DNA from: Candidatus Palauibacter scopulicola
GTDB lineage: Bacteria; Gemmatimonadota; Gemmatimonadetes; Palauibacterales; Palauibacteraceae
NCBI RefSeq assembly: GCF_947581915.1
Contig: NZ_CANPWG010000062.1
Span: 1-64,000 of the forward strand
Direction of reading: 5' to 3'
Length of the DNA: 64,000 nt
In this document: positions 1 to 64,000 of the stretch, in pieces
How positions within the stretch are numbered: position 1 is the stretch's first letter
Layout: every line of letters begins with the position of its first letter
Notes under the pieces: generated by a model
Seen by the model: only the letters and a program-made list of their open reading frames with translations
Databases searched by the model: none
Told to the model about the DNA's origin: nothing
Made by a program: the position numbers and the translations under genes

Positions 1-723
1 AACCGCCGCAGCGAAGCGCACTTCAACTGGCACTATCACGCGGCGCTGACCCGGCTCAACGAGTCGTTCTCGCTCATGGGTGTTCCTCTCGTCGAGATGG
101 CCGAGCACCTGGAGCCCACGCCGTTGGCCCGCAGCGAGTGGATCAAGTTCTTCGCCCTCTTCTTCAATCAGGAGGCCGAAGCTGAGTCGGCCTTCGGTGA
201 GATGGAGGTCCGGTACAATGCCCTGCGGGCCCGCGTGGCCGCCGTTGCGGAGCGACCCCGCGTGCTCGTCGGCGCACCCGAAGATGACGGCTGGCGGATG
301 TACGGGGGAAGGAATGTGCACACGCGCATGATCGAAGACGCGGGAGGGCGTTACCTCTGGGAAGATGACGTCGAGACGGATAGCGGGCGCTACACGCACT
401 TCGAGGATGCGCTCGCCAGGGCCCGCGAGGCCGAGCTATGGATCGTCGGTCCAAACACTTCCTTCGGCTCGCGCATCTTCGAGACGACGGTTCTGGACCC
501 GCGCTACGACTATATCCCGGCCGTTCGAAATGGCCGGGTCTGGGTGGCCAACATCAATTGGCCGACGGGTCCCAACCCTTGGTGGGACTATAGCCTGATC
601 TCTCCGCACTTCGAGCTGGCCGATCACGTTCGCATGATCCATCCCGGGCTGCTCCCGCCTGGCGACATGACCTTCTACCGCTCCCTCGCGGGTCTGCAGG
701 TGACCGATGCATCAAGTCGCTGA
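1..723 (+). CDS. ABC transporter substrate-binding protein, FepB/BtuF type (5' partial)
   Basis: This is the C-terminal part of a periplasmic substrate-binding protein; its start lies left of the window and the frame is open from base 1. The visible part has the second lobe of a TroA/FepB-like fold: a long helical linker followed by the strand-loop pattern RVLVGAPEDDGWRMYGG and a tail containing VRNGRVWVAN, which is usual where FepB/BtuF-like proteins describe their bound chelate. It overlaps the following permease gene by 17 bp, and an ATPase gene follows that, so the three form a binding protein-permease-ATPase importer for an iron-siderophore, heme or corrinoid. The ligand cannot be read from the sequence. 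No signal peptide can be assessed because the N-terminus is missing. Confidence 0.75.
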   Translation, partial: NRRSEAHFNWHYHAALTRLNESFSLMGVPLVEMAEHLEPTPLARSEWIKFFALFFNQEAEAESAFGEMEVRYNALRARVAAVAERPRVLVGAPEDDGWRMYGGRNVHTRMIEDAGGRYLWEDDVETDSGRYTHFEDALARAREAELWIVGPNTSFGSRIFETTVLDPRYDYIPAVRNGRVWVANINWPTGPNPWWDYSLISPHFELADHVRMIHPGLLPPGDMTFYRSLAGLQVTDASSR

Positions 724-1801
724 AGCCGCTCGCCGAGGGTCGGCCGCCCGGTCCGGCGTCAGGGGGTCCCCCGGCAGGCGATTGGTGCTCTGGCTGCTTC
801 TGGGAGCGGCGTTGCTGATTCTGGTGGGCCTGGAGCTGACACTGGGGGCGGTGTGGATCCCGCCGGGCGAGGTCCTCGGACTCCTCGCGGGCACCGAGAG
901 CGATGCCGTGTTGGGACGGATTCTCCTGGAATTCCGAGTGCCGCGCATGCTCACCGCCATCGTGGCCGGCGCTTCGCTGGGGGTCTGCGGAATGTTGCTC
1001 CAGACGACCTTCCGCAATCCCCTCGCCGATGCATGGTTCCTGGGACTCGTGCACAGCGCCCGGCTGGGCGTAGCCGTGCTCGTTGTAACGTCAGCCGCCG
1101 CAGGCCAGACCGTGCTCGCGAGCCTTGGCGTCCTGTCCAACCTCAGCCTGGTCGTCGCGGCGGCGACAGGCGCGCTGGTCATGACGTTGATCCTGATGGC
1201 GCTCGCTCCCCGTGTGGGGCCCGTGACGCTGCTACTTAGCGGACTCATGCTCGGCCAGACCGCCGAGGGGCTGATCAGCGTCGTCCTTCACTTCACCACC
1301 GAAGCCCAGGCTCGTGCGTTTGCCTCCTGGAACGACGGCACGTTCACGACCGTCTCGTGGTCGCAGTGGTCGATCATGGGTGCGCTCACCCTGGTTGGGT
1401 TGGTTGCAGCCCTGGGTCGGACCAAGTCCCTCAACTCCCTGATGCTGGGCGACGACTACGCGCGGACTTTGGGGCTCCGGGTCAAGCGGGCCCGCATCCA
1501 GGCCCTCGCCGCCGCCGCGCTCCTGGCCGGCGTCGTAACGGCGTTCTGCGGGCCGATCGCCTTCCTCGGACTGTTGGCGCCCCATCTGGCACGCGCGCTG
1601 TTCGGGACGGCGGACCACCGAGCCCTGGTTCCGGCGGCCGCCGTCACGGGTGCCGCGCTGGCCGCCTTGGCGGATCTCATCACCCACTTGCCGTGGAGCC
1701 GGCACGTCCTCCACATGAATGCGGTCATGGGGTTGATCGGGGCCCCGGTGGTACTGGTGCTTCTCCTGCGACGTGCCGGCGTGCGTCGCTTTGAGAACTG
1801 A
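707..1801 (+). CDS. FecCD/BtuC-family ABC transporter permease
   Basis: Inner-membrane permease of a metal-chelate importer, 364 residues, about the usual length for FecC/FecD/BtuC. The sequence alternates long hydrophobic segments and carries family landmarks: LGAVWIPPGEVLGLL near residue 50, RVPRMLTAIVAGASLG near 90, the coupling-helix segment around LGLRVKRARIQALAAA, and FCGPIAFLGLLAPHLAR near 280. The ATG start lies inside the end of the binding-protein gene, and the ATPase gene begins two bases after its stop, so the three are probably translated together. Substrate (ferric siderophore, heme or cobalamin) is undetermined. Confidence 0.88.
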   Translation: MHQVAEAARRGSAARSGVRGSPGRRLVLWLLLGAALLILVGLELTLGAVWIPPGEVLGLLAGTESDAVLGRILLEFRVPRMLTAIVAGASLGVCGMLLQTTFRNPLADAWFLGLVHSARLGVAVLVVTSAAAGQTVLASLGVLSNLSLVVAAATGALVMTLILMALAPRVGPVTLLLSGLMLGQTAEGLISVVLHFTTEAQARAFASWNDGTFTTVSWSQWSIMGALTLVGLVAALGRTKSLNSLMLGDDYARTLGLRVKRARIQALAAAALLAGVVTAFCGPIAFLGLLAPHLARALFGTADHRALVPAAAVTGAALAALADLITHLPWSRHVLHMNAVMGLIGAPVVLVLLLRRAGVRRFEN

Positions 1802-1803
1802 CG

Positions 1804-2826
1804 ATGACGGTCCTGGCGCTCGATGATCTCGCCACCGGGTATCGCTCCGGACGCAGGTCCAGACAGGTCTCGGCCGGGCTCAGCGCGACGTTGCGCGCAG
1901 GCGAGTTCACCGTCTTGCTCGGGCCCAATGGGGCTGGAAAGTCCACGCTCATGCGCACGGTGTGCGGCCTCACGCCCCCGCTGGGCGGGACGGCGCTACT
2001 CGACGGAGAGGCGATCGACGCCATGGAGCCGGGGCGTCGCGCGCGCGTGATCGGCGTGGTGCTCACTCCGTCGGTAAACGTGTGGGGGCTCACCGGGCGT
2101 GCTCTGGTCGAGTTGGGCCGTCAGCCTCACACCGGTTGGTGGGGTCGGTTTGGCGCAGAAGATCACGACGCGGTGGATCAGGCGCTCCGCGCCACCGGTT
2201 CGCAGCCGTTCGCGGCTCGCCAAGTGGCGGAGTTGAGCGACGGAGAGCGGCAGCGGGTCATGATCGCCCGGGCGCTCGCCCAGCAGCCCCGCGCGCTCGT
2301 CCTTGACGAGGTCACCGCCTTCCTCGACCTGCCGACTCGCATCGACCTCATGATCATGCTGCGGGATCTCACGCGGGCGGAAGGCCGCGCGCTCCTCTTG
2401 TCCACGCACGACCTTGACCTCGCACTCCGCACGGCGGACCGGATCTGGCTCATGGACTCGAACGGGAACCTCGAGGTGGGGACGCCCGAAGATCTCGTGC
2501 TCTCAGGCTCGCTGGCGCACGTGTTCCACCGAGAGGGTGTCGAGTTCGATCCGTGGGAAGGCGCTTTCAGGATGGCCGGTCCGGAGCGGGTTGGGGTGCG
2601 CGTTGAGGGCTCCGGGTTGGTCGCGGAGTGGACGCGCCGCGCGCTCCGCAGACTCGGAATCGGCGTGAGCACGGACGGGGTGACGCGCTTCGTGATCGCG
2701 GTCGAGGATGGGACTCGCGGCCGCGCAAAATGGCGCCTGGAGGTGGAGGGAGCGGCATCCAACCACGACACGATGAGCGCCATGATCGACGCACTGCTCG
2801 ACTCCATCCCCGGGGATGCCCGCTGA
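1804..2826 (+). CDS. ABC transporter ATP-binding protein, FecE/BtuD type, with C-terminal extension
   Basis: ATPase subunit of the metal-chelate importer. Walker A is GPNGAGKST (about residues 40-48), the signature is LSDGERQ, Walker B is ALVLDEVTAFLD, and the switch histidine is in STHDLD. The nucleotide-binding domain ends near residue 245. About 95 further residues follow, with a pattern (GLVAEWTRRALRRLG) suggesting a small separate alpha/beta domain. FecE proteins are usually near 260 residues, so at 340 this one is long; similar tails occur on FecE-like proteins of other phyla, but I do not know their role. It is the last gene of the operon; the next promoter-like sequence starts 27 bp downstream. 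Confidence 0.88.
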   Translation: MTVLALDDLATGYRSGRRSRQVSAGLSATLRAGEFTVLLGPNGAGKSTLMRTVCGLTPPLGGTALLDGEAIDAMEPGRRARVIGVVLTPSVNVWGLTGRALVELGRQPHTGWWGRFGAEDHDAVDQALRATGSQPFAARQVAELSDGERQRVMIARALAQQPRALVLDEVTAFLDLPTRIDLMIMLRDLTRAEGRALLLSTHDLDLALRTADRIWLMDSNGNLEVGTPEDLVLSGSLAHVFHREGVEFDPWEGAFRMAGPERVGVRVEGSGLVAEWTRRALRRLGIGVSTDGVTRFVIAVEDGTRGRAKWRLEVEGAASNHDTMSAMIDALLDSIPGDAR

Positions 2827-2852
2827 GATCGCCCGATGTCCGCGAGGTCAGC

Positions 2853-2909
2853 TTGCACCCTCCCCGCAACCCGTTCTAGACTGAATCCCCCCGGCCGACG
2901 GGCGGCCGG
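2853..2909 (+). promoter_or_regulatory. Probable promoter and leader hairpin upstream of coxS-like gene
   Basis: TTGCAC (2853-2858) and TAGACT (2877-2882) are separated by 18 bp and resemble a sigma-70 promoter. Just downstream, 2891-2897 and 2903-2909 form a perfect 7 bp stem (CCGGCCG/CGGCCGG) with a 5-base loop, inside the presumed leader about 60 bp before the start codon at 2971. There is no T-run, so it is not a standard terminator. A near-identical promoter layout (TTGCCG, 18 bp, TAGGTT) lies at 48745-48774. Confidence 0.45.
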
Positions 2910-2970
2910 ATGAGTCCCGTTCCGGGAGCTCCGCCGGCGCTCCCGCCGGCACAGGATCAGGAGTGGCCGC

Positions 2971-3438
2971 ATGAAGCGCATCTCCATGACCGTGAACGGG
3001 GTTCGGCACGAGGCGGACGTCGAACCCCGCACCCTCCTCGTTCATTTCATCCGCGAACAACTCGAGCTGACCGGCACCAACGTGGGCTGCGACACGTCCT
3101 CGTGCGGCGCCTGCACGATTCTGATGAACGGTCAGTCGGTGAAGTCGTGTACCGTGCTCGCCGTCCAGGCGGATGGCGCGGACGTGACGACGGTCGAGGG
3201 GCTCGCGTCGAACGGTGACTGGCACCCGGTGCAGAAGGCGTTCCACGAAAACCACGGCCTGCAGTGCGGGTTCTGCACGCCGGGGATGATGATGGCCGCG
3301 GTGGGATACCTGGATGAGAACCCCGCGCCCACGGAGGACGAAGTCCGGCTCGCGCTGGAGGGCAACCTCTGCCGGTGCACGGGCTACCACAACATCGTCA
3401 AGGCGGTGCTCGCGGCCGCCGACGACATGGGCTCTTAG
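2971..3438 (+). CDS. coxS: 2Fe-2S small subunit of a CO dehydrogenase/xanthine dehydrogenase family enzyme (CoxS-like)
   Basis: Electron-transfer subunit with two [2Fe-2S] clusters. The plant-ferredoxin-type cluster is bound by C40, C45, C48 and C60 ([10 protein letters not shown]...C), the second by C99, C102, C134 and C136 (CGFCTPG and CRCTGY). At 155 residues it has the normal length of CoxS/NdhS-type subunits. An AGGAG ribosome-binding site lies about 9 bases before the ATG. It is followed after 18 bp by the molybdenum subunit gene and then the FAD subunit, the S-L-M order typical of form II enzymes. The cluster-binding residues are certain; the substrate of the complex is not. Confidence 0.9.
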
Positions 3439-3456
3439 ACGAAGAGGAGAGAGAAC

Positions 3457-5823
3457 ATGGCGACGGCTGAGAAATACGTTGGCGGCGGGGTCCCGAGGAA
3501 AGAGGATCCCAAGCTTCTCACAGGGCAGGGCACGTTCCTGGAAGGCCTCACGCTGCCCGGCATGCTTCACGCGGCGCTCGTGCGCAGCCCGCACGGATCG
3601 GCGCGCATCAACTCGGTGGACGTTTCCGCCGCCGAAACCGCCGAAGGCGTGGTGGCCGCGTACAGCGGGGCCGACCTCGCCGATGAATGGGCCGCGGGAC
3701 TCCCCATGGCGTGGCCCGTGACCGACGACATCAAGATCCCCGACCACTGGCCGGTGGCGCAGGATGTGGCGCGCTACGTGGGCGACGCGGTGGCGGTCGT
3801 GGTCGCGACGAGCCGCAACGCGGCGCTCGACGCGGCGGAACTTGTGGAGGTCGACTACGAGGTGCTGGAGGCCGTCGTGGACGTGGAGGCGGCGCTGGCC
3901 GACGACGCGCCGCGCGTGCACGAGTCGTTCGACGATAACAAGAGCTACACGTGGGCGCTGACCAACGGCGAGGTGGACGCGGCCTTCGCGAAGGCGGACG
4001 TCGTGGTCAAGGAGCGCTACACGCAGCCGCGGCTGATCCCGAACGCGATGGAGCCGCGCGCCGTCGTCGCGCAGTCCGTCCCCTCGACGGGCGATTTCAC
4101 CGTGTGGTCGACGACGCAGATTCCGCACGTGGCGAAAGTCCTGTTCGCGCTCACCCTCGGCATCCCCGAGGGCCAGATCCGGGTCATCGCGCCCTCCGAC
4201 GTGGGCGGCGGCTTCGGGTCCAAGCTCAACGTCTACGCGGAAGAGGCGCTCTGCATCGCCCTCGCGCGCCGCCTGGGGAAGCCGGTCAAGTGGGTCGCCG
4301 GCCGGAGCGAGGGCTACCTCGCCACGATCCACGGCCGGGACCAGGTCCAGCAGATCGAGATCGCGGCAACCTCCGATGGAGACATCCTCGGGTACCGCGT
4401 GAACATCGTCGCGGCCATGGGCGCCTACCTCCAGCTCGTGGCGCCGGGGGTCCCGCTCCTGGGCGCCTTCCTCTACTGCGGCTGCTACGGCGGGGAGGCG
4501 TACCACTTCGAGTGCACGGGCGTGTTCACGAACACGACCCCGACGGACGCCTACCGGGGCGCCGGCCGGCCCGAGGCCACGTACGCCATCGAGCGGGCGA
4601 TCGACGCGCTCGCGCGCGAGGTAGGCGTGGACGCGGCCGAGATCCGGCGCCGCAACTTCCTCCCGGCCGGCGACATGGTGCAGAGCCCGGGCGGGCTCGC
4701 CTTCGACTCGGCCGATTACGAGCCCGCGCTCGACCGGGCGCTGGAACTGCTGGACTACGACGGGTTCCGGAGCGACCAGGCGGAGCGCAGGGAAGGAGGC
4801 GGCGGCAAGCAGATCGGGGTCGGGTTCTCCTCGTACGTGGAGATCTGCGGGCTCGCGCCCTCGCAGGTGCTCGCCTCGCTCAAGTACGCCGCCGGCGGCT
4901 GGGACGCGGCCACGGTGCGCATGCTGCCGACCGGAAAGGCCGAAGTCGTGACGGGCAGCTCGCCGCACGGGCAGGGGCACGTGACCTCCTGGTCGCAGAT
5001 CGCGGCGGACGCGCTCGGGATTCCGTACGAGGACGTCACGGTCCTCCACGGGGACACGCACGTGGCGCCGCACGGGATGAACACCTACGGAAGCCGCAGC
5101 CTCGCCGTGGCCGGGGTCGCGGTGCACAACGCGTGCGACCGCGTGGTCGACAAGGCGAGGGGGCTCGCGGCGCACCTGCTCGAAGTGGCGCCCGAGGACC
5201 TCGAATACGAGGCGGGGACCTTCTCGGTGAAGGGGGTCCCGGACCGCACGAAGTCGATGCCGGAACTCGCCTTCGCGGCGTGGACGGCCCACAGCCTGCC
5301 GGAGGATTCCGAGCCCGGGCTCGAGGCGAGCTGCGTGTACGATCCGCCGAACTTCACCTTCCCCTTCGGCACGCATGTGGCCGTGGTCGAGGTGGACACG
5401 GAGACGGGCGCCGTGGACCTCGTCCGCTACATCGCGGTGGACGACTGTGGGCCCGTGATCAACCCCGTCATCGTGGACGGGCAGGTGCACGGCGGCGTGG
5501 CGCAGGGGATCGCGGCGGCGCTGTACGAGGAGGCGACGTACGCGGAGGACGGGACGCTGGAGACCTCGTCGATGGTGAACTACCTCGTGCCGTCCGCGGC
5601 GGAGTTCCCGTCCTTCGAGACGGATCGAACGGTGACGCCGAGCACCTCGAACCCCATGGGGGTGAAGGGGATCGGCGAGGCGGGCACGATCGGGTCGGCG
5701 CCGGCGGTGATCAACGCGATCGTGGACGCGCTCTCGCACCTCGGCGTGACGGACGTCCCGATGCCGGCGAGTCCGGAGCGGGTCTGGCGAGCGATTCAAG
5801 CGGCCCAGGGAGGTGAGGCATGA
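3457..5823 (+). CDS. coxL: Molybdenum-binding large subunit, form II CO dehydrogenase-like (CoxL-like)
   Basis: Catalytic subunit of a molybdenum hydroxylase, 788 residues, normal length. VGGGFGSK near residue 250 contacts the cofactor, AYRGAGR (365-371) is the active-site loop, and GIGEAG near the C-terminus carries the expected catalytic glutamate. The loop decides the class: form I CO dehydrogenases have AYXCSFR, whereas AYRGAGR is typical of form II and other xanthine-dehydrogenase-family enzymes, whose physiological substrate is often unknown. No CoxD/E/F/G maturation genes are nearby. The gene overlaps the FAD subunit by ATGA. I would annotate it as form II-like and not assume CO oxidation. 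Confidence 0.88.
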   Translation: MATAEKYVGGGVPRKEDPKLLTGQGTFLEGLTLPGMLHAALVRSPHGSARINSVDVSAAETAEGVVAAYSGADLADEWAAGLPMAWPVTDDIKIPDHWPVAQDVARYVGDAVAVVVATSRNAALDAAELVEVDYEVLEAVVDVEAALADDAPRVHESFDDNKSYTWALTNGEVDAAFAKADVVVKERYTQPRLIPNAMEPRAVVAQSVPSTGDFTVWSTTQIPHVAKVLFALTLGIPEGQIRVIAPSDVGGGFGSKLNVYAEEALCIALARRLGKPVKWVAGRSEGYLATIHGRDQVQQIEIAATSDGDILGYRVNIVAAMGAYLQLVAPGVPLLGAFLYCGCYGGEAYHFECTGVFTNTTPTDAYRGAGRPEATYAIERAIDALAREVGVDAAEIRRRNFLPAGDMVQSPGGLAFDSADYEPALDRALELLDYDGFRSDQAERREGGGGKQIGVGFSSYVEICGLAPSQVLASLKYAAGGWDAATVRMLPTGKAEVVTGSSPHGQGHVTSWSQIAADALGIPYEDVTVLHGDTHVAPHGMNTYGSRSLAVAGVAVHNACDRVVDKARGLAAHLLEVAPEDLEYEAGTFSVKGVPDRTKSMPELAFAAWTAHSLPEDSEPGLEASCVYDPPNFTFPFGTHVAVVEVDTETGAVDLVRYIAVDDCGPVINPVIVDGQVHGGVAQGIAAALYEEATYAEDGTLETSSMVNYLVPSAAEFPSFETDRTVTPSTSNPMGVKGIGEAGTIGSAPAVINAIVDALSHLGVTDVPMPASPERVWRAIQAAQGGEA

Positions 5824-6689
5824 TTCCCGCGTCTTTCGATTACGAGCGCGCGTCGTCTCTCGATGAGGCGCTGAGCCTGCTCGCCGAGGGTGGCGAGGAC
5901 GCGCGGCCGCTGGCCGGCGGACATTCGCTGCTCCCGCTCATGCGGCTGCGACTCGCGCGGCCCTCCCTGCTGGTCGATATCGGCGGCCTCGACGAACTGC
6001 GCGGCGTGCACGCGGATGGCGACTCCGTCGTCATCGGCGCGCTGACGACGCACCACGAGGTGGCCGGCGCGTCCGAACTCACGGGCGGCAGCGGCCTCCT
6101 CGCGAAGGTGGCGGAGGGGATCGGCGATCCCCAGGTGCGGCACCGCGGCACGCTCGGCGGTTCCGTGGCGCACGCGGATCCGGCCTCCGACCTGCCGGCG
6201 GCGCTGCTCGCGCTCGATGCCGAGGTCACGCTCGCGGGGCGCGGCGGCACGCGCTCGGTGGCGGCGTCGGACTTCTTCGTCGGTCCGTTCATGTCGGCCG
6301 CGGCCGATGGGGAGATCGTGACGGGCGTCCGCGTGCCGAAGCGGGAGGGCTGGGGCAGCGCCTACCGGAAGTTCCAGCGCCGCGCGCAGGACTGGGCGAT
6401 CGTCGGCGTGGCCGCGGTCGTGAACTGGACCGAGTCCGGCATCGCGGGCGCCGCGATCGGGCTCACGAACATGGGCGGCACGCCGCTGCGCGCGCCCGGG
6501 GTCGAAGCGGCCCTCACCGGCGCGTCCGAGAAGGCGCAGATCCTCGCGGCGGCGTCGAAGGTGTCGGAACTCGAGACGCCGCCCGCGGATGAGAACGCGA
6601 GTTCGGAATACCGCGTCCACCTCGCGCAGGTGCTGATCGCGCGCGCTGTGGCCGAGGCCGCCGGCTGCCCGGGTATGCAGTCGGGCTAG
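5820..6689 (+). CDS. coxM: FAD-binding medium subunit, CO dehydrogenase-like (CoxM-like)
   Basis: Flavoprotein subunit of the same complex, 289 residues. It begins with the family pattern PASFDYERASSLDEALSLL, followed by the FAD-binding motif AGGHSLLPLMRLR near residue 40 and the second motif TLGGSVAHADPASDLP near 120. The start codon overlaps the stop of the large-subunit gene (ATGA), so translation is coupled. Electrons from the molybdenum site would pass through the small subunit's clusters to this FAD. It is the last gene of the operon; a repeat-containing 56 bp gap separates it from the convergent gamma-glutamyltransferase gene. Confidence 0.9.
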   Translation: MIPASFDYERASSLDEALSLLAEGGEDARPLAGGHSLLPLMRLRLARPSLLVDIGGLDELRGVHADGDSVVIGALTTHHEVAGASELTGGSGLLAKVAEGIGDPQVRHRGTLGGSVAHADPASDLPAALLALDAEVTLAGRGGTRSVAASDFFVGPFMSAAADGEIVTGVRVPKREGWGSAYRKFQRRAQDWAIVGVAAVVNWTESGIAGAAIGLTNMGGTPLRAPGVEAALTGASEKAQILAAASKVSELETPPADENASSEYRVHLAQVLIARAVAEAAGCPGMQSG

Positions 6690-6695
6690 ACGCCG

Positions 6696-6736
6696 GCGGC
6701 CAGCCGGCTGTCAGCGTGCGCGGCCAGCCGGATGTC
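6696..6736. repeat. 17 bp direct repeat with 24 bp period between convergent genes
   Basis: GCGGCCAGCCGG followed by one variable base and TGTC occurs at 6696-6712 and again at 6720-6736. The first copy sits in GCCGGC-GGCCA-GCCGGC, which can form a 6 bp GC hairpin. Lying between the 3' ends of coxM and the opposing ggt gene, it may act as a two-way transcription stop, although there is no T-run. Confidence 0.5.
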
Positions 6737-6745
6737 CGCCTCCCG

Positions 6746-8494
6746 CTAGTCTCGACCTCCTGTCGGCCCCGCCGGGCGGGGCGCCACGGCGGCGCCCTCC
6801 CAGTCGGGGTCGGCGGCGCCGATCCAGGTGCGCGTCGCGGCGTCGTACTGCAGGCCGTGGATGCGCCCGAACGCGCCCTGCCGCGGCGTGGGCGTGATCT
6901 CGAATCCCATCTCCCGGAATTCCTCCACCGAAGCCCCGGACCAGCCGTCCTCGGGGCCTGCTTCCACGGAGAAGCCCGCGAGCCCGTCGGGACCCATGTC
7001 GGGGTGCACGCGGGGGGCCGCGAGCGCGGCGGGTAGCGCCAGACCGTCGTCGACGACCCGAGTCACGGCCTGCACGACCGCCGAGATGATGCGGATGCCC
7101 CCGGCCGCGCCCAGGACGAGGAACGGCTCGCCGTCGTCGAGGACCATGAAGGGCGTGATGCCGGACCGCGCGCGCTCGCCCGGCTCGCTGATCCCGAGGT
7201 AGCCGCCCAGCGTCACGGCGTAGAGGAAGCCGAGTCCGGGGGTGGCGACCTTCGCGCCCATGCCGGGGCCGATGGTCTGGGTGAGCGCGATGGCCATGCC
7301 GTTTCCGTCGGCGGCGGAGAGGTGCGTCGTGTGGCCGTCCTCCGGCGGCAGGTGCAACGCCGCACCGCCGGCCGCAGACCATGAAGCTGCGGGCCCTGAC
7401 GCGGCCCCCGACGCGGCCTCCAACGCCGCCCAGGACTCCGTGCCGGCTTCGATGGCGGCCTCCGCGGGCACCCGGACCTGCTCCGCGAGCTGGCGGGCGA
7501 AGGTCTTTGACGTCACGCGCACGGCGGAGGAGTCAGAACTCGGCCGGCGGTATTCCGTCATGGCGAGGGCGAGGGACTGGGCGATGACGGAGGCCCACGC
7601 CTCGTCGCTCATGCCGTCGGGATCGAAGACCTCGGCGATCTGGAGGGCAAGGATCGCCATCGCGCCGGAGGCCGGGATGTCGGAACCGACGATCTCGAAC
7701 CCCCGGTAGGATCCGCGCACGATGCGCGAGTCCTCCGCTTCGTAGGCTGCCAGCGCCTCGCGGGTCAGGAAACCTCCGTTCGCCGCCATGTCGTCGGCGA
7801 TGCGGCCGGCGATCTCCCCGCCGTAGAAGGCGTCGCCGCCGCCGAGGGAAATCGCCCTCAGCGTCTCGGCCATGTCGGACTGCACGAGCCGGTCGCCGGG
7901 GCGGTAGGGTGATCCGTCGGCCTTCAGGTAGTAGCGCCGGGCGCCTTCGGTCTCCGCCACCTGGTCGCGCGATCCCGCCTGGCGGCGCGCCTCGCCGGGC
8001 AACAGCCGGAACCCGTGCGCCGCGTAATCGATCGCCGGGGCCATGATCGTGGTCAGCGGGAGGGATCCGTATTCCTCGTGCAGGCGCATGAGGCCCGCGA
8101 CCGACCCGGGCACGCCGACGGTCGGATAGCCGTAGGCGGCGCGGGGCGCCGTGGCCGGGTCGTAGCCGAGCGGGACCGACGTCGTCCCGTCGATGCCCGC
8201 GACCCCGCCGTCGGGCGTCCGGATGAGGATCTGGTTGCGCCCCCCGATGCTGTTCATGCTCGGTTCGACCACGGAGATCGCGAACGCGGCGGCGACGGCC
8301 GCATCCGCGGCGTTCCCCCCGAGTTCCAGCATCCGCGCGCCCGCGGCCGCGGCCAGCGGCTGCGCTGCGACGACGACTCCATCCGCCGAGCGCGCGACCT
8401 GGGGCGCACTCTGCGCGCCCAGACCGGGCGGAACCGCCGCGAACGCAAGTATCGCGAGAACGGTCGTGCCGTGCATCCGGATTCCTGACTTCAT
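6746..8494 (-). CDS. ggt: Secreted gamma-glutamyltransferase/glutathione hydrolase
   Basis: Secreted N-terminal nucleophile hydrolase that cleaves gamma-glutamyl bonds, for example in glutathione. Residues 1-27 form a signal peptide ending AVPPGLGAQS. The mature chain starts with the family pattern near AAQPLAAAAGARMLELGGNA. The autoprocessing site is DGHTTHLS: T389, first of the two threonines, is the expected N-terminal nucleophile of the small subunit. The oxyanion-region motif is GAAGGIRI, where E. coli has GSPGGSRI. Length (582) is normal. A GGAGG ribosome-binding site precedes the ATG. It is divergent from the TetR gene, whose operator lies about 140 bp from this start, so shared control is possible but not shown. 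Confidence 0.88.
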   Translation of the reverse strand: MKSGIRMHGTTVLAILAFAAVPPGLGAQSAPQVARSADGVVVAAQPLAAAAGARMLELGGNAADAAVAAAFAISVVEPSMNSIGGRNQILIRTPDGGVAGIDGTTSVPLGYDPATAPRAAYGYPTVGVPGSVAGLMRLHEEYGSLPLTTIMAPAIDYAAHGFRLLPGEARRQAGSRDQVAETEGARRYYLKADGSPYRPGDRLVQSDMAETLRAISLGGGDAFYGGEIAGRIADDMAANGGFLTREALAAYEAEDSRIVRGSYRGFEIVGSDIPASGAMAILALQIAEVFDPDGMSDEAWASVIAQSLALAMTEYRRPSSDSSAVRVTSKTFARQLAEQVRVPAEAAIEAGTESWAALEAASGAASGPAASWSAAGGAALHLPPEDGHTTHLSAADGNGMAIALTQTIGPGMGAKVATPGLGFLYAVTLGGYLGISEPGERARSGITPFMVLDDGEPFLVLGAAGGIRIISAVVQAVTRVVDDGLALPAALAAPRVHPDMGPDGLAGFSVEAGPEDGWSGASVEEFREMGFEITPTPRQGAFGRIHGLQYDAATRTWIGAADPDWEGAAVAPRPAGPTGGRD

Positions 8495-8634
8495 GGATCC
8501 TCCGTCGGTCTCCTGGGTCCCAACAGCGCGTGGCCAAGCCCGTGGCGAAAGGTCCTGCCCGGCTCCAGCGGCCGAACATCCCGCCCGCGGGAAACTTGCG
8601 CGCGGTACGAGCCGTGACTAGGGTCCGAACCTTC

Positions 8635-8664
8635 TTGACAAGATTGTTAAACGATTTGGATAAC
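8635..8664 (+). promoter_or_regulatory. Promoter and palindromic operator of the TetR-family regulator gene
   Basis: TTGACA (8635-8640) and GATAAC (8659-8664), 18 bp apart, form a sigma-70-like promoter 13 bp before the regulator's start codon. The -35 box is embedded in the palindrome TTGACAAGATTGTTAA (8635-8650): two 7 bp arms with one mismatch around a 2 bp centre. A TetR-type repressor bound here would block RNA polymerase, so autoregulation and control of the downstream RND/cys genes is the simplest reading. Confidence 0.55.
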
Positions 8665-8676
8665 GCGAGGACCGCG

Positions 8677-9369
8677 ATGGTGCCGCAAGCACCGGCCGCC
8701 ACACGACCGCCGGACACCGAACAACGGCCGCCGGATACCGAACAGAGGATCTTCGACGCCGCGCTGACGGTTTTCGCCCGCAAGGGGCGGGACGGCGCCC
8801 GACTGCAGGAGATCGCCGATCACGCGGGGATCAATCGCGCGCTGCTGCACTACTATTTCCGCACCAAGGAACAGCTCTACGAGGCCGTGTTCGAGCACGG
8901 ATGCCGGCAGTTCATGGCCGGGCTCAGCCAGTCGCTGCGCGCGGAGGAGGGGGTCGAAGACAGCCTGCGCGCGTTCGTGTACGGCTACATCGACTACATC
9001 TACGAGCACCAGGACATGGCCCGCCTCATGCTGAACGAATGCCTGTGCGGCGGCGGGGTTCTCGAGCGCCACCTCGCGGCCGCGATCGAGGCGCGCGAGG
9101 AGGTGCCGGGGCTCCTGCTCGAGGACCGGCTGCGCGCGGCCATCGGGGCGGGCGAGATCCGGGAGATCGACCTCCGGCACACGCTGCTCACGATCGTGTC
9201 CGCCTGCCTGTTTCCGTTCGTCGCCCTGCCGACGGTGCGCCTCTTCCACTCCCGCGCGGTGGAGGACTTCGACCGCTTCCTGCAGGAACGGAAGGCGCAC
9301 ATCGTCGACCTCCTGCTCGCGGGCCTGCGGCCGGCCGAAGGCATGGTTCGGACGGAGGAACTCGCGTGA
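8677..9369 (+). CDS. TetR/AcrR-family transcriptional regulator
   Basis: DNA-binding repressor of 230 residues. The N-terminal TetR helix-turn-helix is clear: RIFDAALTVFARKGRDGA, then LQEIADHAGINRALLHYYF and the usual KEQLYEAVF. The C-terminal two thirds is the variable ligand-binding helical domain. I chose ATG 8677 because GAGG lies 6 bases upstream and a promoter ends just before it; the frame stays open to 8530, but that start would lie upstream of the promoter. Residues 10-23 contain two copies of RPPDTEQ from a 21 bp tandem duplication (8704-8745). The stop overlaps the next gene's GTG start, tying it to the RND exporter, whose substrate is its likely inducer. Confidence 0.88.
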   Translation: MVPQAPAATRPPDTEQRPPDTEQRIFDAALTVFARKGRDGARLQEIADHAGINRALLHYYFRTKEQLYEAVFEHGCRQFMAGLSQSLRAEEGVEDSLRAFVYGYIDYIYEHQDMARLMLNECLCGGGVLERHLAAAIEAREEVPGLLLEDRLRAAIGAGEIREIDLRHTLLTIVSACLFPFVALPTVRLFHSRAVEDFDRFLQERKAHIVDLLLAGLRPAEGMVRTEELA

Positions 9370-10937
9370 GCGCCGCGACGTCGCTCGCCGGGGTCGGCGC
9401 GTCCGGATTCGCACGAGCGGGCGGGTTTCTCCTGCTCGCGGCGGCGGGCGCGTGTTCGTTCGCGCCGGGCCCCCGGCTCCCGGCCGCGGTGGCCGAACTC
9501 CCCGCGGCGTACGATGCGGAAGCCCCCCCGGCCGAAGCGGCGCCCGAGCCCCGCGACTGGTGGCGGGCGTTCGACGACGCGACGCTGGACGGCCTGATCG
9601 AGACGGCGCTCGTCGCCAACCTCGACCTGCACGAGGCCGTCGCGCGGCTCGAGGAACTGCGGCACCGGTACCGGATCGCGCGGGCGCCGCTCTTCCCGGC
9701 GCTGACGCTCGACGCGAACGGCAACCGGTCCAGCACGCCCGCCAACACGGGCCTGGGGTCGCAGTTCGGAGGCGACGATGGCGGCGACGGCGGCGACAGC
9801 CCCTTCCCGGGGTTCAGCTTCGATTTCCCCGACCGGTTCGAGTTCACGACCTACTCGGCCTCGCTCGGTTTCGCCTACGAACTCGATTTCTGGGGCCGGC
9901 TGCGCAACGAATCCGGGGCGGCGGTCCGCGACTTCCTGGCTTCCCGGGCGGACGCGGAGACCGTGCGGCTCACGGTCATCGCGTCCACCATCTCGACGTA
10001 TCTCGAGGTCGTCTCGGCGCGAGCCCAGCTCGCCATCGCCGAGGATAACGTCGACCTGCTGCGGGAGCGCGCCGAACTCACCCGGGAGCGCTACCAGGCC
10101 GGCGTCACGAACACCTTCGAACTCTATGCGATCCGCCAGCAGTACCGGACCGCCGAGTCGAACCTGCCGGGGCTGCGCACGGCCGTGGACGACGCCGAGG
10201 GGCGCCTGGCCCTCCTCGTCGGACGGTACGCGGGGATGATCGAAGACCTTCTGCCGCCGACACTCGAGCCGGCGGTCGATACGACCCCGATTCCCGGCGG
10301 GCTGCCGGTGTCGCTGCTCGAGGACCGGCCCGACGTCATGGCCGCGTTCGAGCGCGTCGAGGCGGCGCGCCGGCGGGTGGGGGCGCGCCGGGCCGAACTG
10401 CTCCCGACGATCTCCCTGAACGGGGCCGCCGGCCGCCAGGCCGGCGAACTCGGGGATCTGCGGTTGGTCGACCAGTGGTTCACGAACCTGATCGGCGGCC
10501 TCGTCGCGCCGATCTTCCAGGGCGGCCGCCTGCGCGCCAACGTCGGGGCGGCCTGGGCGCAGTACGACCAGGCGCTGATCGCCTATGCGCGCACGGTCCT
10601 GGGCGCCTACCGGGAGGTGCGGACGAGTCTGCGGCAGTTCGAGAACGAGCGGGAGCGGTACGCGCAGGTCGTGGAACAGGTCGCCGACGCCCGCGCCTCG
10701 CTGGAGAACCAGTTGGAGCGCTACCAGAGCGGAGTGGGGGATTACGTCGAGTACCTGGACGCGCGAGTCAATCTGAACGGCGCCGAAACCACCCGGGTGC
10801 TCGCCGAACGCGGCATCGGAGAGGCGCGGCTCGCCGTGCACCGGGCCCTGGGCGGCGCGTGGGTGGCGGAGGATGTCGAGGACATCGAAACGAATGAAGA
10901 CCCGGGGGGCGCGGCGTCGCTCCCAGACCGGAGATAG
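9366..10937 (+). CDS. RND efflux outer-membrane lipoprotein, TolC/NodT family
   Basis: Outer-membrane channel of a tripartite exporter, 523 residues. A GTG start at 9366 overlaps the TetR stop (GTGA) and gives a lipoprotein signal, FLLLAAAGAC, with C30 as the lipidated residue. The mature protein contains two outer-membrane efflux repeats: DWWRAFDDATLDGLIETAL near residue 60 opens the first, and GLPVSLLEDRPDVMAA near 310 opens the second, the duplicated hallmark of the NodT family. Membrane-fusion and RND genes follow directly. An Asp/Gly-rich insert (GGDDGGDGGD, near residue 140) lies in the first repeat's periplasmic or surface loop. Confidence 0.9.
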   Translation: MSAATSLAGVGASGFARAGGFLLLAAAGACSFAPGPRLPAAVAELPAAYDAEAPPAEAAPEPRDWWRAFDDATLDGLIETALVANLDLHEAVARLEELRHRYRIARAPLFPALTLDANGNRSSTPANTGLGSQFGGDDGGDGGDSPFPGFSFDFPDRFEFTTYSASLGFAYELDFWGRLRNESGAAVRDFLASRADAETVRLTVIASTISTYLEVVSARAQLAIAEDNVDLLRERAELTRERYQAGVTNTFELYAIRQQYRTAESNLPGLRTAVDDAEGRLALLVGRYAGMIEDLLPPTLEPAVDTTPIPGGLPVSLLEDRPDVMAAFERVEAARRRVGARRAELLPTISLNGAAGRQAGELGDLRLVDQWFTNLIGGLVAPIFQGGRLRANVGAAWAQYDQALIAYARTVLGAYREVRTSLRQFENERERYAQVVEQVADARASLENQLERYQSGVGDYVEYLDARVNLNGAETTRVLAERGIGEARLAVHRALGGAWVAEDVEDIETNEDPGGAASLPDRR

Positions 10938-10946
10938 GGCGGAACG

Positions 10947-12263
10947 ATGGAAGACGGATCGCGGCACACGCCGCACACCCCGCACGAGGCCGGGGACACG
11001 GGGGCGCCCGTCGCCCCGCCCGCGTTCACGAAGCGGCTGGTGCAGGGGGCGATCGTCATCGGCGTGGGGGTGTTCGGCTTCGCGCTGCTGTTCGGCATGC
11101 GCGCCGAACCGGCGGAGGTGGAGCCTCCGCGCGTGGTCCCCACGGTCAGCACGGTGCCGGCCCGCGTGACCCAGGGCGCGATCAAGGTGCGGGGCGGCGG
11201 CACCGTCCGTCCCAGCGCGGAAGTCACGATCGCCTCGCAGGTCGGCGGGCGGGTGGTCTGGACCTCGCCCGCCCTCGTGAGCGGCGGGCGCTTCGTCGCC
11301 AACGAGCCGCTCCTGCGCGTGGACCCGGCCGACTACGAGAACGCCGTCGAGGCTGCGGAGGCGGACGTCGCCCAGCGCGAGGTGGCGTTGCTGGAAGCCG
11401 AGGAAAACGCGCGGCTGGCCCTCGACGAGTGGAGGCGGCTCGCCGCCCGCGAGAACCTCGACCCCACGCCGCCGAACGCGCTCGTCACGCGGCAGCCGCA
11501 GCTCGATGCGGCCGCGGCGGCCCTCAGGAGCGCCCGGGCCAGGCTGGAAGACGCGCGGCTGGCGCTGGAACGGACCTGGATCCGGGCTCCGTTCAACGGC
11601 ATCGTGCGTGAAGAGACCGTCGACCTCGGACAGTTCGTCGCGGCCGGACAGTCCGTCGGCCGCCTGTACGCGACGGACGCGGTGGAGATCGTCGTGCCGC
11701 TGAGCGACAACGAGGCGGCCCTGATCGAGCGCCTGTGGAACGCGCGGGCGGGCGACGCGGCGACCCGCATCCCGGTCGACATCGTGTCCGAGTACGGCGG
11801 CGTCGAGTACGCGTGGTCGGGATACGTGGACCGGGCGGAGGCGGCGCTCGACGAGCAGACTCGGACGGTCGACGTGGTCGTCACCGTCCCTGAACCGTTC
11901 ACGCCCCCGGAAAACGACCCCCGCCGCCCGCCGCTCCTGATCGGCAGCTACGCGACGGTGGACATCGAAGGCACGAGCTTCGAGGAATACGCCGTCGTCC
12001 CGGCCGCCGCCGTCCGCGACGGCGATGTCCTGTGGACGGTGGCGGACGACACGCTGCTCGTCATGACCCCGGTCGAGCCGATCCAGGAAGTGGACGATGA
12101 AGCCGTCGTGCTCGGACCGATCCCGGACGGCACCCCGGTCATCGTCTCGATGCTCCTCTTCGTCACCGAGGGCATGACGGTGCGGCCGGTTCAATTGCTG
12201 GAGAGCGCCGAGCCGTGGGAGCGCGGCGCCAACGGCGACGAGCGGGAAGGAGACGGCTCATGA
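10947..12263 (+). CDS. RND efflux periplasmic adaptor (membrane fusion protein)
   Basis: Periplasmic adaptor that links the inner-membrane pump to the outer-membrane channel, 438 residues. One membrane anchor lies near residues 28-52 (VQGAIVIGVGVFGFALLFGM). It is followed by the split lipoyl domain (VTIASQVGGRVVWTSPALVSGG and TWIRAPFNGIVREETVDLGQ) flanking a coiled-coil hairpin of about 90 residues rich in Ala, Glu and Arg, then beta-barrel and membrane-proximal domains. Starts 9 bp after the outer-membrane gene; its stop overlaps the pump start (ATGA). The set matches tripartite RND systems for hydrophobic or amphiphilic substrates. Confidence 0.9.
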   Translation: MEDGSRHTPHTPHEAGDTGAPVAPPAFTKRLVQGAIVIGVGVFGFALLFGMRAEPAEVEPPRVVPTVSTVPARVTQGAIKVRGGGTVRPSAEVTIASQVGGRVVWTSPALVSGGRFVANEPLLRVDPADYENAVEAAEADVAQREVALLEAEENARLALDEWRRLAARENLDPTPPNALVTRQPQLDAAAAALRSARARLEDARLALERTWIRAPFNGIVREETVDLGQFVAAGQSVGRLYATDAVEIVVPLSDNEAALIERLWNARAGDAATRIPVDIVSEYGGVEYAWSGYVDRAEAALDEQTRTVDVVVTVPEPFTPPENDPRRPPLLIGSYATVDIEGTSFEEYAVVPAAAVRDGDVLWTVADDTLLVMTPVEPIQEVDDEAVVLGPIPDGTPVIVSMLLFVTEGMTVRPVQLLESAEPWERGANGDEREGDGS

Positions 12264-15200
12264 GGCGGGCGATCGGGTGGATGGCCAAGCACGGCGTCGC
12301 CGCGAACCTGCTGATGGTGCTGATCATCCTGGCGGGATTCGTGAGCCTCATCAGTCTGCCCCAGGAGACGTTCCCCGAGATCTCCCTCGACACGATCCAG
12401 GTACAGGTCCAGTACCCCGGAGCGTCCCCCGACGAAGTCGAGCAGGCGATCGTGCGGCGGGTCGAGGAGCGGATCACGGGCATCCAGGGCGTCGACCGCG
12501 TGACGGGCGCCGCCTCGGAGGGTGTCGGCATCGTGCTCGCCGAACTGTCGCTGGGCACGGACGAGTCGAAGACGCTGGACGAGATCAAGTCCGCCATCGA
12601 CCGGATCACCAGCTTTCCGGTCGACGCGGAGGAGCCGGAGGTGGTCGCGCTGACCGCGGAGGGCCGCGTCATGGAGATCGCGGTTTTCGGCGACGTTCCC
12701 GAGCGGACGCTCAAGGAGATCGCGAACCGGGTCAAGGATGACCTCACCTCGCTGCCGACGATCTCGCTCGTCCGCGTGTCCGGCGTCCGGCAGTACGAGA
12801 TCTCGATCGAAGTGTCGAAGGCGGCCCTGCGCGCGCACGGTCTGACCCTCGACGAAGTGTCCGCGGCGGTGCGGCGGGGCAGCCTCGACCTTCCCGGCGG
12901 GAGCGTCGAGACGGACCGCGAGGAGATTCTCGTTCACATCCGGGGCCAGAACTACACCCGGGCGGATTTCGCAGACATCGTCGTGCGGGCGAACGTCGAC
13001 GGGTCGATGCTCCGCCTCTCCGACGTTGCGGACATCCGGGACGGTTTCGAGGACGTCGACCTCATCAACGCCTACAACGGGCAACCGACGGCCTTCGTCC
13101 AGGTCCTGCGGACGGGCGATGAGCGTGTGCTGGAGATCTCCGACGAAGTCGAGCGCTACCTGGAGGAGGAGTTGGCCGGCTCCCTGCCGCGGGGCGTCGA
13201 CTACAGCATCTGGCGCAGCGAAGCCTCGTACCTGCAGAGCCGCATCGACCTTCTCATCAAGAACGGCCGGCTGGGTCTGATCCTGGTCCTCATCGCGCTG
13301 GCCCTCTTCCTCGACCTGCGCCTCGCGTTCTGGACCGCGGTCGGGATCTTCCTCTCCTTCGCCGGCGTGTTCGCGGTGATGGCGTGGGCCGGCATCTCCA
13401 TCAACATGATGGCGCTGTTCGGTTTCATCCTCGCGATCGGGATCGTGGTGGACGACGCGATCGTGGTGGGAGAGAACATCTTCGCCGAACGGGAGAAAGG
13501 AACGGCCGCCTTGCGGGCGGCGATCAAGGGCACGAGACGCGTGTCCGTGCCCGTGATCTTCGCCGTGCTCACGACGGTGGCGGCGTTCACCCCGCTGCTG
13601 TTCGTGCCGGGCAGCCTCGGGAAGTTCCTCTACGTGATCCCCGCGATCGTGATCTCCGTGCTGCTCCTCTCGCTCGTCGAGGTCCTGTTCATCCTTCCCT
13701 ACCACCTCTCGCACCTCCCGGCGCCGGGCGCGAGCCGCGGGAAGGGAGGCCTGCTCGGGCCCGTCTACCGCCTGCAGACGCTCGTCCAGACGAACCTGCA
13801 GCGCTTCATCGACGGTCCGCTGGAGCGCTCCGTGCGCTTCGCGGTGCGGCGCCCGGGGCTGACCGTGCTCGGAGCCGTCTCTTCCCTGATGATCGTTGGG
13901 GGGCTGGTGGCGGGGCGGCATCTGCGGTTCAGCCTTCTGCCCGTGATCGAGGGCGAGGAGGTCGTCGCCTACATCGAGATGGCGGAGGGGACGACGAGCG
14001 AGCGCACCGCGGAAGTCGCCAGCTACGTGGAGGGGCAGGGATACGCGGCGATCGCGGAACTCGAGGCGCAGTTGCCGGATGACGAGCCGCCCCTGGTCGA
14101 AGCGGTCTTCACGAGCGTCGGGCAGCGTCCCTCCCAGGCGGGTGGGCCCGGCATGGCTGCCGAAGCGAGCTTCGTCCGGTCGAACATCGCCGAGGTGAGC
14201 CTGCGGCTGACCGACCCGGAGATCCGGGACCTGCCGGCCACCGAGGTGGAGCGGGCCTGGCGGGAGCGCGTCGGGCCGGTCGCCGGCGCGCGGGAACTCA
14301 CGTTCAGCTCCATCCTCATCGATCTCGGTTCGCCCGTGCAGGTGGAGCTTTCCCATCCGGATACGGCGATGCTGAACGCGGCGGTGCCGGCCTTCACGGA
14401 CCGCCTGGTGCGCATCGCGGGCGTGACGGAGGTCCGCGACGACCGGGGCCAGGGCAAGCGCGAGCTTGAGTTGGAACTCAGGCCCGCCGCCCGCACCCTC
14501 GGGATCACGCTCGACGACCTGGCGCGCCAGGTGCGCGGGGCGTTCTTCGGAAACGAGGTCTACCGCCTGCAGCGGGGCCGCGACGAGGTGCGCGTCTACG
14601 TGCGGCTCCCGGAATCGGAGCGCAACACGCTCGCCGACCTCCAGGACTACCGGATCCGCACGCCGACGGGCGGTGAGGCGCCGCTGTCGGAGGTCGCGGA
14701 TGTGTCCTTCGGGGTCGCCTCATCGACCATCAACCGGATCGATGGGCGCCGCATCGTGACGGTCACGGCGGATGTGGACGCGGCCGTGATCACGGGACAG
14801 GAGGTGAACACGGAGATCACCTCCGCGATCCTGCCGGAACTGCAGGCCCGATACCCGGGCCTCCGCTACGGGTTCGGCGGCGAGCAGCGCCAGCAGACGC
14901 TGGCCTTCGAGGGGATCGCCCGCGGTTTCCTGCTCGCCCTGCTGGCGATCTACGCGCTCCTCGCCATCCCCTTCCGCTCGTACCTGCAGCCGCTCGTCGT
15001 CATGGCCTCGATCCCGCTGGGGCTCGTCGGCGCCGCGATCGGACACCTGATCATGGGGCTCGACCTCGGCATGCTCTCCATGTTCGGGCTCGTGGGCCTG
15101 TCGGGCGTGGTCGTGAACGACTCGCTCGTCCTCATCGACTTCATCAACGAACGCCATCGGTCGGGGCTTCCGATGTCGGAGGCCATCGTGCAGGGGGCGA

Positions 15201-15472
15201 AGGTCCGTTTCCGGCCCATCATGCTGACCTCCGTGACCACCTTCCTGGGGGTCTCGCCGATCATCCTGGAGCGCAGCACGCAGGCGCAGTTCCTCTCGCC
15301 CATGGCGGTGAGCCTCGGGTTCGGGATTCTGTTCGCGACCTTCATCATCATGCTCGCCGTGCCGGCTCTGGCGATGATGAACTACACGTTCACGATGCGG
15401 GCGAAGCGGGCCTTCGTTCGCTGGCGGCGAAAGCCCCGACTCGGCTTGGCCGCGGGAGGGGTCGAGCGCTGA
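12260..15472 (+). CDS. RND-family efflux pump, inner-membrane subunit
   Basis: Proton-driven inner-membrane pump of 1070 residues from ATG 12260, chosen because GGAAGGAG precedes it and the ATGA overlap couples it to the adaptor gene; the frame extends 15 codons further upstream. N-terminal membrane helix is [16 protein letters not shown], followed by a large porter domain and 11 further predicted helices. Proton-relay aspartates D398 and D399 lie in [13 protein letters not shown]. In the second half [12 protein letters not shown] has N953 where AcrB has a lysine, as in many hydrophobe-exporting RND subfamilies. Its stop codon overlaps the CTG start of cysD, so the exporter and PAPS-synthesis genes appear to share one transcript. 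A substrate made by the downstream PKS locus is inferred. Confidence 0.9.
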
Positions 15473-16377
15473 GCGATCTCTCGGGCGCCTGGCTGGCGTC
15501 GCTGGAGTCCGAGGCGATCGAAATCCTCCGGGAGGGCCTCGCGGCGGCGTCGCGGCCCGTGATGCTGTATTCGATCGGGAAGGACTCCTCGGTGCTCCTG
15601 CACCTCGCCCGGAAGGCGTTCTGGCCGGCCGCGCCGCCCTTCCCGCTGCTCCACATCGACACGACGTGGAAGTTCCGGGAGATGATCGCGTTCCGGGACC
15701 ACACCGCAGCGGAAGCGGGCGTGGAACTCCGCGTTCACACCAACGAGGACGGGCTGCGCGAAGGCGTCAATCCGTTCGACCACGGATCGGAACGCTACAC
15801 CGACGTCATGAAGACAGTCGCGCTGCGGCAGGCGCTCGACGAGGGCGGGTACGACATCATCTTCGTCGGCGCGCGGCGGGATGAGGAGAGGTCGCGCGCC
15901 AAGGAACGCGTGTTCTCGCTGCGCGACGCGGCCCACCAATGGGATCCGAAGACGCAGCGTCCGGAGCCGTGGAACCTGTACAACACCCGGCTGGGGCCCG
16001 GAGAATCCCTGCGCGTGTCGCCGCTCTCCAACTGGACCGAGGCGGATGTCTGGCGGTACATCCGCGCGGAAGAGATCCCGATCGTACCGCTCTACTACGC
16101 CGCCGAACGTCCCGTCGTCGAGCGGGATGGCGGGTGGATCATGGTCGACGACGACCGACTGCCGCTGCTCCCGGGCGAGGCGCCGCGGCAACGGCGCATC
16201 CGCTTCCGGACGCTGGGTTGCTACCCGCTGACCGCCGCCGTCGAGAGCGACGCGGATACGCTCGACGCGGTCATCGCCGAGACGCTCTGCACGGACCGCT
16301 CGGAACGGGCGGGGCGTCTCATCGACCATGACCGCGACGGCTCGATGGAACGCAAGAAGAAGCAGGGCTACTTCTGA
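15469..16377 (+). CDS. cysD: Sulfate adenylyltransferase subunit 2 (CysD), probable CTG start
   Basis: ATP-pyrophosphatase subunit of ATP sulfurylase, making APS from sulfate and ATP with CysN. The PP-loop is [40 protein letters not shown] and the C-terminal KKKQGYF are diagnostic. The first ATG (15559) falls inside the PP-loop and would remove the N-terminal helix. In-frame CTG at 15469, 7 bases after GGGAGGGG, gives 302 residues and places the conserved Pro-Val-Met at residues 30-32, matching E. coli CysD as I recall it. The intervening codons encode a homologous helix ([14 protein letters not shown]). No ATG, GTG or TTG occurs in frame except GTG 15556, which is equally truncating. CTGA overlaps the RND stop. 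Confidence 0.93.
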
Positions 16378-18233
16378 TGCCGCCGACCCTGCGCTTCGTG
16401 CTCTGCGGCAGCGTCGACGACGGCAAGAGCACCGTCATCGGCCGGCTGCTGTACGACTGTCGCCAGGTTTTCTCGGACGAGCTGACGCGCGTCGAACACG
16501 ACTCGGCCCGCTACGGCACGCAGGGGAAGGCGACCGACTTCGCCCTGCTCGTCGACGGACTGCGGGACGAGCGCGAACAGGGCATCACGATCGACGTCGC
16601 GTACCGCAGCTTCGAGACGCCGCGCCGCAGATTCATCGTGGCCGACGCGCCCGGCCACGAGCAGTACACGCGCAACATGGCCACCGGCGCCTCGACCGCC
16701 GACCTGGCCGTCGTCCTGGTGGACGCGCGCAAGGGAGTTCTGCCGCAGACGGCGCGGCACACCCGGATCGCGGCCATGTTCGGCGTCCGCCACGCGGTTC
16801 TCGCGGTGAACAAGATGGATCTCGTCGAATGGGACCGGGACGTCTTCGAATCGATCCGCGCCTCCTGGCGCGCGATCGCCGACGAGATCGGCCTGGCCGC
16901 GGTCGAGGCGATTCCGGTCTCGGCGCTGACCGGGGCCAACCTCACCCGACACGGCACGTCGGCGCCGTGGTACGACGGCCCGACCCTCCTCGCCCACCTC
17001 GAGACCGTGGATGTCGAGGGGGCCGGCGCCGACGGGCCGTTTCGGATGCCGGTCCAGTATGTGAATCGGCCGCACACCGACTTCCGGGGTTACTGCGGGC
17101 GCGTGGCCGCGGGCGCGGTGGCGGTGGGTGATGCCGTCCGCATCTCGCCCGCCGGGACCGAGAGCCGCGTGGCATCGATCGTGGTGGGGGAAGGGACCCG
17201 CGACCGCGCCGCCCGCGGCGACTCCGTGACGTTGACCCTCGCTCCCGGTGTCGATGTCACCCGGGGCGACGTCGTCGCGGACGCCGACGAACCCGTCGAG
17301 GCGGCGGACCAGTTCCAGGCGCGTCTCGTCTGGATGCACGAAGAGCCGCTCGCCGTGGGCCGCCGGTACGCGATGAAGCTCCACTCGAGGGAAGTGGGCG
17401 CCGCCGTCACCCGGATCCGGCACCGGCTGGATGTGTCCAACGGCAACGAGCTGGCCGCTTCCGTGCTGCGCCTGAACGACCTCGGCACCGTGAACCTCGC
17501 GACCGACCGCCGCGTCCCCTTCGCTCCCTTCGACGAGTCGCGCGCACTGGGCGGCTTCATCCTGATCGACCGCGCCACGAACGCGACGGCCGCCGCCGGC
17601 ACGATCCTCTTCCCGCTCATGCGGGCGGCGAACGTGAAATGGCAGGAGCTGGACGTCTCGAAGGATGTCCGCTCGCGGCTCAAGCTCCAGCGCGCCCAGT
17701 GTGTATGGCTGACCGGGATGTCCGCTTCGGGGAAGTCCACCATCGCCAACCTGCTCGACCGCCGCCTCACCATCGAAGGGCGGCATACGTACCTTCTGGA
17801 CGGCGACAACGTGCGCCACGGCCTGTGCCGGGACCTGGGTTTCACGGAGGCGGATCGGGTGGAGAACATCCGCCGAGTGGCGGAGGTGGCCCGCCTCATG
17901 GTCGATGCGGGGCTGATCGTCATCGTCGCCTTCATCAGCCCGTTCCGGTCGGAACGCAACTACGCCCGAAGCCTGTTCGCGCCCGGCGACTTCATGGAAG
18001 TTTTTGTGGACGCGTCTCTGGAGGCGTGCGCGGAGCGCGACCCGAAGGGACTTTACGCCAAGGCGCTAAGGGGAGAGATCAGGAATTTCACGGGAGTCGA
18101 CAGTCCCTACGAACGGCCCGAACACCCCGACCTGCGCCTGGATACGGAGGAACTCTCCCCGGCGGAGTGCGTGGAGCTGTTGACGGATAAACTCGATCGC
18201 GAGTTCCGGAATTCAGTGACGGAGGATCGCTGA
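16377..18233 (+). CDS. cysNC: Bifunctional sulfate adenylyltransferase subunit 1/adenylylsulfate kinase (CysN-CysC)
   Basis: Fusion of the GTPase subunit of ATP sulfurylase with APS kinase; with CysD it converts sulfate to PAPS. Residues 1-430 are an EF-Tu-like GTPase: GSVDDGKST (11-19), DAPGHE (90-95), NKMD (145-148). Residues 440-618 are APS kinase: P-loop GMSASGKST (447-455), LDGDNVRHGL, and FISPFRSERNYAR. Because the kinase is present and no PAPS reductase or sulfite reductase gene is adjacent, the module points to sulfation and not simply to cysteine synthesis. It overlaps cysD by one base (TGATG) and the permease gene in the same way. Similar fusions (NodQ, mycobacterial CysNC) feed sulfotransferases. 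Confidence 0.95.
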   Translation: MPPTLRFVLCGSVDDGKSTVIGRLLYDCRQVFSDELTRVEHDSARYGTQGKATDFALLVDGLRDEREQGITIDVAYRSFETPRRRFIVADAPGHEQYTRNMATGASTADLAVVLVDARKGVLPQTARHTRIAAMFGVRHAVLAVNKMDLVEWDRDVFESIRASWRAIADEIGLAAVEAIPVSALTGANLTRHGTSAPWYDGPTLLAHLETVDVEGAGADGPFRMPVQYVNRPHTDFRGYCGRVAAGAVAVGDAVRISPAGTESRVASIVVGEGTRDRAARGDSVTLTLAPGVDVTRGDVVADADEPVEAADQFQARLVWMHEEPLAVGRRYAMKLHSREVGAAVTRIRHRLDVSNGNELAASVLRLNDLGTVNLATDRRVPFAPFDESRALGGFILIDRATNATAAAGTILFPLMRAANVKWQELDVSKDVRSRLKLQRAQCVWLTGMSASGKSTIANLLDRRLTIEGRHTYLLDGDNVRHGLCRDLGFTEADRVENIRRVAEVARLMVDAGLIVIVAFISPFRSERNYARSLFAPGDFMEVFVDASLEACAERDPKGLYAKALRGEIRNFTGVDSPYERPEHPDLRLDTEELSPAECVELLTDKLDREFRNSVTEDR

Positions 18234-19987
18234 TGGCGAACGGACCTCTCTTGGACGTCGCGAAGCTGCGGTTCGCGGCCGACGAACGCCCCCCGCGGGC
18301 GATGAGCCTCGTGATCGGCGCGCAGACGGCGATCCTCGTCTGCCTGCCCCTGGTGGTGGTCACGACGATCGTCGCGCGCGTCGCGGACCAGAGCGCCGAC
18401 TACCTCCGCTGGGCGATCTTCGCGAGCATGGTGATCGGCGGCCTGCTCACGATCGTCCAGTCCAGGCGCGTGGCCGGCATCGGCGGGGGAACGCTGACCG
18501 TCATGGGCGCCTCGGGGGCTTCGATCGGAGTCGGCGCGCTCGCGCTCGTGGCGGGCGGCCCGGCGCTGCTGGGGGTGCTGGTGCTCGCCGCGGGGCTGTG
18601 CCAACTGGCGCTGGCGGCCCGCCTGGCGCTGCTCCGGCGCATCATCACGCCGGTCGTGTCGGGCACGCTGACGGCGCTCGTGGCCGTGACGATCATGCCG
18701 CTGGCCTTCGCCATGCTCACGCGGGTGCCGGAAAACGCGCCGCCGGCCGCGGCCCCCACCGTCGCCGCGGTCACCATGCTGTGCGTCGTCGGCCTGCTGC
18801 TCCGGGGCAAACGCTGGGTGCGGGCCTGGAACGCCATCATCGGAATCGCCGCGGGCTGCGTGACCGCCGCCCTGTTCGGGATTCTCGACTTCGGTCGCGT
18901 GGCGGAGGCCCGCTGGATCGGGATCCCCAGCCCCCCGGCCGCCGGCCTGGACCTGAGCTTCGACGCGAGCTTCTGGCTGCTCCTGCCCGGGTTCCTCTTC
19001 GTGTCGTTCGTGATCACGATCCGGCAGGTCAGCGACAACGTCCGCATGCAGCACCTCTCGCGGCGCGAGCCGCGGGCGGTGGACTTCCGCCGGGTCCAGG
19101 GGTCCGTCGCCGCCTGCGGGGCCGGCACGCTCCTGTCCGGGCTCGCGGGCGTGCTGCCGCCGTGGCCGTACGTCGCCGGGATCGCCCTGGCGAGTGGTCT
19201 CGGCGTCGCCGCCCGGAGAATCGGCGTCGTCATCGGGGCCGGCTTCATCGCCCTCGCCTTCGTGCCGAAGCTCACGGCCGTGATCCTGTCGATCCCGGCA
19301 CCGGTACTGGGCGCCTACATTATGGTCGTCTTCGGCCTCATCTTCGTGCAGGGCATGCGGATCCTCTTCCAGGAGGGGATCGACCGGCAGTACTCGCTGA
19401 TCGCGGGGCTGGCGTTCTGGATCGGCGCCGGGATCCAGTTCCAGGCGATCTTCCCAGCCTACCTCGCCACGCCCATGGGCCGCATGCTGGCGAACGGCCT
19501 CACCGTGGGTGGGCTGTCCATCCTGCTGCTGAACCTGTTTCTCGACGTGACCGGGCCCCGCCGCCACAGGATCGAACTGGCGTTGCGCCCGGAGAGCCTC
19601 GCGGAACTCGACAGCTTCCTCGAGGACTTCGCGGCCAGGTACAAGTGGAGCGGCAAGGCCACGGACCGCCTGCGGGCGGCGGCCGAAGAGGCGCTCCTGA
19701 GTCTCCTGCGCGAGGAAGAGGGGGAACAGGCCCCCGCCCGCGCGGAGCGCCGGCTGCGCGTCGTGGCCCGGAACCTCCGCTTCGGCGCCGGGCTGGAGTT
19801 CACCGCGGCCACCAACGAGGGGAACTTGGAGAACCAGCTGGCCCTGCTCGGCGACCGCCCCGACCCGACGAGCGAACGCGACCTGTCGCTGGCGCTCCTG
19901 CGGCACCACGCCTCGTCCGTCAAACATCACCAGTACCACAACGCCGATGTGCTGACCGTGCACGTGAACCGTGCCTGGCACAGTTGA
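18233..19987 (+). CDS. NCS2/UraA-fold permease with C-terminal RsbW-like ATPase-fold domain
   Basis: Polytopic inner-membrane transporter, 584 residues. Residues 25-435 carry about 12-14 hydrophobic segments with solute-carrier-23 (NCS2) features, notably PAPVLGAYIMVVFGLIFVQGM near 355. Residues 440-584 are soluble and resemble a degenerate RsbW/HATPase_c_2 domain: DRLRAAAEEALLSLLREE fits the N-box helix, followed by a strand-rich stretch and LSLALLRHHASS. NCS2 proteins usually end at the membrane part; the related SulP sulfate carriers end in a STAS domain, the natural partner of RsbW-like kinases. Translational coupling to cysNC suggests it imports sulfate or a related anion, but NCS2 members classically carry nucleobases, so the substrate is open. 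Confidence 0.72.
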   Translation: MANGPLLDVAKLRFAADERPPRAMSLVIGAQTAILVCLPLVVVTTIVARVADQSADYLRWAIFASMVIGGLLTIVQSRRVAGIGGGTLTVMGASGASIGVGALALVAGGPALLGVLVLAAGLCQLALAARLALLRRIITPVVSGTLTALVAVTIMPLAFAMLTRVPENAPPAAAPTVAAVTMLCVVGLLLRGKRWVRAWNAIIGIAAGCVTAALFGILDFGRVAEARWIGIPSPPAAGLDLSFDASFWLLLPGFLFVSFVITIRQVSDNVRMQHLSRREPRAVDFRRVQGSVAACGAGTLLSGLAGVLPPWPYVAGIALASGLGVAARRIGVVIGAGFIALAFVPKLTAVILSIPAPVLGAYIMVVFGLIFVQGMRILFQEGIDRQYSLIAGLAFWIGAGIQFQAIFPAYLATPMGRMLANGLTVGGLSILLLNLFLDVTGPRRHRIELALRPESLAELDSFLEDFAARYKWSGKATDRLRAAAEEALLSLLREEEGEQAPARAERRLRVVARNLRFGAGLEFTAATNEGNLENQLALLGDRPDPTSERDLSLALLRHHASSVKHHQYHNADVLTVHVNRAWHS

Positions 19988-20010
19988 CCGCGATGGCTGC
20001 TTCGTACATC

Positions 20011-20029
20011 CTGTGGCGTAAGCCAGCAG
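20011..20029 (+). other. Small RNA-type hairpin with GTAA tetraloop
   Basis: The stretch can fold as a 7 bp stem with one bulged G, closed by the GNRA-type loop GTAA, in the 76 bp gap between the permease gene and the small gene at 20064. There is no T-run, so it is not a normal terminator. It might stabilise or process the transcript between the cys part and the PKS part of the locus. Confidence 0.3.
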
Positions 20030-20063
20030 CAACCCCAACCCCCATTCAGCGAGGATGCAGCGG

Positions 20064-20339
20064 ATGAGCGAGCCACGCCCGGCCCCTGCAATGAGGAACG
20101 CGGTCGATTTCGGCATCGTCGGAGACAACATCCTGGACATCGCCGACTTCGCCATCGAGAAGTACGAGTTCACGAGCGGCACCACTCTGCCCGAGGAAGC
20201 GCGGGAGGCAGCGGTGGAACGCGTGCGCGACGCGTTGTGGGAGATGGTGAAGGCGTTCAGGAATCGGCGGAAGGAAATGCGCAAGCAGCTGTTCGACACC
20301 GCCGACGAGGCGGTGCGGGACTACGTCGCGGACTCCTGA
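20064..20339 (+). CDS. Small helical protein of unknown function in the PKS locus
   Basis: Not recognised. A 91-residue, mostly helical, charged protein: an N-terminal disordered stretch, then GIVGDNILDIADFAIEKYEF and a long amphipathic helix rich in Arg, Lys and Glu (VKAFRNRRKEMRKQLFDTADEAV). No signal peptide, membrane segment or acyl-carrier serine motif is visible. ATG 20064 has GAGG 9 bases upstream; ATG 20055 in the same frame is an alternative with poorer spacing. It lies between the permease and the PKS gene on the same strand, 161 bp before the PKS start. A regulatory or scaffold role in the locus is possible but unsupported. Confidence 0.6.
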   Translation: MSEPRPAPAMRNAVDFGIVGDNILDIADFAIEKYEFTSGTTLPEEAREAAVERVRDALWEMVKAFRNRRKEMRKQLFDTADEAVRDYVADS

Positions 20340-20500
20340 TTCAACGACGAAGTCCGGTTCCGGAGCCGGTGTAGCGGTCCGTAGCAGGCCCAGGCGACCG
20401 GGTCGTTCCCGGCACGTTTCGCACCCGGCAGTCGGCGGATGAAATCCATGCAAACGGCAGGCTTTGACCGGGAGCTGCCCGAAGCGGTCGCGGCAGCAGG

Positions 20501-23500
20501 ATGACCCCTACGTCGCGGGAGTCCCCCGTTGCAATCGTGGGGTACAGCTATCGAATGCCGGGCGGGATCCGGACGGATTCCGACTTCTGGCGGTTGCTGC
20601 GCGAACGCGAGATCGTCCAGGAGCCCGTTGCCGAAAGGTACGGCAGAGGCTATCGGCCGGTTGGCCGTTTCTCCGGTCCGGGGCGATTTGCGAGTCCTCA
20701 CGAAGGTCTCATTCGTGAGGACGGCGAGAAGCTGATCGATCCCAAGCTCTTCGGCCTGTCGCAGGACGAAGTGCTGTCGATGGATCCGCAGGTGCGCATG
20801 TTGCTGAACTGCTCCTGGGAGACCTTCGAGCGTGTCGGCTGGGACTTTCACTCACTGCGCAACAGCTCCACTGGCGTCTTCATCGGGGCGCAGGTCCCGG
20901 CCGTGGCCAGCTGGCGCCCCATGCACGGCGCGGGGCCGTTCGATGTCACGACGATCAGTCTCGCCATGCTGGCCAACCGGGTGTCGTACCACTTCAACTT
21001 GATGGGGCCGTCGATCACGTACTGCACGGCCTGCTCGGCGAGCCTGACCGCCCTCCATTCGGCCATGACCGCGCTGCGTTGCGGCGACTGTGAACAGGCT
21101 GTCGTGGGGTCGGTGAACTACCTCGGGACGTCGCGGCTCAGCGCTTCGTTCAATGCCTTGGGCGTCATCAGCCCCGATGGCAAGTGCCATTCCTTCGATG
21201 CCGACGCAAATGGTTACATCCGTTCGGAGGGAGCGTTCATCTTCGCACTCAAACCCCTGGTGGCGGCCGAGAGGGACGGGGATCACATCCATGCCGTGAT
21301 CGAAGGGACCGCCGTCAACGCAGCCGGTGCGGCCGATGGGAGTTCCGGGCTCGCGCAGGGCCGGTACATCACCGCCCCCACCCGTCACGCGCAGGTAGAC
21401 CTGATGCGCACGGCCTGCGCGCGCGCCGGGCGCACGCCGGCGGAGTTCGACTACATCGAGGCGCACGCGACGGGCACGGTGGTCGGAGATCGCATCGAGG
21501 GCAACGCGATCCTGGAGGCCTTCGGGGCGGCCGACCGCGACGTGCCGCTGCGGGTCTCCAGCGTGAAGAGCAATCTGGGGCACATGGAGGCGGCGGCATT
21601 CCACTGTGCGCTGCTGAAAGTCATTCTGATGATGCAGCGGCGCACCTTCGCGCCGACTTCAAGGAACTTCGTCGTCCCGAATCCCGAGATCGACTTCGAT
21701 AGCGGCCGGATGCAGGTGCAGGCGGAATGCGAACCGTTCCCGGACCGGCCGGTCGTGGTTGGCATCAATTCGTTCGGCTTTGGCGGCGCCAACGGCCATT
21801 GCGTGGTCCGGGAATACCAGCCCCCGCAGCCGCGCGTCTGGTCGTCGCATCCGGCTTCGCGCGGCGGGTTCATGATCCCGCTTTCGGCCCGCACCGCCGG
21901 CGCATTGGCGCAGGGTGCCCGGCGGCTGCGGCAACAACTGGCCGAGAACGGCACCGACCTCTATACGGTGGCGGGCAATCTCAGCCGCCGTCGCACGCAC
22001 TTCGCCGCCCGAACCGCCTTTGCGGTGCGAAATCGGGAGGAATTGCTCGCGTCGCTCGACGAATTCGCCGAAAACCCCTCGAACGTCAGCACGACCGACG
22101 ATGGTGAACGCCGAATTGCGATGGTGTTTGCGGGCCAGGGGACCCAATGGGCGGGTTGCGGCCGTGCACTCTACGACGCCGACCCCGTCTTCCGCAGGGC
22201 GATCGACGCCGTCGAAGACCACTGGCGAACACACTCGGACACTTCGCTGCGCGACGCCTGCTTCAACGCACCCCAGGAGGAGCTCAACGAGGTCCGGCTC
22301 GCCCAGCCCGCGATCTTCATGATCCAGTGCGCCCTCTTCGAACTCTTCAAGACCTGGGGCGTGCATCCGGAATGCGTCGTCGGGCACAGTTCGGGCGAGG
22401 TCGCGGCTGCCTACGCGTCCGGGGCCCTCTCGCTCGCCGAAGCGACGCGGCTCGTCTACCACCGCGCGACGTTGCAGCAGCGCAGGGCCGGTTCGGGCAG
22501 GATGCTGGCGATCGGCCTCGATCTCACTGGCGTGGAGGACGTGCTCGACTCGCTCGACATCGCGTTTCGGCCCGGCGGGGATCGACCGATGCAGGTGGAG
22601 ATTGCCTGCGAGAACGCACCGGCCAGCGTCGTCGCCTGCGGTCCCGAGGCGGAGTTGAGACCGGTCATGGCGGAGCTGGATCGCCGCAACGTGCAGAACC
22701 AGCTGCTTGCGGGGAATATCGCGTTCCATTCCTCAGCCATGGATCCCATCCGGGAGGACGCGCGCGAGGCCCTGGCGTTCCTGGATGACTGCGCGTTCGA
22801 CGCCGGGGTCCCCTTCGTGTCGTCCGTGACCGGCGATCGCACGGAACGCCTGGATGGCGCCTACTGGTGGACGAATATCCGCGAACCCGTGCACTTCGCG
22901 CGCGCGATCGACACGATCGTGCGCGAGTTTCGTCCGGACTTGTTCCTGGAAATCGCCCCCCACAGCGCGCTCCAATCGGCGGTGGTCCAGTGTCTGGAAC
23001 GGATCTCGCCGATGCCGGTCAGCATTCCGAGCCTCCAGCGCGACTCGGACGACCGGCTTGGTTTTCAGCAGGCTCTCGCGTCGCTGTTCAGGTCCGGCGT
23101 CGCTCTCGATTTCGCGGTTCAGTATCCGCGGCCACAGCCGATCGCCCACCTCCTTCCCGGCCATCCCCGCGACGAGCAGGCGCTGATCGATCCCCTGACC
23201 GACAACGAGTTCTTCGTCCGGCAGGGCGAGTACTCTCACGGCCCTTTGGTGGGCCACCGGGTGCCGAGCGACCACCTGCTCTTCGAGGCGCGGCTGTCCG
23301 AGAAGGACTTTCCCTGGCTGACGGACCATCGCGTTCACCACGCCGCAATCATGCCGGCCGCAGGTTACATCGAACTCGTCCTTCAGGCGCTGGGGGGCGT
23401 TCCCGTTCACTTCGAGGTCCTCGAATTCCTGCAGCCGTGCCCGGTGCCCGGGACGCCGGTGCGGCTGCAGACGGCCCTCCATCCGGTTCCCACCGCGCCC

Positions 23501-26500
23501 GACGAGTTCACCTTCACGATCTCGTCCCGGTCGTACGATGTGGACGCCACGAGCGAGATCCATTGCCGTGGCCGGGTGGCCCTGATCGAGGACGAGCACC
23601 CCGCCGGCGTCCCGGCCCGCCTGGAGGAAATCGACCGCTCCTCCTGCGAGACCGTCTTCGCCCGGCGGAGTGACTTCTACGAACGGATCGAGGCGGTTCT
23701 CAGCGAGACCTTCCAGTACGGTCCCTATTTCCAGACCATCCGGCTGTTCGAACTCAACCCTGAATCCAGGGCCCTGATCGTCGACATCGAGATGGACGAA
23801 GAACTCTGGGCGACGGGCCGGGAAGAGGGTTACGTCGGGTGCCCGCCACTGCTCGACGGAGGGCTGCAGATCTTCCTGTCGCACCTCCTGACCGCTTCCC
23901 ACCTCTTCGCCATCCCTCAGCGCGCGGAGCGGGCGACGTTCCTGCGCCCGCCCACCGGTCCGCGGATCACCTGCCACGTGACCAGGCCGAGCGAAGACTG
24001 GATGGATGCGAACGAGCGCGGGCAGTACTCGGTTCAGCGTGGCGAGCGCGCCGCCGGCGCGATCAGCTTCTACGACAGCGACACCGGGCATCTCATCGCC
24101 CACATCGGACAGTACACGTACTTCACCTCGAATCCGCGCTGGAACGACCTGCCGAAGAGCAAGCACGAAATTGCGTGGCAACCGAAGTTCGTCCCCCGAG
24201 GCAAGGCACTGCAGGACTGGCTGCCCGATGGAGAGATCGAGCCGGCCGCCCTGATCGCGGCGCTCGAACGGGCGGACGGGGACGGAGGATACAGTTGTCA
24301 TGCGGTCGAGTTTTCCGGATCCCGCGAACCCGACCGGACCATGCTCGCCGACTGTCTGGACCACTTGACGCGCCCGGACGCCCGATCCGAGTTCTGGCTC
24401 GTGAGCGACAGCGAGGAGACGGCCCGGGTCCACTATGACGCCTTCAACCAGCAGGATGCGGCGCTGCGCTTCCAGGGTCTCGACCCGGCATGCGGGTCCT
24501 CAACAGACGAGGGGCTCCTTCGCCCCGGCAGCGTCGAGATCATGTTCCTGCACGGGTCGGACGACTTCCCCGGCTCGGACGGCTGGCAGTTCCTGCAACG
24601 CCTGAGCGTCGAGGGAGGGTTGGCCTTGGTCCGTCACACAGACGGCGACAGCATCGAGCCCGGAGAGGGGTGGACGATCGTCAGGGCCGGTCGGCGTACC
24701 ACGCTGTTGCAGGCTCCGCACGCCTACGACGCCGAAACCGCGGACCGCCCGCTTCCGGGACCGCGTTGGGTGCTGGGGGAGCCGTCAAGCTGGGCGTCCG
24801 GCTGGACCGCGCTGCTGGACGCCCCCGACACCGTGCGACCCATTCCGCACGAGGCGGTCGTCAGGGGACATTTCGAGACGCTCGAGGCCTGGTCGCAGGC
24901 GGCCGACCTGCGTGCGGTCGACTACTTCTGCGGCACCGACCCCGAGGATCCGACGGGCGAAAGGGCGGCCGCGCACTTCATCGGGTTCGTCCAGGCGCTC
25001 GTGTCCACCCGTCGGGCCGACGCAAATCATGTCTGTCGTCTCAGCGTGGTCACCTGCCGTGCGGCCCTCGACGTGGAACACCCGCGGGGAAGTGCGCTGT
25101 GGGGCGCCGTGCGCAGCATGGCCATGGAGGTCGGCGACGAGGCGAAGCTCGATTTTCGCCTGGTGGACCTTGGCGACGCGGATGATCTCCGGACGCTCGC
25201 CCGGCTGGCGCGGCGCGACCTGCGCGAGCGGGAACTGGCCGTGCGGGAGAACCGGCTGTGGGTGCCGCGCATTTCCAGCATCAGGAAGCGGTACTCCCAG
25301 GTCGCCGCGGGCGACGACGCGGAGTATCGGCTGACGCTGGACAACCCGGGTCAGATCGCCGGCCTCCAGATGAAGACGTACGAACTCCCTCCCCTCGGGC
25401 CGAACGATGTGCACATCGACGTCGAGGCCGCGGCGCTCAACTTCCGCGACGTGATGGTCACGCTGGGGCTGCTGCCCGCCCTCGCATACGAGCGTTCGGC
25501 ACTCGGACGCGAGGTGGGGATGGAGGGGAGCGGCACGGTTCGGCGGATCGGCTCGGAGGTGCGGCACTGTGCGGTCGGCGACCGGGTCGCGTTCATCGCC
25601 GGCGGTTGCATTGCCAACCACGCGGTTGTCCCCGAATACCTCGTCTTCGCCAAGCCGGATCGGCTCAGCACGGAGGAGGCCGCGTCGACGCTGTCGGTCT
25701 ACGTCACGGCGTACTACTCGCTGATTCACCTGGCCCGCCTCCGGGAGGGCCAGCGTGTCCTGATACACTCCGCGATGGGTGGGGTCGGACAGGCCGCGAT
25801 CGCCCTGGCCAGGCACGTTGGCGCCGAGATCTACGCGACGGCCGGCAGCGCGAGCAAACGTGAGCAACTCCTGGCGATGGGAGTGCGAGGCGCCTTCGAT
25901 TCGCACAGCTATGACTGGTACGACGACCTGATGGCGGCGACCGGCGGCGAGGGGGTGGATGTCGTGCTGAACTCCCTGGCCGGGAGGCACATCGAACTGT
26001 GTCTGCGGGCGCTCCGTCCGGGCGGCTGGCACTGCGAAATCGGAAAGATCGACATCTACGCCGACAACGACCTCGGGCTACGGATCTTCCGGAAGAACCT
26101 CCGCTTCGCGGCCATCGACGTGGACCGTCTGATGCTGGACGATCCCGACCTGACGCGCGAGATCTCCGAAACCTGCATGGACCTGCTGGGGCGGGGTGCG
26201 CTGCCGCCGCTCCCCGTCACCGTTTTTCCCTACCGGGACTACGGCAAGGCGTTGCGCCTGATGACGACCGGCGGGCATCAGGGCAAGCTGGTGCTCAAAG
26301 CGCCGCAAGACAGCACGGATCCCGGATTTCCCATCGCGGACATCCGCCCTCTCTTCGACCCCGAAGCGACCTATCTCGTGACGGGCGGCCTGGGCGGTTT
26401 CGGGCTGCGCCTGATCCCCTACCTGGTCGCGTCCGGCGCGCGGCACCTCACGCTGATGGACCGCGACCCCCAGCGTCGCCGAGACGCCGAGTGGGTCCGG

Positions 26501-27520
26501 CGCGCGAGTGCGCTCGTCTACATGGAAGCCGAAGCCGAAATCGACATCGTGCCCGGGGACGTGGCCGTGGAGGCCGACGTTCAACACTGTGTCCGGCAGC
26601 TCAAGCGGCCGCTCAAGGGCGTCTTCCATCTCGCCGGCGCACTGGATGACCGCCTGCTCGACGACATGTCGATGGAGTCGCTGCAGAGAGTGTTTGCGCC
26701 CAAGGCCTCCGGCGCGCTTCATCTTCACGAGGCCACCGCCGGCCTCGAACTCGACCACTTCGTCCTCTTCTCGTCCACCGCCTCGATGCTGGGCAATCCG
26801 GGGCAGATCAACTACAGCGGGGCCAACGGCTTCCTGGACGGCCTGGCCGGGGCGCGCCACCGGCAGGGCCTGCCCTGCCTGACGTACAACATGCCCGCCG
26901 TGGCCGACGCGGGCATGGCCGCGCGTAGTCTTCCGGTACTGCGCATGATGCGCGCCGCGGGGATGCCGCCGGTGAGCTCCGACCTCGCCATCGCCAACCT
27001 CGACTACGCATTACGCACGCTCTCCGACCGACCCCACCTCGTCACCTCGCTCTTCGAGCGTCCCGCGTGGACGGTCGACTTCCCGGACTACATGCGGATC
27101 GGGCGGGTGATGCACAATCACGATGCCTTCGAAGCGGGCTCCGGCGGAGAACTCACACTCGAGAGCGTCGTGGAGCAGATCGCCGCCAAGGTCGCCGAAC
27201 TCTGCGGCCACGAGGACGGCGAGGTGGACGAACCACTGTCGAGTTTCGGGTTGACCTCCATCTCCGTGGCCGAACTCGGGACGTTCATTCAGGCCGAATT
27301 CAACTACCGCGTCAGCGCGCTCGAGCTCATGACCACCGCCTCGTCCCTGTCGCTGGCGGAGGGCATCATTCACGGCAAGGAAGCCGCCGGGGAGGATGAA
27401 GCCGAGACGGACGGGGACGGATCCGGCCGCACCGCCGAGGTCTCCCGGCCACGGGCCCGCCGCACCCCGTCCGCGTTCGCGAACGCCCCGGAGGATCACT
27501 TCCTGGAAGGGGCGACCTGA
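20501..27520 (+). CDS. Mono-modular reducing type I polyketide synthase (KS-AT-DH-pseudoMT/KR-ER-KR-ACP)
   Basis: Iterative-type reducing PKS of 2339 residues. KS 1-430: C178 in CTACSAS, H322 in EAHATGT, H361 in SNLGH. AT 535-880: S630 in GHSSG; AFHS near 741 predicts malonyl-CoA. DH 900-1200: H943 in TDHRVHHAAIMP and D1118 in LLDGGLQ; the usual Gly of HxxxGxxxxP is His. 1225-1600 is a degenerate methyltransferase/pseudo-KR region. ER 1610-1930: HSAMGGVGQAA. KR 1955-2180: GGLGGFG, S2090-2091, Y2104. ACP 2215-2295: S2252 in GLTS, where most ACPs have DS. An acidic, Arg/Pro-rich tail of about 45 residues follows. There is no thioesterase, consistent with reductive release by the reductase encoded at 29307. 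A full beta-carbon reduction set implies a fatty-acid-like chain. Confidence 0.93.
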   Translation: MTPTSRESPVAIVGYSYRMPGGIRTDSDFWRLLREREIVQEPVAERYGRGYRPVGRFSGPGRFASPHEGLIREDGEKLIDPKLFGLSQDEVLSMDPQVRMLLNCSWETFERVGWDFHSLRNSSTGVFIGAQVPAVASWRPMHGAGPFDVTTISLAMLANRVSYHFNLMGPSITYCTACSASLTALHSAMTALRCGDCEQAVVGSVNYLGTSRLSASFNALGVISPDGKCHSFDADANGYIRSEGAFIFALKPLVAAERDGDHIHAVIEGTAVNAAGAADGSSGLAQGRYITAPTRHAQVDLMRTACARAGRTPAEFDYIEAHATGTVVGDRIEGNAILEAFGAADRDVPLRVSSVKSNLGHMEAAAFHCALLKVILMMQRRTFAPTSRNFVVPNPEIDFDSGRMQVQAECEPFPDRPVVVGINSFGFGGANGHCVVREYQPPQPRVWSSHPASRGGFMIPLSARTAGALAQGARRLRQQLAENGTDLYTVAGNLSRRRTHFAARTAFAVRNREELLASLDEFAENPSNVSTTDDGERRIAMVFAGQGTQWAGCGRALYDADPVFRRAIDAVEDHWRTHSDTSLRDACFNAPQEELNEVRLAQPAIFMIQCALFELFKTWGVHPECVVGHSSGEVAAAYASGALSLAEATRLVYHRATLQQRRAGSGRMLAIGLDLTGVEDVLDSLDIAFRPGGDRPMQVEIACENAPASVVACGPEAELRPVMAELDRRNVQNQLLAGNIAFHSSAMDPIREDAREALAFLDDCAFDAGVPFVSSVTGDRTERLDGAYWWTNIREPVHFARAIDTIVREFRPDLFLEIAPHSALQSAVVQCLERISPMPVSIPSLQRDSDDRLGFQQALASLFRSGVALDFAVQYPRPQPIAHLLPGHPRDEQALIDPLTDNEFFVRQGEYSHGPLVGHRVPSDHLLFEARLSEKDFPWLTDHRVHHAAIMPAAGYIELVLQALGGVPVHFEVLEFLQPCPVPGTPVRLQTALHPVPTAPDEFTFTISSRSYDVDATSEIHCRGRVALIEDEHPAGVPARLEEIDRSSCETVFARRSDFYERIEAVLSETFQYGPYFQTIRLFELNPESRALIVDIEMDEELWATGREEGYVGCPPLLDGGLQIFLSHLLTASHLFAIPQRAERATFLRPPTGPRITCHVTRPSEDWMDANERGQYSVQRGERAAGAISFYDSDTGHLIAHIGQYTYFTSNPRWNDLPKSKHEIAWQPKFVPRGKALQDWLPDGEIEPAALIAALERADGDGGYSCHAVEFSGSREPDRTMLADCLDHLTRPDARSEFWLVSDSEETARVHYDAFNQQDAALRFQGLDPACGSSTDEGLLRPGSVEIMFLHGSDDFPGSDGWQFLQRLSVEGGLALVRHTDGDSIEPGEGWTIVRAGRRTTLLQAPHAYDAETADRPLPGPRWVLGEPSSWASGWTALLDAPDTVRPIPHEAVVRGHFETLEAWSQAADLRAVDYFCGTDPEDPTGERAAAHFIGFVQALVSTRRADANHVCRLSVVTCRAALDVEHPRGSALWGAVRSMAMEVGDEAKLDFRLVDLGDADDLRTLARLARRDLRERELAVRENRLWVPRISSIRKRYSQVAAGDDAEYRLTLDNPGQIAGLQMKTYELPPLGPNDVHIDVEAAALNFRDVMVTLGLLPALAYERSALGREVGMEGSGTVRRIGSEVRHCAVGDRVAFIAGGCIANHAVVPEYLVFAKPDRLSTEEAASTLSVYVTAYYSLIHLARLREGQRVLIHSAMGGVGQAAIALARHVGAEIYATAGSASKREQLLAMGVRGAFDSHSYDWYDDLMAATGGEGVDVVLNSLAGRHIELCLRALRPGGWHCEIGKIDIYADNDLGLRIFRKNLRFAAIDVDRLMLDDPDLTREISETCMDLLGRGALPPLPVTVFPYRDYGKALRLMTTGGHQGKLVLKAPQDSTDPGFPIADIRPLFDPEATYLVTGGLGGFGLRLIPYLVASGARHLTLMDRDPQRRRDAEWVRRASALVYMEAEAEIDIVPGDVAVEADVQHCVRQLKRPLKGVFHLAGALDDRLLDDMSMESLQRVFAPKASGALHLHEATAGLELDHFVLFSSTASMLGNPGQINYSGANGFLDGLAGARHRQGLPCLTYNMPAVADAGMAARSLPVLRMMRAAGMPPVSSDLAIANLDYALRTLSDRPHLVTSLFERPAWTVDFPDYMRIGRVMHNHDAFEAGSGGELTLESVVEQIAAKVAELCGHEDGEVDEPLSSFGLTSISVAELGTFIQAEFNYRVSALELMTTASSLSLAEGIIHGKEAAGEDEAETDGDGSGRTAEVSRPRARRTPSAFANAPEDHFLEGAT

Positions 27521-27523
27521 GCC

Positions 27524-29314
27524 ATGCCGAACGCGCTCCTCCTCTACCCCAGGCACCCTCCCACCTACTGGGGCAACAACTTCGCCCTGGACCTTCTGGG
27601 CATCCGGGCCGCCTTTCCACCGCTCGGCCTGCTCACCGTGGCAGCGATGTTCCCGTCCCGGTACAACCTCCGCGTGGTCGACCTCAACGTCACCTCGCTC
27701 GAGGACCGCGATCTGGAGTGGGCGGATCTCGCCTTCACGTCGACCATGATCGTCCAGCGCCCATCGCTCGAGCAGGTCGTGGAGCGCTGCAACCGGGCCG
27801 GGATTCCGGTCATCGCCGGCGGACCTCACCCCACGACCTTCCACCGCGAAATGGAGGGCATCGACCACTTCGTCCTCGACGAGGTCGAGGAGACCTTCCC
27901 CGCCTTCCTGCACGACCTGGAAAACGGCACCGCGAAGGAGGTCTATCGAGCGCCGCGAAAGCCGGATGTGACCGTCACGCCGCTTCCGCGCTTCGACCTC
28001 ATCGACATGAACGACTACTACTCCATGTGCCTCCAGTTCTCGCGGGGCTGCCCCTTCGACTGCGAGTTCTGCGACATTACCAAGCTGTACGGCCGCGTGT
28101 CGCGCACGAAGACGCCCGAGCAGATGGTGGCCGAGTTCGATCACCTGCACGAACTGGGCTGGCGCGGCCCGCTCTTCCTCGTCGATGACAACTTCATCGG
28201 CAACAAGCGCGAGGTGACGCGTCTCCTGCCGGCGATCGCCGAGTGGCAGAAGGAGCGCGGGTATCCGTTTACGCTGTCTACCGAGGCCAGCGTGAACCTG
28301 GTCCGCATGAACGACCTCATGGACGTCATGATCGAGGCCGGCTTCGACACCGTCTTCCTGGGTATCGAGACGCCCAATCCAAAGGCTCTCAAGAAGATGA
28401 AGAAGCCTCAGAACATCAACGTGCGCGACGACAACTACCTGTTCACCGCCGTGCGCAAGATCCAGCAGAAGGGGATGCAGGTGCAGGGCGGCTTCATCCT
28501 CGGCCTCGATGAGGATGACGAGAGCGCGTTCGATGCCCAGATCGACTTCATTCAGGAAACCGGAATCCCGATCGCGCTGGTCGGCCTGCTGACCGCACTC
28601 AAGGACACCAACCTTTGGGCGCGTCTCGAGCAGGAAGGCCGACTGCTGGACAAGCCCATCGAGATCAACGCGACCTCGCTGAACTTCAGGCCGCAGATGG
28701 ATCCCGCGACATTGGTGGAGGGGTATCTGCGGGTCATCGGGACGATCTACGATTCGACGCTCGAGAACTATTTTGAACGCTGTCTGACTTTGCTGAAACA
28801 CCTCAACCCCGTGCCGCACATCCACAAGCCGGTGAGCGAGCACGCGCTCTATGCGGGGATCATGGGGATCCGGCGGCGCCTGACCGCGGACCAGCTTCCG
28901 GCGTTCTCACGGTACGTCGCGAAGGTCTCCAAAGACCATCCCCGCATGATGCCCCTGGCGATTCGACTCGCCGCGACGGGTCATCACTGCGAGAAGTTCA
29001 CCCGTCAGCAGACCGTCATCCGCGAATTCAAGGAGTACCTGAACTCGGAACTGGCGACCGTCCGCGATACGCGACCGCGGTCGAAGCCGAGACGGGGCGC
29101 GGAGACTGGGCTCAGAAAGGCGGCGCTCAGCCGGGCCAATGCCCGGCGGAGGGCCATCCCGGAGGAATTCCGCTACGCCGGAGACGGGATCTCCGAAGCC
29201 GTCGCGGCCTTTCAACTCGCGCTGAATCCCGAGATCCACCCAACCCCGGCGACCCGTGGGAGCTTGCCGGTTGTGGGCGAGACCCGGGATCCCGGTGGAG
29301 CGGGCCGTGCCTGA
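27524..29314 (+). CDS. B12-binding radical SAM enzyme, HpnP-like (DUF4070 type)
   Basis: Radical SAM protein of 596 residues. Residues 1-140 form a cobalamin-binding Rossmann domain (FPPLGLLTVAAMFP, GGPHPTTF). The SAM cluster is bound by C176, C180 and C183 in SRGCPFDCEFC. The following segments FLVDDNFIGNKREV, AGFDTVFLGIETP and VQGGFILGLD are strikingly like the hopanoid C-2 methylase HpnP and relatives, which methylate unactivated sp3 carbon. It starts 3 bp after the PKS stop and overlaps the reductase-sulfotransferase gene, so it almost certainly acts in that pathway, probably adding a methyl branch to the chain. The last 110 residues are Arg-rich and atypical. Methylation is inferred from family, not proven. 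Confidence 0.85.
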   Translation: MPNALLLYPRHPPTYWGNNFALDLLGIRAAFPPLGLLTVAAMFPSRYNLRVVDLNVTSLEDRDLEWADLAFTSTMIVQRPSLEQVVERCNRAGIPVIAGGPHPTTFHREMEGIDHFVLDEVEETFPAFLHDLENGTAKEVYRAPRKPDVTVTPLPRFDLIDMNDYYSMCLQFSRGCPFDCEFCDITKLYGRVSRTKTPEQMVAEFDHLHELGWRGPLFLVDDNFIGNKREVTRLLPAIAEWQKERGYPFTLSTEASVNLVRMNDLMDVMIEAGFDTVFLGIETPNPKALKKMKKPQNINVRDDNYLFTAVRKIQQKGMQVQGGFILGLDEDDESAFDAQIDFIQETGIPIALVGLLTALKDTNLWARLEQEGRLLDKPIEINATSLNFRPQMDPATLVEGYLRVIGTIYDSTLENYFERCLTLLKHLNPVPHIHKPVSEHALYAGIMGIRRRLTADQLPAFSRYVAKVSKDHPRMMPLAIRLAATGHHCEKFTRQQTVIREFKEYLNSELATVRDTRPRSKPRRGAETGLRKAALSRANARRRAIPEEFRYAGDGISEAVAAFQLALNPEIHPTPATRGSLPVVGETRDPGGAGRA

Positions 29315-31817
29315 AACGAACACTCTGCGCAGCGAAGTCCCCCCGCTCACGGGCACCCTGCCGCCTCAGTGCCGGCACGATCTCGATGCGCTGCGCCGGT
29401 TCATCGACGAGGCGTCCGGTCGCGCCGGGGCGGCCCCCCCCGCCGATCCCGCGGACTTCCGGGAGGTGCTGCTGACCGGAGCGACCGGCTTCCTCGGCCG
29501 CTTTCTTCTGAGAGATCTCCTGCGGCGGAACCCGAACCTGACGGTGACCTGCATCGTACGCGCGGATGATTCCGACCATGCGCTGGCGCGTATCCAGGCC
29601 TCCCTGAAAGAGGCGGAAGTCCAGGATGACGAACTCGCGCCGCGCATCCGTGCGCTGGCGGGAGACATCCATCTTCCGCGTTTCGGCCTCGAGCCGCCCC
29701 AATTCGCGGAACTCTGCCAGCGGATCGACGCCGTCTACCATCTTGCCGCGAGCCTGAGCGTAGCGACGCCCTACGTCGCCCTGCGCAGGACCAACGTGTT
29801 CAGCATCCGCGCCGTGCTCGACCTGTGCCTGACCACGCGCCTGAAACACATCTTCTTCGCGTCGACCATGGGGGTTTTCCCCGAGTACTTCTGCGGTTTC
29901 GCGAAGGAGTATTCCGGCAGCCGCATCACGCACCAGATGCAGCCGGACACCGGGAGCATGAAACGCGTCTTCCCCCTCGGCATGCTCGGGTATCCGTGGA
30001 CCAAGGTGGTGGTCGAGCAGGCCCTGCTTCATGCGACACGGGCCGGGGTGCCCGTGGCTCTGTTCCGACTGCCGCACGCGAACGTCGCGAGTACCGGATT
30101 CGGCAATGCCGACGATGTCGCGGTGCGAACAGTGGCCGCGGTAGTGGATGCGGGGCGGATGCCCGAAGGGTTCACGTTGCAATGGAGCCAGGCGGCGGCC
30201 GATGTCGTTGCCGACACCATGGCGGCCATCTCGCTGAATCCGGATCGGCGCTTCACGATCTACCACTACTCCGAAGACCCGCCGCTGGGGCACGAGATGC
30301 AGCTCGCGGACTTCGGACTGTACTACAAGACCGTCACCTACGATGAGTTCAAGCGGGCCTGTCTGTCCCGGGGAGAACGGTCGCCTCTCCACGGCTTCTG
30401 GAACCTGATCGATCACGGTGCGCCCTACTGGTTCAGCGGGGACGCGACTGCTCCGTCCCATCGCGTCTGCAGCCGCGCGCTGGAAGCCGATTGTCCGGAC
30501 CCGATTCCGTGGCCGAGCGCGTACGCCATGCTCCGGCGCTCTCTCGACTGGTTGCGGGCCCATCGCGAGCGTTGGCCCTACCGCATACCCGAGAGCCGCC
30601 TCGACTACGACCACCTTCTGGGTCGAGCCGAATCGTTCGCGCGCGAATACGATGTTCCGTTCGACGTGGCGTTCCCCGCCTGGAAACTTGAGGGGCTCAG
30701 GCAGCTCGTCCGGGCGGTGAACGCCCCGGAGGCCGGCGTCCGCACCGAGAGACACGACTACATCGCCTTCGATCTCACCCGCCGGTTGCGCAACAACGCG
30801 TCTCTGGAAGCCGAGCGCCGCCGCTACCCGCAGATCGCGGAACAGGAGGTCAGGCGGCCGGTCTTCATCGTCGGGGTCAACCGGACCGGCACGACGTTCC
30901 TGCACCGCCTGATGTCTCGCGACCCGCGGTTCTGGACGCTGCGCGGCTACGAGTATGTCGAGCCGGTCCCGGCGGGAGGCAACGACGCCAGTCCGGCCGG
31001 CTCGGCCGAAGATCCGCGGCGAGCCTTCGCGGAAGAACTTCTGAACGCGTCGGGAATCGTCGACATGTTCAAGGGGGTGCATCACTTCGACGTGAACGAA
31101 CCGGAGGAGGATCTCGGACTCCTCAGGTTGGGGTTTACGGCCTGGGGCGCCACCGTCTGGTTCGACATCCCAGACTTCGCCCGCTGGCTTGCCGGCAAGG
31201 ACATGTCGGCGAGTTACGCCTTTCACCGCCGCGCGATGCAGAGCTACACGCATCAGCGGCGGCAGCGGCGACGCGGCGGGGAGGGGCAGTGGGTTCTGAA
31301 GGCGCCCTTCCACCTCTTCGAACTGGAGGCGCTGATCGCGACGTACCCCGATGCCCTGTTCATTCAGACCCATCGCGAACCCGCGCAGTTCATGGGATCC
31401 TGGTGCAGCCTCGTCGACCGCGTTCGCAGTCTCTCCTGCCAGCCCCGCCCGTCAGGAGATCTCGGGGCGGAACAGCTCGAGTTCATGAGCCGCATGCTCG
31501 ATTGCGCGGTGGAGTTTCGCACCGCCCACCCCGAACTCGAAGACCGGTGGATGGACGTCAGCTTCTACGATTTTGTAGAAGACCCGATGGCCATGGTGGC
31601 CCGCATCTACGACCATTTCGGCTGGCGGCTGGAGGAGGAGGCGGTGGCCGACATGGATGCATGGCTCGAGGTACAGGCCGAACAGCGGCAAAGAGAAGAG
31701 CGGCACAAGTACGACCTTGCCGACTTCGGTCTGACGCGCGACGAGGTCGATGCGGCGTTCTCGCGCTACCTGGGTTTTCTCTCCCGCGAAGGACACCGAT
31801 CGCCCTTGACCCCGTGA
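29307..31817 (+). CDS. Thioester reductase-sulfotransferase fusion
   Basis: Two-domain protein, 836 residues from GTG 29307 (GGTGGAG 6 bases upstream; in-frame GTG codons at 29295 and 29256 are alternatives). Residues 50-400 form an extended SDR of the thioester-reductase type that terminates PKS/NRPS chains: GATGFLG (58-64), S186 in ASTMG, and Y229/K233 in YPWTK. Residues 515-800 form a PAPS-dependent sulfotransferase: 5'-phosphosulfate loop GVNRTGTTFLHR (from 523), PEEDLGLL near 600, WVLKAPFHL, and a 3'-phosphate site with R690 and S698. The likely sequence is NAD(P)H reduction of the ACP-bound chain to aldehyde/alcohol, then O-sulfation with PAPS from cysDNC. I know of no described enzyme with this pairing. 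Confidence 0.85.
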   Translation: MPETNTLRSEVPPLTGTLPPQCRHDLDALRRFIDEASGRAGAAPPADPADFREVLLTGATGFLGRFLLRDLLRRNPNLTVTCIVRADDSDHALARIQASLKEAEVQDDELAPRIRALAGDIHLPRFGLEPPQFAELCQRIDAVYHLAASLSVATPYVALRRTNVFSIRAVLDLCLTTRLKHIFFASTMGVFPEYFCGFAKEYSGSRITHQMQPDTGSMKRVFPLGMLGYPWTKVVVEQALLHATRAGVPVALFRLPHANVASTGFGNADDVAVRTVAAVVDAGRMPEGFTLQWSQAAADVVADTMAAISLNPDRRFTIYHYSEDPPLGHEMQLADFGLYYKTVTYDEFKRACLSRGERSPLHGFWNLIDHGAPYWFSGDATAPSHRVCSRALEADCPDPIPWPSAYAMLRRSLDWLRAHRERWPYRIPESRLDYDHLLGRAESFAREYDVPFDVAFPAWKLEGLRQLVRAVNAPEAGVRTERHDYIAFDLTRRLRNNASLEAERRRYPQIAEQEVRRPVFIVGVNRTGTTFLHRLMSRDPRFWTLRGYEYVEPVPAGGNDASPAGSAEDPRRAFAEELLNASGIVDMFKGVHHFDVNEPEEDLGLLRLGFTAWGATVWFDIPDFARWLAGKDMSASYAFHRRAMQSYTHQRRQRRRGGEGQWVLKAPFHLFELEALIATYPDALFIQTHREPAQFMGSWCSLVDRVRSLSCQPRPSGDLGAEQLEFMSRMLDCAVEFRTAHPELEDRWMDVSFYDFVEDPMAMVARIYDHFGWRLEEEAVADMDAWLEVQAEQRQREERHKYDLADFGLTRDEVDAAFSRYLGFLSREGHRSPLTP

Positions 31818-31844
31818 GGGCCTGGCCTGTTTGATTGTGGCGGG

Positions 31845-33212
31845 TCAGTCGCCGACCCACACCGTCTTCACGTTCACGAACTCGCGGATCGCGTGGGGGC
31901 CGAGTTCCCGCCCGTAGCCCGAGCGTTTGACGCCGCCGAAGGGGACGCGAGGATCCGAAGCGGACATCCCGTTGATGAAGACGCCGCCGGCCTCCAGGTC
32001 GCGGACGGCGCGGGCCCGTTCCTCGGGATCGTTCGTCCAGATGGCGGAGCAGAGGCCGAACTCGGTCGCGTTGGCGCGCCCGATGGCCTCGTCCATGTCG
32101 GCGACCGGGAAGACGCTGGCCACCGGACCGAAGATCTCGTCGTCCGTGGCCGGGGATCCGTCCGGGACGTCGGTGAGCACGGTCGGCTCGTAGAACCATC
32201 CGCGGCGGTCGGGGACGCGGCCGCCCGCGGCCACGCGGGCGCCGGCCGCCACCGTGGCCTCCACCTGCTCCGCGACGTGATCTCTCAGGTCGCGGCGGGC
32301 CAGCGGTCCGATTTCGACCTCGGACTCCCTCGGGTCGCCGACGCGGAGCGCCGACACGCGTTCGACGAGCCGCTCGGTGAACTCGTCGGCGATCGAACGC
32401 TGGACGAGCATCCGCTTGGCGGCGATGCACGACTGGCCGTTGTTCCACATGCGCGCGTCGACGGCGGTCGCGACGGCCCGCTCGAGATCCGCGCTCTCCA
32501 TGACGATGAAGGGATCGCTGCCGCCGAGTTCGAGCACGGTCGTCTTGATGCGGCGTCCGGCCTCGGCCGCGAGGGCGGAGCCGGCCGCGACGGAGCCGGT
32601 GAGGGAGGCGGCCTGCACCGTCGGGTCGTCGAGCACGCGGGGGATGTCCCCGACCTCGACGAAGACGTTCTGGAACACGCCCTCGGGGAATCCGGCGCGC
32701 GAGAACAGTCCCTCGAGCGCGACCGCGCACTGCGGCACGTTGGGCGAGTGCTTGAGCAGGAAGGCGTTGCCCGCCAGCACCGTCGGCACCGCGGAGCGCA
32801 TGGCCTGCCAGAACGGGAAGTTCCACGGCATGATCCCGAGCACCGCGCCCAGGGGATGGTACTCGACCCAGCAGTGCGTTCCGGTCGACTCGAAGCGCTC
32901 GGGCGCCAGGTGCGCGGGCCCGTGCTCGGCGTAGTACCGGCACACCCAGGCGCATTTTTCGGCCTCCGCGACCGCGCTGGCGAGCGGCTTGCCCATCTCG
33001 CGCGTCATCAGCAGGCCGTAGGCCGCCTTGCCCCGCTCGACGAGTTCCGCCAGCGCGAGGAGACGTTCCGCCCTCTCGGCCACCGGCACCCGCCGCCACA
33101 CGTCGAACCCCGCGCGGGCCCGTTCCAGCGCCCCGCCGATCCCGTCCGCATCGAGGGCGGGGAACGACGCGAGCCGTTCTTCCGTGGTCGGGTCTATGCT
33201 CTCGAAAGGCAT
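31845..33212 (-). CDS. NAD(P)-dependent aldehyde dehydrogenase, succinate-semialdehyde dehydrogenase-like
   Basis: Cytoplasmic aldehyde dehydrogenase. Visible features are PWNFPFWQ, GSVAAGSALA in the Rossmann fold, the catalytic-glutamate segment LELGGSDPF, the nucleophile region NNGQSCIAAKR, and EIFGPVASVF. The 455-residue length and pattern fit the short GabD/SSADH group. I chose the ATG at 33212 over the GTG at 33227, since GAGAGAGAACGAG just upstream serves as the ribosome-binding site and the protein then starts MPFESIDPTTEE, as relatives do. It converges with the PKS locus (27 bp gap) and diverges from the hydratase gene. It could detoxify aldehydes from the reductase, but relatives act on succinate semialdehyde and similar compounds. 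Confidence 0.88.
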   Translation of the reverse strand: MPFESIDPTTEERLASFPALDADGIGGALERARAGFDVWRRVPVAERAERLLALAELVERGKAAYGLLMTREMGKPLASAVAEAEKCAWVCRYYAEHGPAHLAPERFESTGTHCWVEYHPLGAVLGIMPWNFPFWQAMRSAVPTVLAGNAFLLKHSPNVPQCAVALEGLFSRAGFPEGVFQNVFVEVGDIPRVLDDPTVQAASLTGSVAAGSALAAEAGRRIKTTVLELGGSDPFIVMESADLERAVATAVDARMWNNGQSCIAAKRMLVQRSIADEFTERLVERVSALRVGDPRESEVEIGPLARRDLRDHVAEQVEATVAAGARVAAGGRVPDRRGWFYEPTVLTDVPDGSPATDDEIFGPVASVFPVADMDEAIGRANATEFGLCSAIWTNDPEERARAVRDLEAGGVFINGMSASDPRVPFGGVKRSGYGRELGPHAIREFVNVKTVWVGD

Positions 33213-33320
33213 CTCGTTCTCTCTCACGAGACGTTACCATTGCACCGCCCAAACTAGCGAAATCGTCCGGTTTCGGCGCGCGACCCGCAAGCCCCGGCTG
33301 GACCAGCCCCGGAGCCGTAC

Positions 33321-34229
33321 ATGACCGAAGCCGACGCTCTGGCCGACACTCTGGCCGACGCTGTGGCCGACGCCTCCGCTGCCGCGGACGCTTTCGAGGC
33401 GGATCTCGCCCGGGAGTTGCTTGCCGCCCGCGACAGGCGCGAAACGGTTCGGCCGCCGACGCAACGCACCGGAGAGTTCGGTCTCGACCGGGCCTATCGC
33501 GTCGGGGCCGCGCTCGACCGCAGCCTGCAGCAAGAGGGATACGGTCTGCTGGGCTGCAAGGTCGGGTTCACGAACCGCGCGATCTGGCCGGAATTCGGGC
33601 TCGACGAGCCGATCCTCGCTCCCATCTACGCTCGAACCCTGCGCGTGGCGAGACCGGTGGCGGAGGTCTCTCTGGCGAAGTTCCGCGCCCCGATGATCGA
33701 AGTCGAGGTCGTCTTCGGCATCGAACCGGAGGGTGGGGCGCCCAACAGTGAGGCGCCCAACGGTGGGTCGCCGGACGGTGACGCGCCCACCGGCGGCCGG
33801 CCGGGCTGGATCGCGCTCGGATTCGAGATCGTCGACTGCCACTATCCGGACTGGCATCTCACGCCGGCGGATTCGGTGGCCGACTTCGGGCTCCACGGCG
33901 CGCTCGTCGTCGGCCTGCCGGTCAACCGGGACGTGCCGGACTTCGACGAGCGGGTGGCCCGGCTCGACCGGCTCGAGGTCAGCCTCCTCCGCAACGAGAC
34001 CCTCGTGGCGCGTGGGCGGGGAAGCGATGTCCTCGGGCATCCGCTCGAGGCGCTGGAGGTCGTGCCGCGGCTGTGGCCGCGTTTCTCCGATGCCGGGATC
34101 CCGGAACATGGCCTGGTCGTGAGCACGGGGACACTGACCCCGCTCGAGCCGCTGTCCCCCGGCGACATGTGGCGGGTGGAGGCGAAGGGCGTGGATCTCC
34201 CGGGCCTCTCAATCATCCTGACCGATTGA
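33321..34229 (+). CDS. 2-oxopent-4-enoate hydratase/FAH-superfamily protein
   Basis: Member of the MhpD/2-keto-4-pentenoate hydratase group, 302 residues. The core shows GCKVGFTNRAIWPEFG, metal-binding glutamates in APMIEVEVVFGIE, the domain pattern GFEIVDCHYPDWHL and the C-terminal PLSPGDMWRVEAKG. Such enzymes hydrate dienoates from meta-cleavage of aromatics; no other meta-cleavage gene is adjacent. The gene carries two in-frame tandem repeats: 12 bp x3 near the start (ALAD/TLAD/AVAD) and 15 bp x4 in a surface loop between residues 138 and 157 (GGAPN, SEAPN, GGSPD, GDAPT). A third, 22 bp, duplication spans the stop codon. The repeats make this protein longer than typical relatives of about 260 residues. 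Confidence 0.8.
   Translation: MTEADALADTLADAVADASAAADAFEADLARELLAARDRRETVRPPTQRTGEFGLDRAYRVGAALDRSLQQEGYGLLGCKVGFTNRAIWPEFGLDEPILAPIYARTLRVARPVAEVSLAKFRAPMIEVEVVFGIEPEGGAPNSEAPNGGSPDGDAPTGGRPGWIALGFEIVDCHYPDWHLTPADSVADFGLHGALVVGLPVNRDVPDFDERVARLDRLEVSLLRNETLVARGRGSDVLGHPLEALEVVPRLWPRFSDAGIPEHGLVVSTGTLTPLEPLSPGDMWRVEAKGVDLPGLSIILTD
33336..33371 (+). repeat. 12 bp in-frame tandem repeat, 3 copies
   Basis: Units at 33336-33347, 33348-33359 and 33360-33371 share the pattern ctCTGGCCGAC and encode four-residue units (ALAD, TLAD, AVAD) at the N-terminus of the hydratase. Confidence 0.8.
33732..33791 (+). repeat. 15 bp in-frame tandem repeat, 4 copies
   Basis: Four degenerate units (33732-33746, 33747-33761, 33762-33776, 33777-33791) encode GGAPN, SEAPN, GGSPD and GDAPT, a Gly/Pro/Asp-rich loop inserted between conserved strands of the hydratase. 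Copy-number change would keep the frame. Confidence 0.8.
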
Positions 34230-34254
34230 CGGAATCATCCTGACCGACTGACGG
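34211..34254 (+). repeat. 22 bp tandem duplication spanning the hydratase stop codon
   Basis: Copies at 34211-34232 and 34233-34254 differ at one base. The first contains the stop codon, so the coding end is intact and the duplicate lies in the 3' untranslated region. It is followed by a further GACCGACGGGC-type repetition up to about 34280. The rest of the 178 bp gap before 34408 shows no clear promoter or terminator. Confidence 0.8.
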
Positions 34255-34407
34255 ACCGACGGGCCGACCGACGGGCGGGCTTGCCCGGCCCGGCACGACG
34301 ATGGAACATAGCAGGCCACGGCCTGCCAGCAGCGCGACGTAACCGGAGACCGCCGGTCCGCGCGAGCGCGAGGCCACGACCGCCCAACCCTCTCACGGGG
34401 AGCGTGC

Positions 34408-35985
34408 ATGCCGGAGTCCGCGGGGACGGGGCCTGAGACGGCCCGTTGGGCGAAAGTCATCGATCACACCCGCTGTATCGGCTGTCACGCCTGCACGACG
34501 GCCTGCAAGTCCGAGAACGAGGTCCCGCTCGGCGTCACCCGCACCTACGTGAAGTACGCCGACGTGGGAACCTTCCCGGCCGCGCGGCGCGCCTTCCAGG
34601 TCACGCGCTGCAACCAGTGTGACGACGCGCCGTGCACGACCGCGTGCCCGACGCAGGCCATGTTCCGCCGCCCCGACGGGATCGTGGACTTCGACAAGTC
34701 GATCTGCATCGGCTGCAAGGCGTGCATCGCCGCCTGTCCCTACGACGCGATCTTCATCAACCCGGACGACCACTCCGCGGAGAAGTGCAACTTCTGCGCC
34801 CACCGCATCGACATGGGGCTGGAGCCGGCCTGCGTCACGGTGTGCCCGACGGAGGCGATCATCGTCGGCGATCTCGACGACCCGGAATCGAAGGTCTCGC
34901 AGTACGTCGGGCGCGACCCGGTCAGCGTCCGGAGGCCGGAGAAGGAGACCCACCCGAAGCTGTTCTACAAGGGGGCGCACCAGGCCACGCTTGACCCGCT
35001 GGCGGCGGCCCGTCCCGGAGGCGGGCTGTACATGTGGAGCGAGCAGCCCGAGGGCCCGCACGAGGTCGGCGCGGGCCAGCCGCACCCGATGGGAACGGAC
35101 GGACGGCACGGCCCGAACTCCTCGGCCGCCGCGATTCTCTCCTACGACATCTCGCACACCGCGCCCTGGGACTGGCGGGTGAGCCTGTACACGCTCACCA
35201 AGGGGGTCTCCGCCGGCGTGTACCTCGCCGTGCTCCTCCTCTGCCTGCTGGGCGGGCTCGCGTGGCAGAGCGGGACCTGGCTCACCCTCACGCCGCTCCT
35301 CGGTCTCGCCGCGCTCGCGCTCACCGGCGGGCTGCTGATCTGGGATCTCGAGCACCCGAAGCGCTTCCTGCTCATCTTCACGAGACCCCACATGAAGAGC
35401 TGGCTCGTGCGGGGGGCGTTCGTGATCGCGGGCTACGGCGCGGCGCTGACCGCGCACCTCGCGGCGGGGCTGGTCGGCGGCGCCGGGGCCGCCGAGACGA
35501 CGCGCTGGATGGCGTGGGCGGGGGCGCCCCTGGCCGGCATGACCGCGGTCTACACGGCTTATCTCTTCGCGCAGGCCCGGGCGCGCGATCTGTGGCAGAA
35601 TCCGCTCCTGCCGCCGCACTTCCTCGTCCAGGCGCTGCTGGCCGGCGGCGCGGCCCTGATGCTCTTCCCGTCGCTCGGCGGCTCCGCCGCGCTGGGCCGG
35701 CTCGTGGGGCTCACGGCCGCCGCGCACCTGCTGCTCGTGCTCGCCGAACTCACGCTCACGCACGCGACGGCCCACGCCGCCCTCGCCGCCCGGAACATGG
35801 TGCGCGGCCGCTACGCCCCATGGTTCTGGAGCGGCATCCTGCTCGTGACGCTCGCGGCCGCCCTCACCGTGGCGCCGCTCGCCGGCGCCTGGGTCGCCCC
35901 GCTGATCGGCGCCTCCGCCCTCGCCGGGCTCCTCGCGCACGAGCACGCCTACGTTCAGGCCGGACAGTCCGTGCCCCTCGCATGA
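34408..35985 (+). CDS. Fused DmsB-like four-cluster ferredoxin and NrfD/DmsC-type membrane anchor
   Basis: Electron-transfer subunit of a molybdoenzyme, 525 residues. Residues 18-200 hold four [4Fe-4S] sites: CIGCHACTTACK, CNQCDDAPCTTACP, CIGCKACIAACP and CNFC with ACVTVCP. Residues 255-515 carry about eight membrane helices of the NrfD/PsrC/DmsC kind, which exchange electrons with quinone. In PsrABC- and DmsABC-type complexes these are normally two proteins; here they are one chain, joined by a linker rich in Gly, His and Pro. The stop overlaps the molybdenum-subunit start (ATGA). No export signal precedes the iron-sulfur domain, suggesting that it faces the cytoplasm. Confidence 0.88.
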   Translation: MPESAGTGPETARWAKVIDHTRCIGCHACTTACKSENEVPLGVTRTYVKYADVGTFPAARRAFQVTRCNQCDDAPCTTACPTQAMFRRPDGIVDFDKSICIGCKACIAACPYDAIFINPDDHSAEKCNFCAHRIDMGLEPACVTVCPTEAIIVGDLDDPESKVSQYVGRDPVSVRRPEKETHPKLFYKGAHQATLDPLAAARPGGGLYMWSEQPEGPHEVGAGQPHPMGTDGRHGPNSSAAAILSYDISHTAPWDWRVSLYTLTKGVSAGVYLAVLLLCLLGGLAWQSGTWLTLTPLLGLAALALTGGLLIWDLEHPKRFLLIFTRPHMKSWLVRGAFVIAGYGAALTAHLAAGLVGGAGAAETTRWMAWAGAPLAGMTAVYTAYLFAQARARDLWQNPLLPPHFLVQALLAGGAALMLFPSLGGSAALGRLVGLTAAAHLLLVLAELTLTHATAHAALAARNMVRGRYAPWFWSGILLVTLAAALTVAPLAGAWVAPLIGASALAGLLAHEHAYVQAGQSVPLA

Positions 35986-38900
35986 GCGATCCGGGCGGCC
36001 CGGGCCGCAACGGCGCCGGCGCGGGCGGCAACGGCTCCGGCCCGGATGGCGTCTCGCGGCGACTGCACGAACTCAGCGAGCGGGTGAGCGCGGCGCGTTC
36101 GGCAACCGAGGCCCGCGGCGAGACCTTCTATCCAGGCCCCAGCCGCAACCAACTCGCGGCTTTCCCCCCGCGGGAACGCTGGGACGACTGGGTCGAACTC
36201 GACTCGAAGGCGTGGCCCGAGCGTCGCGAACGGCGCTACATGCTCGTGCCCACGACCTGTTTCAACTGCGAGTCCGCGTGCGGGCTCCTGGCCTACGTCG
36301 ACCGCGACACCCTCCAGGTGCAGAAGTTCGAGGGGAACCCCGAGCATCCCGGCTCCCGCGGCAGGAACTGCGCCAAGGGCCCGGCCACGCTGAACCAGAT
36401 CGTCGACCCCGACCGCGTCCTCTACCCGCTGAAGCGCGCCGGCGAGCGCGGGGAGGGGAAGTGGGTGCGCGTCTCCTGGGAGGAAGCGCTCAACGACATC
36501 TCGGCGCGGATCCGCACGGCCATCGACGAGGGGCGCCAGCGCGAGGTCATGTACCACGTGGGGCGTCCGGGCGAGGACGGGTTCACGGAACGGCTGATCG
36601 CCGCGTGGGGTGTCGACGGCCACAACTCGCACACGAACATCTGCTCGTCGAGCGCGCGCGCCGGCTACCAGTTCTGGCTCGGCATGGACCGCCCCAGCCC
36701 CGACCACGCCCGCGCCGACGTCATCCTCCTCGTGAGTTCGCACCTCGAGGCGGGGCACTACTTCAACCCTCACGCCCAGCGCATCCTGGACGGGGTCAAG
36801 AAGGGGGCGCGGCTCATCGTCTTCGATACGCGCCTCTCGAACACGGCGACACACGCGGATCACTGGCTCCCCACGCAACCCGGGTCCGAGGCCGCCGTCC
36901 TCCTCGCGATCGCGAACCACCTGATCGCGACGGGGGCCTGGAACCGCGACTTCGTCCGGCGCTGGTTCAACTGGGAGGAGTACCTCGCCGCCGAGAAGCC
37001 GGACCTCCCGCGCACCTTCGAGTCGTTCGAGGCCGCCCTCCTCGAGCTGTACGAGGCGTGCACCTTTGAGTGGGCGGCGGAGGAGTCCGGCATCGATGCG
37101 GCGCAGATCCGCGAGGTCGCCGAACTCGTGGCCCGGGCCGGGTCCCGCCTCTCCACGCACAACTGGCGGAGCGCCGCGTCCGGCAACGAGGGCGGCTGGC
37201 AGGTGGCCCGGACCCTCTTCTTTCTCAACGCCCTCACGGGTTCCGTGGCGACCCCCGGCGGCACCTATCCGAGCACGTGGAACAAGTTCATCCCGAAGCC
37301 GATCCGCATGCCGCGGCACCCGGAGCACTGGAACGAACTCACGTGGCCCGACGAGTTTCCGCTGGCGATGTACGAGGTCTCCTTCCTCCTCCCGCACCTC
37401 CTCAGGGAGGGGCGCGGCAAGCTCGACGTCTACTTCACGCGCGTGTACAACCCGGTGTGGACGAACCCGGACGGCTTCGCGTGGATCGAGGCCCTGACCG
37501 ATGAGGAGAAGGTCGGCCTCCATGTCGCGCTCACGCCGACCTGGAACGAGTCCGCCTACTTCGCGGACTACGTCCTTCCCATGGGACACGGGCCCGAGCG
37601 GCACGACCTCCACTCCTACGAGACCCACGACGGCCAGTGGATCGGCTTCCGCCAGCCGGTGCTGCGCTCCGCCCGGGAGCGTCTCGGCGAGCGGGTGGCG
37701 GACACGCGCCACACGAACCCTGGTGAAGTGTGGGAGGAGAACGAGTTCTGGCTCGAGCTCTCCTGGCGCATCGACCCGGACGGCAGCCGCGGCATCCGCG
37801 AGTTCGTGGAGTCGAAGGAGAATCCCGGGCAGCGCCTCACGGTGGACGAGTACTACGCCTGGATGTTCGAGCACTCGGTTCCCGGCCTGCCCGAGGCGGC
37901 GGCGGCGGACGGACGCTCGCCGCTGGACTACATGCGCCGCTACGGCGCCTTCGAGGTCGCGCGCGACATCGGCCCGCTTCACGAGCGGCTCGTTCCGCCC
38001 GAGGAACTCGAGGACGCGCGGGAAGACGAGTTCGGCCGCGTCTACACGCGGGCCCCCGCCTCGGCCGCCGTGAACCTCGCCCCCATGGGCGCCCCCGACC
38101 CGGATCCCGAGGGGCGGCGCCCGGTGGGCGTTCGCGTGGACGACACGATTCGGCGCGGGTTTCCGACCCCGAGCGGCAAGCTGGAGTTCTATTCCCCCAC
38201 GCTGGTCCGCTGGGGCTGGCCCGAGTACGCCGTGCCCGCCTACATCCGGAGCCATGTCCATCCGGCCGCGATGGAGCCGGATCAGATGTGCCTCATCTCC
38301 ACCTTCCGGCTCCCGGTGCAGATCCACACGCGTTCGGCCAACTCCAAGTGGCTGGACGAGATCGCCCACACGAACCCGCTCTGGCTGCATCCGTCCGACG
38401 CGGCGCGGAAGGGGGTGAGGACGGGAGATCTCGTGCGGGTCGAAACCGAGATCGGCTACTTCGTCCTCAAGGCATGGGTGACGGAGGGGATCAAGCCGGG
38501 CGTCGTCGCGTGCAGCCACCACATGGGGCGCTGGAAGCTGGCGGACGCCCCGGGCTCGGGCGCGGAGGCGGGGGAACCGGGGACGGCCGGCCGCGGCGAG
38601 CGGGAAAAGATGGCGGGCCAGCGGCAACTCATGGCGACGGTCTCCCTCACGGGGAAGGACGGCGACTGGAAGCTGTCACGCAAGCAGGGCGCGGCGCCGT
38701 ACGAGACCGACGATCCGGACACGTCGCGGATCTGGTGGACGGACGTGGGCGTCCATCAGAACCTCACCTTCCCGGTGCATCCCGACCCGGTGTCCGGGAT
38801 GCACTGCTGGCACCAGGCAGTGCGCGTGGTCAAGGCCTCGCGGCGCGACCGGCACGGGGATATTCACGTCGACACGGAGCGGTCGCACGAGGTGTACCGG

Positions 38901-39104
38901 AGCTGGCTTGCGAAGACGCGCGGGGCCGTCCGGCACTCTCCCGACGGGACGCGCCGGCCGCACTGGCTCATTCGCCCGCTGCGTCCCGTGCGCACGGCGT
39001 ACGACCTCCCGGAACCGTCCGGCTCGAAGCCGCCGGACGCGGGCTCGCAGGAACCCGATGCGGCGCAACTTGACAGCAAATCGAGCCCCCCATCTACTTC
39101 GTGA
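35982..39104 (+). CDS. Molybdopterin (bis-MGD) oxidoreductase catalytic subunit, DMSO reductase superfamily
   Basis: Catalytic subunit of 1040 residues. An N-terminal [4Fe-4S] cluster is bound by C93, C96, C100 and C130 (CFNCESAC...C). C221 in TNICSSSARAGY sits where formate dehydrogenases and nitrate or polysulfide reductases have the Cys/Sec ligand to Mo. Cofactor-binding patterns RVSWEEALNDI, DTRLSNTATHADHWLP and the C-terminal dinucleotide-binding domain (HTRSANSKWLDEI, ACSHHMGRW) are present. There is no Tat signal: the N-terminus is Gly/Pro-rich, and the one RR lacks a following hydrophobic stretch. With the fused anchor and TorD-like chaperone it forms a three-gene unit. The electron acceptor or donor (sulfur, arsenic or selenium compound, formate, other) cannot be decided by eye. 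Confidence 0.88.
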   Translation: MSDPGGPGRNGAGAGGNGSGPDGVSRRLHELSERVSAARSATEARGETFYPGPSRNQLAAFPPRERWDDWVELDSKAWPERRERRYMLVPTTCFNCESACGLLAYVDRDTLQVQKFEGNPEHPGSRGRNCAKGPATLNQIVDPDRVLYPLKRAGERGEGKWVRVSWEEALNDISARIRTAIDEGRQREVMYHVGRPGEDGFTERLIAAWGVDGHNSHTNICSSSARAGYQFWLGMDRPSPDHARADVILLVSSHLEAGHYFNPHAQRILDGVKKGARLIVFDTRLSNTATHADHWLPTQPGSEAAVLLAIANHLIATGAWNRDFVRRWFNWEEYLAAEKPDLPRTFESFEAALLELYEACTFEWAAEESGIDAAQIREVAELVARAGSRLSTHNWRSAASGNEGGWQVARTLFFLNALTGSVATPGGTYPSTWNKFIPKPIRMPRHPEHWNELTWPDEFPLAMYEVSFLLPHLLREGRGKLDVYFTRVYNPVWTNPDGFAWIEALTDEEKVGLHVALTPTWNESAYFADYVLPMGHGPERHDLHSYETHDGQWIGFRQPVLRSARERLGERVADTRHTNPGEVWEENEFWLELSWRIDPDGSRGIREFVESKENPGQRLTVDEYYAWMFEHSVPGLPEAAAADGRSPLDYMRRYGAFEVARDIGPLHERLVPPEELEDAREDEFGRVYTRAPASAAVNLAPMGAPDPDPEGRRPVGVRVDDTIRRGFPTPSGKLEFYSPTLVRWGWPEYAVPAYIRSHVHPAAMEPDQMCLISTFRLPVQIHTRSANSKWLDEIAHTNPLWLHPSDAARKGVRTGDLVRVETEIGYFVLKAWVTEGIKPGVVACSHHMGRWKLADAPGSGAEAGEPGTAGRGEREKMAGQRQLMATVSLTGKDGDWKLSRKQGAAPYETDDPDTSRIWWTDVGVHQNLTFPVHPDPVSGMHCWHQAVRVVKASRRDRHGDIHVDTERSHEVYRSWLAKTRGAVRHSPDGTRRPHWLIRPLRPVRTAYDLPEPSGSKPPDAGSQEPDAAQLDSKSSPPSTS

Positions 39105-39153
39105 TGTGAACGTGGACAGTGCCGCACGCGCCGCCGGCGCGGGATCCTAGGCC

Positions 39154-40047
39154 ATGGAGCTGTTTCGCGCCCTCGGCGCGCTTCTCGATGGTCCGTGCGG
39201 GGAGAATCGGCTCATCGGCCACCTCCTCGAACTGGGCCCGGTGCCGGACGAGCCCACGCACAACGACCTCTTCCTCTTCCAGCTCTACCCGTACGCCTCC
39301 GCCTTCCTGGGCACGGACGGCCGCATGGGCGGGGAGGCGCGCGACCGCGTCGCCGGCTTCTGGCGCGCGCTCGGGACAACGCCCCCCGAGGATCCGGACC
39401 ACCTGCGCGCCCTGCTGGGCGGCTACGCCTGGCTCGTGGAAGCACAGCAGCGGGGGAACGGCAAGTCCGCCCAGGCCTGTCGCGACGCGCGGCACGCCTT
39501 CCTCTGGGAGCACCTGCTCTCGTGGGTCCTCCCCTTTCTGACGAAGCTGCGGCAGATCGCGCCCCCGTTCTACCGGGAGTGGGCCGACACGCTCGAGGCC
39601 CTCCTCTTCGGCGAGTCGGCCCGCCTCGGGCCGCCGACGCGGCGTCCGCTCGCGCTCCGCGAGGCGAAACCGGTGCCCGACCCGCGCCGGACCGATGGGG
39701 ACAGCTTCTTCAATGCCCTCCTGAGCCCGGTCCGCAGCGGACTTGTCCTCACGCGGGCCGACCTCGCCAGAGCCGCGCGCGATCTCGGCTTCGGTCTCCG
39801 CGTGGGCGAGCGCGCCTACATCCTGCGGTCCATGATGTCGCAGGGGCCGCGCGCGACCCTGGACTGGCTCGCGTGCGAGGCGCGCGACTGGACGCGTCTT
39901 CACGACCGCGGGGGGACCACTGCGCCGGAAGTCGCGGATTTCTGGACGCACCGCGTGACCGCAACGGGTCGCCTCCTCAGCGACCTCAGCGCCGATGTCG
40001 GCGCCGACCTCGACTCCGCACTCAGCGCCGACGTACAGAATGGCTGA
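39154..40047 (+). CDS. TorD/DmsD-family molybdoenzyme maturation chaperone
   Basis: All-helical cytoplasmic chaperone of 297 residues that would bind the molybdenum subunit during cofactor insertion. The N-terminal half shows the TorD-family arrangement: YPYASAFLGTDGRMGGEARDR, then LLGGYAWLVEAQ and the conserved AFLWEHLLSWVLPFL. The C-terminal half is longer than in TorD and includes a repetitive Asp/Ala/Ser tail (LSADVGADLDSALSADV). It follows the catalytic-subunit gene after 49 bp, as expected for a dedicated chaperone, and overlaps the next gene by 8 bp. Many such chaperones work with Tat-exported enzymes; since no Tat signal is visible here, its role is likely cofactor loading only. Confidence 0.8.
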   Translation: MELFRALGALLDGPCGENRLIGHLLELGPVPDEPTHNDLFLFQLYPYASAFLGTDGRMGGEARDRVAGFWRALGTTPPEDPDHLRALLGGYAWLVEAQQRGNGKSAQACRDARHAFLWEHLLSWVLPFLTKLRQIAPPFYREWADTLEALLFGESARLGPPTRRPLALREAKPVPDPRRTDGDSFFNALLSPVRSGLVLTRADLARAARDLGFGLRVGERAYILRSMMSQGPRATLDWLACEARDWTRLHDRGGTTAPEVADFWTHRVTATGRLLSDLSADVGADLDSALSADVQNG

Positions 40048-41299
40048 CGCGGGCGGGAGTCCGCCCCTTCATCCGGGGCGTTTCCGCGCCATCTTCCTTC
40101 TCCTGCTCGTCGTCGGGATCAGCCTCCTCTTCCTCCAGATGATCCGGACGTTCCTGACGGCGCTCTTCCTGGGGGCGATCCTCAGCGGCCTCATGTACCC
40201 GGCCTACCGGACCCTGTGCGGCTGGTTCGGGGGGAGGGAGCGACTGGCCTCCTTCGCCGCGGTCGGACTGTTCGTGATCCTCCTCATCGGGCCGGTCACG
40301 GCGTTCCTCGGCATCGTTGCGAACCAGGCCGTGCACGTCACGCAGACGGCGGGCCCCTGGATCGAGAACATGCAGGCCCAGCTGCGGCAGCCGGGCGGGC
40401 TCGACGAGCTGCTGGACCGGATTCCCTGGCTGGATTCGCTGCGGCCGTACCAGGAGCAGCTCCTCCAGAGGCTGGGCGAAGTCGCGGGGTCCGTCGGCAG
40501 TCTCGCGGTCGACTGGCTCGCCGGCGTCACGACGGCCACCGTGCGGGTCGTCTTCCTCCTGTTGCTGATGCTGTACGCCATGTTCTTCTTCCTGAAGGAC
40601 GGCCGCGGCGTGCTGAACAAGGTCCTCTACTACCTCCCGCTCTCGGACGAAGATGAACGCCGCATGCTCGACCGCTTCGTCTCGGTGACGCGGGCGATGG
40701 TGAAGGGGACGTTTCTCATCGGCATCGTGCAGGGCGCGCTGGCCGGGCTCGCCTTCTGGGTGGTGGGGATTCCGTCCGCCGCCTTCTGGGGCACGGTCAT
40801 GGCGGTCCTCTCGATCGTGCCCGGGATCGGGTCCGCGCTCGTGTGGCTGCCCGCCGCGATCTACCTCCTCGCCGCGGACCAGGTCGCTGGCGGCATCGGG
40901 CTCATCCTGTGGTGCGGCCTCGTGGTGGGGACGCTGGACAACCTCATGCGCCCCTGGCTGGTCGGGCGCGACACCCGGATGCCGGATCTGATGATCCTGC
41001 TCGGCACCCTCGGCGGACTCATCGCCTTCGGCATGGCCGGCGTGCTCATCGGCCCCATCGTCGCGGCGCTCTTCATCACCGTGTGGGAACTCTACGGCGA
41101 GTCGTTCCGCGAGGTCCTGCCGGCCACGGCGTTCGGCGGGTCGGCCGCCGGGGCCGATGCCGTCGAACCGGTGCCGGAGGCCGACGCGGCGCCCGGGCCG
41201 GAAGCCGACGCGGCCGAAGCTGCTGCGCCGGAAGCTTCCCGAACGGAAGCCTCCCGACCGGAAGCCGGCCCGCCGGGAGCCCCCTCCCCGGACGCGTAG
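40040..41299 (+). CDS. AI-2E family (PerM/TqsA-like) membrane transporter
   Basis: Polytopic inner-membrane protein, 419 residues from ATG 40040 (an in-frame ATG at 39995 lies within the repetitive end of the chaperone gene). It has about eight hydrophobic segments, with the family landmarks FLGAILSGLMYPAYR, FFLKDGRGVLNKVLYYLPL, GTFLIGIVQGALAGLAFWVVG and LGTLGGLIAFGMAGVLIGPI. The family includes AI-2 exporters and putative sodium/proton antiporters, so substrate is uncertain. The last 55 residues are an Ala/Pro/Glu repeat (units like PEADA and PEAS), probably disordered. Overlap with the chaperone gene suggests co-transcription more than shared function. Confidence 0.85.
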   Translation: MADAGGSPPLHPGRFRAIFLLLLVVGISLLFLQMIRTFLTALFLGAILSGLMYPAYRTLCGWFGGRERLASFAAVGLFVILLIGPVTAFLGIVANQAVHVTQTAGPWIENMQAQLRQPGGLDELLDRIPWLDSLRPYQEQLLQRLGEVAGSVGSLAVDWLAGVTTATVRVVFLLLLMLYAMFFFLKDGRGVLNKVLYYLPLSDEDERRMLDRFVSVTRAMVKGTFLIGIVQGALAGLAFWVVGIPSAAFWGTVMAVLSIVPGIGSALVWLPAAIYLLAADQVAGGIGLILWCGLVVGTLDNLMRPWLVGRDTRMPDLMILLGTLGGLIAFGMAGVLIGPIVAALFITVWELYGESFREVLPATAFGGSAAGADAVEPVPEADAAPGPEADAAEAAAPEASRTEASRPEAGPPGAPSPDA

Positions 41300-41317
41300 C
41301 CCGACCGGCCGAACGGC

Positions 41318-42709
41318 ATGAGCGCGAGCCTGCTCGACCGACTGCGCGAGAGCGGCGCGGCGCTCTCCCGTGTCACGGAACGCTGGGTGCCCGACGCCTG
41401 GGTGATCCTCATGTCGCTGACGGTGGTCGCACTCCTCCTGGCGGTCACCGGCGGCGGCGCCTCGATCCCGGAGGCGGGGCTGGCGTGGGGCGCGGGCGTG
41501 TGGACGCTGCTCGAGCTCGCGATGCAGTTCTCCATCGCCATGGTTGCCGCCCACGCGTGCGCCTCGTCGCCCCCGGTCTACCGGTTGCTCGACCGCCTCG
41601 CGGGCTGCCCGAACCCGGAGCGCCCCGCCCAGGCCGTCGCCCTCGCCGCCGGGTTCTCCATGACGGTCGGCTACCTAAACTGGGCGTTCGGGCTCGTCGG
41701 TTCCGCGCTCTTCGTCCCGTTCATACTCAAGCGCAACCCGCGCGCGGACGTGCGCCTCGTGATCGCCGCCGCCTACATGGGCATCGGGACCGTGTGGCAG
41801 TCCGGCCTCTCCAGCTCCGCCCCGCTCATCATGGCCACCCCCGGCAACCCCCTGCTTGAGCCGGGGACCGGCGCGCCCGTCGTGGACCGCCTCTATCCGG
41901 TCACCGAGACGCTCTTCAACCCCTTCAATCTCGCGTACGCCGCCGCCATGCTGCTCGTCGGCCTCGTCGCCGCCATGGCGCTCCACCCGCACCGCGACGC
42001 CGTCACCCTCACGGAGGCGGAGGTCGACGAGATCCTCCCCGCGCCCCCGCCGCGCGCTGAGGCCGGGACGACGCCCGCCGAGCGGCTCGACCGCTTCCGC
42101 GGCTGGTCGCTCCTCGCCGCCCTCCTGTTCGCGTACCCGCTCGCCCACTCCATCCTCACGCGGGGCTTCGGCGCGAGTTGGACGATCAACGCCTACAACA
42201 CGGTGTTCCTCGTCCTCGCGATCGTCCTCCACGGCCGCCCGACGTCGTTCCTGCGCGCCTGCCGCGACGGCGTGGGCGCCGCGTGGGGGATCATCCTCCA
42301 GTTCCCGTTTTACGCCGGCATCTTCGGCCTCATCCAGAACACGAACCTCGGCGGCTGGCTCGGCGAGCAGTTCGCCGCGGTCGCCACGACGCGGCTCTAC
42401 CCCCTCGTGGTCTACGTCTATTCGGGGATCATGAGCATGTTCATCCCCTCGGCGGGCTCCAAGTGGATGATCGAGGCGCCGTACGTGATCCCCGCCGGGG
42501 AGGCCCTCGACGTCTCCGTCATGACCGTGCTCCTCGCCTACGCGTATGGGGACTCCGCCTTCAACCTCATCCACCCGTTCTGGGCGCTCCCCATCCTCGC
42601 CGTGACGCGGCGCCGCTTCGGCGAGATCTTCGGCTACGCCTTCCTCCTCTGGCTGGCGACGATCCTCCTCGGGGTCGCGACCATGCTCGTGATCCCGATC
42701 CGCTGGTGA
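41318..42709 (+). CDS. atoE: Short-chain fatty acid transporter, AtoE family
   Basis: Inner-membrane carrier of 463 residues for short-chain fatty acids such as acetoacetate or butyrate. Landmarks include RWVPDAWVILMSLTVVAL near the start, LAAGFSMTVGYLNWAFGLVG, IGTVWQSGLSSSAPLIMATPGN and SGIMSMFIPSAGSKWMIEAPYV, with about ten membrane helices. Length and pattern agree with the AtoE/TIGR00366 family. Starts 19 bp after the AI-2E-type gene. No acetoacetate or butyrate catabolic genes are visible nearby, so the physiological link is not apparent. Confidence 0.87.
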   Translation: MSASLLDRLRESGAALSRVTERWVPDAWVILMSLTVVALLLAVTGGGASIPEAGLAWGAGVWTLLELAMQFSIAMVAAHACASSPPVYRLLDRLAGCPNPERPAQAVALAAGFSMTVGYLNWAFGLVGSALFVPFILKRNPRADVRLVIAAAYMGIGTVWQSGLSSSAPLIMATPGNPLLEPGTGAPVVDRLYPVTETLFNPFNLAYAAAMLLVGLVAAMALHPHRDAVTLTEAEVDEILPAPPPRAEAGTTPAERLDRFRGWSLLAALLFAYPLAHSILTRGFGASWTINAYNTVFLVLAIVLHGRPTSFLRACRDGVGAAWGIILQFPFYAGIFGLIQNTNLGGWLGEQFAAVATTRLYPLVVYVYSGIMSMFIPSAGSKWMIEAPYVIPAGEALDVSVMTVLLAYAYGDSAFNLIHPFWALPILAVTRRRFGEIFGYAFLLWLATILLGVATMLVIPIRW

Positions 42710-42749
42710 CGCTCATGAAGCCCGTAACGCCCGTGCCCCCCGTGATCAC

Positions 42750-43247
42750 ATGAAGACCCTGCTCATCCTCCGGCACGCGAAGTCCTCCTGGGACCACCCC
42801 GGCCTCCGCGACCACGACCGCCCGCTGAACCCTCGCGGCCGCCGCGACGCCCCCCGCATGGGACGCTTCCTCGCGGAACGGGACCTCGTGCCCGACCGCA
42901 TCGTGAGTTCGACCGCCGTCCGCGCGCGCACCACGGCGGAACTCGCGGCGGCGGAGTTCGGCGAGGCTGTGGAGATCGAGACGACGCACGACCTCTACGG
43001 CGCCTCTCCCGACGGCTACATCGAGGTCGCGGAGGCGATGGGGGGAACGGGGGAGCGCCTCATGCTCGTCGGGCACAACCCGGGCATCACCTCCCTCGTC
43101 TGGCACCTGACGGGCGAAGGCGAGTACATGCCGACCGCCGCCCTCGCCGCCGTGGAACTGGACATCGAAGACTGGTCGGAACTCGGTTCGGCCCGCCGCG
43201 GCCGCCTCGCCGGCCTCTGGCGCCCCAAGGCCCTCCCCCCCGGCTAA
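42750..43247 (+). CDS. sixA: SixA-type histidine phosphatase
   Basis: Small phosphohistidine phosphatase of the histidine phosphatase superfamily, 165 residues. The RHA(K) motif is in LILRHAKSSWDHP, where H8 would be the phospho-accepting residue; a second catalytic His lies in LVGHNPGIT near residue 110. SSTAVRARTTAE provides the Arg of the phosphate pocket. SixA acts on the HPt domain of some kinases; the partner here is unknown. It is the last gene of this plus-strand group and converges with the minus-strand propeller gene across a 57 bp gap that has no obvious terminator. Confidence 0.87.
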   Translation: MKTLLILRHAKSSWDHPGLRDHDRPLNPRGRRDAPRMGRFLAERDLVPDRIVSSTAVRARTTAELAAAEFGEAVEIETTHDLYGASPDGYIEVAEAMGGTGERLMLVGHNPGITSLVWHLTGEGEYMPTAALAAVELDIEDWSELGSARRGRLAGLWRPKALPPG

Positions 43248-43304
43248 CGTCCCAAGGCCATAGGAGAAGAACGGCCAGGGTCGCCGTTGCTCCAGAGGTT
43301 CCGA

Positions 43305-44342
43305 TCAGCAGCTTCGGCGGGAAGGGGAAGTCTCTGTATCGAGCCGCAGGCGCGCCACGTGCTCGATGTCGAGGTGGCCGGACGCCACTACATGGATGAC
43401 GCCGGCAGAGCCGACCTCGGTCACCGTCACAGCGTAGGGTACGGAGGCGGCACCGAGGTACACACCGCAGTTGTCCAGTACATCCCAGATCGACTCGTCG
43501 GGGTCGGCGGCGCGTCTCGCCCAGATCCAGCCCTCGGGTGAAATGTCCAGTTCTGCCAGATCCTTCCGCGGGATATCGAACGTGCCGAGCGTATCACCTG
43601 CGATGGACACCTCATGTAGCCGGGGTTCCTTGGGATCGGCCAGCCATACCGTACCCGCAGGTGAGATCGACCAGGCGATGTGGTCGCGTTCAGGTGCCAG
43701 GAAGTTGATGGTCAGAGTGTTCCCGCCCGATGTGTCGGTCCGCGGCGAACCTCTCTGAATCAGGGCCCGCGTATCGAGATGGAGCGTGTCGCCCGATACC
43801 ACATAACCCGTCGTATCCCGGCCACGTGCCACGTAGCTGTACACTGAATCGCCGGGAACTCTGTACTGCTGTTCGTACACGCGACCTTCCTTGTCGACAG
43901 CCACTACCACACCGGTCGGAGAACCCCGTTCGCTAAAGCTCGGCACATGCGTATCCCGCGAATACTCCGCACCGAGCGAATCCAGCACTGACAGAAACCT
44001 CCTGTCGTCAATCCACAGCCGAGCGCGACTCGCGTCCCAGGTCACCCGAGCGGGGAATTGGGGCCTGTGTCGCCTCTCGCCGGGACCCTCGCCCTCCGGT
44101 GCGAGCCGACGGATGAAACGACCCTCGCCGTCGAACAGTCGCACGTCCTTCCAGCCGGGGTCGAGCACGTAGATGCGACCGAAGGAATCGATCGCGAGAT
44201 CGTGGATGTCGGCGAACACGTCGGGTCCCGACCCGTCAACGCGTCCGAGACGTAACTCCTGAACCAGATGCAACTCGCCGGTCTGAGCGGCAGCCGAGGC
44301 CGCCCAGACCAGCGAAACAAACGCTACCGACACACGCAGCAT
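43305..44342 (-). CDS. Secreted six-bladed beta-propeller (NHL-like) protein
   Basis: Secreted protein of 345 residues. The first 19 residues form a signal peptide (MLRVSVAFVSLVWAASAAAQ). The mature part shows repeating propeller blades, e.g. HDLAIDSFGRIYVLDPG, RLFDGEGRFIRRLAPEGEGPGE and ISPAGTVWLADPKEPRLHEVS. The pattern is that of 6-bladed propeller proteins common in Gemmatimonadota and Bacteroidota. Start ATG 44342 follows the stop of the upstream gene by one base. Ligand binding or a sensor role is possible; no catalytic motif is seen. Less G+C-rich codon use than its neighbours is noticeable. Confidence 0.75.
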   Translation of the reverse strand: MLRVSVAFVSLVWAASAAAQTGELHLVQELRLGRVDGSGPDVFADIHDLAIDSFGRIYVLDPGWKDVRLFDGEGRFIRRLAPEGEGPGERRHRPQFPARVTWDASRARLWIDDRRFLSVLDSLGAEYSRDTHVPSFSERGSPTGVVVAVDKEGRVYEQQYRVPGDSVYSYVARGRDTTGYVVSGDTLHLDTRALIQRGSPRTDTSGGNTLTINFLAPERDHIAWSISPAGTVWLADPKEPRLHEVSIAGDTLGTFDIPRKDLAELDISPEGWIWARRAADPDESIWDVLDNCGVYLGAASVPYAVTVTEVGSAGVIHVVASGHLDIEHVARLRLDTETSPSRRSC

Positions 44343-44343
44343 C

Positions 44344-44931
44344 TCAGTGCACCCTCGGGGTGAGTGTGATCGAGAGGGTGTAGACGAGGTCGTCGAGGGG
44401 GGAGTCGTCGCCGCCGCCGGAGTTTGCGGCGAGGTGGAGGACGACCGGGGCGTCCGCGTCGGGGGCGCGCCATTCGAAGGTCCACTCCGCGACGCCGTCC
44501 GTCGGCGTGGAGCCGGCTCGGGTGTGCTGGACGTATTCGGTGCCGTTCTCACCTCGCACGACGGTGACGCGGTCGTCGAGCGGTCGGATCTCACCGGCCC
44601 CAGCCCCCCGGCGCTCTCCCTCGTTGAAACGGAACGACGCCTGGAAGCCGGCGGCGAGCATGTCGAAGCTCTCGAAACGGATCGTCACCGGGTGGCGCTG
44701 TCCCGGACGGTAGCCGCCGTCGAGTCCGACCACCTGCAGCGTGGACCCCGGTTGGTTGAGCGGAGCGCCGAAGTGACAGGTGGCGCAGGTCGGCTCCCCG
44801 AAGCCGCCCGTGTGGCCCGGAGGCGGCCCCTCGATTTCCGCGGTCGGGCTCGCGGCGGGGACTCCGGCCGCCGATGCCAGCGCGAGGAGGCCCGCGGCGC
44901 AGAGCGCGGCCGCGGGCCCCGGCGGGGACAT
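44344..44931 (-). CDS. Secreted choice-of-anchor V domain protein with one CxxCH heme motif
   Basis: Secreted protein of 195 residues with a signal peptide (residues 1-27, CAAGLLALASAAGVPAAS). The mature N-terminus, PPPGHTGGFGEPTCATCHFG, has the Pro/Gly pattern plus C49/C52/H53, a c-type heme-binding motif as found in choice-of-anchor V proteins. The rest is a Reelin-like beta-sandwich. The start codon overlaps the stop of the Vgb-like gene upstream. Cytochrome-type heme attachment is likely if a maturation system is present. It may donate electrons to, or cap, an outer-surface complex with the flanking propellers; this is inference. Confidence 0.72.
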   Translation of the reverse strand: MSPPGPAAALCAAGLLALASAAGVPAASPTAEIEGPPPGHTGGFGEPTCATCHFGAPLNQPGSTLQVVGLDGGYRPGQRHPVTIRFESFDMLAAGFQASFRFNEGERRGAGAGEIRPLDDRVTVVRGENGTEYVQHTRAGSTPTDGVAEWTFEWRAPDADAPVVLHLAANSGGGDDSPLDDLVYTLSITLTPRVH

Positions 44932-46001
44932 CAGCGCGAGCGCGGCGACACCACCGCCCGCCCGACCGTGTTCACGTCCGCCCCGAACCAGATCGAGTCC
45001 GTGGCCGGATCGTAGTACATGTGCCGGATCGTGCCGCCCCCGCTCGGCACGTCGAGCGTGCCCACGAATTCCTCCGAGTCCGTGTCGAAGCCCACGAACC
45101 GGTTCGGCTGGATTCCCGTCTCGACGAGCCACACCACGTCGTACTTGTCGATCGCCACCCCGTACGGCCGCGACTCCTCGCCAGCCGGCAGGTCGTATTC
45201 CCGCTGGAATCCGCCGCCCTCTTCGACGAGACCGATCTTCCCCCGACTGTAGTCGACGTACCAGATGCGGTCCTTCGAGTCGATGACCAGCCGGCGCGGC
45301 CGCGCCCCCTCGGGCAGGTCGTAGCCGATGAGTTCGAACGAGGACGGCTCCACCATCCCGATCAGGTTCGTGTTGAAGTGCGCGATCCAGGGCCGGTTCG
45401 CCGAGTCGAGCTTGACCCCGTACGGGCGGCTCGAACCCATGCCGCCACGCGTCTCGACCTCCGGCGCCTCCACCAGCCGCACGTCCCTCGACTCCTTGTC
45501 GAGGAAGCCGACCAGGTTCCCGCCCTGCACGGAGAACCAGATGTCCCCGTTGTCGTCCCAGATCAGCGTGTGCGGATCCCGCGCCCGCTCGTCCGGCATC
45601 ATGATCTTGTCGATCTCGCCCGTGGCGGGATCGATGATCCCGATGTGATTCGCCCGGTTGCCCGCGTAGTAGACCAGCCCGTCATCGTCGACGATCAGGT
45701 TGTGGGGTCCCGTGCCGTCGTCCATGTCGTAGCGCGTGAACTCCCCCGTGGCGGGGTCCAGCACGGCGGCGTAGTGCGCGGCCTGTCCCACGAACCAGAC
45801 GCGGCCGTCCGGTCCGACGAACGGGTCGCGCGGACGGCTGTCGGGGTAGGGCACCGTCCATTCCTCGATGGTAAGCACGTCGGTCGACGCGGTGTGGTCC
45901 TGCGCCTCAACCTCCGCGGAGCCGACGAACGCCGACGCCGCGAACCCTGCCGCCGCAAATCCTGCCGCCGCCAGCGTCCCGCCTCGAATTCGATGGATCA
46001 T
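44931..46001 (-). CDS. Secreted Vgb/streptogramin-lyase-like beta-propeller protein
   Basis: Seven-bladed propeller of the virginiamycin B lyase family, 356 residues. Residues 1-34 form a signal peptide with Ala/Gly-rich core (AAAGFAAAGFAASAFVG). Blades repeat the pattern EFTRYDM..GPHNLIVDDDGLVYYAGN, DPHTLIWDDNGDIWFS, RPYGVKLDSANRPWIAHF, RRLVIDSKDRIWYVDYSRG. True Vgb enzymes are cytoplasmic resistance lyases; this secreted, environmental relative probably has another role. It overlaps its neighbours on both sides (ATGA with the membrane protein upstream), placing it in the middle of a four-gene operon. Confidence 0.78.
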   Translation of the reverse strand: MIHRIRGGTLAAAGFAAAGFAASAFVGSAEVEAQDHTASTDVLTIEEWTVPYPDSRPRDPFVGPDGRVWFVGQAAHYAAVLDPATGEFTRYDMDDGTGPHNLIVDDDGLVYYAGNRANHIGIIDPATGEIDKIMMPDERARDPHTLIWDDNGDIWFSVQGGNLVGFLDKESRDVRLVEAPEVETRGGMGSSRPYGVKLDSANRPWIAHFNTNLIGMVEPSSFELIGYDLPEGARPRRLVIDSKDRIWYVDYSRGKIGLVEEGGGFQREYDLPAGEESRPYGVAIDKYDVVWLVETGIQPNRFVGFDTDSEEFVGTLDVPSGGGTIRHMYYDPATDSIWFGADVNTVGRAVVSPRSR

Positions 46002-47458
46002 CTTCGTACCTCCTCGATCGCTGATCCCGCTTCATGCCTCGCCGCCCGCACCTTGGGCGTCAGATAGATATTGGCGGTCAGGCGGCCGAGCAGAAAGCCG
46101 GTGAAGGCGGCGGTCGCTCCCACCCAGCCCAGCCCCCAGCCGACCGCGACGAACACGATAGCCACGGCCGTGATCTCCGCGGCGGTCCCGACGATGATCG
46201 GCCCCGTCGTCCGGTGCCGGATCAGCGTGCCCCGCTGCAGCGAGAGAATGACGCCCAGGAAGGGGACGGGAGTGAGCACCCGCGCCGCCGGAATCGCGAA
46301 GGAGGCGAGTTCGGGCGTGAGGCCGGACACGTGGACGAACCAGAGTTGGGAGAGCGGGGTGAACGCGAGCAGCGCGAGGATGCCGGAGAGCGTCGCGCCG
46401 AGACCGATCGCGAAGCGGCGGATCTCCTCGTAGCCCTCGTTCCGCCGGCCCAGGAGCGCGATGACCGCATCCTGGAAGCTGAGACCGACGGAGCGGAAGA
46501 TGAACCCGAGCGAGTGCACGACCGGGAACACGGCGAGCGACTCGACCGGTGACGCCGCGCGACCCATGAAGAAGGTCAGCATCGGCTGGATCGCGATCCC
46601 GATCAGCGACGTGAGCATGAGGGGCACGTAGAAGCGCCCGATCTCACCGAAGCCCAGTTCGCCGCCGCCGGTCCCCGCGCCCGCCGCCGGATCGGCGGTC
46701 GAGACGCCCACGCGGCCGATCTCGGCGATGTCGTGGGGGTCCGAAGAGACGGTCACGGGGTCGGCCGCGTCCGCCCCCCGGCCCGTCGGTACGAGCAGGG
46801 CGCGAATGGCGTCCCGGGCCATCCAGCGCGCCACCGCCGCCTCCATCACCACCCCGAACGAGAGCGCGGCGGCCCCGACGGCGGCGCCGGGCAGGTCGGT
46901 TGCGATGGCGAGCGCGAGCGCGGCGACCGACATCGAGACGAGCCGCACGACGGTCCCGCCCGCCACGAGCCGCGTGCGTCCGGACCGGATGAGCACGCCC
47001 TGCCAGAAGCGCCGGTAGCCGATGGCGGCCGGCCAGGGCAGGAAGCACCACAGCGCCCCGTACGTCAGGCGCGCCAGCTCCTCCGGCAGTCCGAGCACCC
47101 CCAGCATGAGCCCGCGGTGCACCGGCGGCACGAGCACGGCGAGGAGCATCAGCGTGGAGAAGGCGTTCAGCCCGTGCGCGAACGTCCGCAGCCGCCGGTA
47201 GGAGACGGCGTCCTCCACGAGGGCGGTCGAGGCGCTCAGCAGCATGATGACCGGCGCCTCCATCAGGACCGCCAGCGCGATCGCCACGCCGTAGGCCGCC
47301 AGCCCCAGCGTGGGATCCGGCAGCCGCGCCACGACCGCCGCCAGGTAGGGCCCCTCGACCGCCATCATCAGCCACGTGGCGGCCAGCGGAGCCCAAAAGG
47401 CGAAGATCCGGCGCGGGGAAAGGTCCGTTGTCGCGTGGGCCGCGGGTTCGGAAGGCAT
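45998..47458 (-). CDS. Multi-pass membrane protein of the MATE/ANKH-like flippase superfamily
   Basis: Integral membrane protein of 486 residues with about 12 hydrophobic segments in two halves separated by a Gly/Ala/Asp-rich cytoplasmic loop (residues 226-272). Motifs such as RRIFAFWAPLAATWLMMAVEGPYLAAVVARL at the start and LGVILSLQRGTLIRHRTTGPI in the second half resemble MATE/MVF-fold proteins and the ANKH-type group. No specific substrate is known. I took ATG 47458 because it falls between genes and gives a compact N-terminus. It is the first gene of the operon ending at 43305, so export of something used by the secreted propellers is possible. Confidence 0.65.
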   Translation of the reverse strand: MPSEPAAHATTDLSPRRIFAFWAPLAATWLMMAVEGPYLAAVVARLPDPTLGLAAYGVAIALAVLMEAPVIMLLSASTALVEDAVSYRRLRTFAHGLNAFSTLMLLAVLVPPVHRGLMLGVLGLPEELARLTYGALWCFLPWPAAIGYRRFWQGVLIRSGRTRLVAGGTVVRLVSMSVAALALAIATDLPGAAVGAAALSFGVVMEAAVARWMARDAIRALLVPTGRGADAADPVTVSSDPHDIAEIGRVGVSTADPAAGAGTGGGELGFGEIGRFYVPLMLTSLIGIAIQPMLTFFMGRAASPVESLAVFPVVHSLGFIFRSVGLSFQDAVIALLGRRNEGYEEIRRFAIGLGATLSGILALLAFTPLSQLWFVHVSGLTPELASFAIPAARVLTPVPFLGVILSLQRGTLIRHRTTGPIIVGTAAEITAVAIVFVAVGWGLGWVGATAAFTGFLLGRLTANIYLTPKVRAARHEAGSAIEEVRR

Positions 47459-47481
47459 GAAGCCGTGTCTTCTCCGGAACC

Positions 47482-47922
47482 TCAGCTGAACAGCGCTTCC
47501 AGGCGCTCCAGCGACCACGTCCACCCGAGGCGGTGCCCCTCGGCGGCCTCGGGGGCGGGGAAGCCCTCATGCGCGACGACAACCTCGGTCGACGCTCCGT
47601 CGGCGATGAACTCGACCGTGACGATCGTCTCGCCGATCGCGGATTCCGGCTCCTCCCAGTCCCAGGTGTACACGAGCCGGTTCGGGGCATCGATCTCCCG
47701 GTACACGCCGAACGCCGCATGGAGCGTCCCGCCCTCAGCCTCGATGAGAAGGCGGTACGCTCCCCCGGGCACGAGGTCGACCTGCGAGTCGCGGATCGTC
47801 CCGCCGGGGGGGCAGGACCAGTGCCGGATCCGATCCGGTTCGGTCCAGGCACGGAACACCGCCTCCGGAGGCGCGGGGATCGTTCTCGTGACGCGGCATT
47901 CTCGATCGGCGGAAGCGGTCAT
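47482..47922 (-). CDS. SRPBCC/AHSA1-family protein
   Basis: Small START-like domain protein, 146 residues. RTIPAPPEAVFRAWTEPDRIRHW at the N-terminus, GGAYRLLIE and FGVYREIDAPNRLVYTWDWE in the middle, and HEGFPAPEAAEGHRLGWTWSLERLE at the end are the standard AHSA1/YndB pattern that forms a hydrophobic cavity. Members bind lipids or small hydrophobic ligands; many have unknown roles. GAGGAG lies 7 bases before the ATG. A four-copy 12 bp repeat lies directly upstream in its leader. It is followed after 23 bp by the membrane protein gene on the same strand. Confidence 0.88.
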   Translation of the reverse strand: MTASADRECRVTRTIPAPPEAVFRAWTEPDRIRHWSCPPGGTIRDSQVDLVPGGAYRLLIEAEGGTLHAAFGVYREIDAPNRLVYTWDWEEPESAIGETIVTVEFIADGASTEVVVAHEGFPAPEAAEGHRLGWTWSLERLEALFS

Positions 47923-47941
47923 CCGATTCTCCTCGGTGTCC

Positions 47942-47989
47942 GGGGCGAAACCTGGGGCGAAACCAGCGGCGAAATCTGCGGCATAATCC
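47942..47989 (-). repeat. 12 bp tandem repeat, 4 copies, in the leader of the SRPBCC gene
   Basis: Degenerate units at 47942-47953, 47954-47965, 47966-47977 and 47978-47989 follow the plus-strand consensus GSGGCGAAACCT. The array lies 20 bp upstream of the SRPBCC start codon and within the divergent interval shared with the gene at 48103, so it may be regulatory or a slippage-prone spacer. Confidence 0.65.
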
Positions 47990-48102
47990 GCGGCCGTCCG
48001 GCGTGGAATCTGGCGCGAGACGATTGGACGGGATCAGGTTGTCCCATTCGTACATGATTAACGACTCATCGGGCAAGGAGTTCCCCCGTTCCTGAATCGC
48101 TC

Positions 48103-48681
48103 GTGAATCCGGCAAAGCTGGTCGTTCCCGCGGTCCTCCTCGGGCTCCTCTCCCCTGTGGGCACGACCGCCCAGGGATCCGTCTCGGACCGGGATCGGTT
48201 CGCTCTGTTCGCCGCTTGCAGCCCCGTTCCGGTGGAGGTCTTCGTCACCAACATGGGCGGGCCGGCCGAAGTCACGACGCCGGCCGTGCAAGGCATGGCG
48301 ACGAGCCGGCTGCAGGCCGCCGGGATCCTCGCCCCCGCCGGCCGGCCGGGCGCGTCCACCCTCCAGTTGTCCGTATTCGTCAGCGCTCAGAGGCTCTCCC
48401 CAACCGCCGCCGTGACGGTCTACGTCATCCGGCTGCGCCTCCTGAAGCTCCTCTACGACCGCCAGAGCGATCCCCGGGCGGGAGAGGCCGGGGGCGGGTC
48501 CGCGGACTCCCCCGGCGCCGCGCCGGAGTGGTTGAACTGGGCCCCGACGTGGGAAACCCCGCAACAGGGAATCGGCTTCTATCTCGGGCGCGACGCGGGC
48601 CCCGTCACGAGCCTGGTCGCCAGCATGATGGACGAATTCGTGCGCGAGTACCGGCGCGTGAACGCCGAAGCCTGCCGGTAA
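48103..48681 (+). CDS. Hypothetical secreted protein
   Basis: Not recognised. A 192-residue product with a clear signal peptide (LVVPAVLLGLLSPVGTTAQG) and a mature part predicted as alpha/beta: FALFAACSPVPVEVFVTNMG, LQLSVFVSAQRLSP, and VTSLVASMMDEFVREYRRVNAEAC at the end. Two cysteines (one early, one near the C-terminus) could form a disulfide. The start is GTG 48103, since the frame is closed upstream at 48055 and contains no better codon; no strong ribosome-binding site is seen. It is divergent from the SRPBCC gene and precedes the radical SAM operon. Related proteins with this layout occur as uncharacterised periplasmic proteins. Confidence 0.6.
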   Translation: MNPAKLVVPAVLLGLLSPVGTTAQGSVSDRDRFALFAACSPVPVEVFVTNMGGPAEVTTPAVQGMATSRLQAAGILAPAGRPGASTLQLSVFVSAQRLSPTAAVTVYVIRLRLLKLLYDRQSDPRAGEAGGGSADSPGAAPEWLNWAPTWETPQQGIGFYLGRDAGPVTSLVASMMDEFVREYRRVNAEACR

Positions 48682-48727
48682 CCGTCCCTGCTGGCCGATT
48701 GCACCCGGGCTGCGGCAAAACCCCGTA

Positions 48728-48774
48728 ACCGATTGCCGCACCGATTGCCGCCGAGCGTGGCCCGCACCTAGGTT
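48728..48774 (+). promoter_or_regulatory. Promoter with exact 12 bp duplication upstream of second radical SAM gene
   Basis: ACCGATTGCCGC is repeated exactly at 48728-48739 and 48740-48751. The second copy supplies a -35-like TTGCCG (48745-48750), followed after 18 bp by TAGGTT (48769-48774). The start codon is 60 bp downstream. The layout matches the coxS promoter (TTGCAC, 18 bp, TAGACT), suggesting a common housekeeping promoter form. The first copy could serve as an alternative -35 or an operator half. Confidence 0.45.
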
Positions 48775-48834
48775 GCTCGATTCCGCTACGCGCTCGACCC
48801 GGCTACGCGTGCACCCATTCCGAGAGGATCGCCG

Positions 48835-50403
48835 TTGCGCAAGCTCCGCGTAGGTATCGTGGACCTCGTGTCGAAGGGACCCACGAAGGCCCTGTACGCC
48901 AAGGTGATGCACGCAAACCTCGCGAGCATCATGCCGCAGGTTCTGGGCGCGTGGTGCGAGGAGGCCGGGCACGAGGTGAGCCTCGTCTGCTACACCGGCT
49001 TCGAAGACCTCGTCGAGGAACTCCCGCAGGACATCGACCTGCTCTTCGTGAGCGCCTTCTCGCAGGGCGCCCAGCTTGCCTACGCGATCAGCGAGATGTT
49101 CCGCCGCCGGGGCGCCGTCACCTGCATCGGGGGCCCGCACGCTCGCTGCTATCCCCAGGACGCGCAGAAGTACTTCGACTACGTGTTCGGATTCACGGAC
49201 AAGGCGGTGCTCAACGGAGTCCTGGACGACTGCCAGCCGCAGCGGCCCCTGGGCCGCCACGTCACCGCCGAGACACAGCCGGTGTCACTGCCCGGCGTGC
49301 GCGCGCGCTGGAAGTTCATCGAGCCGACGCTTCAGAAGGCGCCGCTGTTCAAGATCGTCCCCATGCTCGGCAGCCTCGGGTGCCCGTACACGTGCAGCTT
49401 CTGCATCGATTCGGTCATCCCCTACCAGCCGCTCGACTTCGACGAGATGCGGGACGACCTCCGCTTCCTCGCGAAGAAGATGAAGCGGCCGATCGTCGGC
49501 TGGCACGACCCCAACTTCGGGGTCCGGTTCGACGACGTGCTGGGGGCGATCGAGGAGGCCGTCCCCCCCGGCACGATCGAGTTCATCGCCGAGAGCAGCC
49601 TCTCCCTCCTCGGGGAGCCGCGGCTCAAGCGACTCGCGAAGGCCGGCTTCCGCGCGATCCTGCCCGGCGTCGAGTCGTGGTACATGCTGGGGAACAAGTC
49701 GAAGTCCCGGAACCGTCACGGGATCGAGAAGGTCCGCCAGGTGTCGGACCACTCCAACCTCATCACGAGCTACATCCCCTATCTCCAGACCAATTTCGTG
49801 ATGGGTCTCGATTGCGATGAAGGCCCCGAACCCTTCGAGCTCACGAAGCGGTTCCTCGATGCCTCGCCCGCCGCCTTCCCCGGCTATTCCCTGCTGACGT
49901 CGTTCGGAGAAGCGGCCCCGCTCAACCTCGAATACCAGCAGGAAGGACGGGTGCTCGGCTTCCCGTTCCACTTCCTCAACAACAATCACGCGATGAACCT
50001 CAAGCCGAAGAACTACGAGTGGATCGAGTTCTACGACCACGTCATCGACCTCACGCAGTACAGCTTCTCGAAGCGGGCGGTGTGGCGCCGGCTCAGGGCG
50101 AACCGCGGCGGCATTCCGAGGCTCCTGAACGCCGTGCGGGCCCTCTCGTCGGAGGGGAACGGGAGGATCGCGTACTACACGACCGTGCGCGACAAGCTCA
50201 AGTCAGACCGGAAATTCCGCGACTACTTCGAGGGCGAGACGCAGGAGTTGCCGCAGTTCTACATCGACCGGGTGAAGCACGATCTCGGGCCGTTGTGGGA
50301 GTTCCTCCCGGAGGGCGCGCTCGAGCACGACCCCTACGCCTACATCAAGAGCACGGGCGGTGCAGCCCCGGTGCAGGCGCGGGCCGGAGCGGTCGTCCAC
50401 TAG
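48835..50403 (+). CDS. B12-binding-type radical SAM protein of unknown substrate
   Basis: Radical SAM enzyme of 522 residues with a TTG start (GAGAGGA 7 bases upstream). Residues 1-140 fit a cobalamin-binding fold (GIVDLVSKGPTKALYAKVM, then CIGGPHARCYPQDA), though no DxHxxG motif is seen. The cluster is bound by C183, C187 and C190 in SLGCPYTCSFC. Following segments VGWHDPNFGVRFDD, FRAILPGVESWYM and TNFVMGLDCDEGP fit the radical SAM barrel. It differs clearly from the enzyme at 27524. Downstream genes on the same strand encode a small protein, a lysophospholipid acyltransferase and an ABC exporter, so a lipid-linked substrate is conceivable. The substrate is unknown. Confidence 0.82.
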   Translation: MRKLRVGIVDLVSKGPTKALYAKVMHANLASIMPQVLGAWCEEAGHEVSLVCYTGFEDLVEELPQDIDLLFVSAFSQGAQLAYAISEMFRRRGAVTCIGGPHARCYPQDAQKYFDYVFGFTDKAVLNGVLDDCQPQRPLGRHVTAETQPVSLPGVRARWKFIEPTLQKAPLFKIVPMLGSLGCPYTCSFCIDSVIPYQPLDFDEMRDDLRFLAKKMKRPIVGWHDPNFGVRFDDVLGAIEEAVPPGTIEFIAESSLSLLGEPRLKRLAKAGFRAILPGVESWYMLGNKSKSRNRHGIEKVRQVSDHSNLITSYIPYLQTNFVMGLDCDEGPEPFELTKRFLDASPAAFPGYSLLTSFGEAAPLNLEYQQEGRVLGFPFHFLNNNHAMNLKPKNYEWIEFYDHVIDLTQYSFSKRAVWRRLRANRGGIPRLLNAVRALSSEGNGRIAYYTTVRDKLKSDRKFRDYFEGETQELPQFYIDRVKHDLGPLWEFLPEGALEHDPYAYIKSTGGAAPVQARAGAVVH

Positions 50404-50412
50404 TCCCACCCG

Positions 50413-50694
50413 ATGTCCCGAGCCTTCGTCAACGAAGACGCGACGCACGAACCCGAGCCGCGCTACGCGCTCCCGCCGCGCGAGTCGCCGCGCTTCGACG
50501 CGGCCGCCGCGCGGGCCCTGCTCGAGGGTGCCCACATCGGCAACACGCAGAGCGCCGAGACCGCGACCGGCTACGGCTGGGGCGACCCCGCCCTGGCGCC
50601 GCACATCGAGGATCTGATCGGCGAGGCGGAGGGACTCGGCGACGAGCGCATGGCTCGCCTCGGGCGACGCTACCTGCGCGCGGCCCGCCGCTGA
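50413..50694 (+). CDS. Small conserved hypothetical protein
   Basis: Not assigned to a known function. The 93-residue protein has the sequence style PRYALPPRESPRFDAAAARALLEG at its N-terminus, then GNTQSAETATGYGWGDPALAPHIEDL and a C-terminal helix of acidic and Arg residues. The pattern is familiar from small uncharacterised proteins of Gemmatimonadota, which I recall but cannot check here. No signal peptide or membrane segment. It begins 10 bp after the radical SAM stop, so it is co-transcribed; the next gene starts about 55 bp downstream. Confidence 0.65.
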   Translation: MSRAFVNEDATHEPEPRYALPPRESPRFDAAAARALLEGAHIGNTQSAETATGYGWGDPALAPHIEDLIGEAEGLGDERMARLGRRYLRAARR

Positions 50695-50749
50695 CGGGAG
50701 GCGAAGAGGCCGCCGCACTCGACCCACGACGGGGGATGGAGGCGGAAAC

Positions 50750-52108
50750 CTGGACCGGATACCGAGGCTGATCGCCGGCATCACCGGAACCGCGGCCGCG
50801 CTCTTCTATCGCGTGGACCGGCATGGGCCTCCGCTCCCGGACGGTCCGTTGATCGTGGCGGCCAACCATCCCAACAGCCTTGTCGATGCCATGCTGATCT
50901 TCCGGTGCAGCGACCGGATCACGCGGCCGCTGGGTCGCGCACCGCTCTTCGACCGGTTCCTTCTGGGTCCGATGCTGCGGGCGCTGGGCGGCATACCGGT
51001 CCACCGCAGGGAGGACGATCCCGAGGCAATGCACCGCAACGAGGAGATGTTCCGGTCGGCGGTCGACGTGCTCCACGGGGGCGGCGCCATCCAGATCTAT
51101 CCCGAGGGCAAGAGCCACTCCGAGGCGCGCCTGGCGGAGTTCCGCACGGGGACCGCGCGGATCGCGCTGCAGGCGGAGGAGGGCGCCGACTGGGGGCTCG
51201 GGCTGTCGATCGCGCCCGTGGGGATCACCTATGCTGCCAAGGAGTTGGCCAGAACCGAGGTCGCCGTGCGGTTCGGCAAGGCGTTCGGGTGCGCGGACCT
51301 GAAGGAGGCGTACCGGGAGGATCCCGTCGCCGCGGGGCGCAGGCTCACCGAGCGGATCGAGCGGGGGGTGCGCCGCGAGACGCTGAACTTCGGCCGCCCC
51401 CGAGACCGGATTCTCGTCGAGGTGGCGGAGCAGCTCTACGTCCGTGAATTGCGGTGGGTGCCGTGGCGGACCCGGGAGCCGCTGGGGACGCGCTTCCCCC
51501 GCCTGCAGCGTTTCGCGCGGGGCCTGGAATGGATCCGCCGGGCGCACCCCGAGGAGCACCGCCGCCTGGTGGAAAAGGTGGCGCGGTATGCCCGGCTGAG
51601 CGACGAGCTCCGTGCCGGGGAAGGGGACGTGCCTCCCCGCTACAGCTTCCTCCCGGTCGCGAAATACGTCGTCGTGCGCGGAACGCTCCTGGCGCTTGGG
51701 CTTCCCTTCGCGGTGACCGGATCCCTGCTCTGGGCACCCATAGTCCGGCTGCCCGGCTTCGTCGTCAGGCTCGTGAAACCCGAGCTCGAGGTCACCGCGA
51801 CGGTCAAGCTGGGGACGCTCCTGGCCGGGACGTGTGCGGCCTGGATCCTGGGGCCCGTGCTGGGCTATCTCGTGGGGGGATGGACGGTCGCCGCGGTGGC
51901 GGCCGTGGTGCCCCCCGCGTGCGGCTTCGTGGCGATGCTGTGGGTGGAACTCGCCCGCGAGGTGCGAGAGGACACCGCCGTCTTCCTGCGGCTGCAGGGC
52001 CGCCCCGATCGCCGCGAGCAGTTCGCCAGACTGCGCTCGGAACTCACCAAGACCTTCCGGCAACTCGAGGAGCAATGGATGGAGGAACGCCAGGTTCATA
52101 AGAGATGA
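50750..52108 (+). CDS. Lysophospholipid/glycerol-3-phosphate acyltransferase (PlsC-like), possible CTG start
   Basis: Membrane-associated acyltransferase, 452 residues if started at CTG 50750. The catalytic motif is NHPNSLVD (His and Asp five residues apart, as in yeast SCT1/GPT2-type enzymes rather than the HX4D of PlsC), followed by GGIPVHRRED and the acyl-acceptor motif IYPEGKSHSE. Two C-terminal hydrophobic segments lie around residues 295-385. The first standard start is GTG 50813, which has no ribosome-binding site and removes a hydrophobic N-terminal helix; CTG 50750 has GGAGG 7 bases upstream and adds RLIAGITGTAAALFY. The stop overlaps the ABC ATPase start. Acyl transfer to a lysolipid or glycerol-3-phosphate is likely. 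Confidence 0.82.
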   Translation: MDRIPRLIAGITGTAAALFYRVDRHGPPLPDGPLIVAANHPNSLVDAMLIFRCSDRITRPLGRAPLFDRFLLGPMLRALGGIPVHRREDDPEAMHRNEEMFRSAVDVLHGGGAIQIYPEGKSHSEARLAEFRTGTARIALQAEEGADWGLGLSIAPVGITYAAKELARTEVAVRFGKAFGCADLKEAYREDPVAAGRRLTERIERGVRRETLNFGRPRDRILVEVAEQLYVRELRWVPWRTREPLGTRFPRLQRFARGLEWIRRAHPEEHRRLVEKVARYARLSDELRAGEGDVPPRYSFLPVAKYVVVRGTLLALGLPFAVTGSLLWAPIVRLPGFVVRLVKPELEVTATVKLGTLLAGTCAAWILGPVLGYLVGGWTVAAVAAVVPPACGFVAMLWVELAREVREDTAVFLRLQGRPDRREQFARLRSELTKTFRQLEEQWMEERQVHKR

Positions 52109-52827
52109 TCGTTACGCGAGACCCCGACATCGAGCTGCGCTCCTTCTCGGTCAAGTACCCGTTGTTCGAGCTTGAACCGCTCAGCATCGAATTGACCGCG
52201 GGGGAGCGTGTGGCCCTCGTCGGTCCGAACGGGGCGGGGAAGACCACGATCCTGCGAGCGCTCTCGGGGTTGCTGCCGGAGTACGAAGGCGACATGCGGT
52301 TCGGAGGCGTCGATACGCGCACGCTCCTGCCCGGCTTGCGCAATCACGTTCGCGTGATGCCGGAGAGACTCCTCGGATTCGCCGGAATGACGGTTCGGCA
52401 GCACTTCGACCTGCTTGCGCGCTTCTACGACAACTGGGATCGCGACTACGAGGCGCGATTGACGGAGCGGCTGGAGATTTCCGACGCCGCGAATCTGGGA
52501 ACTCTCTCGAGCGGTACCAAGGCGAAGGTTGCGTTCGTGTCGGCGGAGGCGTGCCGACCCCGCGTCCTGCTCCTCGACGAGCCGACGGCCGGCCTTGACC
52601 CGGTAATGCGCCGGCGCCTCATGGATGTCGTCGTCGAGAGCCTCGACGAAGACCCGGGGAGAGTCCTGCTGTTCTCGACTCATATCCTCGAGGATGTCGA
52701 ATGGCTGGCCGAACGCGTGCTGGTCCTCGTCGACGGAACCATGATCGCCGACCGTTCGGTGCGACTCATGCGCGCCGACCACGCGTCGCTGGCGGATGCC
52801 CTCTACGATCTTCTGGACGCCCATTGA
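52105..52827 (+). CDS. ABC transporter ATP-binding protein
   Basis: ATPase of an ABC-2-type exporter, 240 residues. Walker A is GPNGAGKTT (about residues 40-48), the signature is LSSGTKAK, Walker B is VLLLDEPTAGLDP, and the switch His is in STHILED. The signature LSSGTKAKV departs slightly from LSGGxxxR but is common among drug and lipid exporters. Its start overlaps the acyltransferase stop (ATGA) and its stop overlaps the permease start (TTGA), so the three are translated together. Export of a lipid or peptide is a guess. Confidence 0.88.
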   Translation: MIVTRDPDIELRSFSVKYPLFELEPLSIELTAGERVALVGPNGAGKTTILRALSGLLPEYEGDMRFGGVDTRTLLPGLRNHVRVMPERLLGFAGMTVRQHFDLLARFYDNWDRDYEARLTERLEISDAANLGTLSSGTKAKVAFVSAEACRPRVLLLDEPTAGLDPVMRRRLMDVVVESLDEDPGRVLLFSTHILEDVEWLAERVLVLVDGTMIADRSVRLMRADHASLADALYDLLDAH

Positions 52828-53531
52828 ATCTGCGGCATGTCGGCGACCTGACCCGCGTGGAAATCCAGCGCGCCAAGCCTCTGTTGGTGCGCCTGTATCT
52901 TGCCGGGGCGGCAGGTCTCGTCCTGTTCTACATCTTCGGACGGGCCACCGACGAGAACGTTCTGGCGGTCGTCATGGGAGTGACGCTGGGATTGCTTGTG
53001 GTGGTGCCCTTCGCCGTCATGCGAGACAGGCTCGATGGGACACTGGAGTTCCTGCTGTCCCTTCCGGTGACCGTATCCGATCTCGTTGCGGCCCGTTTCC
53101 TTGCGGCGGCCGCGGGGTTGTTGCCCGGCGTGATCGCCACCGGCGTGACGCTCATGCTGGTCGAGCCGCCCGCCGAGTGGGGGGTGCTTGTGGGGGTGGC
53201 GCCGTTTCAGATCGCGCTGGGGTACTGGGCGCTGCTCACGCTTGCGGCTTGGTGCCTGACGGCCGCTGCGGCTTGCGAACTGACCAGACTCATCACTTGG
53301 TCGATCGCAGCGATGGTTGTTCTTGTGGGTTGGGTCGCCCCGCGGGTGCTCGGCCTACTGCAACGCGAAGGCATCGGCGCCGCACTCCGGTCATTCCTGG
53401 AGCATCCCTACGCCCCCATCGCCATTGGAGTGGTCACGCTGGCCATCTTCACGTTGCTCGCCGCCGCCGCCTTCGGTATCGCTCAGCGGGGCGTGGCACG
53501 CTATCCCTCTCGGCCCGAGAAACCTCTCTGA
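52824..53531 (+). CDS. ABC-2-type transporter permease, TTG start
   Basis: Membrane subunit of 235 residues with six hydrophobic segments, e.g. VRLYLAGAAGLVLFYIFG, VLAVVMGVTLGLLVVVPFAV and AIGVVTLAIFTLLAAAAFGIA. DRLDGTLEFLLSLPVTVSDLVAARFL is the cytoplasmic loop pattern typical of ABC-2 exporters. The TTG at 52824 overlaps the ATPase stop (TTGA), and no ATG or GTG is available between there and the first membrane helix, so TTG is the best start. Its 3' end overlaps the convergent GyrI-like gene by 31 bp. Confidence 0.82.
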   Translation: MNLRHVGDLTRVEIQRAKPLLVRLYLAGAAGLVLFYIFGRATDENVLAVVMGVTLGLLVVVPFAVMRDRLDGTLEFLLSLPVTVSDLVAARFLAAAAGLLPGVIATGVTLMLVEPPAEWGVLVGVAPFQIALGYWALLTLAAWCLTAAAACELTRLITWSIAAMVVLVGWVAPRVLGLLQREGIGAALRSFLEHPYAPIAIGVVTLAIFTLLAAAAFGIAQRGVARYPSRPEKPL

Positions 53532-54187
53532 CCGGACGGCCCACCACCACGGCCCAGATCCGCTTTGCGAATGCGGTATCTGAGGATCGTGCGGTATTCG
53601 TCGGGGTTGCCGGGGCCGGCCATGCTCGGGCCGACGATGTACTCCTCCTCGTGTCCGCCGAACGTCTCGTAGCCCCCGGCCTCGACGAACGCCTTGAGGC
53701 GCTCGATCGTCGGCTGCTCGGCGTCGTAGCGGCCGATGTGGAGGATCTCGGCCACCGTTCCATACTCCCACGTCGTGATTGAGGTGGTCACGCCGTCCGG
53801 CGGCGTGTGCTCCGGCAGCGACTCCACGGCCTCGGGGACAGGTAGCGCGTAGCGGCCGACCCATTCGCCGCGCGGAATCTCGTCGAGCCCGTCCTGCCAG
53901 CGCGCGCGGGCGACCGGGGGTGTGAAGCCGGTTGCCGCTCCGCTCGAGAAGTAGAGTTGGAAGAGAAGCCCGAACGCAGCGCTGCCGATGTCGTCCGGAT
54001 CGCCGATGGCCCGCACCTCCAGCACCCGCTCGTCCACCCGCTCCACGATCCGCGGCTCGACCAAGCGGTCGTACCCGGCCGGATCGACCCCCTGCCCGCC
54101 GAGTTCGACCGCAGCGACTGCCGCACCAAGGGACCATGCCAGGAGCCCGTGGGCACACCGCAGAACAGCAAGGGTGCGCCGGTTCAT
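53501..54187 (-). CDS. Membrane-anchored or secreted GyrI-like small-molecule-binding protein
   Basis: Protein of 228 residues with an N-terminal hydrophobic signal or anchor (GLLAWSLGAAVAAV) followed by a GyrI/SOUL-like domain: GVTTSITTWEYGTVAEILHIG, then DAEQPTIERLKAFVEAGGYE and the closing EEYIVGPSMAG with EYRTILRYRIRK. GyrI-like domains bind drugs or other small molecules and are also known in DNA-gyrase inhibitors and BmrR-type regulators. This version lacks a DNA-binding domain. It starts at the end of the VapC-like gene (ATGA overlap), making an unusual third gene of a toxin-antitoxin operon. Its function here is unknown. Confidence 0.75.
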   Translation of the reverse strand: MNRRTLAVLRCAHGLLAWSLGAAVAAVELGGQGVDPAGYDRLVEPRIVERVDERVLEVRAIGDPDDIGSAAFGLLFQLYFSSGAATGFTPPVARARWQDGLDEIPRGEWVGRYALPVPEAVESLPEHTPPDGVTTSITTWEYGTVAEILHIGRYDAEQPTIERLKAFVEAGGYETFGGHEEEYIVGPSMAGPGNPDEYRTILRYRIRKADLGRGGGPSGQRGFSGREG

Positions 54188-54573
54188 GGCAGGTCCAGAA
54201 TCGGGATACCCATGGCTTCTGCTGCGCTCGCCATACGGCGATCGTAGCTGGCAAGTTCAACGGCTTGGCCACGCCCCCGCAGAAACTCCAGCGACGCCAG
54301 GTGAAGCCCATCCAGTGTCCGAACGGTAACCGGGAATGCATCGAGCGCACGGGCCAGCACGGGCGGTGCCAACTCCACCAGCGAGATTCGGGCGATCACG
54401 GCGTGTGCAGCCTCCGATCGCGATGGCGCCAACTTCCGCGCGTGCAGAGTTGTCCAGATCTCGTACTCCAGGAGGCGGCTGGAGACAAGGTTTTCCGTCC
54501 AGAAAGGGGTGGGCGGCCGGCGATCTTCGGCGAGCAGGTGGGCCAGGGCGACCGAGGTGTCGACGTAGATCAC
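54184..54573 (-). CDS. vapC: PIN-domain toxin, VapC-type ribonuclease
   Basis: Ribonuclease toxin of 129 residues. The PIN acidic residues are visible: D5 in IYVDTS, Glu at 36 or 38 in SSRLLEYEIW, D88 in RTLDGLHLA and D111 in SYDRRM. The spacing fits Mg-dependent VapC toxins that cleave tRNA or rRNA. Antitoxin gene upstream overlaps by ATGA; the GyrI-like gene follows by the same overlap. Autoregulation through the palindrome at 54871-54894 is expected. Confidence 0.9.
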   Translation of the reverse strand: MIYVDTSVALAHLLAEDRRPPTPFWTENLVSSRLLEYEIWTTLHARKLAPSRSEAAHAVIARISLVELAPPVLARALDAFPVTVRTLDGLHLASLEFLRGRGQAVELASYDRRMASAAEAMGIPILDLP

Positions 54574-54863
54574 CGATCGCTGCGAAGGTCGTCGAGTTCA
54601 CGCAGCAACTCGGCAAGTGTAGCCACCGGCGGTCCGCCTCTGGGGGGCTCGGAGCCCGGAGAGAGTGCAGGAGTCAGCCAACCCTTCCGCACCGCATCGG
54701 CAAGCATGGCGTCAGCGAGGACAGGGCTCCGCGATGCACGCGGCGGACGGATCTCGGCGACGACCCGGTCGCGGTCCGTGACGAGTACGGTCTCACCTGC
54801 TTCGGCGAGACGTACGTACTCGCTCAGCTTGCTGTTCAGTGTCTTGATGCCTACGGATCTCAT
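54570..54863 (-). CDS. vapB: Phd/YefM-type antitoxin partner of VapC
   Basis: Antitoxin of 97 residues. The N-terminal half (SVGIKTLNSKLSEYVRLAEAGETVLVTDRDRVVAEIRPP) is the Phd/YefM DNA-binding fold; the C-terminal half is proline-rich and would wrap around the toxin, ending LAELLRELDDLRSD. It starts 8 bp from the palindromic operator, so its leader is very short. It overlaps the toxin gene by 4 bp. Phd-type antitoxins paired with PIN toxins are common. Confidence 0.88.
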   Translation of the reverse strand: MRSVGIKTLNSKLSEYVRLAEAGETVLVTDRDRVVAEIRPPRASRSPVLADAMLADAVRKGWLTPALSPGSEPPRGGPPVATLAELLRELDDLRSDR

Positions 54864-54870
54864 GTCACTG

Positions 54871-54894
54871 TAGGTAGCTACTGGTAGCTACCTA
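54871..54894. promoter_or_regulatory. 24 bp near-perfect palindromic operator of the toxin-antitoxin operon
   Basis: TAGGTAGCTAC and GTAGCTACCTA form two perfect 11 bp arms around a TG centre at 54871-54894, 8 bp upstream of the antitoxin start. Within it, two GGTAGCTAC units (54873-54882 and 54883-54892) repeat with exactly 10 bp period, i.e. on the same DNA face. A -35-like TTGACC (minus strand, 54901 to 54896) overlaps one end. Binding of antitoxin dimers to such repeats is the standard autoregulation of Phd-type systems. Confidence 0.7.
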
Positions 54895-54896
54895 GG

Positions 54897-55421
54897 TCAA
54901 GTGGTGGCCTTCGATTCGAGGCGGATCGCCCGCCAGGTCGCGGCGACCGCTGCGATTGACGCGAGGAGGTGGAGGGCGAGGGCGATCTGCTCGGCGGACT
55001 CCAAGGCGCCGGCGCGGTCCAGGAGAAGGCGCCAGTTGTTCGAGTGATCGCCGATCACGGGGAGGGCGAGGCGGTTCGCGCCGGCCATGGACTCCGCCGC
55101 GTACATCAGGCTCTCGGCCGACCACAGAGCGCTCACCGCCGCCGGAGTCGACTCCCCCCGCCGCCACAGCCGGTACGTGATGTAGAGGGGCACGGCGAGT
55201 TGAAGTGCGGGCCCGGCCAGGACGGCAAGCGTTTCTCCGCCGGCCGAGACCCGGGCCAACGGAGAGAAGATGAGGCGGCCGGCCTCGTGGATGAGGAGGT
55301 TGATCCCGTCCACCCAGTGGTAGCGGTAGAAGAAGACGAGCCACGCGGTGTACACGCACATGACGACGAGCCCCACACGCCGGGGCCCGATCGTCTTCCA
55401 CAGGTACGAGAGGATCTTCAC
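54897..55421 (-). CDS. Uncharacterised multi-pass membrane protein (M50-like fold, lacking full HExxH)
   Basis: Membrane protein of 174 residues with about four hydrophobic segments. INLLIHEAGRLIF resembles the zinc-binding helix of M50-type proteases, but HEAGR lacks the second histidine of HExxH, so proteolysis is unlikely. GPALQLAVPLYITYRLWRR and the later LPVIGDHSNNWRLLLDR with SIAAVAATWRAIRLE match a conserved hypothetical family. It lies just downstream of the large BNR protein gene on the same strand. The palindromic operator for the toxin-antitoxin pair begins at the other end, past its stop codon. Confidence 0.7.
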   Translation of the reverse strand: MKILSYLWKTIGPRRVGLVVMCVYTAWLVFFYRYHWVDGINLLIHEAGRLIFSPLARVSAGGETLAVLAGPALQLAVPLYITYRLWRRGESTPAAVSALWSAESLMYAAESMAGANRLALPVIGDHSNNWRLLLDRAGALESAEQIALALHLLASIAAVAATWRAIRLESKATT

Positions 55422-55474
55422 GCGGGGACGCCCGCCGGGTTACCGGAGCCGACCCCGCGGGTGAAAGCCGGCAC

Positions 55475-58400
55475 CTACCCGTTCGGCGGCCAGTCCGGGA
55501 GCGCGCGGCCCGTCGTCCACGGCACGCCGGCCGCCTCCAGCCGCGCCTCGAGCGCCGGCAGGTCCGTCTCGATCAACTGCCGCATGTCCGGATACAGCGC
55601 GGTGAAGGCGTCGTTCGCGATCCGGTACTGCTCGCGGTGCGTCTGCGTAGGGCCGTGCAGGCCGTTCCAGTGGCCGCGCACGACCTGGTTCACGCGGGCC
55701 ACGATCCCCGGCATGTCCGGCTCGGCGCGGGAGGCCCGCGTGCGGGAGCCGTTCAGCGTCTCCTGCAGGTCGAGGAGCCGCAGCTCCAGCGCGCGGGCCT
55801 CCTGCCGGAGGGCCGGGTCGGCCGACGGCCAGCGGTCCAGGGCCTGCTTCATGGCCGAGATGCGGGCCATCGCGGCCCCCGCCACACGCTGCGTCCCGGA
55901 GACGGCGCGGAGCAGCTCCCCGGTCTGTCGCTGGAAGGCGAGCACCGCCGCCCGGTCCTGGAGCGGGATCGCCGAGCCCCCCATGGGCGCGATCTCGAAC
56001 GGCACCGGCCCGGCCAGCTCGGTCACCTCGCCGTCCACGCGCCGCGAGAGCGACACCGTGTAGCTCCCGGGCAGCGCCATGGGCCCGTTGCCGCCCCCGC
56101 CCCCGAACCCGCCAAAGCCGCCACCGCCGCCCCCCGTGACCGGGTTGTAGCCGGGGTACCGGTAGTTCCACGTCGCCCGGCGCATGCCCCGCGAGGCCGA
56201 GCCGTTCACCGTGTTCACCACGCTCCCGTCCGCATCCCGGATCGTCAGGAACACCCTCGGCGCCTCCTCCCGGTCCTCCGCCTCCAGCTCCTCCCACGTC
56301 GGGTAGGGCGTGTCCTCCCCCTGCCGCTGCAACCGCCGCTCCTCCGCCTGCCGCGCCGCCTCCCGCGTCCGCAGCGTCTCGCCCACGTAGTAGGTGAACG
56401 TGACCCCGAACGCCGGGTTGTCCGCCGTGTAGAAGCTCGACCCGCTCGTCCCCCCGGGACTCCAGCGCAGGTACATCTCCCCGTCCTTCACGTCGAAGAT
56501 GTGCCCATCCGAGGCGAGGATCTCGTCCGACCGCGCCGCCAGTTCCCGGAGCGGCGTGTAGTCGTCGACCACGTAGAACGAGCGCCCGAAGGTCGCCGCC
56601 ACCAGGTCATCCTCCCGCTTCTGGATCTCCAGTTCGCGCACCGGGATCGTCGGCAGCCCCGTCCCCAGTTCCATCCACGACTCGCCGCCGTTCACCGACG
56701 TGAAGGCCGAGAACTCCGTCCCCAGGAAGAGCAGGTTCGGTTCCACGTGATCCTGCACGATCGAGAAGGCGGGTCCGTTCTCCGGCAGGTCCCCCGAGAT
56801 CGAAGTCCACGTCACCCCGCGGTCCGTCGACTTCAGAACGTAGGGCCGGAAGTCGCCCCGCTTGAAGTTGTTGATGACGGCGAACACGGTGTTCGGATCG
56901 TGCAGCGACGCCTCCACGTCGTGCACGAAGCTCGTGTCCGGCACGCCCGGAAAGCTCTCCACCGCGCGCCAGTTCTCGCCCCCGTCCTCCGTCACCTGCA
57001 CGAGCCCATCGTCCGTGCCCGCGTAGATGAGTCCCTCCACGAACGGCGACTCGGAGACCGCCACGATGTGCCCGAACACCGACGTCGAGCGGTTCTTGCC
57101 CACCGCGTCCACGCTCCACACCCGCCCCATCACCTCGAGCTGGTTGCGGTCGAGGTTGCGCGTGAGGTCGCCCGAAATCGGCCGCCAGGTCGAGGCCTGG
57201 TCGTCCGACTGGAAGAGGACCTGGGCCCCGTAGTAGAGACGGTGGTTGTCGTGCGGCGACATGTGGAGCGCCGCGTCCCAGTACCAGCGCAGCGGCGGCC
57301 CGTCCGCGTCTTCCTGCGGCTGGATGTCGAGCCGTTCCTTCGACACCCGGTCGAAGCGCGACAGGACGCCGTTCTGGAGCTGCGAGTAGATGATGTCCGG
57401 GTTCTCGGGATCGATGACGGGGTCGAACCCGTCGCCCCCCAGCGTCACGTACCAGTCCGAGTTCCGGATCCCCGCGTTGTCGGCCGTCTGCGCGGGACCG
57501 CCGAGCGTGTTGTTGTCCTGCGTGCCCCCGTACACGTAGTAGAACGGCTCGTCGTTCGAGGTCGCGACCTTGTAGAACTGGGTGAGGGGGAGGTTGGAGA
57601 AGAAGTGCCAGCTCTCCCCGAAGTCGAATGTCTCGTACAAACCCCCGTCGTTGCCGAGGATGATGTGCTCCGGGTCGTCCGGGTCGAACACGATCGCGTG
57701 ATGGTCCACGTGGACGCCCTGCGTGGGGAGGCGCTCCCACGTCTCCCCGCCGTCCTCCGACATCTCGACGAAGGTGTCGAGCGAGTAGATGCGGTCGAAG
57801 CGGTGCGGGTCCGCGTACAGTTCGTGGTAGTACATGGGCGCGCCCGACTGGTAGCGGGAGGTGCGCGACCAGTTCTCCCCCATGTTCTCCGAGCGGAAGG
57901 TGCCGCCGGCGTCGCCGCTCGCCTCCACGATCGCGTACAGCACGTCCGGGTTCTGCGGCGAGATCGCGAACCCGATCCGCCCCTTGTCCCCCGAGGGGAG
58001 GCCGCGGTTGATCTCGCGCCACGTGTTCCCGCCGTCCGTCGACTTGTGGATGCCCGAGCCCGGCCCGCCGTCGATCATCGTCCACTGGTGGCGCCGCCGC
58101 TGCCACGAGGTGGCGTACATCACGTCCGGGTTCCGCGGGTCGAAGTAGACCTCGTTCACGCCCGTGTGCTCGTCGATCTCGAGCACCGGTTCCCAGCTCT
58201 CGCCCCCGTCCATCGTGCGGTACAGCCCGCGCTCGCCGCCCGCGTTCCACAGCGGCCCCTGCGCCGCCACGAAGACCACATCCGAATCGTCCGGGTGGAT
58301 CTGGATCTTCCCGATGTGCTCGGAGGTCTCGAGGCCCATGTTGCGGAACGAGCGCCCCCCGTCGATCGACTTGTAGACGCCGTCCCCGTACCCCACCGAG

Positions 58401-58837
58401 CGCTGCCCGTTGTTCTCCCCCGTCCCCACCCAGAGCGTGAGGTGATCGTGGGGGTCGAGCGCGATGGCGCCGATGGAGTAGGACCCGTAGTTGTCGAAGA
58501 TCGGCGTCCAGGTCGTCCCCGCGTTCGTCGTCTTCCACACGTTCCCGGAGGAGGCCGCGACGTACCACACGCTCCGGTCCGTCGGGTCCACCGCGATGTC
58601 CGCGATCCGCCCGGAGGCCAGCGCGGGGCCGATGCTCCGCCACCGGATGCCCGAGATGAACCCGGCGTTCAGTTCGGGCGCGTCGTCCTCGTCATCCTCG
58701 CCCTCCTGCGCGGCGAGCGCCCCGGGAGTGCCGAGCGCGCCGAGCGCCGCCATCCCCGCGAGGAGAAGGGCGGGGAAGCGGGAGAGGACGCCCCGTCGGG
58801 CGTACGGGTTCGCGTGGAGTCTCTCGAAATCGATCAT
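55475..58837 (-). CDS. Large secreted Asp-box/BNR-repeat beta-propeller protein (VPS10/sortilin-like)
   Basis: Secreted 1120-residue protein. Near the N-terminus (residues 20-43) is a signal peptide ending GALAAQE, followed by an acidic stretch. The body is two propellers built of Asp-box blades, seen as NAGTTWTP, SIDGGRSF, TMDGGESWEP, STDGGNTWRE, SEDGGETWER, TEDGGENWRA, STDRGVTWTS and SVNGGESWME. From about residue 800 follow a beta domain and a helical C-terminal region. Such proteins are often called glycosyl hydrolases in databases, but no hydrolase motif is visible. They are numerous in Gemmatimonadota. AAGGTG precedes the ATG. Role unknown; protein or carbohydrate binding is likely. Confidence 0.85.
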   Translation of the reverse strand: MIDFERLHANPYARRGVLSRFPALLLAGMAALGALGTPGALAAQEGEDDEDDAPELNAGFISGIRWRSIGPALASGRIADIAVDPTDRSVWYVAASSGNVWKTTNAGTTWTPIFDNYGSYSIGAIALDPHDHLTLWVGTGENNGQRSVGYGDGVYKSIDGGRSFRNMGLETSEHIGKIQIHPDDSDVVFVAAQGPLWNAGGERGLYRTMDGGESWEPVLEIDEHTGVNEVYFDPRNPDVMYATSWQRRRHQWTMIDGGPGSGIHKSTDGGNTWREINRGLPSGDKGRIGFAISPQNPDVLYAIVEASGDAGGTFRSENMGENWSRTSRYQSGAPMYYHELYADPHRFDRIYSLDTFVEMSEDGGETWERLPTQGVHVDHHAIVFDPDDPEHIILGNDGGLYETFDFGESWHFFSNLPLTQFYKVATSNDEPFYYVYGGTQDNNTLGGPAQTADNAGIRNSDWYVTLGGDGFDPVIDPENPDIIYSQLQNGVLSRFDRVSKERLDIQPQEDADGPPLRWYWDAALHMSPHDNHRLYYGAQVLFQSDDQASTWRPISGDLTRNLDRNQLEVMGRVWSVDAVGKNRSTSVFGHIVAVSESPFVEGLIYAGTDDGLVQVTEDGGENWRAVESFPGVPDTSFVHDVEASLHDPNTVFAVINNFKRGDFRPYVLKSTDRGVTWTSISGDLPENGPAFSIVQDHVEPNLLFLGTEFSAFTSVNGGESWMELGTGLPTIPVRELEIQKREDDLVAATFGRSFYVVDDYTPLRELAARSDEILASDGHIFDVKDGEMYLRWSPGGTSGSSFYTADNPAFGVTFTYYVGETLRTREAARQAEERRLQRQGEDTPYPTWEELEAEDREEAPRVFLTIRDADGSVVNTVNGSASRGMRRATWNYRYPGYNPVTGGGGGGFGGFGGGGGNGPMALPGSYTVSLSRRVDGEVTELAGPVPFEIAPMGGSAIPLQDRAAVLAFQRQTGELLRAVSGTQRVAGAAMARISAMKQALDRWPSADPALRQEARALELRLLDLQETLNGSRTRASRAEPDMPGIVARVNQVVRGHWNGLHGPTQTHREQYRIANDAFTALYPDMRQLIETDLPALEARLEAAGVPWTTGRALPDWPPNG

Positions 58838-58936
58838 GATCGCACCTTGTGAGTTCTGGCCGTGGTCTTGAAGCCTCGCCGCCGGGGAATTCGCAGCTTG
58901 GGAAGGTCAGTCCGAGGGTGGGAGAAGGGCAACCCG

Positions 58937-59197
58937 TCAGCCGGAATCGGTCTCGGAGTCGGGCCGCGGAACTCCGAACATGTGCCCTTCGACGCGGGCG
59001 ACCCGGTCTGCCGTGGCCACGCGCGTCTCCACGAGTTCGGCGCGGACGGCGTCGATGCGGTTGCCCAGACGCTCGTCCGCCCCGCGGATTTCGGCGCGCA
59101 GTTCCCTGCGCTGGTTGCGCGACAGGCCGCAGAAGATGACGCAAATGCCGATCAGCGTTGCCGCCAGGACGAGGTCGGCGATCAGATCCGTTCCCAT
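58937..59197 (-). CDS. Small membrane-anchored coiled-coil protein
   Basis: 86-residue protein with one N-terminal membrane helix (LIADLVLAATLIGICVIFCGL) followed by a long heptad-like stretch (RRELRAEIRGADERLGNRID to RVARVEGHMFG). Similar short helix-plus-coiled-coil proteins occur widely as uncharacterised genes. Ribosome-binding site is weak (GGAG about 13 bases before ATG). It is upstream of the BNR gene on the same strand, separated by 99 bp. The 245 bp beyond its start (59198-59442) contain nothing I can recognise. Confidence 0.55.
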   Translation of the reverse strand: MGTDLIADLVLAATLIGICVIFCGLSRNQRRELRAEIRGADERLGNRIDAVRAELVETRVATADRVARVEGHMFGVPRPDSETDSG

Positions 59198-59442
59198 GGT
59201 GTCGCAAACACTCCGGTTAAGGTTCGTGAGTGAGCGAGGGCTCCCGCCCCGGTGCTCGACCCGTCCCGAACCTACGGCCCCCCGTCAACACGCAATCATC
59301 CGAGGACGCACGGACCAGCGGAGGACAACGCCGGCCGACGCGGCCTGGATGGTGGCGTCGCGGTCTCGCGGCTATCTGTCTGAGCTTCATCAACTCGCAC
59401 TGCTGACATCCGACCGTCGGTCCGGGACGCAACGTGTTCTCC

Positions 59443-60537
59443 TTATGCCGACACCTTCGGCAGCACCACCGCCACCTCTTCTGGCAATAGCGCCGCAGCG
59501 CTCATCCTCCACAGGAGGTGCAAAACCGCATTCCGCTCGCTCCGGGTCAACTCACGCTGCCCTTCCATGAGCACGGTCAGAGCTGCCGTGGATTTTGGGG
59601 ATATCAGCCGGCGTCGCTTCGCCACGTCGGCAATCCGCGAAGCAGCACGCCGGATGGCATTGCTCGACTCCACAGGCTCACCGGTGGCTTGATTCGTCGG
59701 CCGGCGATCAGGCTCGTCTGTCTCAGGATCGGACGGGAGCGACGCTCCCTCGGTTTGCCCTCTGTGCAATCCTGCTCGGGACTTGCGGTTCTGCTCATCT
59801 CTAGCGGGAAGACCGAACGCCTCATCGAGCGTTGGCGCCAGCAGATCCGACGGAAGATCGGCAAGACTCCGGATCTCGTTCCAGATCCTGACGCGCAGTA
59901 TAGCCCGCCTCATGATGGACTCCATCGCCCTCCTTCCGTGATGGTTCCGGGCACGGAGCCAAGCTTCAGCCACTGCTCTCGCCAGCGTTGGATCGCCGCC
60001 GATGCTCGGCCGTTCGGTTATCTGGACGAGCGCATCCTCGGTCAGTTCCTCGAGCAGTCCCCACCGTTGCGGATGTTCAGCCCCCCTGTCGAGAGCCTTG
60101 GCGCGCAACCATAGTCTCTGGAATGTGTTGCGCACGCCGCCAAGATACCTCTCCCGCGCCTCCCCGAATCGCCAGTGCACCACATCGGGCAGCAGCGTTA
60201 CCCCGATGAAAGTCCAAACATCATCTCTGAGCGCCTCGCCACTTTCGAGCAATGGCATCTCACCCATGGCCGCGCCCGTCGCGGCGTCGAACCGTGAGAA
60301 CGAAGGCCCCTCCGCGTGAGCGCCTAGTCCATTCGTCCGGGCGATCTGCAACAGGGCCTCTCGCACTTCATCTAGTTGCTCGGGGTCCATTCGAGATCCT
60401 CCCGTAGGAGCGTAGCGGACAGCCGATGGCAGATTGTAAGGGTCGAATCCCGTCCAGTTGGTTGGCCCACCCTCAACGAATCGGTCAAACAAGACGTCTG
60501 CAGCCGGGCCGGGCAGCCGCGGAAGGAGCATGACCAT
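59443..60537 (-). CDS. Uncharacterised protein of a defence-like cluster (DUF6339-like)
   Basis: 364-residue protein, cytoplasmic by appearance. It opens with LLPRLPGPAADVLFDRFVEGG, followed by GPTNWTGFDPYNLPSAVRYAP, then LRDDVWTFIGVTLLPDVVHWRF and a helical C-terminal half with a linker rich in Asp, Glu and Pro near residue 270. The pattern fits what I recall of DUF6339, found beside GHKL ATPase and PD-(D/E)xK genes; this is from memory. It directly follows the upstream gene (stop TAG, then ATG without a gap), with GGAGG in place. Base composition is less G+C-rich than the rest of the window, suggesting a transferred segment. Confidence 0.65.
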   Translation of the reverse strand: MVMLLPRLPGPAADVLFDRFVEGGPTNWTGFDPYNLPSAVRYAPTGGSRMDPEQLDEVREALLQIARTNGLGAHAEGPSFSRFDAATGAAMGEMPLLESGEALRDDVWTFIGVTLLPDVVHWRFGEARERYLGGVRNTFQRLWLRAKALDRGAEHPQRWGLLEELTEDALVQITERPSIGGDPTLARAVAEAWLRARNHHGRRAMESIMRRAILRVRIWNEIRSLADLPSDLLAPTLDEAFGLPARDEQNRKSRAGLHRGQTEGASLPSDPETDEPDRRPTNQATGEPVESSNAIRRAASRIADVAKRRRLISPKSTAALTVLMEGQRELTRSERNAVLHLLWRMSAAALLPEEVAVVLPKVSA

Positions 60538-61443
60538 CTAAACCTCCCGCAATTCGGCCAACTCAAGGACGGCAGCCCGAAACAGCCCCGGCCGCTGCTC
60601 GAGTAAGGAACGCATGAAGCTCGCATCCTTCTTGGGCCAGATCCCATTCAACCATGCCGCCGCTTGGGCCCCGAGGGACCCGCGGGCCGCTTCGGATATG
60701 ATCTCATTGGCTTCCGGGTCGCTCACGAGCCGTTCGCAGATCTGCCCCATGATCTCCGCTAGAAGCAGTTGAAGCGTGGGCGCATCTTGGTCTTCGATCC
60801 TGCTGATGAAGTCGGATTGGTCGCTGTTAATGTAGAGTCTAGCGGCACCTTGAAAATCACGGTTCCAATCTCGGGGCGACCAATGCAGATACCAAGGGGC
60901 CGCAGCTGCGGCGCCGTTCCCCAGGAGATCTCTGAAGTTGGCAACCTCCATAGGGAACCGGGGTTCCTCTCCTTCGATCAGCGCTCGCACAGAGTCCGAC
61001 CAGAGGCGACTTGCCGGCAGCCGCGGTGACAGTGGCCCTGGGTTCTCGGGTGCCTTTGCGAGGCTGACCTCTGTCTGAATGTCGAGGACGAGCGACAACT
61101 GATGGCCGGACAAGCCAATCTCGAACTCGGTCTCCCACGTCTCCTCTGCCAACTCGCGATGCTCGCGCCACACGATCAGCCTCGGCAGGCGCCCGGGGCC
61201 CGTACCGACGCGGACCCCAACGGCTAAACGAAGGGATTCGAGGGGGATACTGAGATCGTCCGCCACTTGGAGCGGGTCTAGGGTCACGTTCCGGCGGATC
61301 CGAAGTTTGCTTGCCGAGTCGAGATCCGGAAGGAAGTGGCCGAGCGTCATCCAGTTGGTATCGCTGAGCGAGAAGGTCCAAGGATCTGCCATGACGGCGG
61401 CTTCTGACAGAGTCAAGAAGGGGAAGGCAATGCGTTGGTTCAT
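60538..61443 (-). CDS. Uncharacterised protein of a defence-like cluster
   Basis: Not recognised. 301 residues, no membrane segment. The middle shows beta-rich text (LRLAVGVRVGTGPGRLPRL, ETEFEIGLSGHQLSLVLDIQ), the rest is helical, ending LLEQRPGLFRAAVLELAELRE. It overlaps the ATPase gene upstream (ATGA) and abuts the DUF6339-like gene downstream, so the three are co-translated. Such position suggests a structural or specificity subunit of the same system. Confidence 0.65.
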   Translation of the reverse strand: MNQRIAFPFLTLSEAAVMADPWTFSLSDTNWMTLGHFLPDLDSASKLRIRRNVTLDPLQVADDLSIPLESLRLAVGVRVGTGPGRLPRLIVWREHRELAEETWETEFEIGLSGHQLSLVLDIQTEVSLAKAPENPGPLSPRLPASRLWSDSVRALIEGEEPRFPMEVANFRDLLGNGAAAAAPWYLHWSPRDWNRDFQGAARLYINSDQSDFISRIEDQDAPTLQLLLAEIMGQICERLVSDPEANEIISEAARGSLGAQAAAWLNGIWPKKDASFMRSLLEQRPGLFRAAVLELAELREV

Positions 61444-63278
61444 CGGTCAAGCCTCGTTAGCACCTTGGCCTCGACCGTGACCGCGCAGCCCTCGGGTATG
61501 AGAACGCGTATCTCGAATGATCCTTCAGCTCCTGCTAGGTCCAGGTTTTCGCCGCGCCCGCAAAGACTCCCGTCCACGGCACGAATTGAAACGACAGCAG
61601 GTTGCTCCACATCGTCGTCCGCGCGAAGCCTGCGGGCGCCTTCGACCGCTACGGCTGCGCGCGCCGTAAGCGCTAGGCCGGTACGTTGAGCATCTTGGCT
61701 GACCTCGGTGGAAAACACAGCCACACGTCCTGACCGCACAGGCTCCAGTTTCTCGAAAAGGGGAGGGGTCGCCTTGGCGCGGGCAGGGCGTGCTCCACCA
61801 CCCCCCGGCCGCCGCCTCTCCTGCACCGCGCCGTCGTCTTCGAGCATCGCCCCAAGCTGACGTGCGACACGCGCGAGAGGCGGTCCCGCCTCCGTAGCCG
61901 GTGGTTGTCCGGTTCTTGTCAATCCCATGTCCAACGCGGTTCGCTTCAGTTGCTTGAGAGCGATATTCACGTATCGCTTGGTATTGCCATGCGGGAGGCT
62001 GTTGGGCTTCCAGTCATCGTGCGAGGGTGGTTCGGATTCAGCAAAGGCACTCTCAACCTCCTCCTCGCGACTGGTCACGAACACGCCGGCCCACTCGAGC
62101 CTTTCGTCCGGCAGCGACGTTCCTTCAAGGTATTTTACGACCAACTCGATGGGTCGCATGAGTGCGATATGTCGGGACGGCTCGGGGAACAAAGACTCGT
62201 CAGCCACCACGGGGCGCCTCCGTGTCCGCAAGCCGCGTTCGATCGCCAGTGTACCCAGTTCCCTCTTCGGTCTCTGGGAAGCAATCTTGTTCACTTCGTT
62301 CCCGATCCCACTTCGTACTGCTCGCATGGCCTTCGCGAACAGCGTAAGCGGCTCAAAATCCTCTGGATATGGGATTGGCAGCGCTGAGCCATCGACCTCC
62401 ACGCGGCAGGTAAATCGCATGTGCGCCGGAGCATCTCGCATCATACGAGGCCAGAAGCTCCATAGCAGCCCGTCCACCACCCGATTTCCGAGCCGATGAA
62501 GATCCTCGTTCCCTGCATCAAAATCCACGATCATCACGGACGTTCCGGGCCGATTTGGAGTTCGCTCCGGGAGGCCCAATGCCGAACCCAAGGCCGAGGC
62601 GGCGGCCCCGGTCGCTGGATCAACGATCCCGTCGTCAGGATCAGGAATGCCCCACCAGTGTCGGCCCGTAAAGCGCTTGCGCATCCCGTTCTCGGGCACG
62701 TCGAAGGAGGGTCCACAATGGCAGCCGATCAGGCGACGACCCTCCGGTCCCGCCCCATGGGGCAGGGAATCCACGATGATGGTCTTGCACCGGCTTGCGC
62801 CGAAGAATGCCATTTTACCAAAGCCATATGTACCGCCACCCAACTGGGTGTCGCGTGCCGTGCCGATGTTTCGAAGGAAGTCTATGAAGTCAGTACGTTC
62901 GACTCCTTCAGGAATGCGATCCGCGCGCGTTGGCCCCCCAAGGCCGACTGTTCCGAAGTCGCAGATCTCCATTACCACCAATTCCCGACGGGCTCGCATG
63001 GTAGTGAGCAATTCGTTCGAGTGAGCTTCCTGCAGCGAGCCTCCGATGACTTGGGACGCTAGAACCGCATGTTGTCCAGGAGTTAGCCGTCGCACTCTGA
63101 TGACAATCTCCGGTCCGACTCCAAGTTTTGCGGCGTCCGCGATGTTCTGTACCGCCTCCCGTATGACCGTCTGCAACGGATCCAAGGAGTGAGTACCGAG
63201 CAGACGGTAAAGGTTTTCCCCGATATTCCCCGTCGACCCATACGGTTCCGAATACGCAGTGAGGCGCGCGGTCGTCAT
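61440..63278 (-). CDS. GHKL (MutL/MORC-like) ATPase
   Basis: ATPase of 612 residues from ATG 63278 (overlap ATGA with the nuclease gene; the frame continues 68 codons upstream inside that gene, rejected). Bergerat-fold motifs: N-box E41, N45, D48 in IREAVQNIADAA; G1 D107 in CDFGTVGLGG; G2 loop LGGGTYGFGKM (147-156). The C-terminal half is probably a transducer-like region with a disordered Arg/Gly/Pro linker near 500. GHKL ATPases with DUF4420 nucleases, Z1 helicases and AIPR proteins form restriction-like defence systems (the mza type, related to the MORC ancestor). ATP-dependent DNA clamp or loader function is likely. Confidence 0.82.
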   Translation of the reverse strand: MTTARLTAYSEPYGSTGNIGENLYRLLGTHSLDPLQTVIREAVQNIADAAKLGVGPEIVIRVRRLTPGQHAVLASQVIGGSLQEAHSNELLTTMRARRELVVMEICDFGTVGLGGPTRADRIPEGVERTDFIDFLRNIGTARDTQLGGGTYGFGKMAFFGASRCKTIIVDSLPHGAGPEGRRLIGCHCGPSFDVPENGMRKRFTGRHWWGIPDPDDGIVDPATGAAASALGSALGLPERTPNRPGTSVMIVDFDAGNEDLHRLGNRVVDGLLWSFWPRMMRDAPAHMRFTCRVEVDGSALPIPYPEDFEPLTLFAKAMRAVRSGIGNEVNKIASQRPKRELGTLAIERGLRTRRRPVVADESLFPEPSRHIALMRPIELVVKYLEGTSLPDERLEWAGVFVTSREEEVESAFAESEPPSHDDWKPNSLPHGNTKRYVNIALKQLKRTALDMGLTRTGQPPATEAGPPLARVARQLGAMLEDDGAVQERRRPGGGGARPARAKATPPLFEKLEPVRSGRVAVFSTEVSQDAQRTGLALTARAAVAVEGARRLRADDDVEQPAVVSIRAVDGSLCGRGENLDLAGAEGSFEIRVLIPEGCAVTVEAKVLTRLDR

Positions 63279-63976
63279 GAGCAAAGTTTCAATTCGAGTT
63301 CGTGAAACACCGCTGCGTTGCACATGAACCGCTCCGCCGCTGACAGGTCGATCTTGTAACTGACGTCTTGAACGCCTCGAATCGCGGAGGCGTCCTTCAG
63401 TACCGTTGGTGTGAGTCGAGGGAATCCCGTCCGTATCTCGTAGATCTTCTCGGATTCGTGCCGGAACGCATACCGATCCCACTCCTGAGCATTCGCATTG
63501 GTGAAGCCCGAAGCGGCCAGTAGCTCAGCCAGTCTCGAGGGCTTGTCGGCTTTCGAGCTTGCACTCTCCACGACATCAGAAACACGCAGGACTCCGTCGC
63601 TTACCGGCTCAAGGATCACTCGGATGAGATGCAGTGTCCCACCAGATGGCACCTCGAGTTGATGAAGGCCGTGGATGGTGATCGTGGGAGCGCCGGAGCG
63701 AAGGGAGGCCTTGACTTCAAGAGAAGTATCTCCGGCACGGAAGTCGTGACGATCACCGGCCGGTCCCCGCCACGCGTTCCATGCGGAAGGCGAGCGATCA
63801 AGCAACCTGTTCAGGACAAGGAGTTCGGCAAGTAGTCCGGCAGCCATGCCCGTGGTGACAGCTGGCGCAGAGGAACGCGTGAGTAGCGTTTGAAAGTCCT
63901 CGATTGTGGCTAACGCGGCATCTGCGCAACCAGCGCCACGCGCGATGCGAGCTAGTTCTCGTCCGCAAACTCGCAA
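63275..63976 (-). CDS. PD-(D/E)xK nuclease-fold protein, DUF4420 type, short N-terminus
   Basis: 233-residue protein starting at TTG 63976. The nuclease core has E51 in GLLAELLVLNRLL, D78 in RHDFR and E87/K89 in SLEVKAS, which together make a PD-(D/E)xK site; strand TITIHGLHQLEVP follows. Relatives I recall carry some 100 more residues before this core, so the N-terminus may be lost: an in-frame TAA at 63994-63992 precedes the TTG by five codons. In another frame an upstream coding end (stop TAG near 63954) may belong to a preceding gene. It overlaps the ATPase gene by 4 bp and would be the DNA-cleaving part of the system. Confidence 0.72.
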   Translation of the reverse strand: MRVCGRELARIARGAGCADAALATIEDFQTLLTRSSAPAVTTGMAAGLLAELLVLNRLLDRSPSAWNAWRGPAGDRHDFRAGDTSLEVKASLRSGAPTITIHGLHQLEVPSGGTLHLIRVILEPVSDGVLRVSDVVESASSKADKPSRLAELLAASGFTNANAQEWDRYAFRHESEKIYEIRTGFPRLTPTVLKDASAIRGVQDVSYKIDLSAAERFMCNAAVFHELELKLCS

Positions 63977-64000
63977 GTTGTTGATGTATTGTTAGATGTA

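Follow-up and report, generated by a model that had tools for sequence, protein, structure and literature searches.

The swf gene cluster was described from sponge bacteria by Della Sala et al. in 2013 (PMC3908369). It comprises SwfA, a polyketide synthase (PKS) of 2349-2361 aa with the domain order KS-AT-DH-ER-KR-ACP, SwfB, a fusion of a reductase (R) and a sulfotransferase (ST) of 832-839 aa, and SwfC, a B12 radical SAM protein that is absent from PSA11D7 and hence not obligatory (PMC3908369). Conversion of a carboxylate to a primary sulfate was already proposed for SwfB, redox-inactive R domains were raised as a possibility, the one published attempt at expression, with an entire cluster in E. 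coli, yielded no new metabolite, and no alkyl sulfate was known to be widespread in sponges (PMC3908369). Which bacteria the clusters come from was considered unresolved in 2014 (PMC4245539); Tectomicrobia were subsequently shown to contain a divergent version (PMC10227082). An R domain followed by an ST domain also stands at the C-terminus of the coccidian (apicomplexan) type I FAS (per PMC3908369), there within one giant synthase and not, as in SwfB, in a stand-alone protein; the R domain of Cryptosporidium CpFAS1 reduces very-long-chain acyl-CoA, and no sulfotransferase is mentioned for it (PMC2995488). In CurM and the olefin synthases a PAPS sulfotransferase is likewise linked to a PKS, but a thioesterase (TE) is used and a beta-hydroxyl is sulfated. 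The literature search returned no paper on chlorosulfolipid or alkyl-sulfate gene clusters, and a link between swf and Gemmatimonadota was absent from the only paper found naming both swfA and Gemmatimonad*.

The window (the whole stretch of 64,000 nucleotides that was analysed) carries a swf cluster in a Candidatus Palauibacter-like member of the Gemmatimonadota, a host that is new here. Annotation was limited to hand-picked ORFs; a search for recurrent neighbours gave mostly shadow ORFs in the GC-rich DNA. The features are as follows.

15409-31840, + strand: 16.4-kb block cysD-cysNC-permease-small ORF-swfA-swfC-swfB, missing as a unit from swf-less congeners.
15559-16377, + strand: cysD, ATP sulfurylase small subunit (NCBIfam TIGR02039).
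16377-18233, + strand: cysNC, ATP sulfurylase large subunit fused to APS kinase, makes PAPS (Pfam, NCBIfam).
18233-19987, + strand: NCS2-type permease, weakly similar to HATPase_c_2 in its C-terminal part (Pfam, NCBIfam).
20055-20339, + strand: small orphan protein of 94 aa, conserved in 27 distinct swf loci, mostly directly upstream of swfA.
20501-27520, + strand: swfA, KS-AT-DH-ER-KR-ACP, 2339 aa, no thioesterase (Pfam, published SwfA motifs).
27524-29314, + strand: swfC, B12-binding radical SAM plus DUF4070, RGCPFDCEFC motif (Pfam, NCBIfam, motif).
29307-31817, + strand: swfB, fusion of a thioester reductase (aa 56-302) and a sulfotransferase (aa 518-776) (translation, Pfam, NCBIfam, model).

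The swfB gene is an open frame of 836 aa without internal stop and with a GTG start, where close relatives have ATG. Nearly whole Pfam profiles were covered by NAD_binding_4 (E 6e-48, 163.7 bits) and Sulfotransfer_3 (E 5e-35, 122.1 bits), and the match to the NCBIfam thioester reductase TIGR01746 (E 1e-56) scored 192.8 bits, under the curated cut-off of 213. Relatives at 49-98% identity over nearly the full length were found in about 30 genomes, a degree of conservation that lies far beyond chance. Invariant in 28 full-length rows were G58, T60, G61, F62 and G64 of the glycine motif together with T187, Y229 and K233 in the reductase, and R526-TGTT530, H592, E600-E601-D602, K665, R690 and S698 in the sulfotransferase; most of these residues are shared by stand-alone R and ST proteins. 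The single chain of a reductase followed by a sulfotransferase that an earlier note had claimed is thus real, with both Pfam domains and invariant catalytic motifs, and every motif named there is present. The further statement that no characterised enzyme has such a layout holds for biochemically characterised cases in the literature searched but not for the layout, which was published in 2013: the window fusion is SwfB of the swf cluster, so neither the layout nor the basic idea is new. As to the fusion being a characterised family with another activity, the family is published but uncharacterised, and the reaction proposed for it is likewise reduction and sulfation. SwfB is a real, conserved and complete enzyme, and a published yet uncharacterised family gains a member.

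The likeness to the published cluster, judged from published descriptions, extends to the length of SwfB, the domain order and motifs of SwfA and the radical SAM partner. SwfA of the window has the published KS motifs DPQ(I/V)R, in the form DPQVR, and HATGT and the AT motifs GHSSGE and IAFH (PMC3908369). Its QCALFEL differs by one internal change from QCALVEL, which most relatives have exactly and which varies in the published SwfA proteins at the first and last residue only (PMC3908369). SwfC carries a CX3CX2C motif and is likely a C-methyltransferase. The swfB gene lies within an operon: swfA stops at 27520, swfC starts at 27524, and the end of swfC overlaps the swfB start at 29307. In the two families where the genes were found, every complete locus has swfA together with swfB. 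The order is A-C-B in loci of the window type, C-A-B in other members of the genus and A-B-C in most loci of the second family (f6), as in PS11G3; swfC is also at complete loci, is truncated in L099 and in genome G123 lies beside only the second copy. A thioesterase-less PKS adjoins swfB in every complete locus, as the earlier note had suggested checking, and Pfam detected no thioesterase domain among the block proteins scanned, SwfA and SwfB included. In PS11G3 a permease and an ORF of about 92 aa lie upstream as well, but the gene order is A-B-C. The window departs from the published clusters in its Gemmatimonadota host, in the PAPS genes within the block and, in its lineage, in QCALFEL instead of QCALVEL.

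An AlphaFold model of SwfB built from 44 aligned rows, which included stand-alone R and ST domains, had a pLDDT of 86.3 and a pTM of 0.84; from 12 close relatives alone the pLDDT was 47. In Foldseek the best matches were 2zq5, which is Stf1 (E 1.1e-20), and 4w4t, the R domain of MxaA (E 5e-20); at the level of the fold, the model gives no sign of a collapsed domain. The sequence comparison pointed to the same two proteins: among solved structures, Stf1 (2zq5) was nearest to the C-terminal half and the R domain of MxaA (4u7w) to the N-terminal half, with the family profile matching Stf1 at E 1.6e-54 and the MxaA R domain (4u7w/4w4t) at E 4e-49. Mycobacterial Stf1 is, however, a single-domain protein, and the MxaA domain is the terminal R domain of the myxalamid PKS-NRPS, without a fused sulfotransferase. 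Next after MxaA among solved R domains comes that of an S. coelicolor PKS (8v1x), which may yield the aldehyde only, so that release by SwfB may be by two or by four electrons.

The search for swfB across genomes covered Gemmatimonadota, and a strong match was obtained in 37 of the 395 sampled genomes, 11 in the genus of the window and 26 in the second family. Within the window's own family, full SwfB was confined to its genus (12 of 17 genomes, one of them with the gene split across contigs). A 98% identical swfB is in the Candidatus Palauibacter denitrificans MAG SB0661_bin_40, and Palauibacterales MAGs include sponge-derived ones (PMC10469786). The SwfB tree intermixes the two families, and its well-supported branches need at least three family changes, with L005 labelled f6 by assumption; SwfB of L006 (assigned to f6) is 83% identical to that of the window, against 51-54% for most of the swf carriers in the genus of the window. 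Exchange of swf cassettes has taken place between the families. In five loci (L034, L036, L037, L040, L042) the same chromosomal site holds a different cassette (C-A-B, with SwfB at 53-54% identity), while identity to the window is about 90% or more for cysDNC, the permease and most genes downstream, which amounts to cassette replacement. Several observations were made alongside. L007 is a short contig binned as Rhodothermaceae from sample series SB0661, which is common to two Palauibacter-like bins, and it may be misbinned. At its edge, contig C19 of G123 (L102, L103) bears a second, partial swfB plus swfC, not far from a complete swfA-swfB, possibly as tandem swf clusters. In the one-contig genome G088, which has no full swfB, a short segment (C1:433626-433859) matches the C-terminus of SwfB at 59% identity, possibly a decayed swf. 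An SDR epimerase-like gene of 353-373 aa is divergent from swfA in L095 (17050-18120), L097 (3548-4666), L098 (16442-17545) and L107 (15734-16792); by description, ORF8 of PSA11D7 is similar (PMC3908369).

The whole block (15409-31840) is missing from five swf-less congeners. The absence is clean in G024, where window 6738-15408 corresponds to L124 3068-11805 and window 31841-33297 to L124 11807-13269, with one base between; some 300-600 bases lie between the flanks in G029, G033 and G034, and the left flank is less well preserved in G028. The empty sites have the downstream aldehyde dehydrogenase as well; it is thus outside the unit and was dropped as a candidate pathway member. At the other end of the block the true cysD start is probably somewhat upstream of 15559, since the TIGR02039 match begins at profile position 24. 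The C-terminal 130 or so residues of the permease match HATPase_c_2 weakly (E 0.01), and in PS11G3 STAS (anti-anti-sigma) ORFs adjoin the permease (PMC3908369), a hint of a transporter with partner-switch regulation. The orphan protein (about 90 aa; motif VGxNILDIADFAIEKYEF) had no confident match in Pfam or NCBIfam. It fits, by position and size, ORF19 of P. simplex PS11G3, which was left out of the swf genes in 2013 (PMC3908369).

Each of the 12 swfB-carrying genus members, but none of the five lacking it, had a cysNC of at least 89% identity (Fisher p 1.6e-4, not corrected for relatedness). Of 20 swf genomes tested in the second family, 18 had a long cysNC match (69-77%), usually distant from swf; the other two (G214, G123) had an APS-kinase-sized match only, and five genomes without intact swfB had no cysNC above 47%. 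G028 (C31:112626-119341) and G025 (C90:23258-28269) have further cysNC copies, each with a different sulfotransferase gene no more than a few kb away, so that PAPS synthesis and sulfotransfer are paired there too. Sulfite reductase (NIR_SIR, PF01077) was detected in 0 of 17 genus members, against 11 of 14 control genomes. The PAPS of the block is therefore probably not for sulfur assimilation and is most simply explained in the genus as a sulfate donor. It need not serve SwfB alone, because the genus genomes, swf-less ones included, have other sulfotransferases, among which the donor may be shared. The PAPS genes in the block support, without proving it, the idea that sulfated fatty alcohols are the product of the cluster.

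We consider it probable, though well short of firm, that the swf operon reduces an acyl thioester and sulfates the product to an alkyl sulfate, with methylation by SwfC and PAPS supplied by CysD-CysNC of the same block. In the order of steps that we infer, SwfA would iteratively build a largely saturated acyl chain, of a length that is likewise presumed, on its ACP, and, SwfA being without a thioesterase, the chain would be released by the SwfB reductase domain. There NAD(P)H would turn the acyl thioester into an aldehyde and this, most likely, into the primary alcohol, a four-electron reduction in all. The sulfotransferase domain would transfer sulfate from PAPS to the new hydroxyl, with an alkyl sulfate as the putative product, and SwfC would add a methyl group onto an unactivated carbon. 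The route from acyl-SwfA-ACP through the alcohol to the sulfate is suggested because the residues are invariant, the fold is confident and the MxaA system is four-electron; myxalamid synthase, the home of MxaA, is listed as an alcohol-forming release system of this kind (PMC2835699). The reduce-then-sulfate logic of the earlier note is accordingly the best mechanism for a TE-less PKS with PAPS genes in the block, but it had already been proposed in 2013.

The two domains could instead have independent activities, with the R domain freeing a fatty aldehyde by two-electron reduction and the ST acting on a different hydroxyl, such as one that SwfA had left at mid-chain or at the beta position, or that of an alcohol from a separate reductase. 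Two-electron members of the R-domain superfamily (PMC2835699), the SDR epimerase-like genes that adjoin swfA in several second-family loci and an alcohol dehydrogenase near swfA of PS11G3 (PMC3908369) are in keeping with this; but no separate reductase is conserved in all loci and none is in the window block, and we regard this reading as unlikely. The logic of CurM and the olefin synthases, by which sulfation of a beta-hydroxyacyl chain would lead to decarboxylative release while the R domain acts elsewhere, is already disfavoured and very improbable: the pairing of a PKS with a PAPS sulfotransferase is broadly the same (PMC3903477), but SwfA has a full KR-DH-ER, no thioesterase is in SwfA or the block whereas a reductase is present, the solved ST relatives by sequence are Stf1 and Stf9, and no CurM or OLS ST entry was among the best 60 of 113 matches (E<=10). 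A redox-inactive R domain with heterocycle or condensation chemistry, and sulfation of another metabolite, is a possibility named by Della Sala et al. (PMC3908369) that is hardly to be expected, given that neither the motif for NAD(P) binding nor the T-Y-K residues vary across the 28 rows.

Sulfation of an alcohol released by SwfB itself thus remains the preferred reading, and what is added here is its context: the host lineage, the PAPS linkage, the empty site, the small accessory gene and the cassette exchange. The presence of swf on chromosomal contigs of two Gemmatimonadota families makes these real hosts, in which the swf site can also be empty and, in the genus of the window, adjoins PAPS-making genes. 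More tentatively, the block may be a self-contained alkyl-sulfate operon in which swf cassettes are exchangeable. It would combine a PAPS supply of its own, a PKS for the fatty-acyl chain, a B12 radical-SAM methylase, one enzyme that both reduces and sulfates at release, a small accessory protein and a permease, and its product would be a methyl-branched alkyl sulfate, widespread in sponge symbionts but overlooked in standard lipid analysis. The testable prediction is that swf-positive symbionts yield alkyl sulfates.
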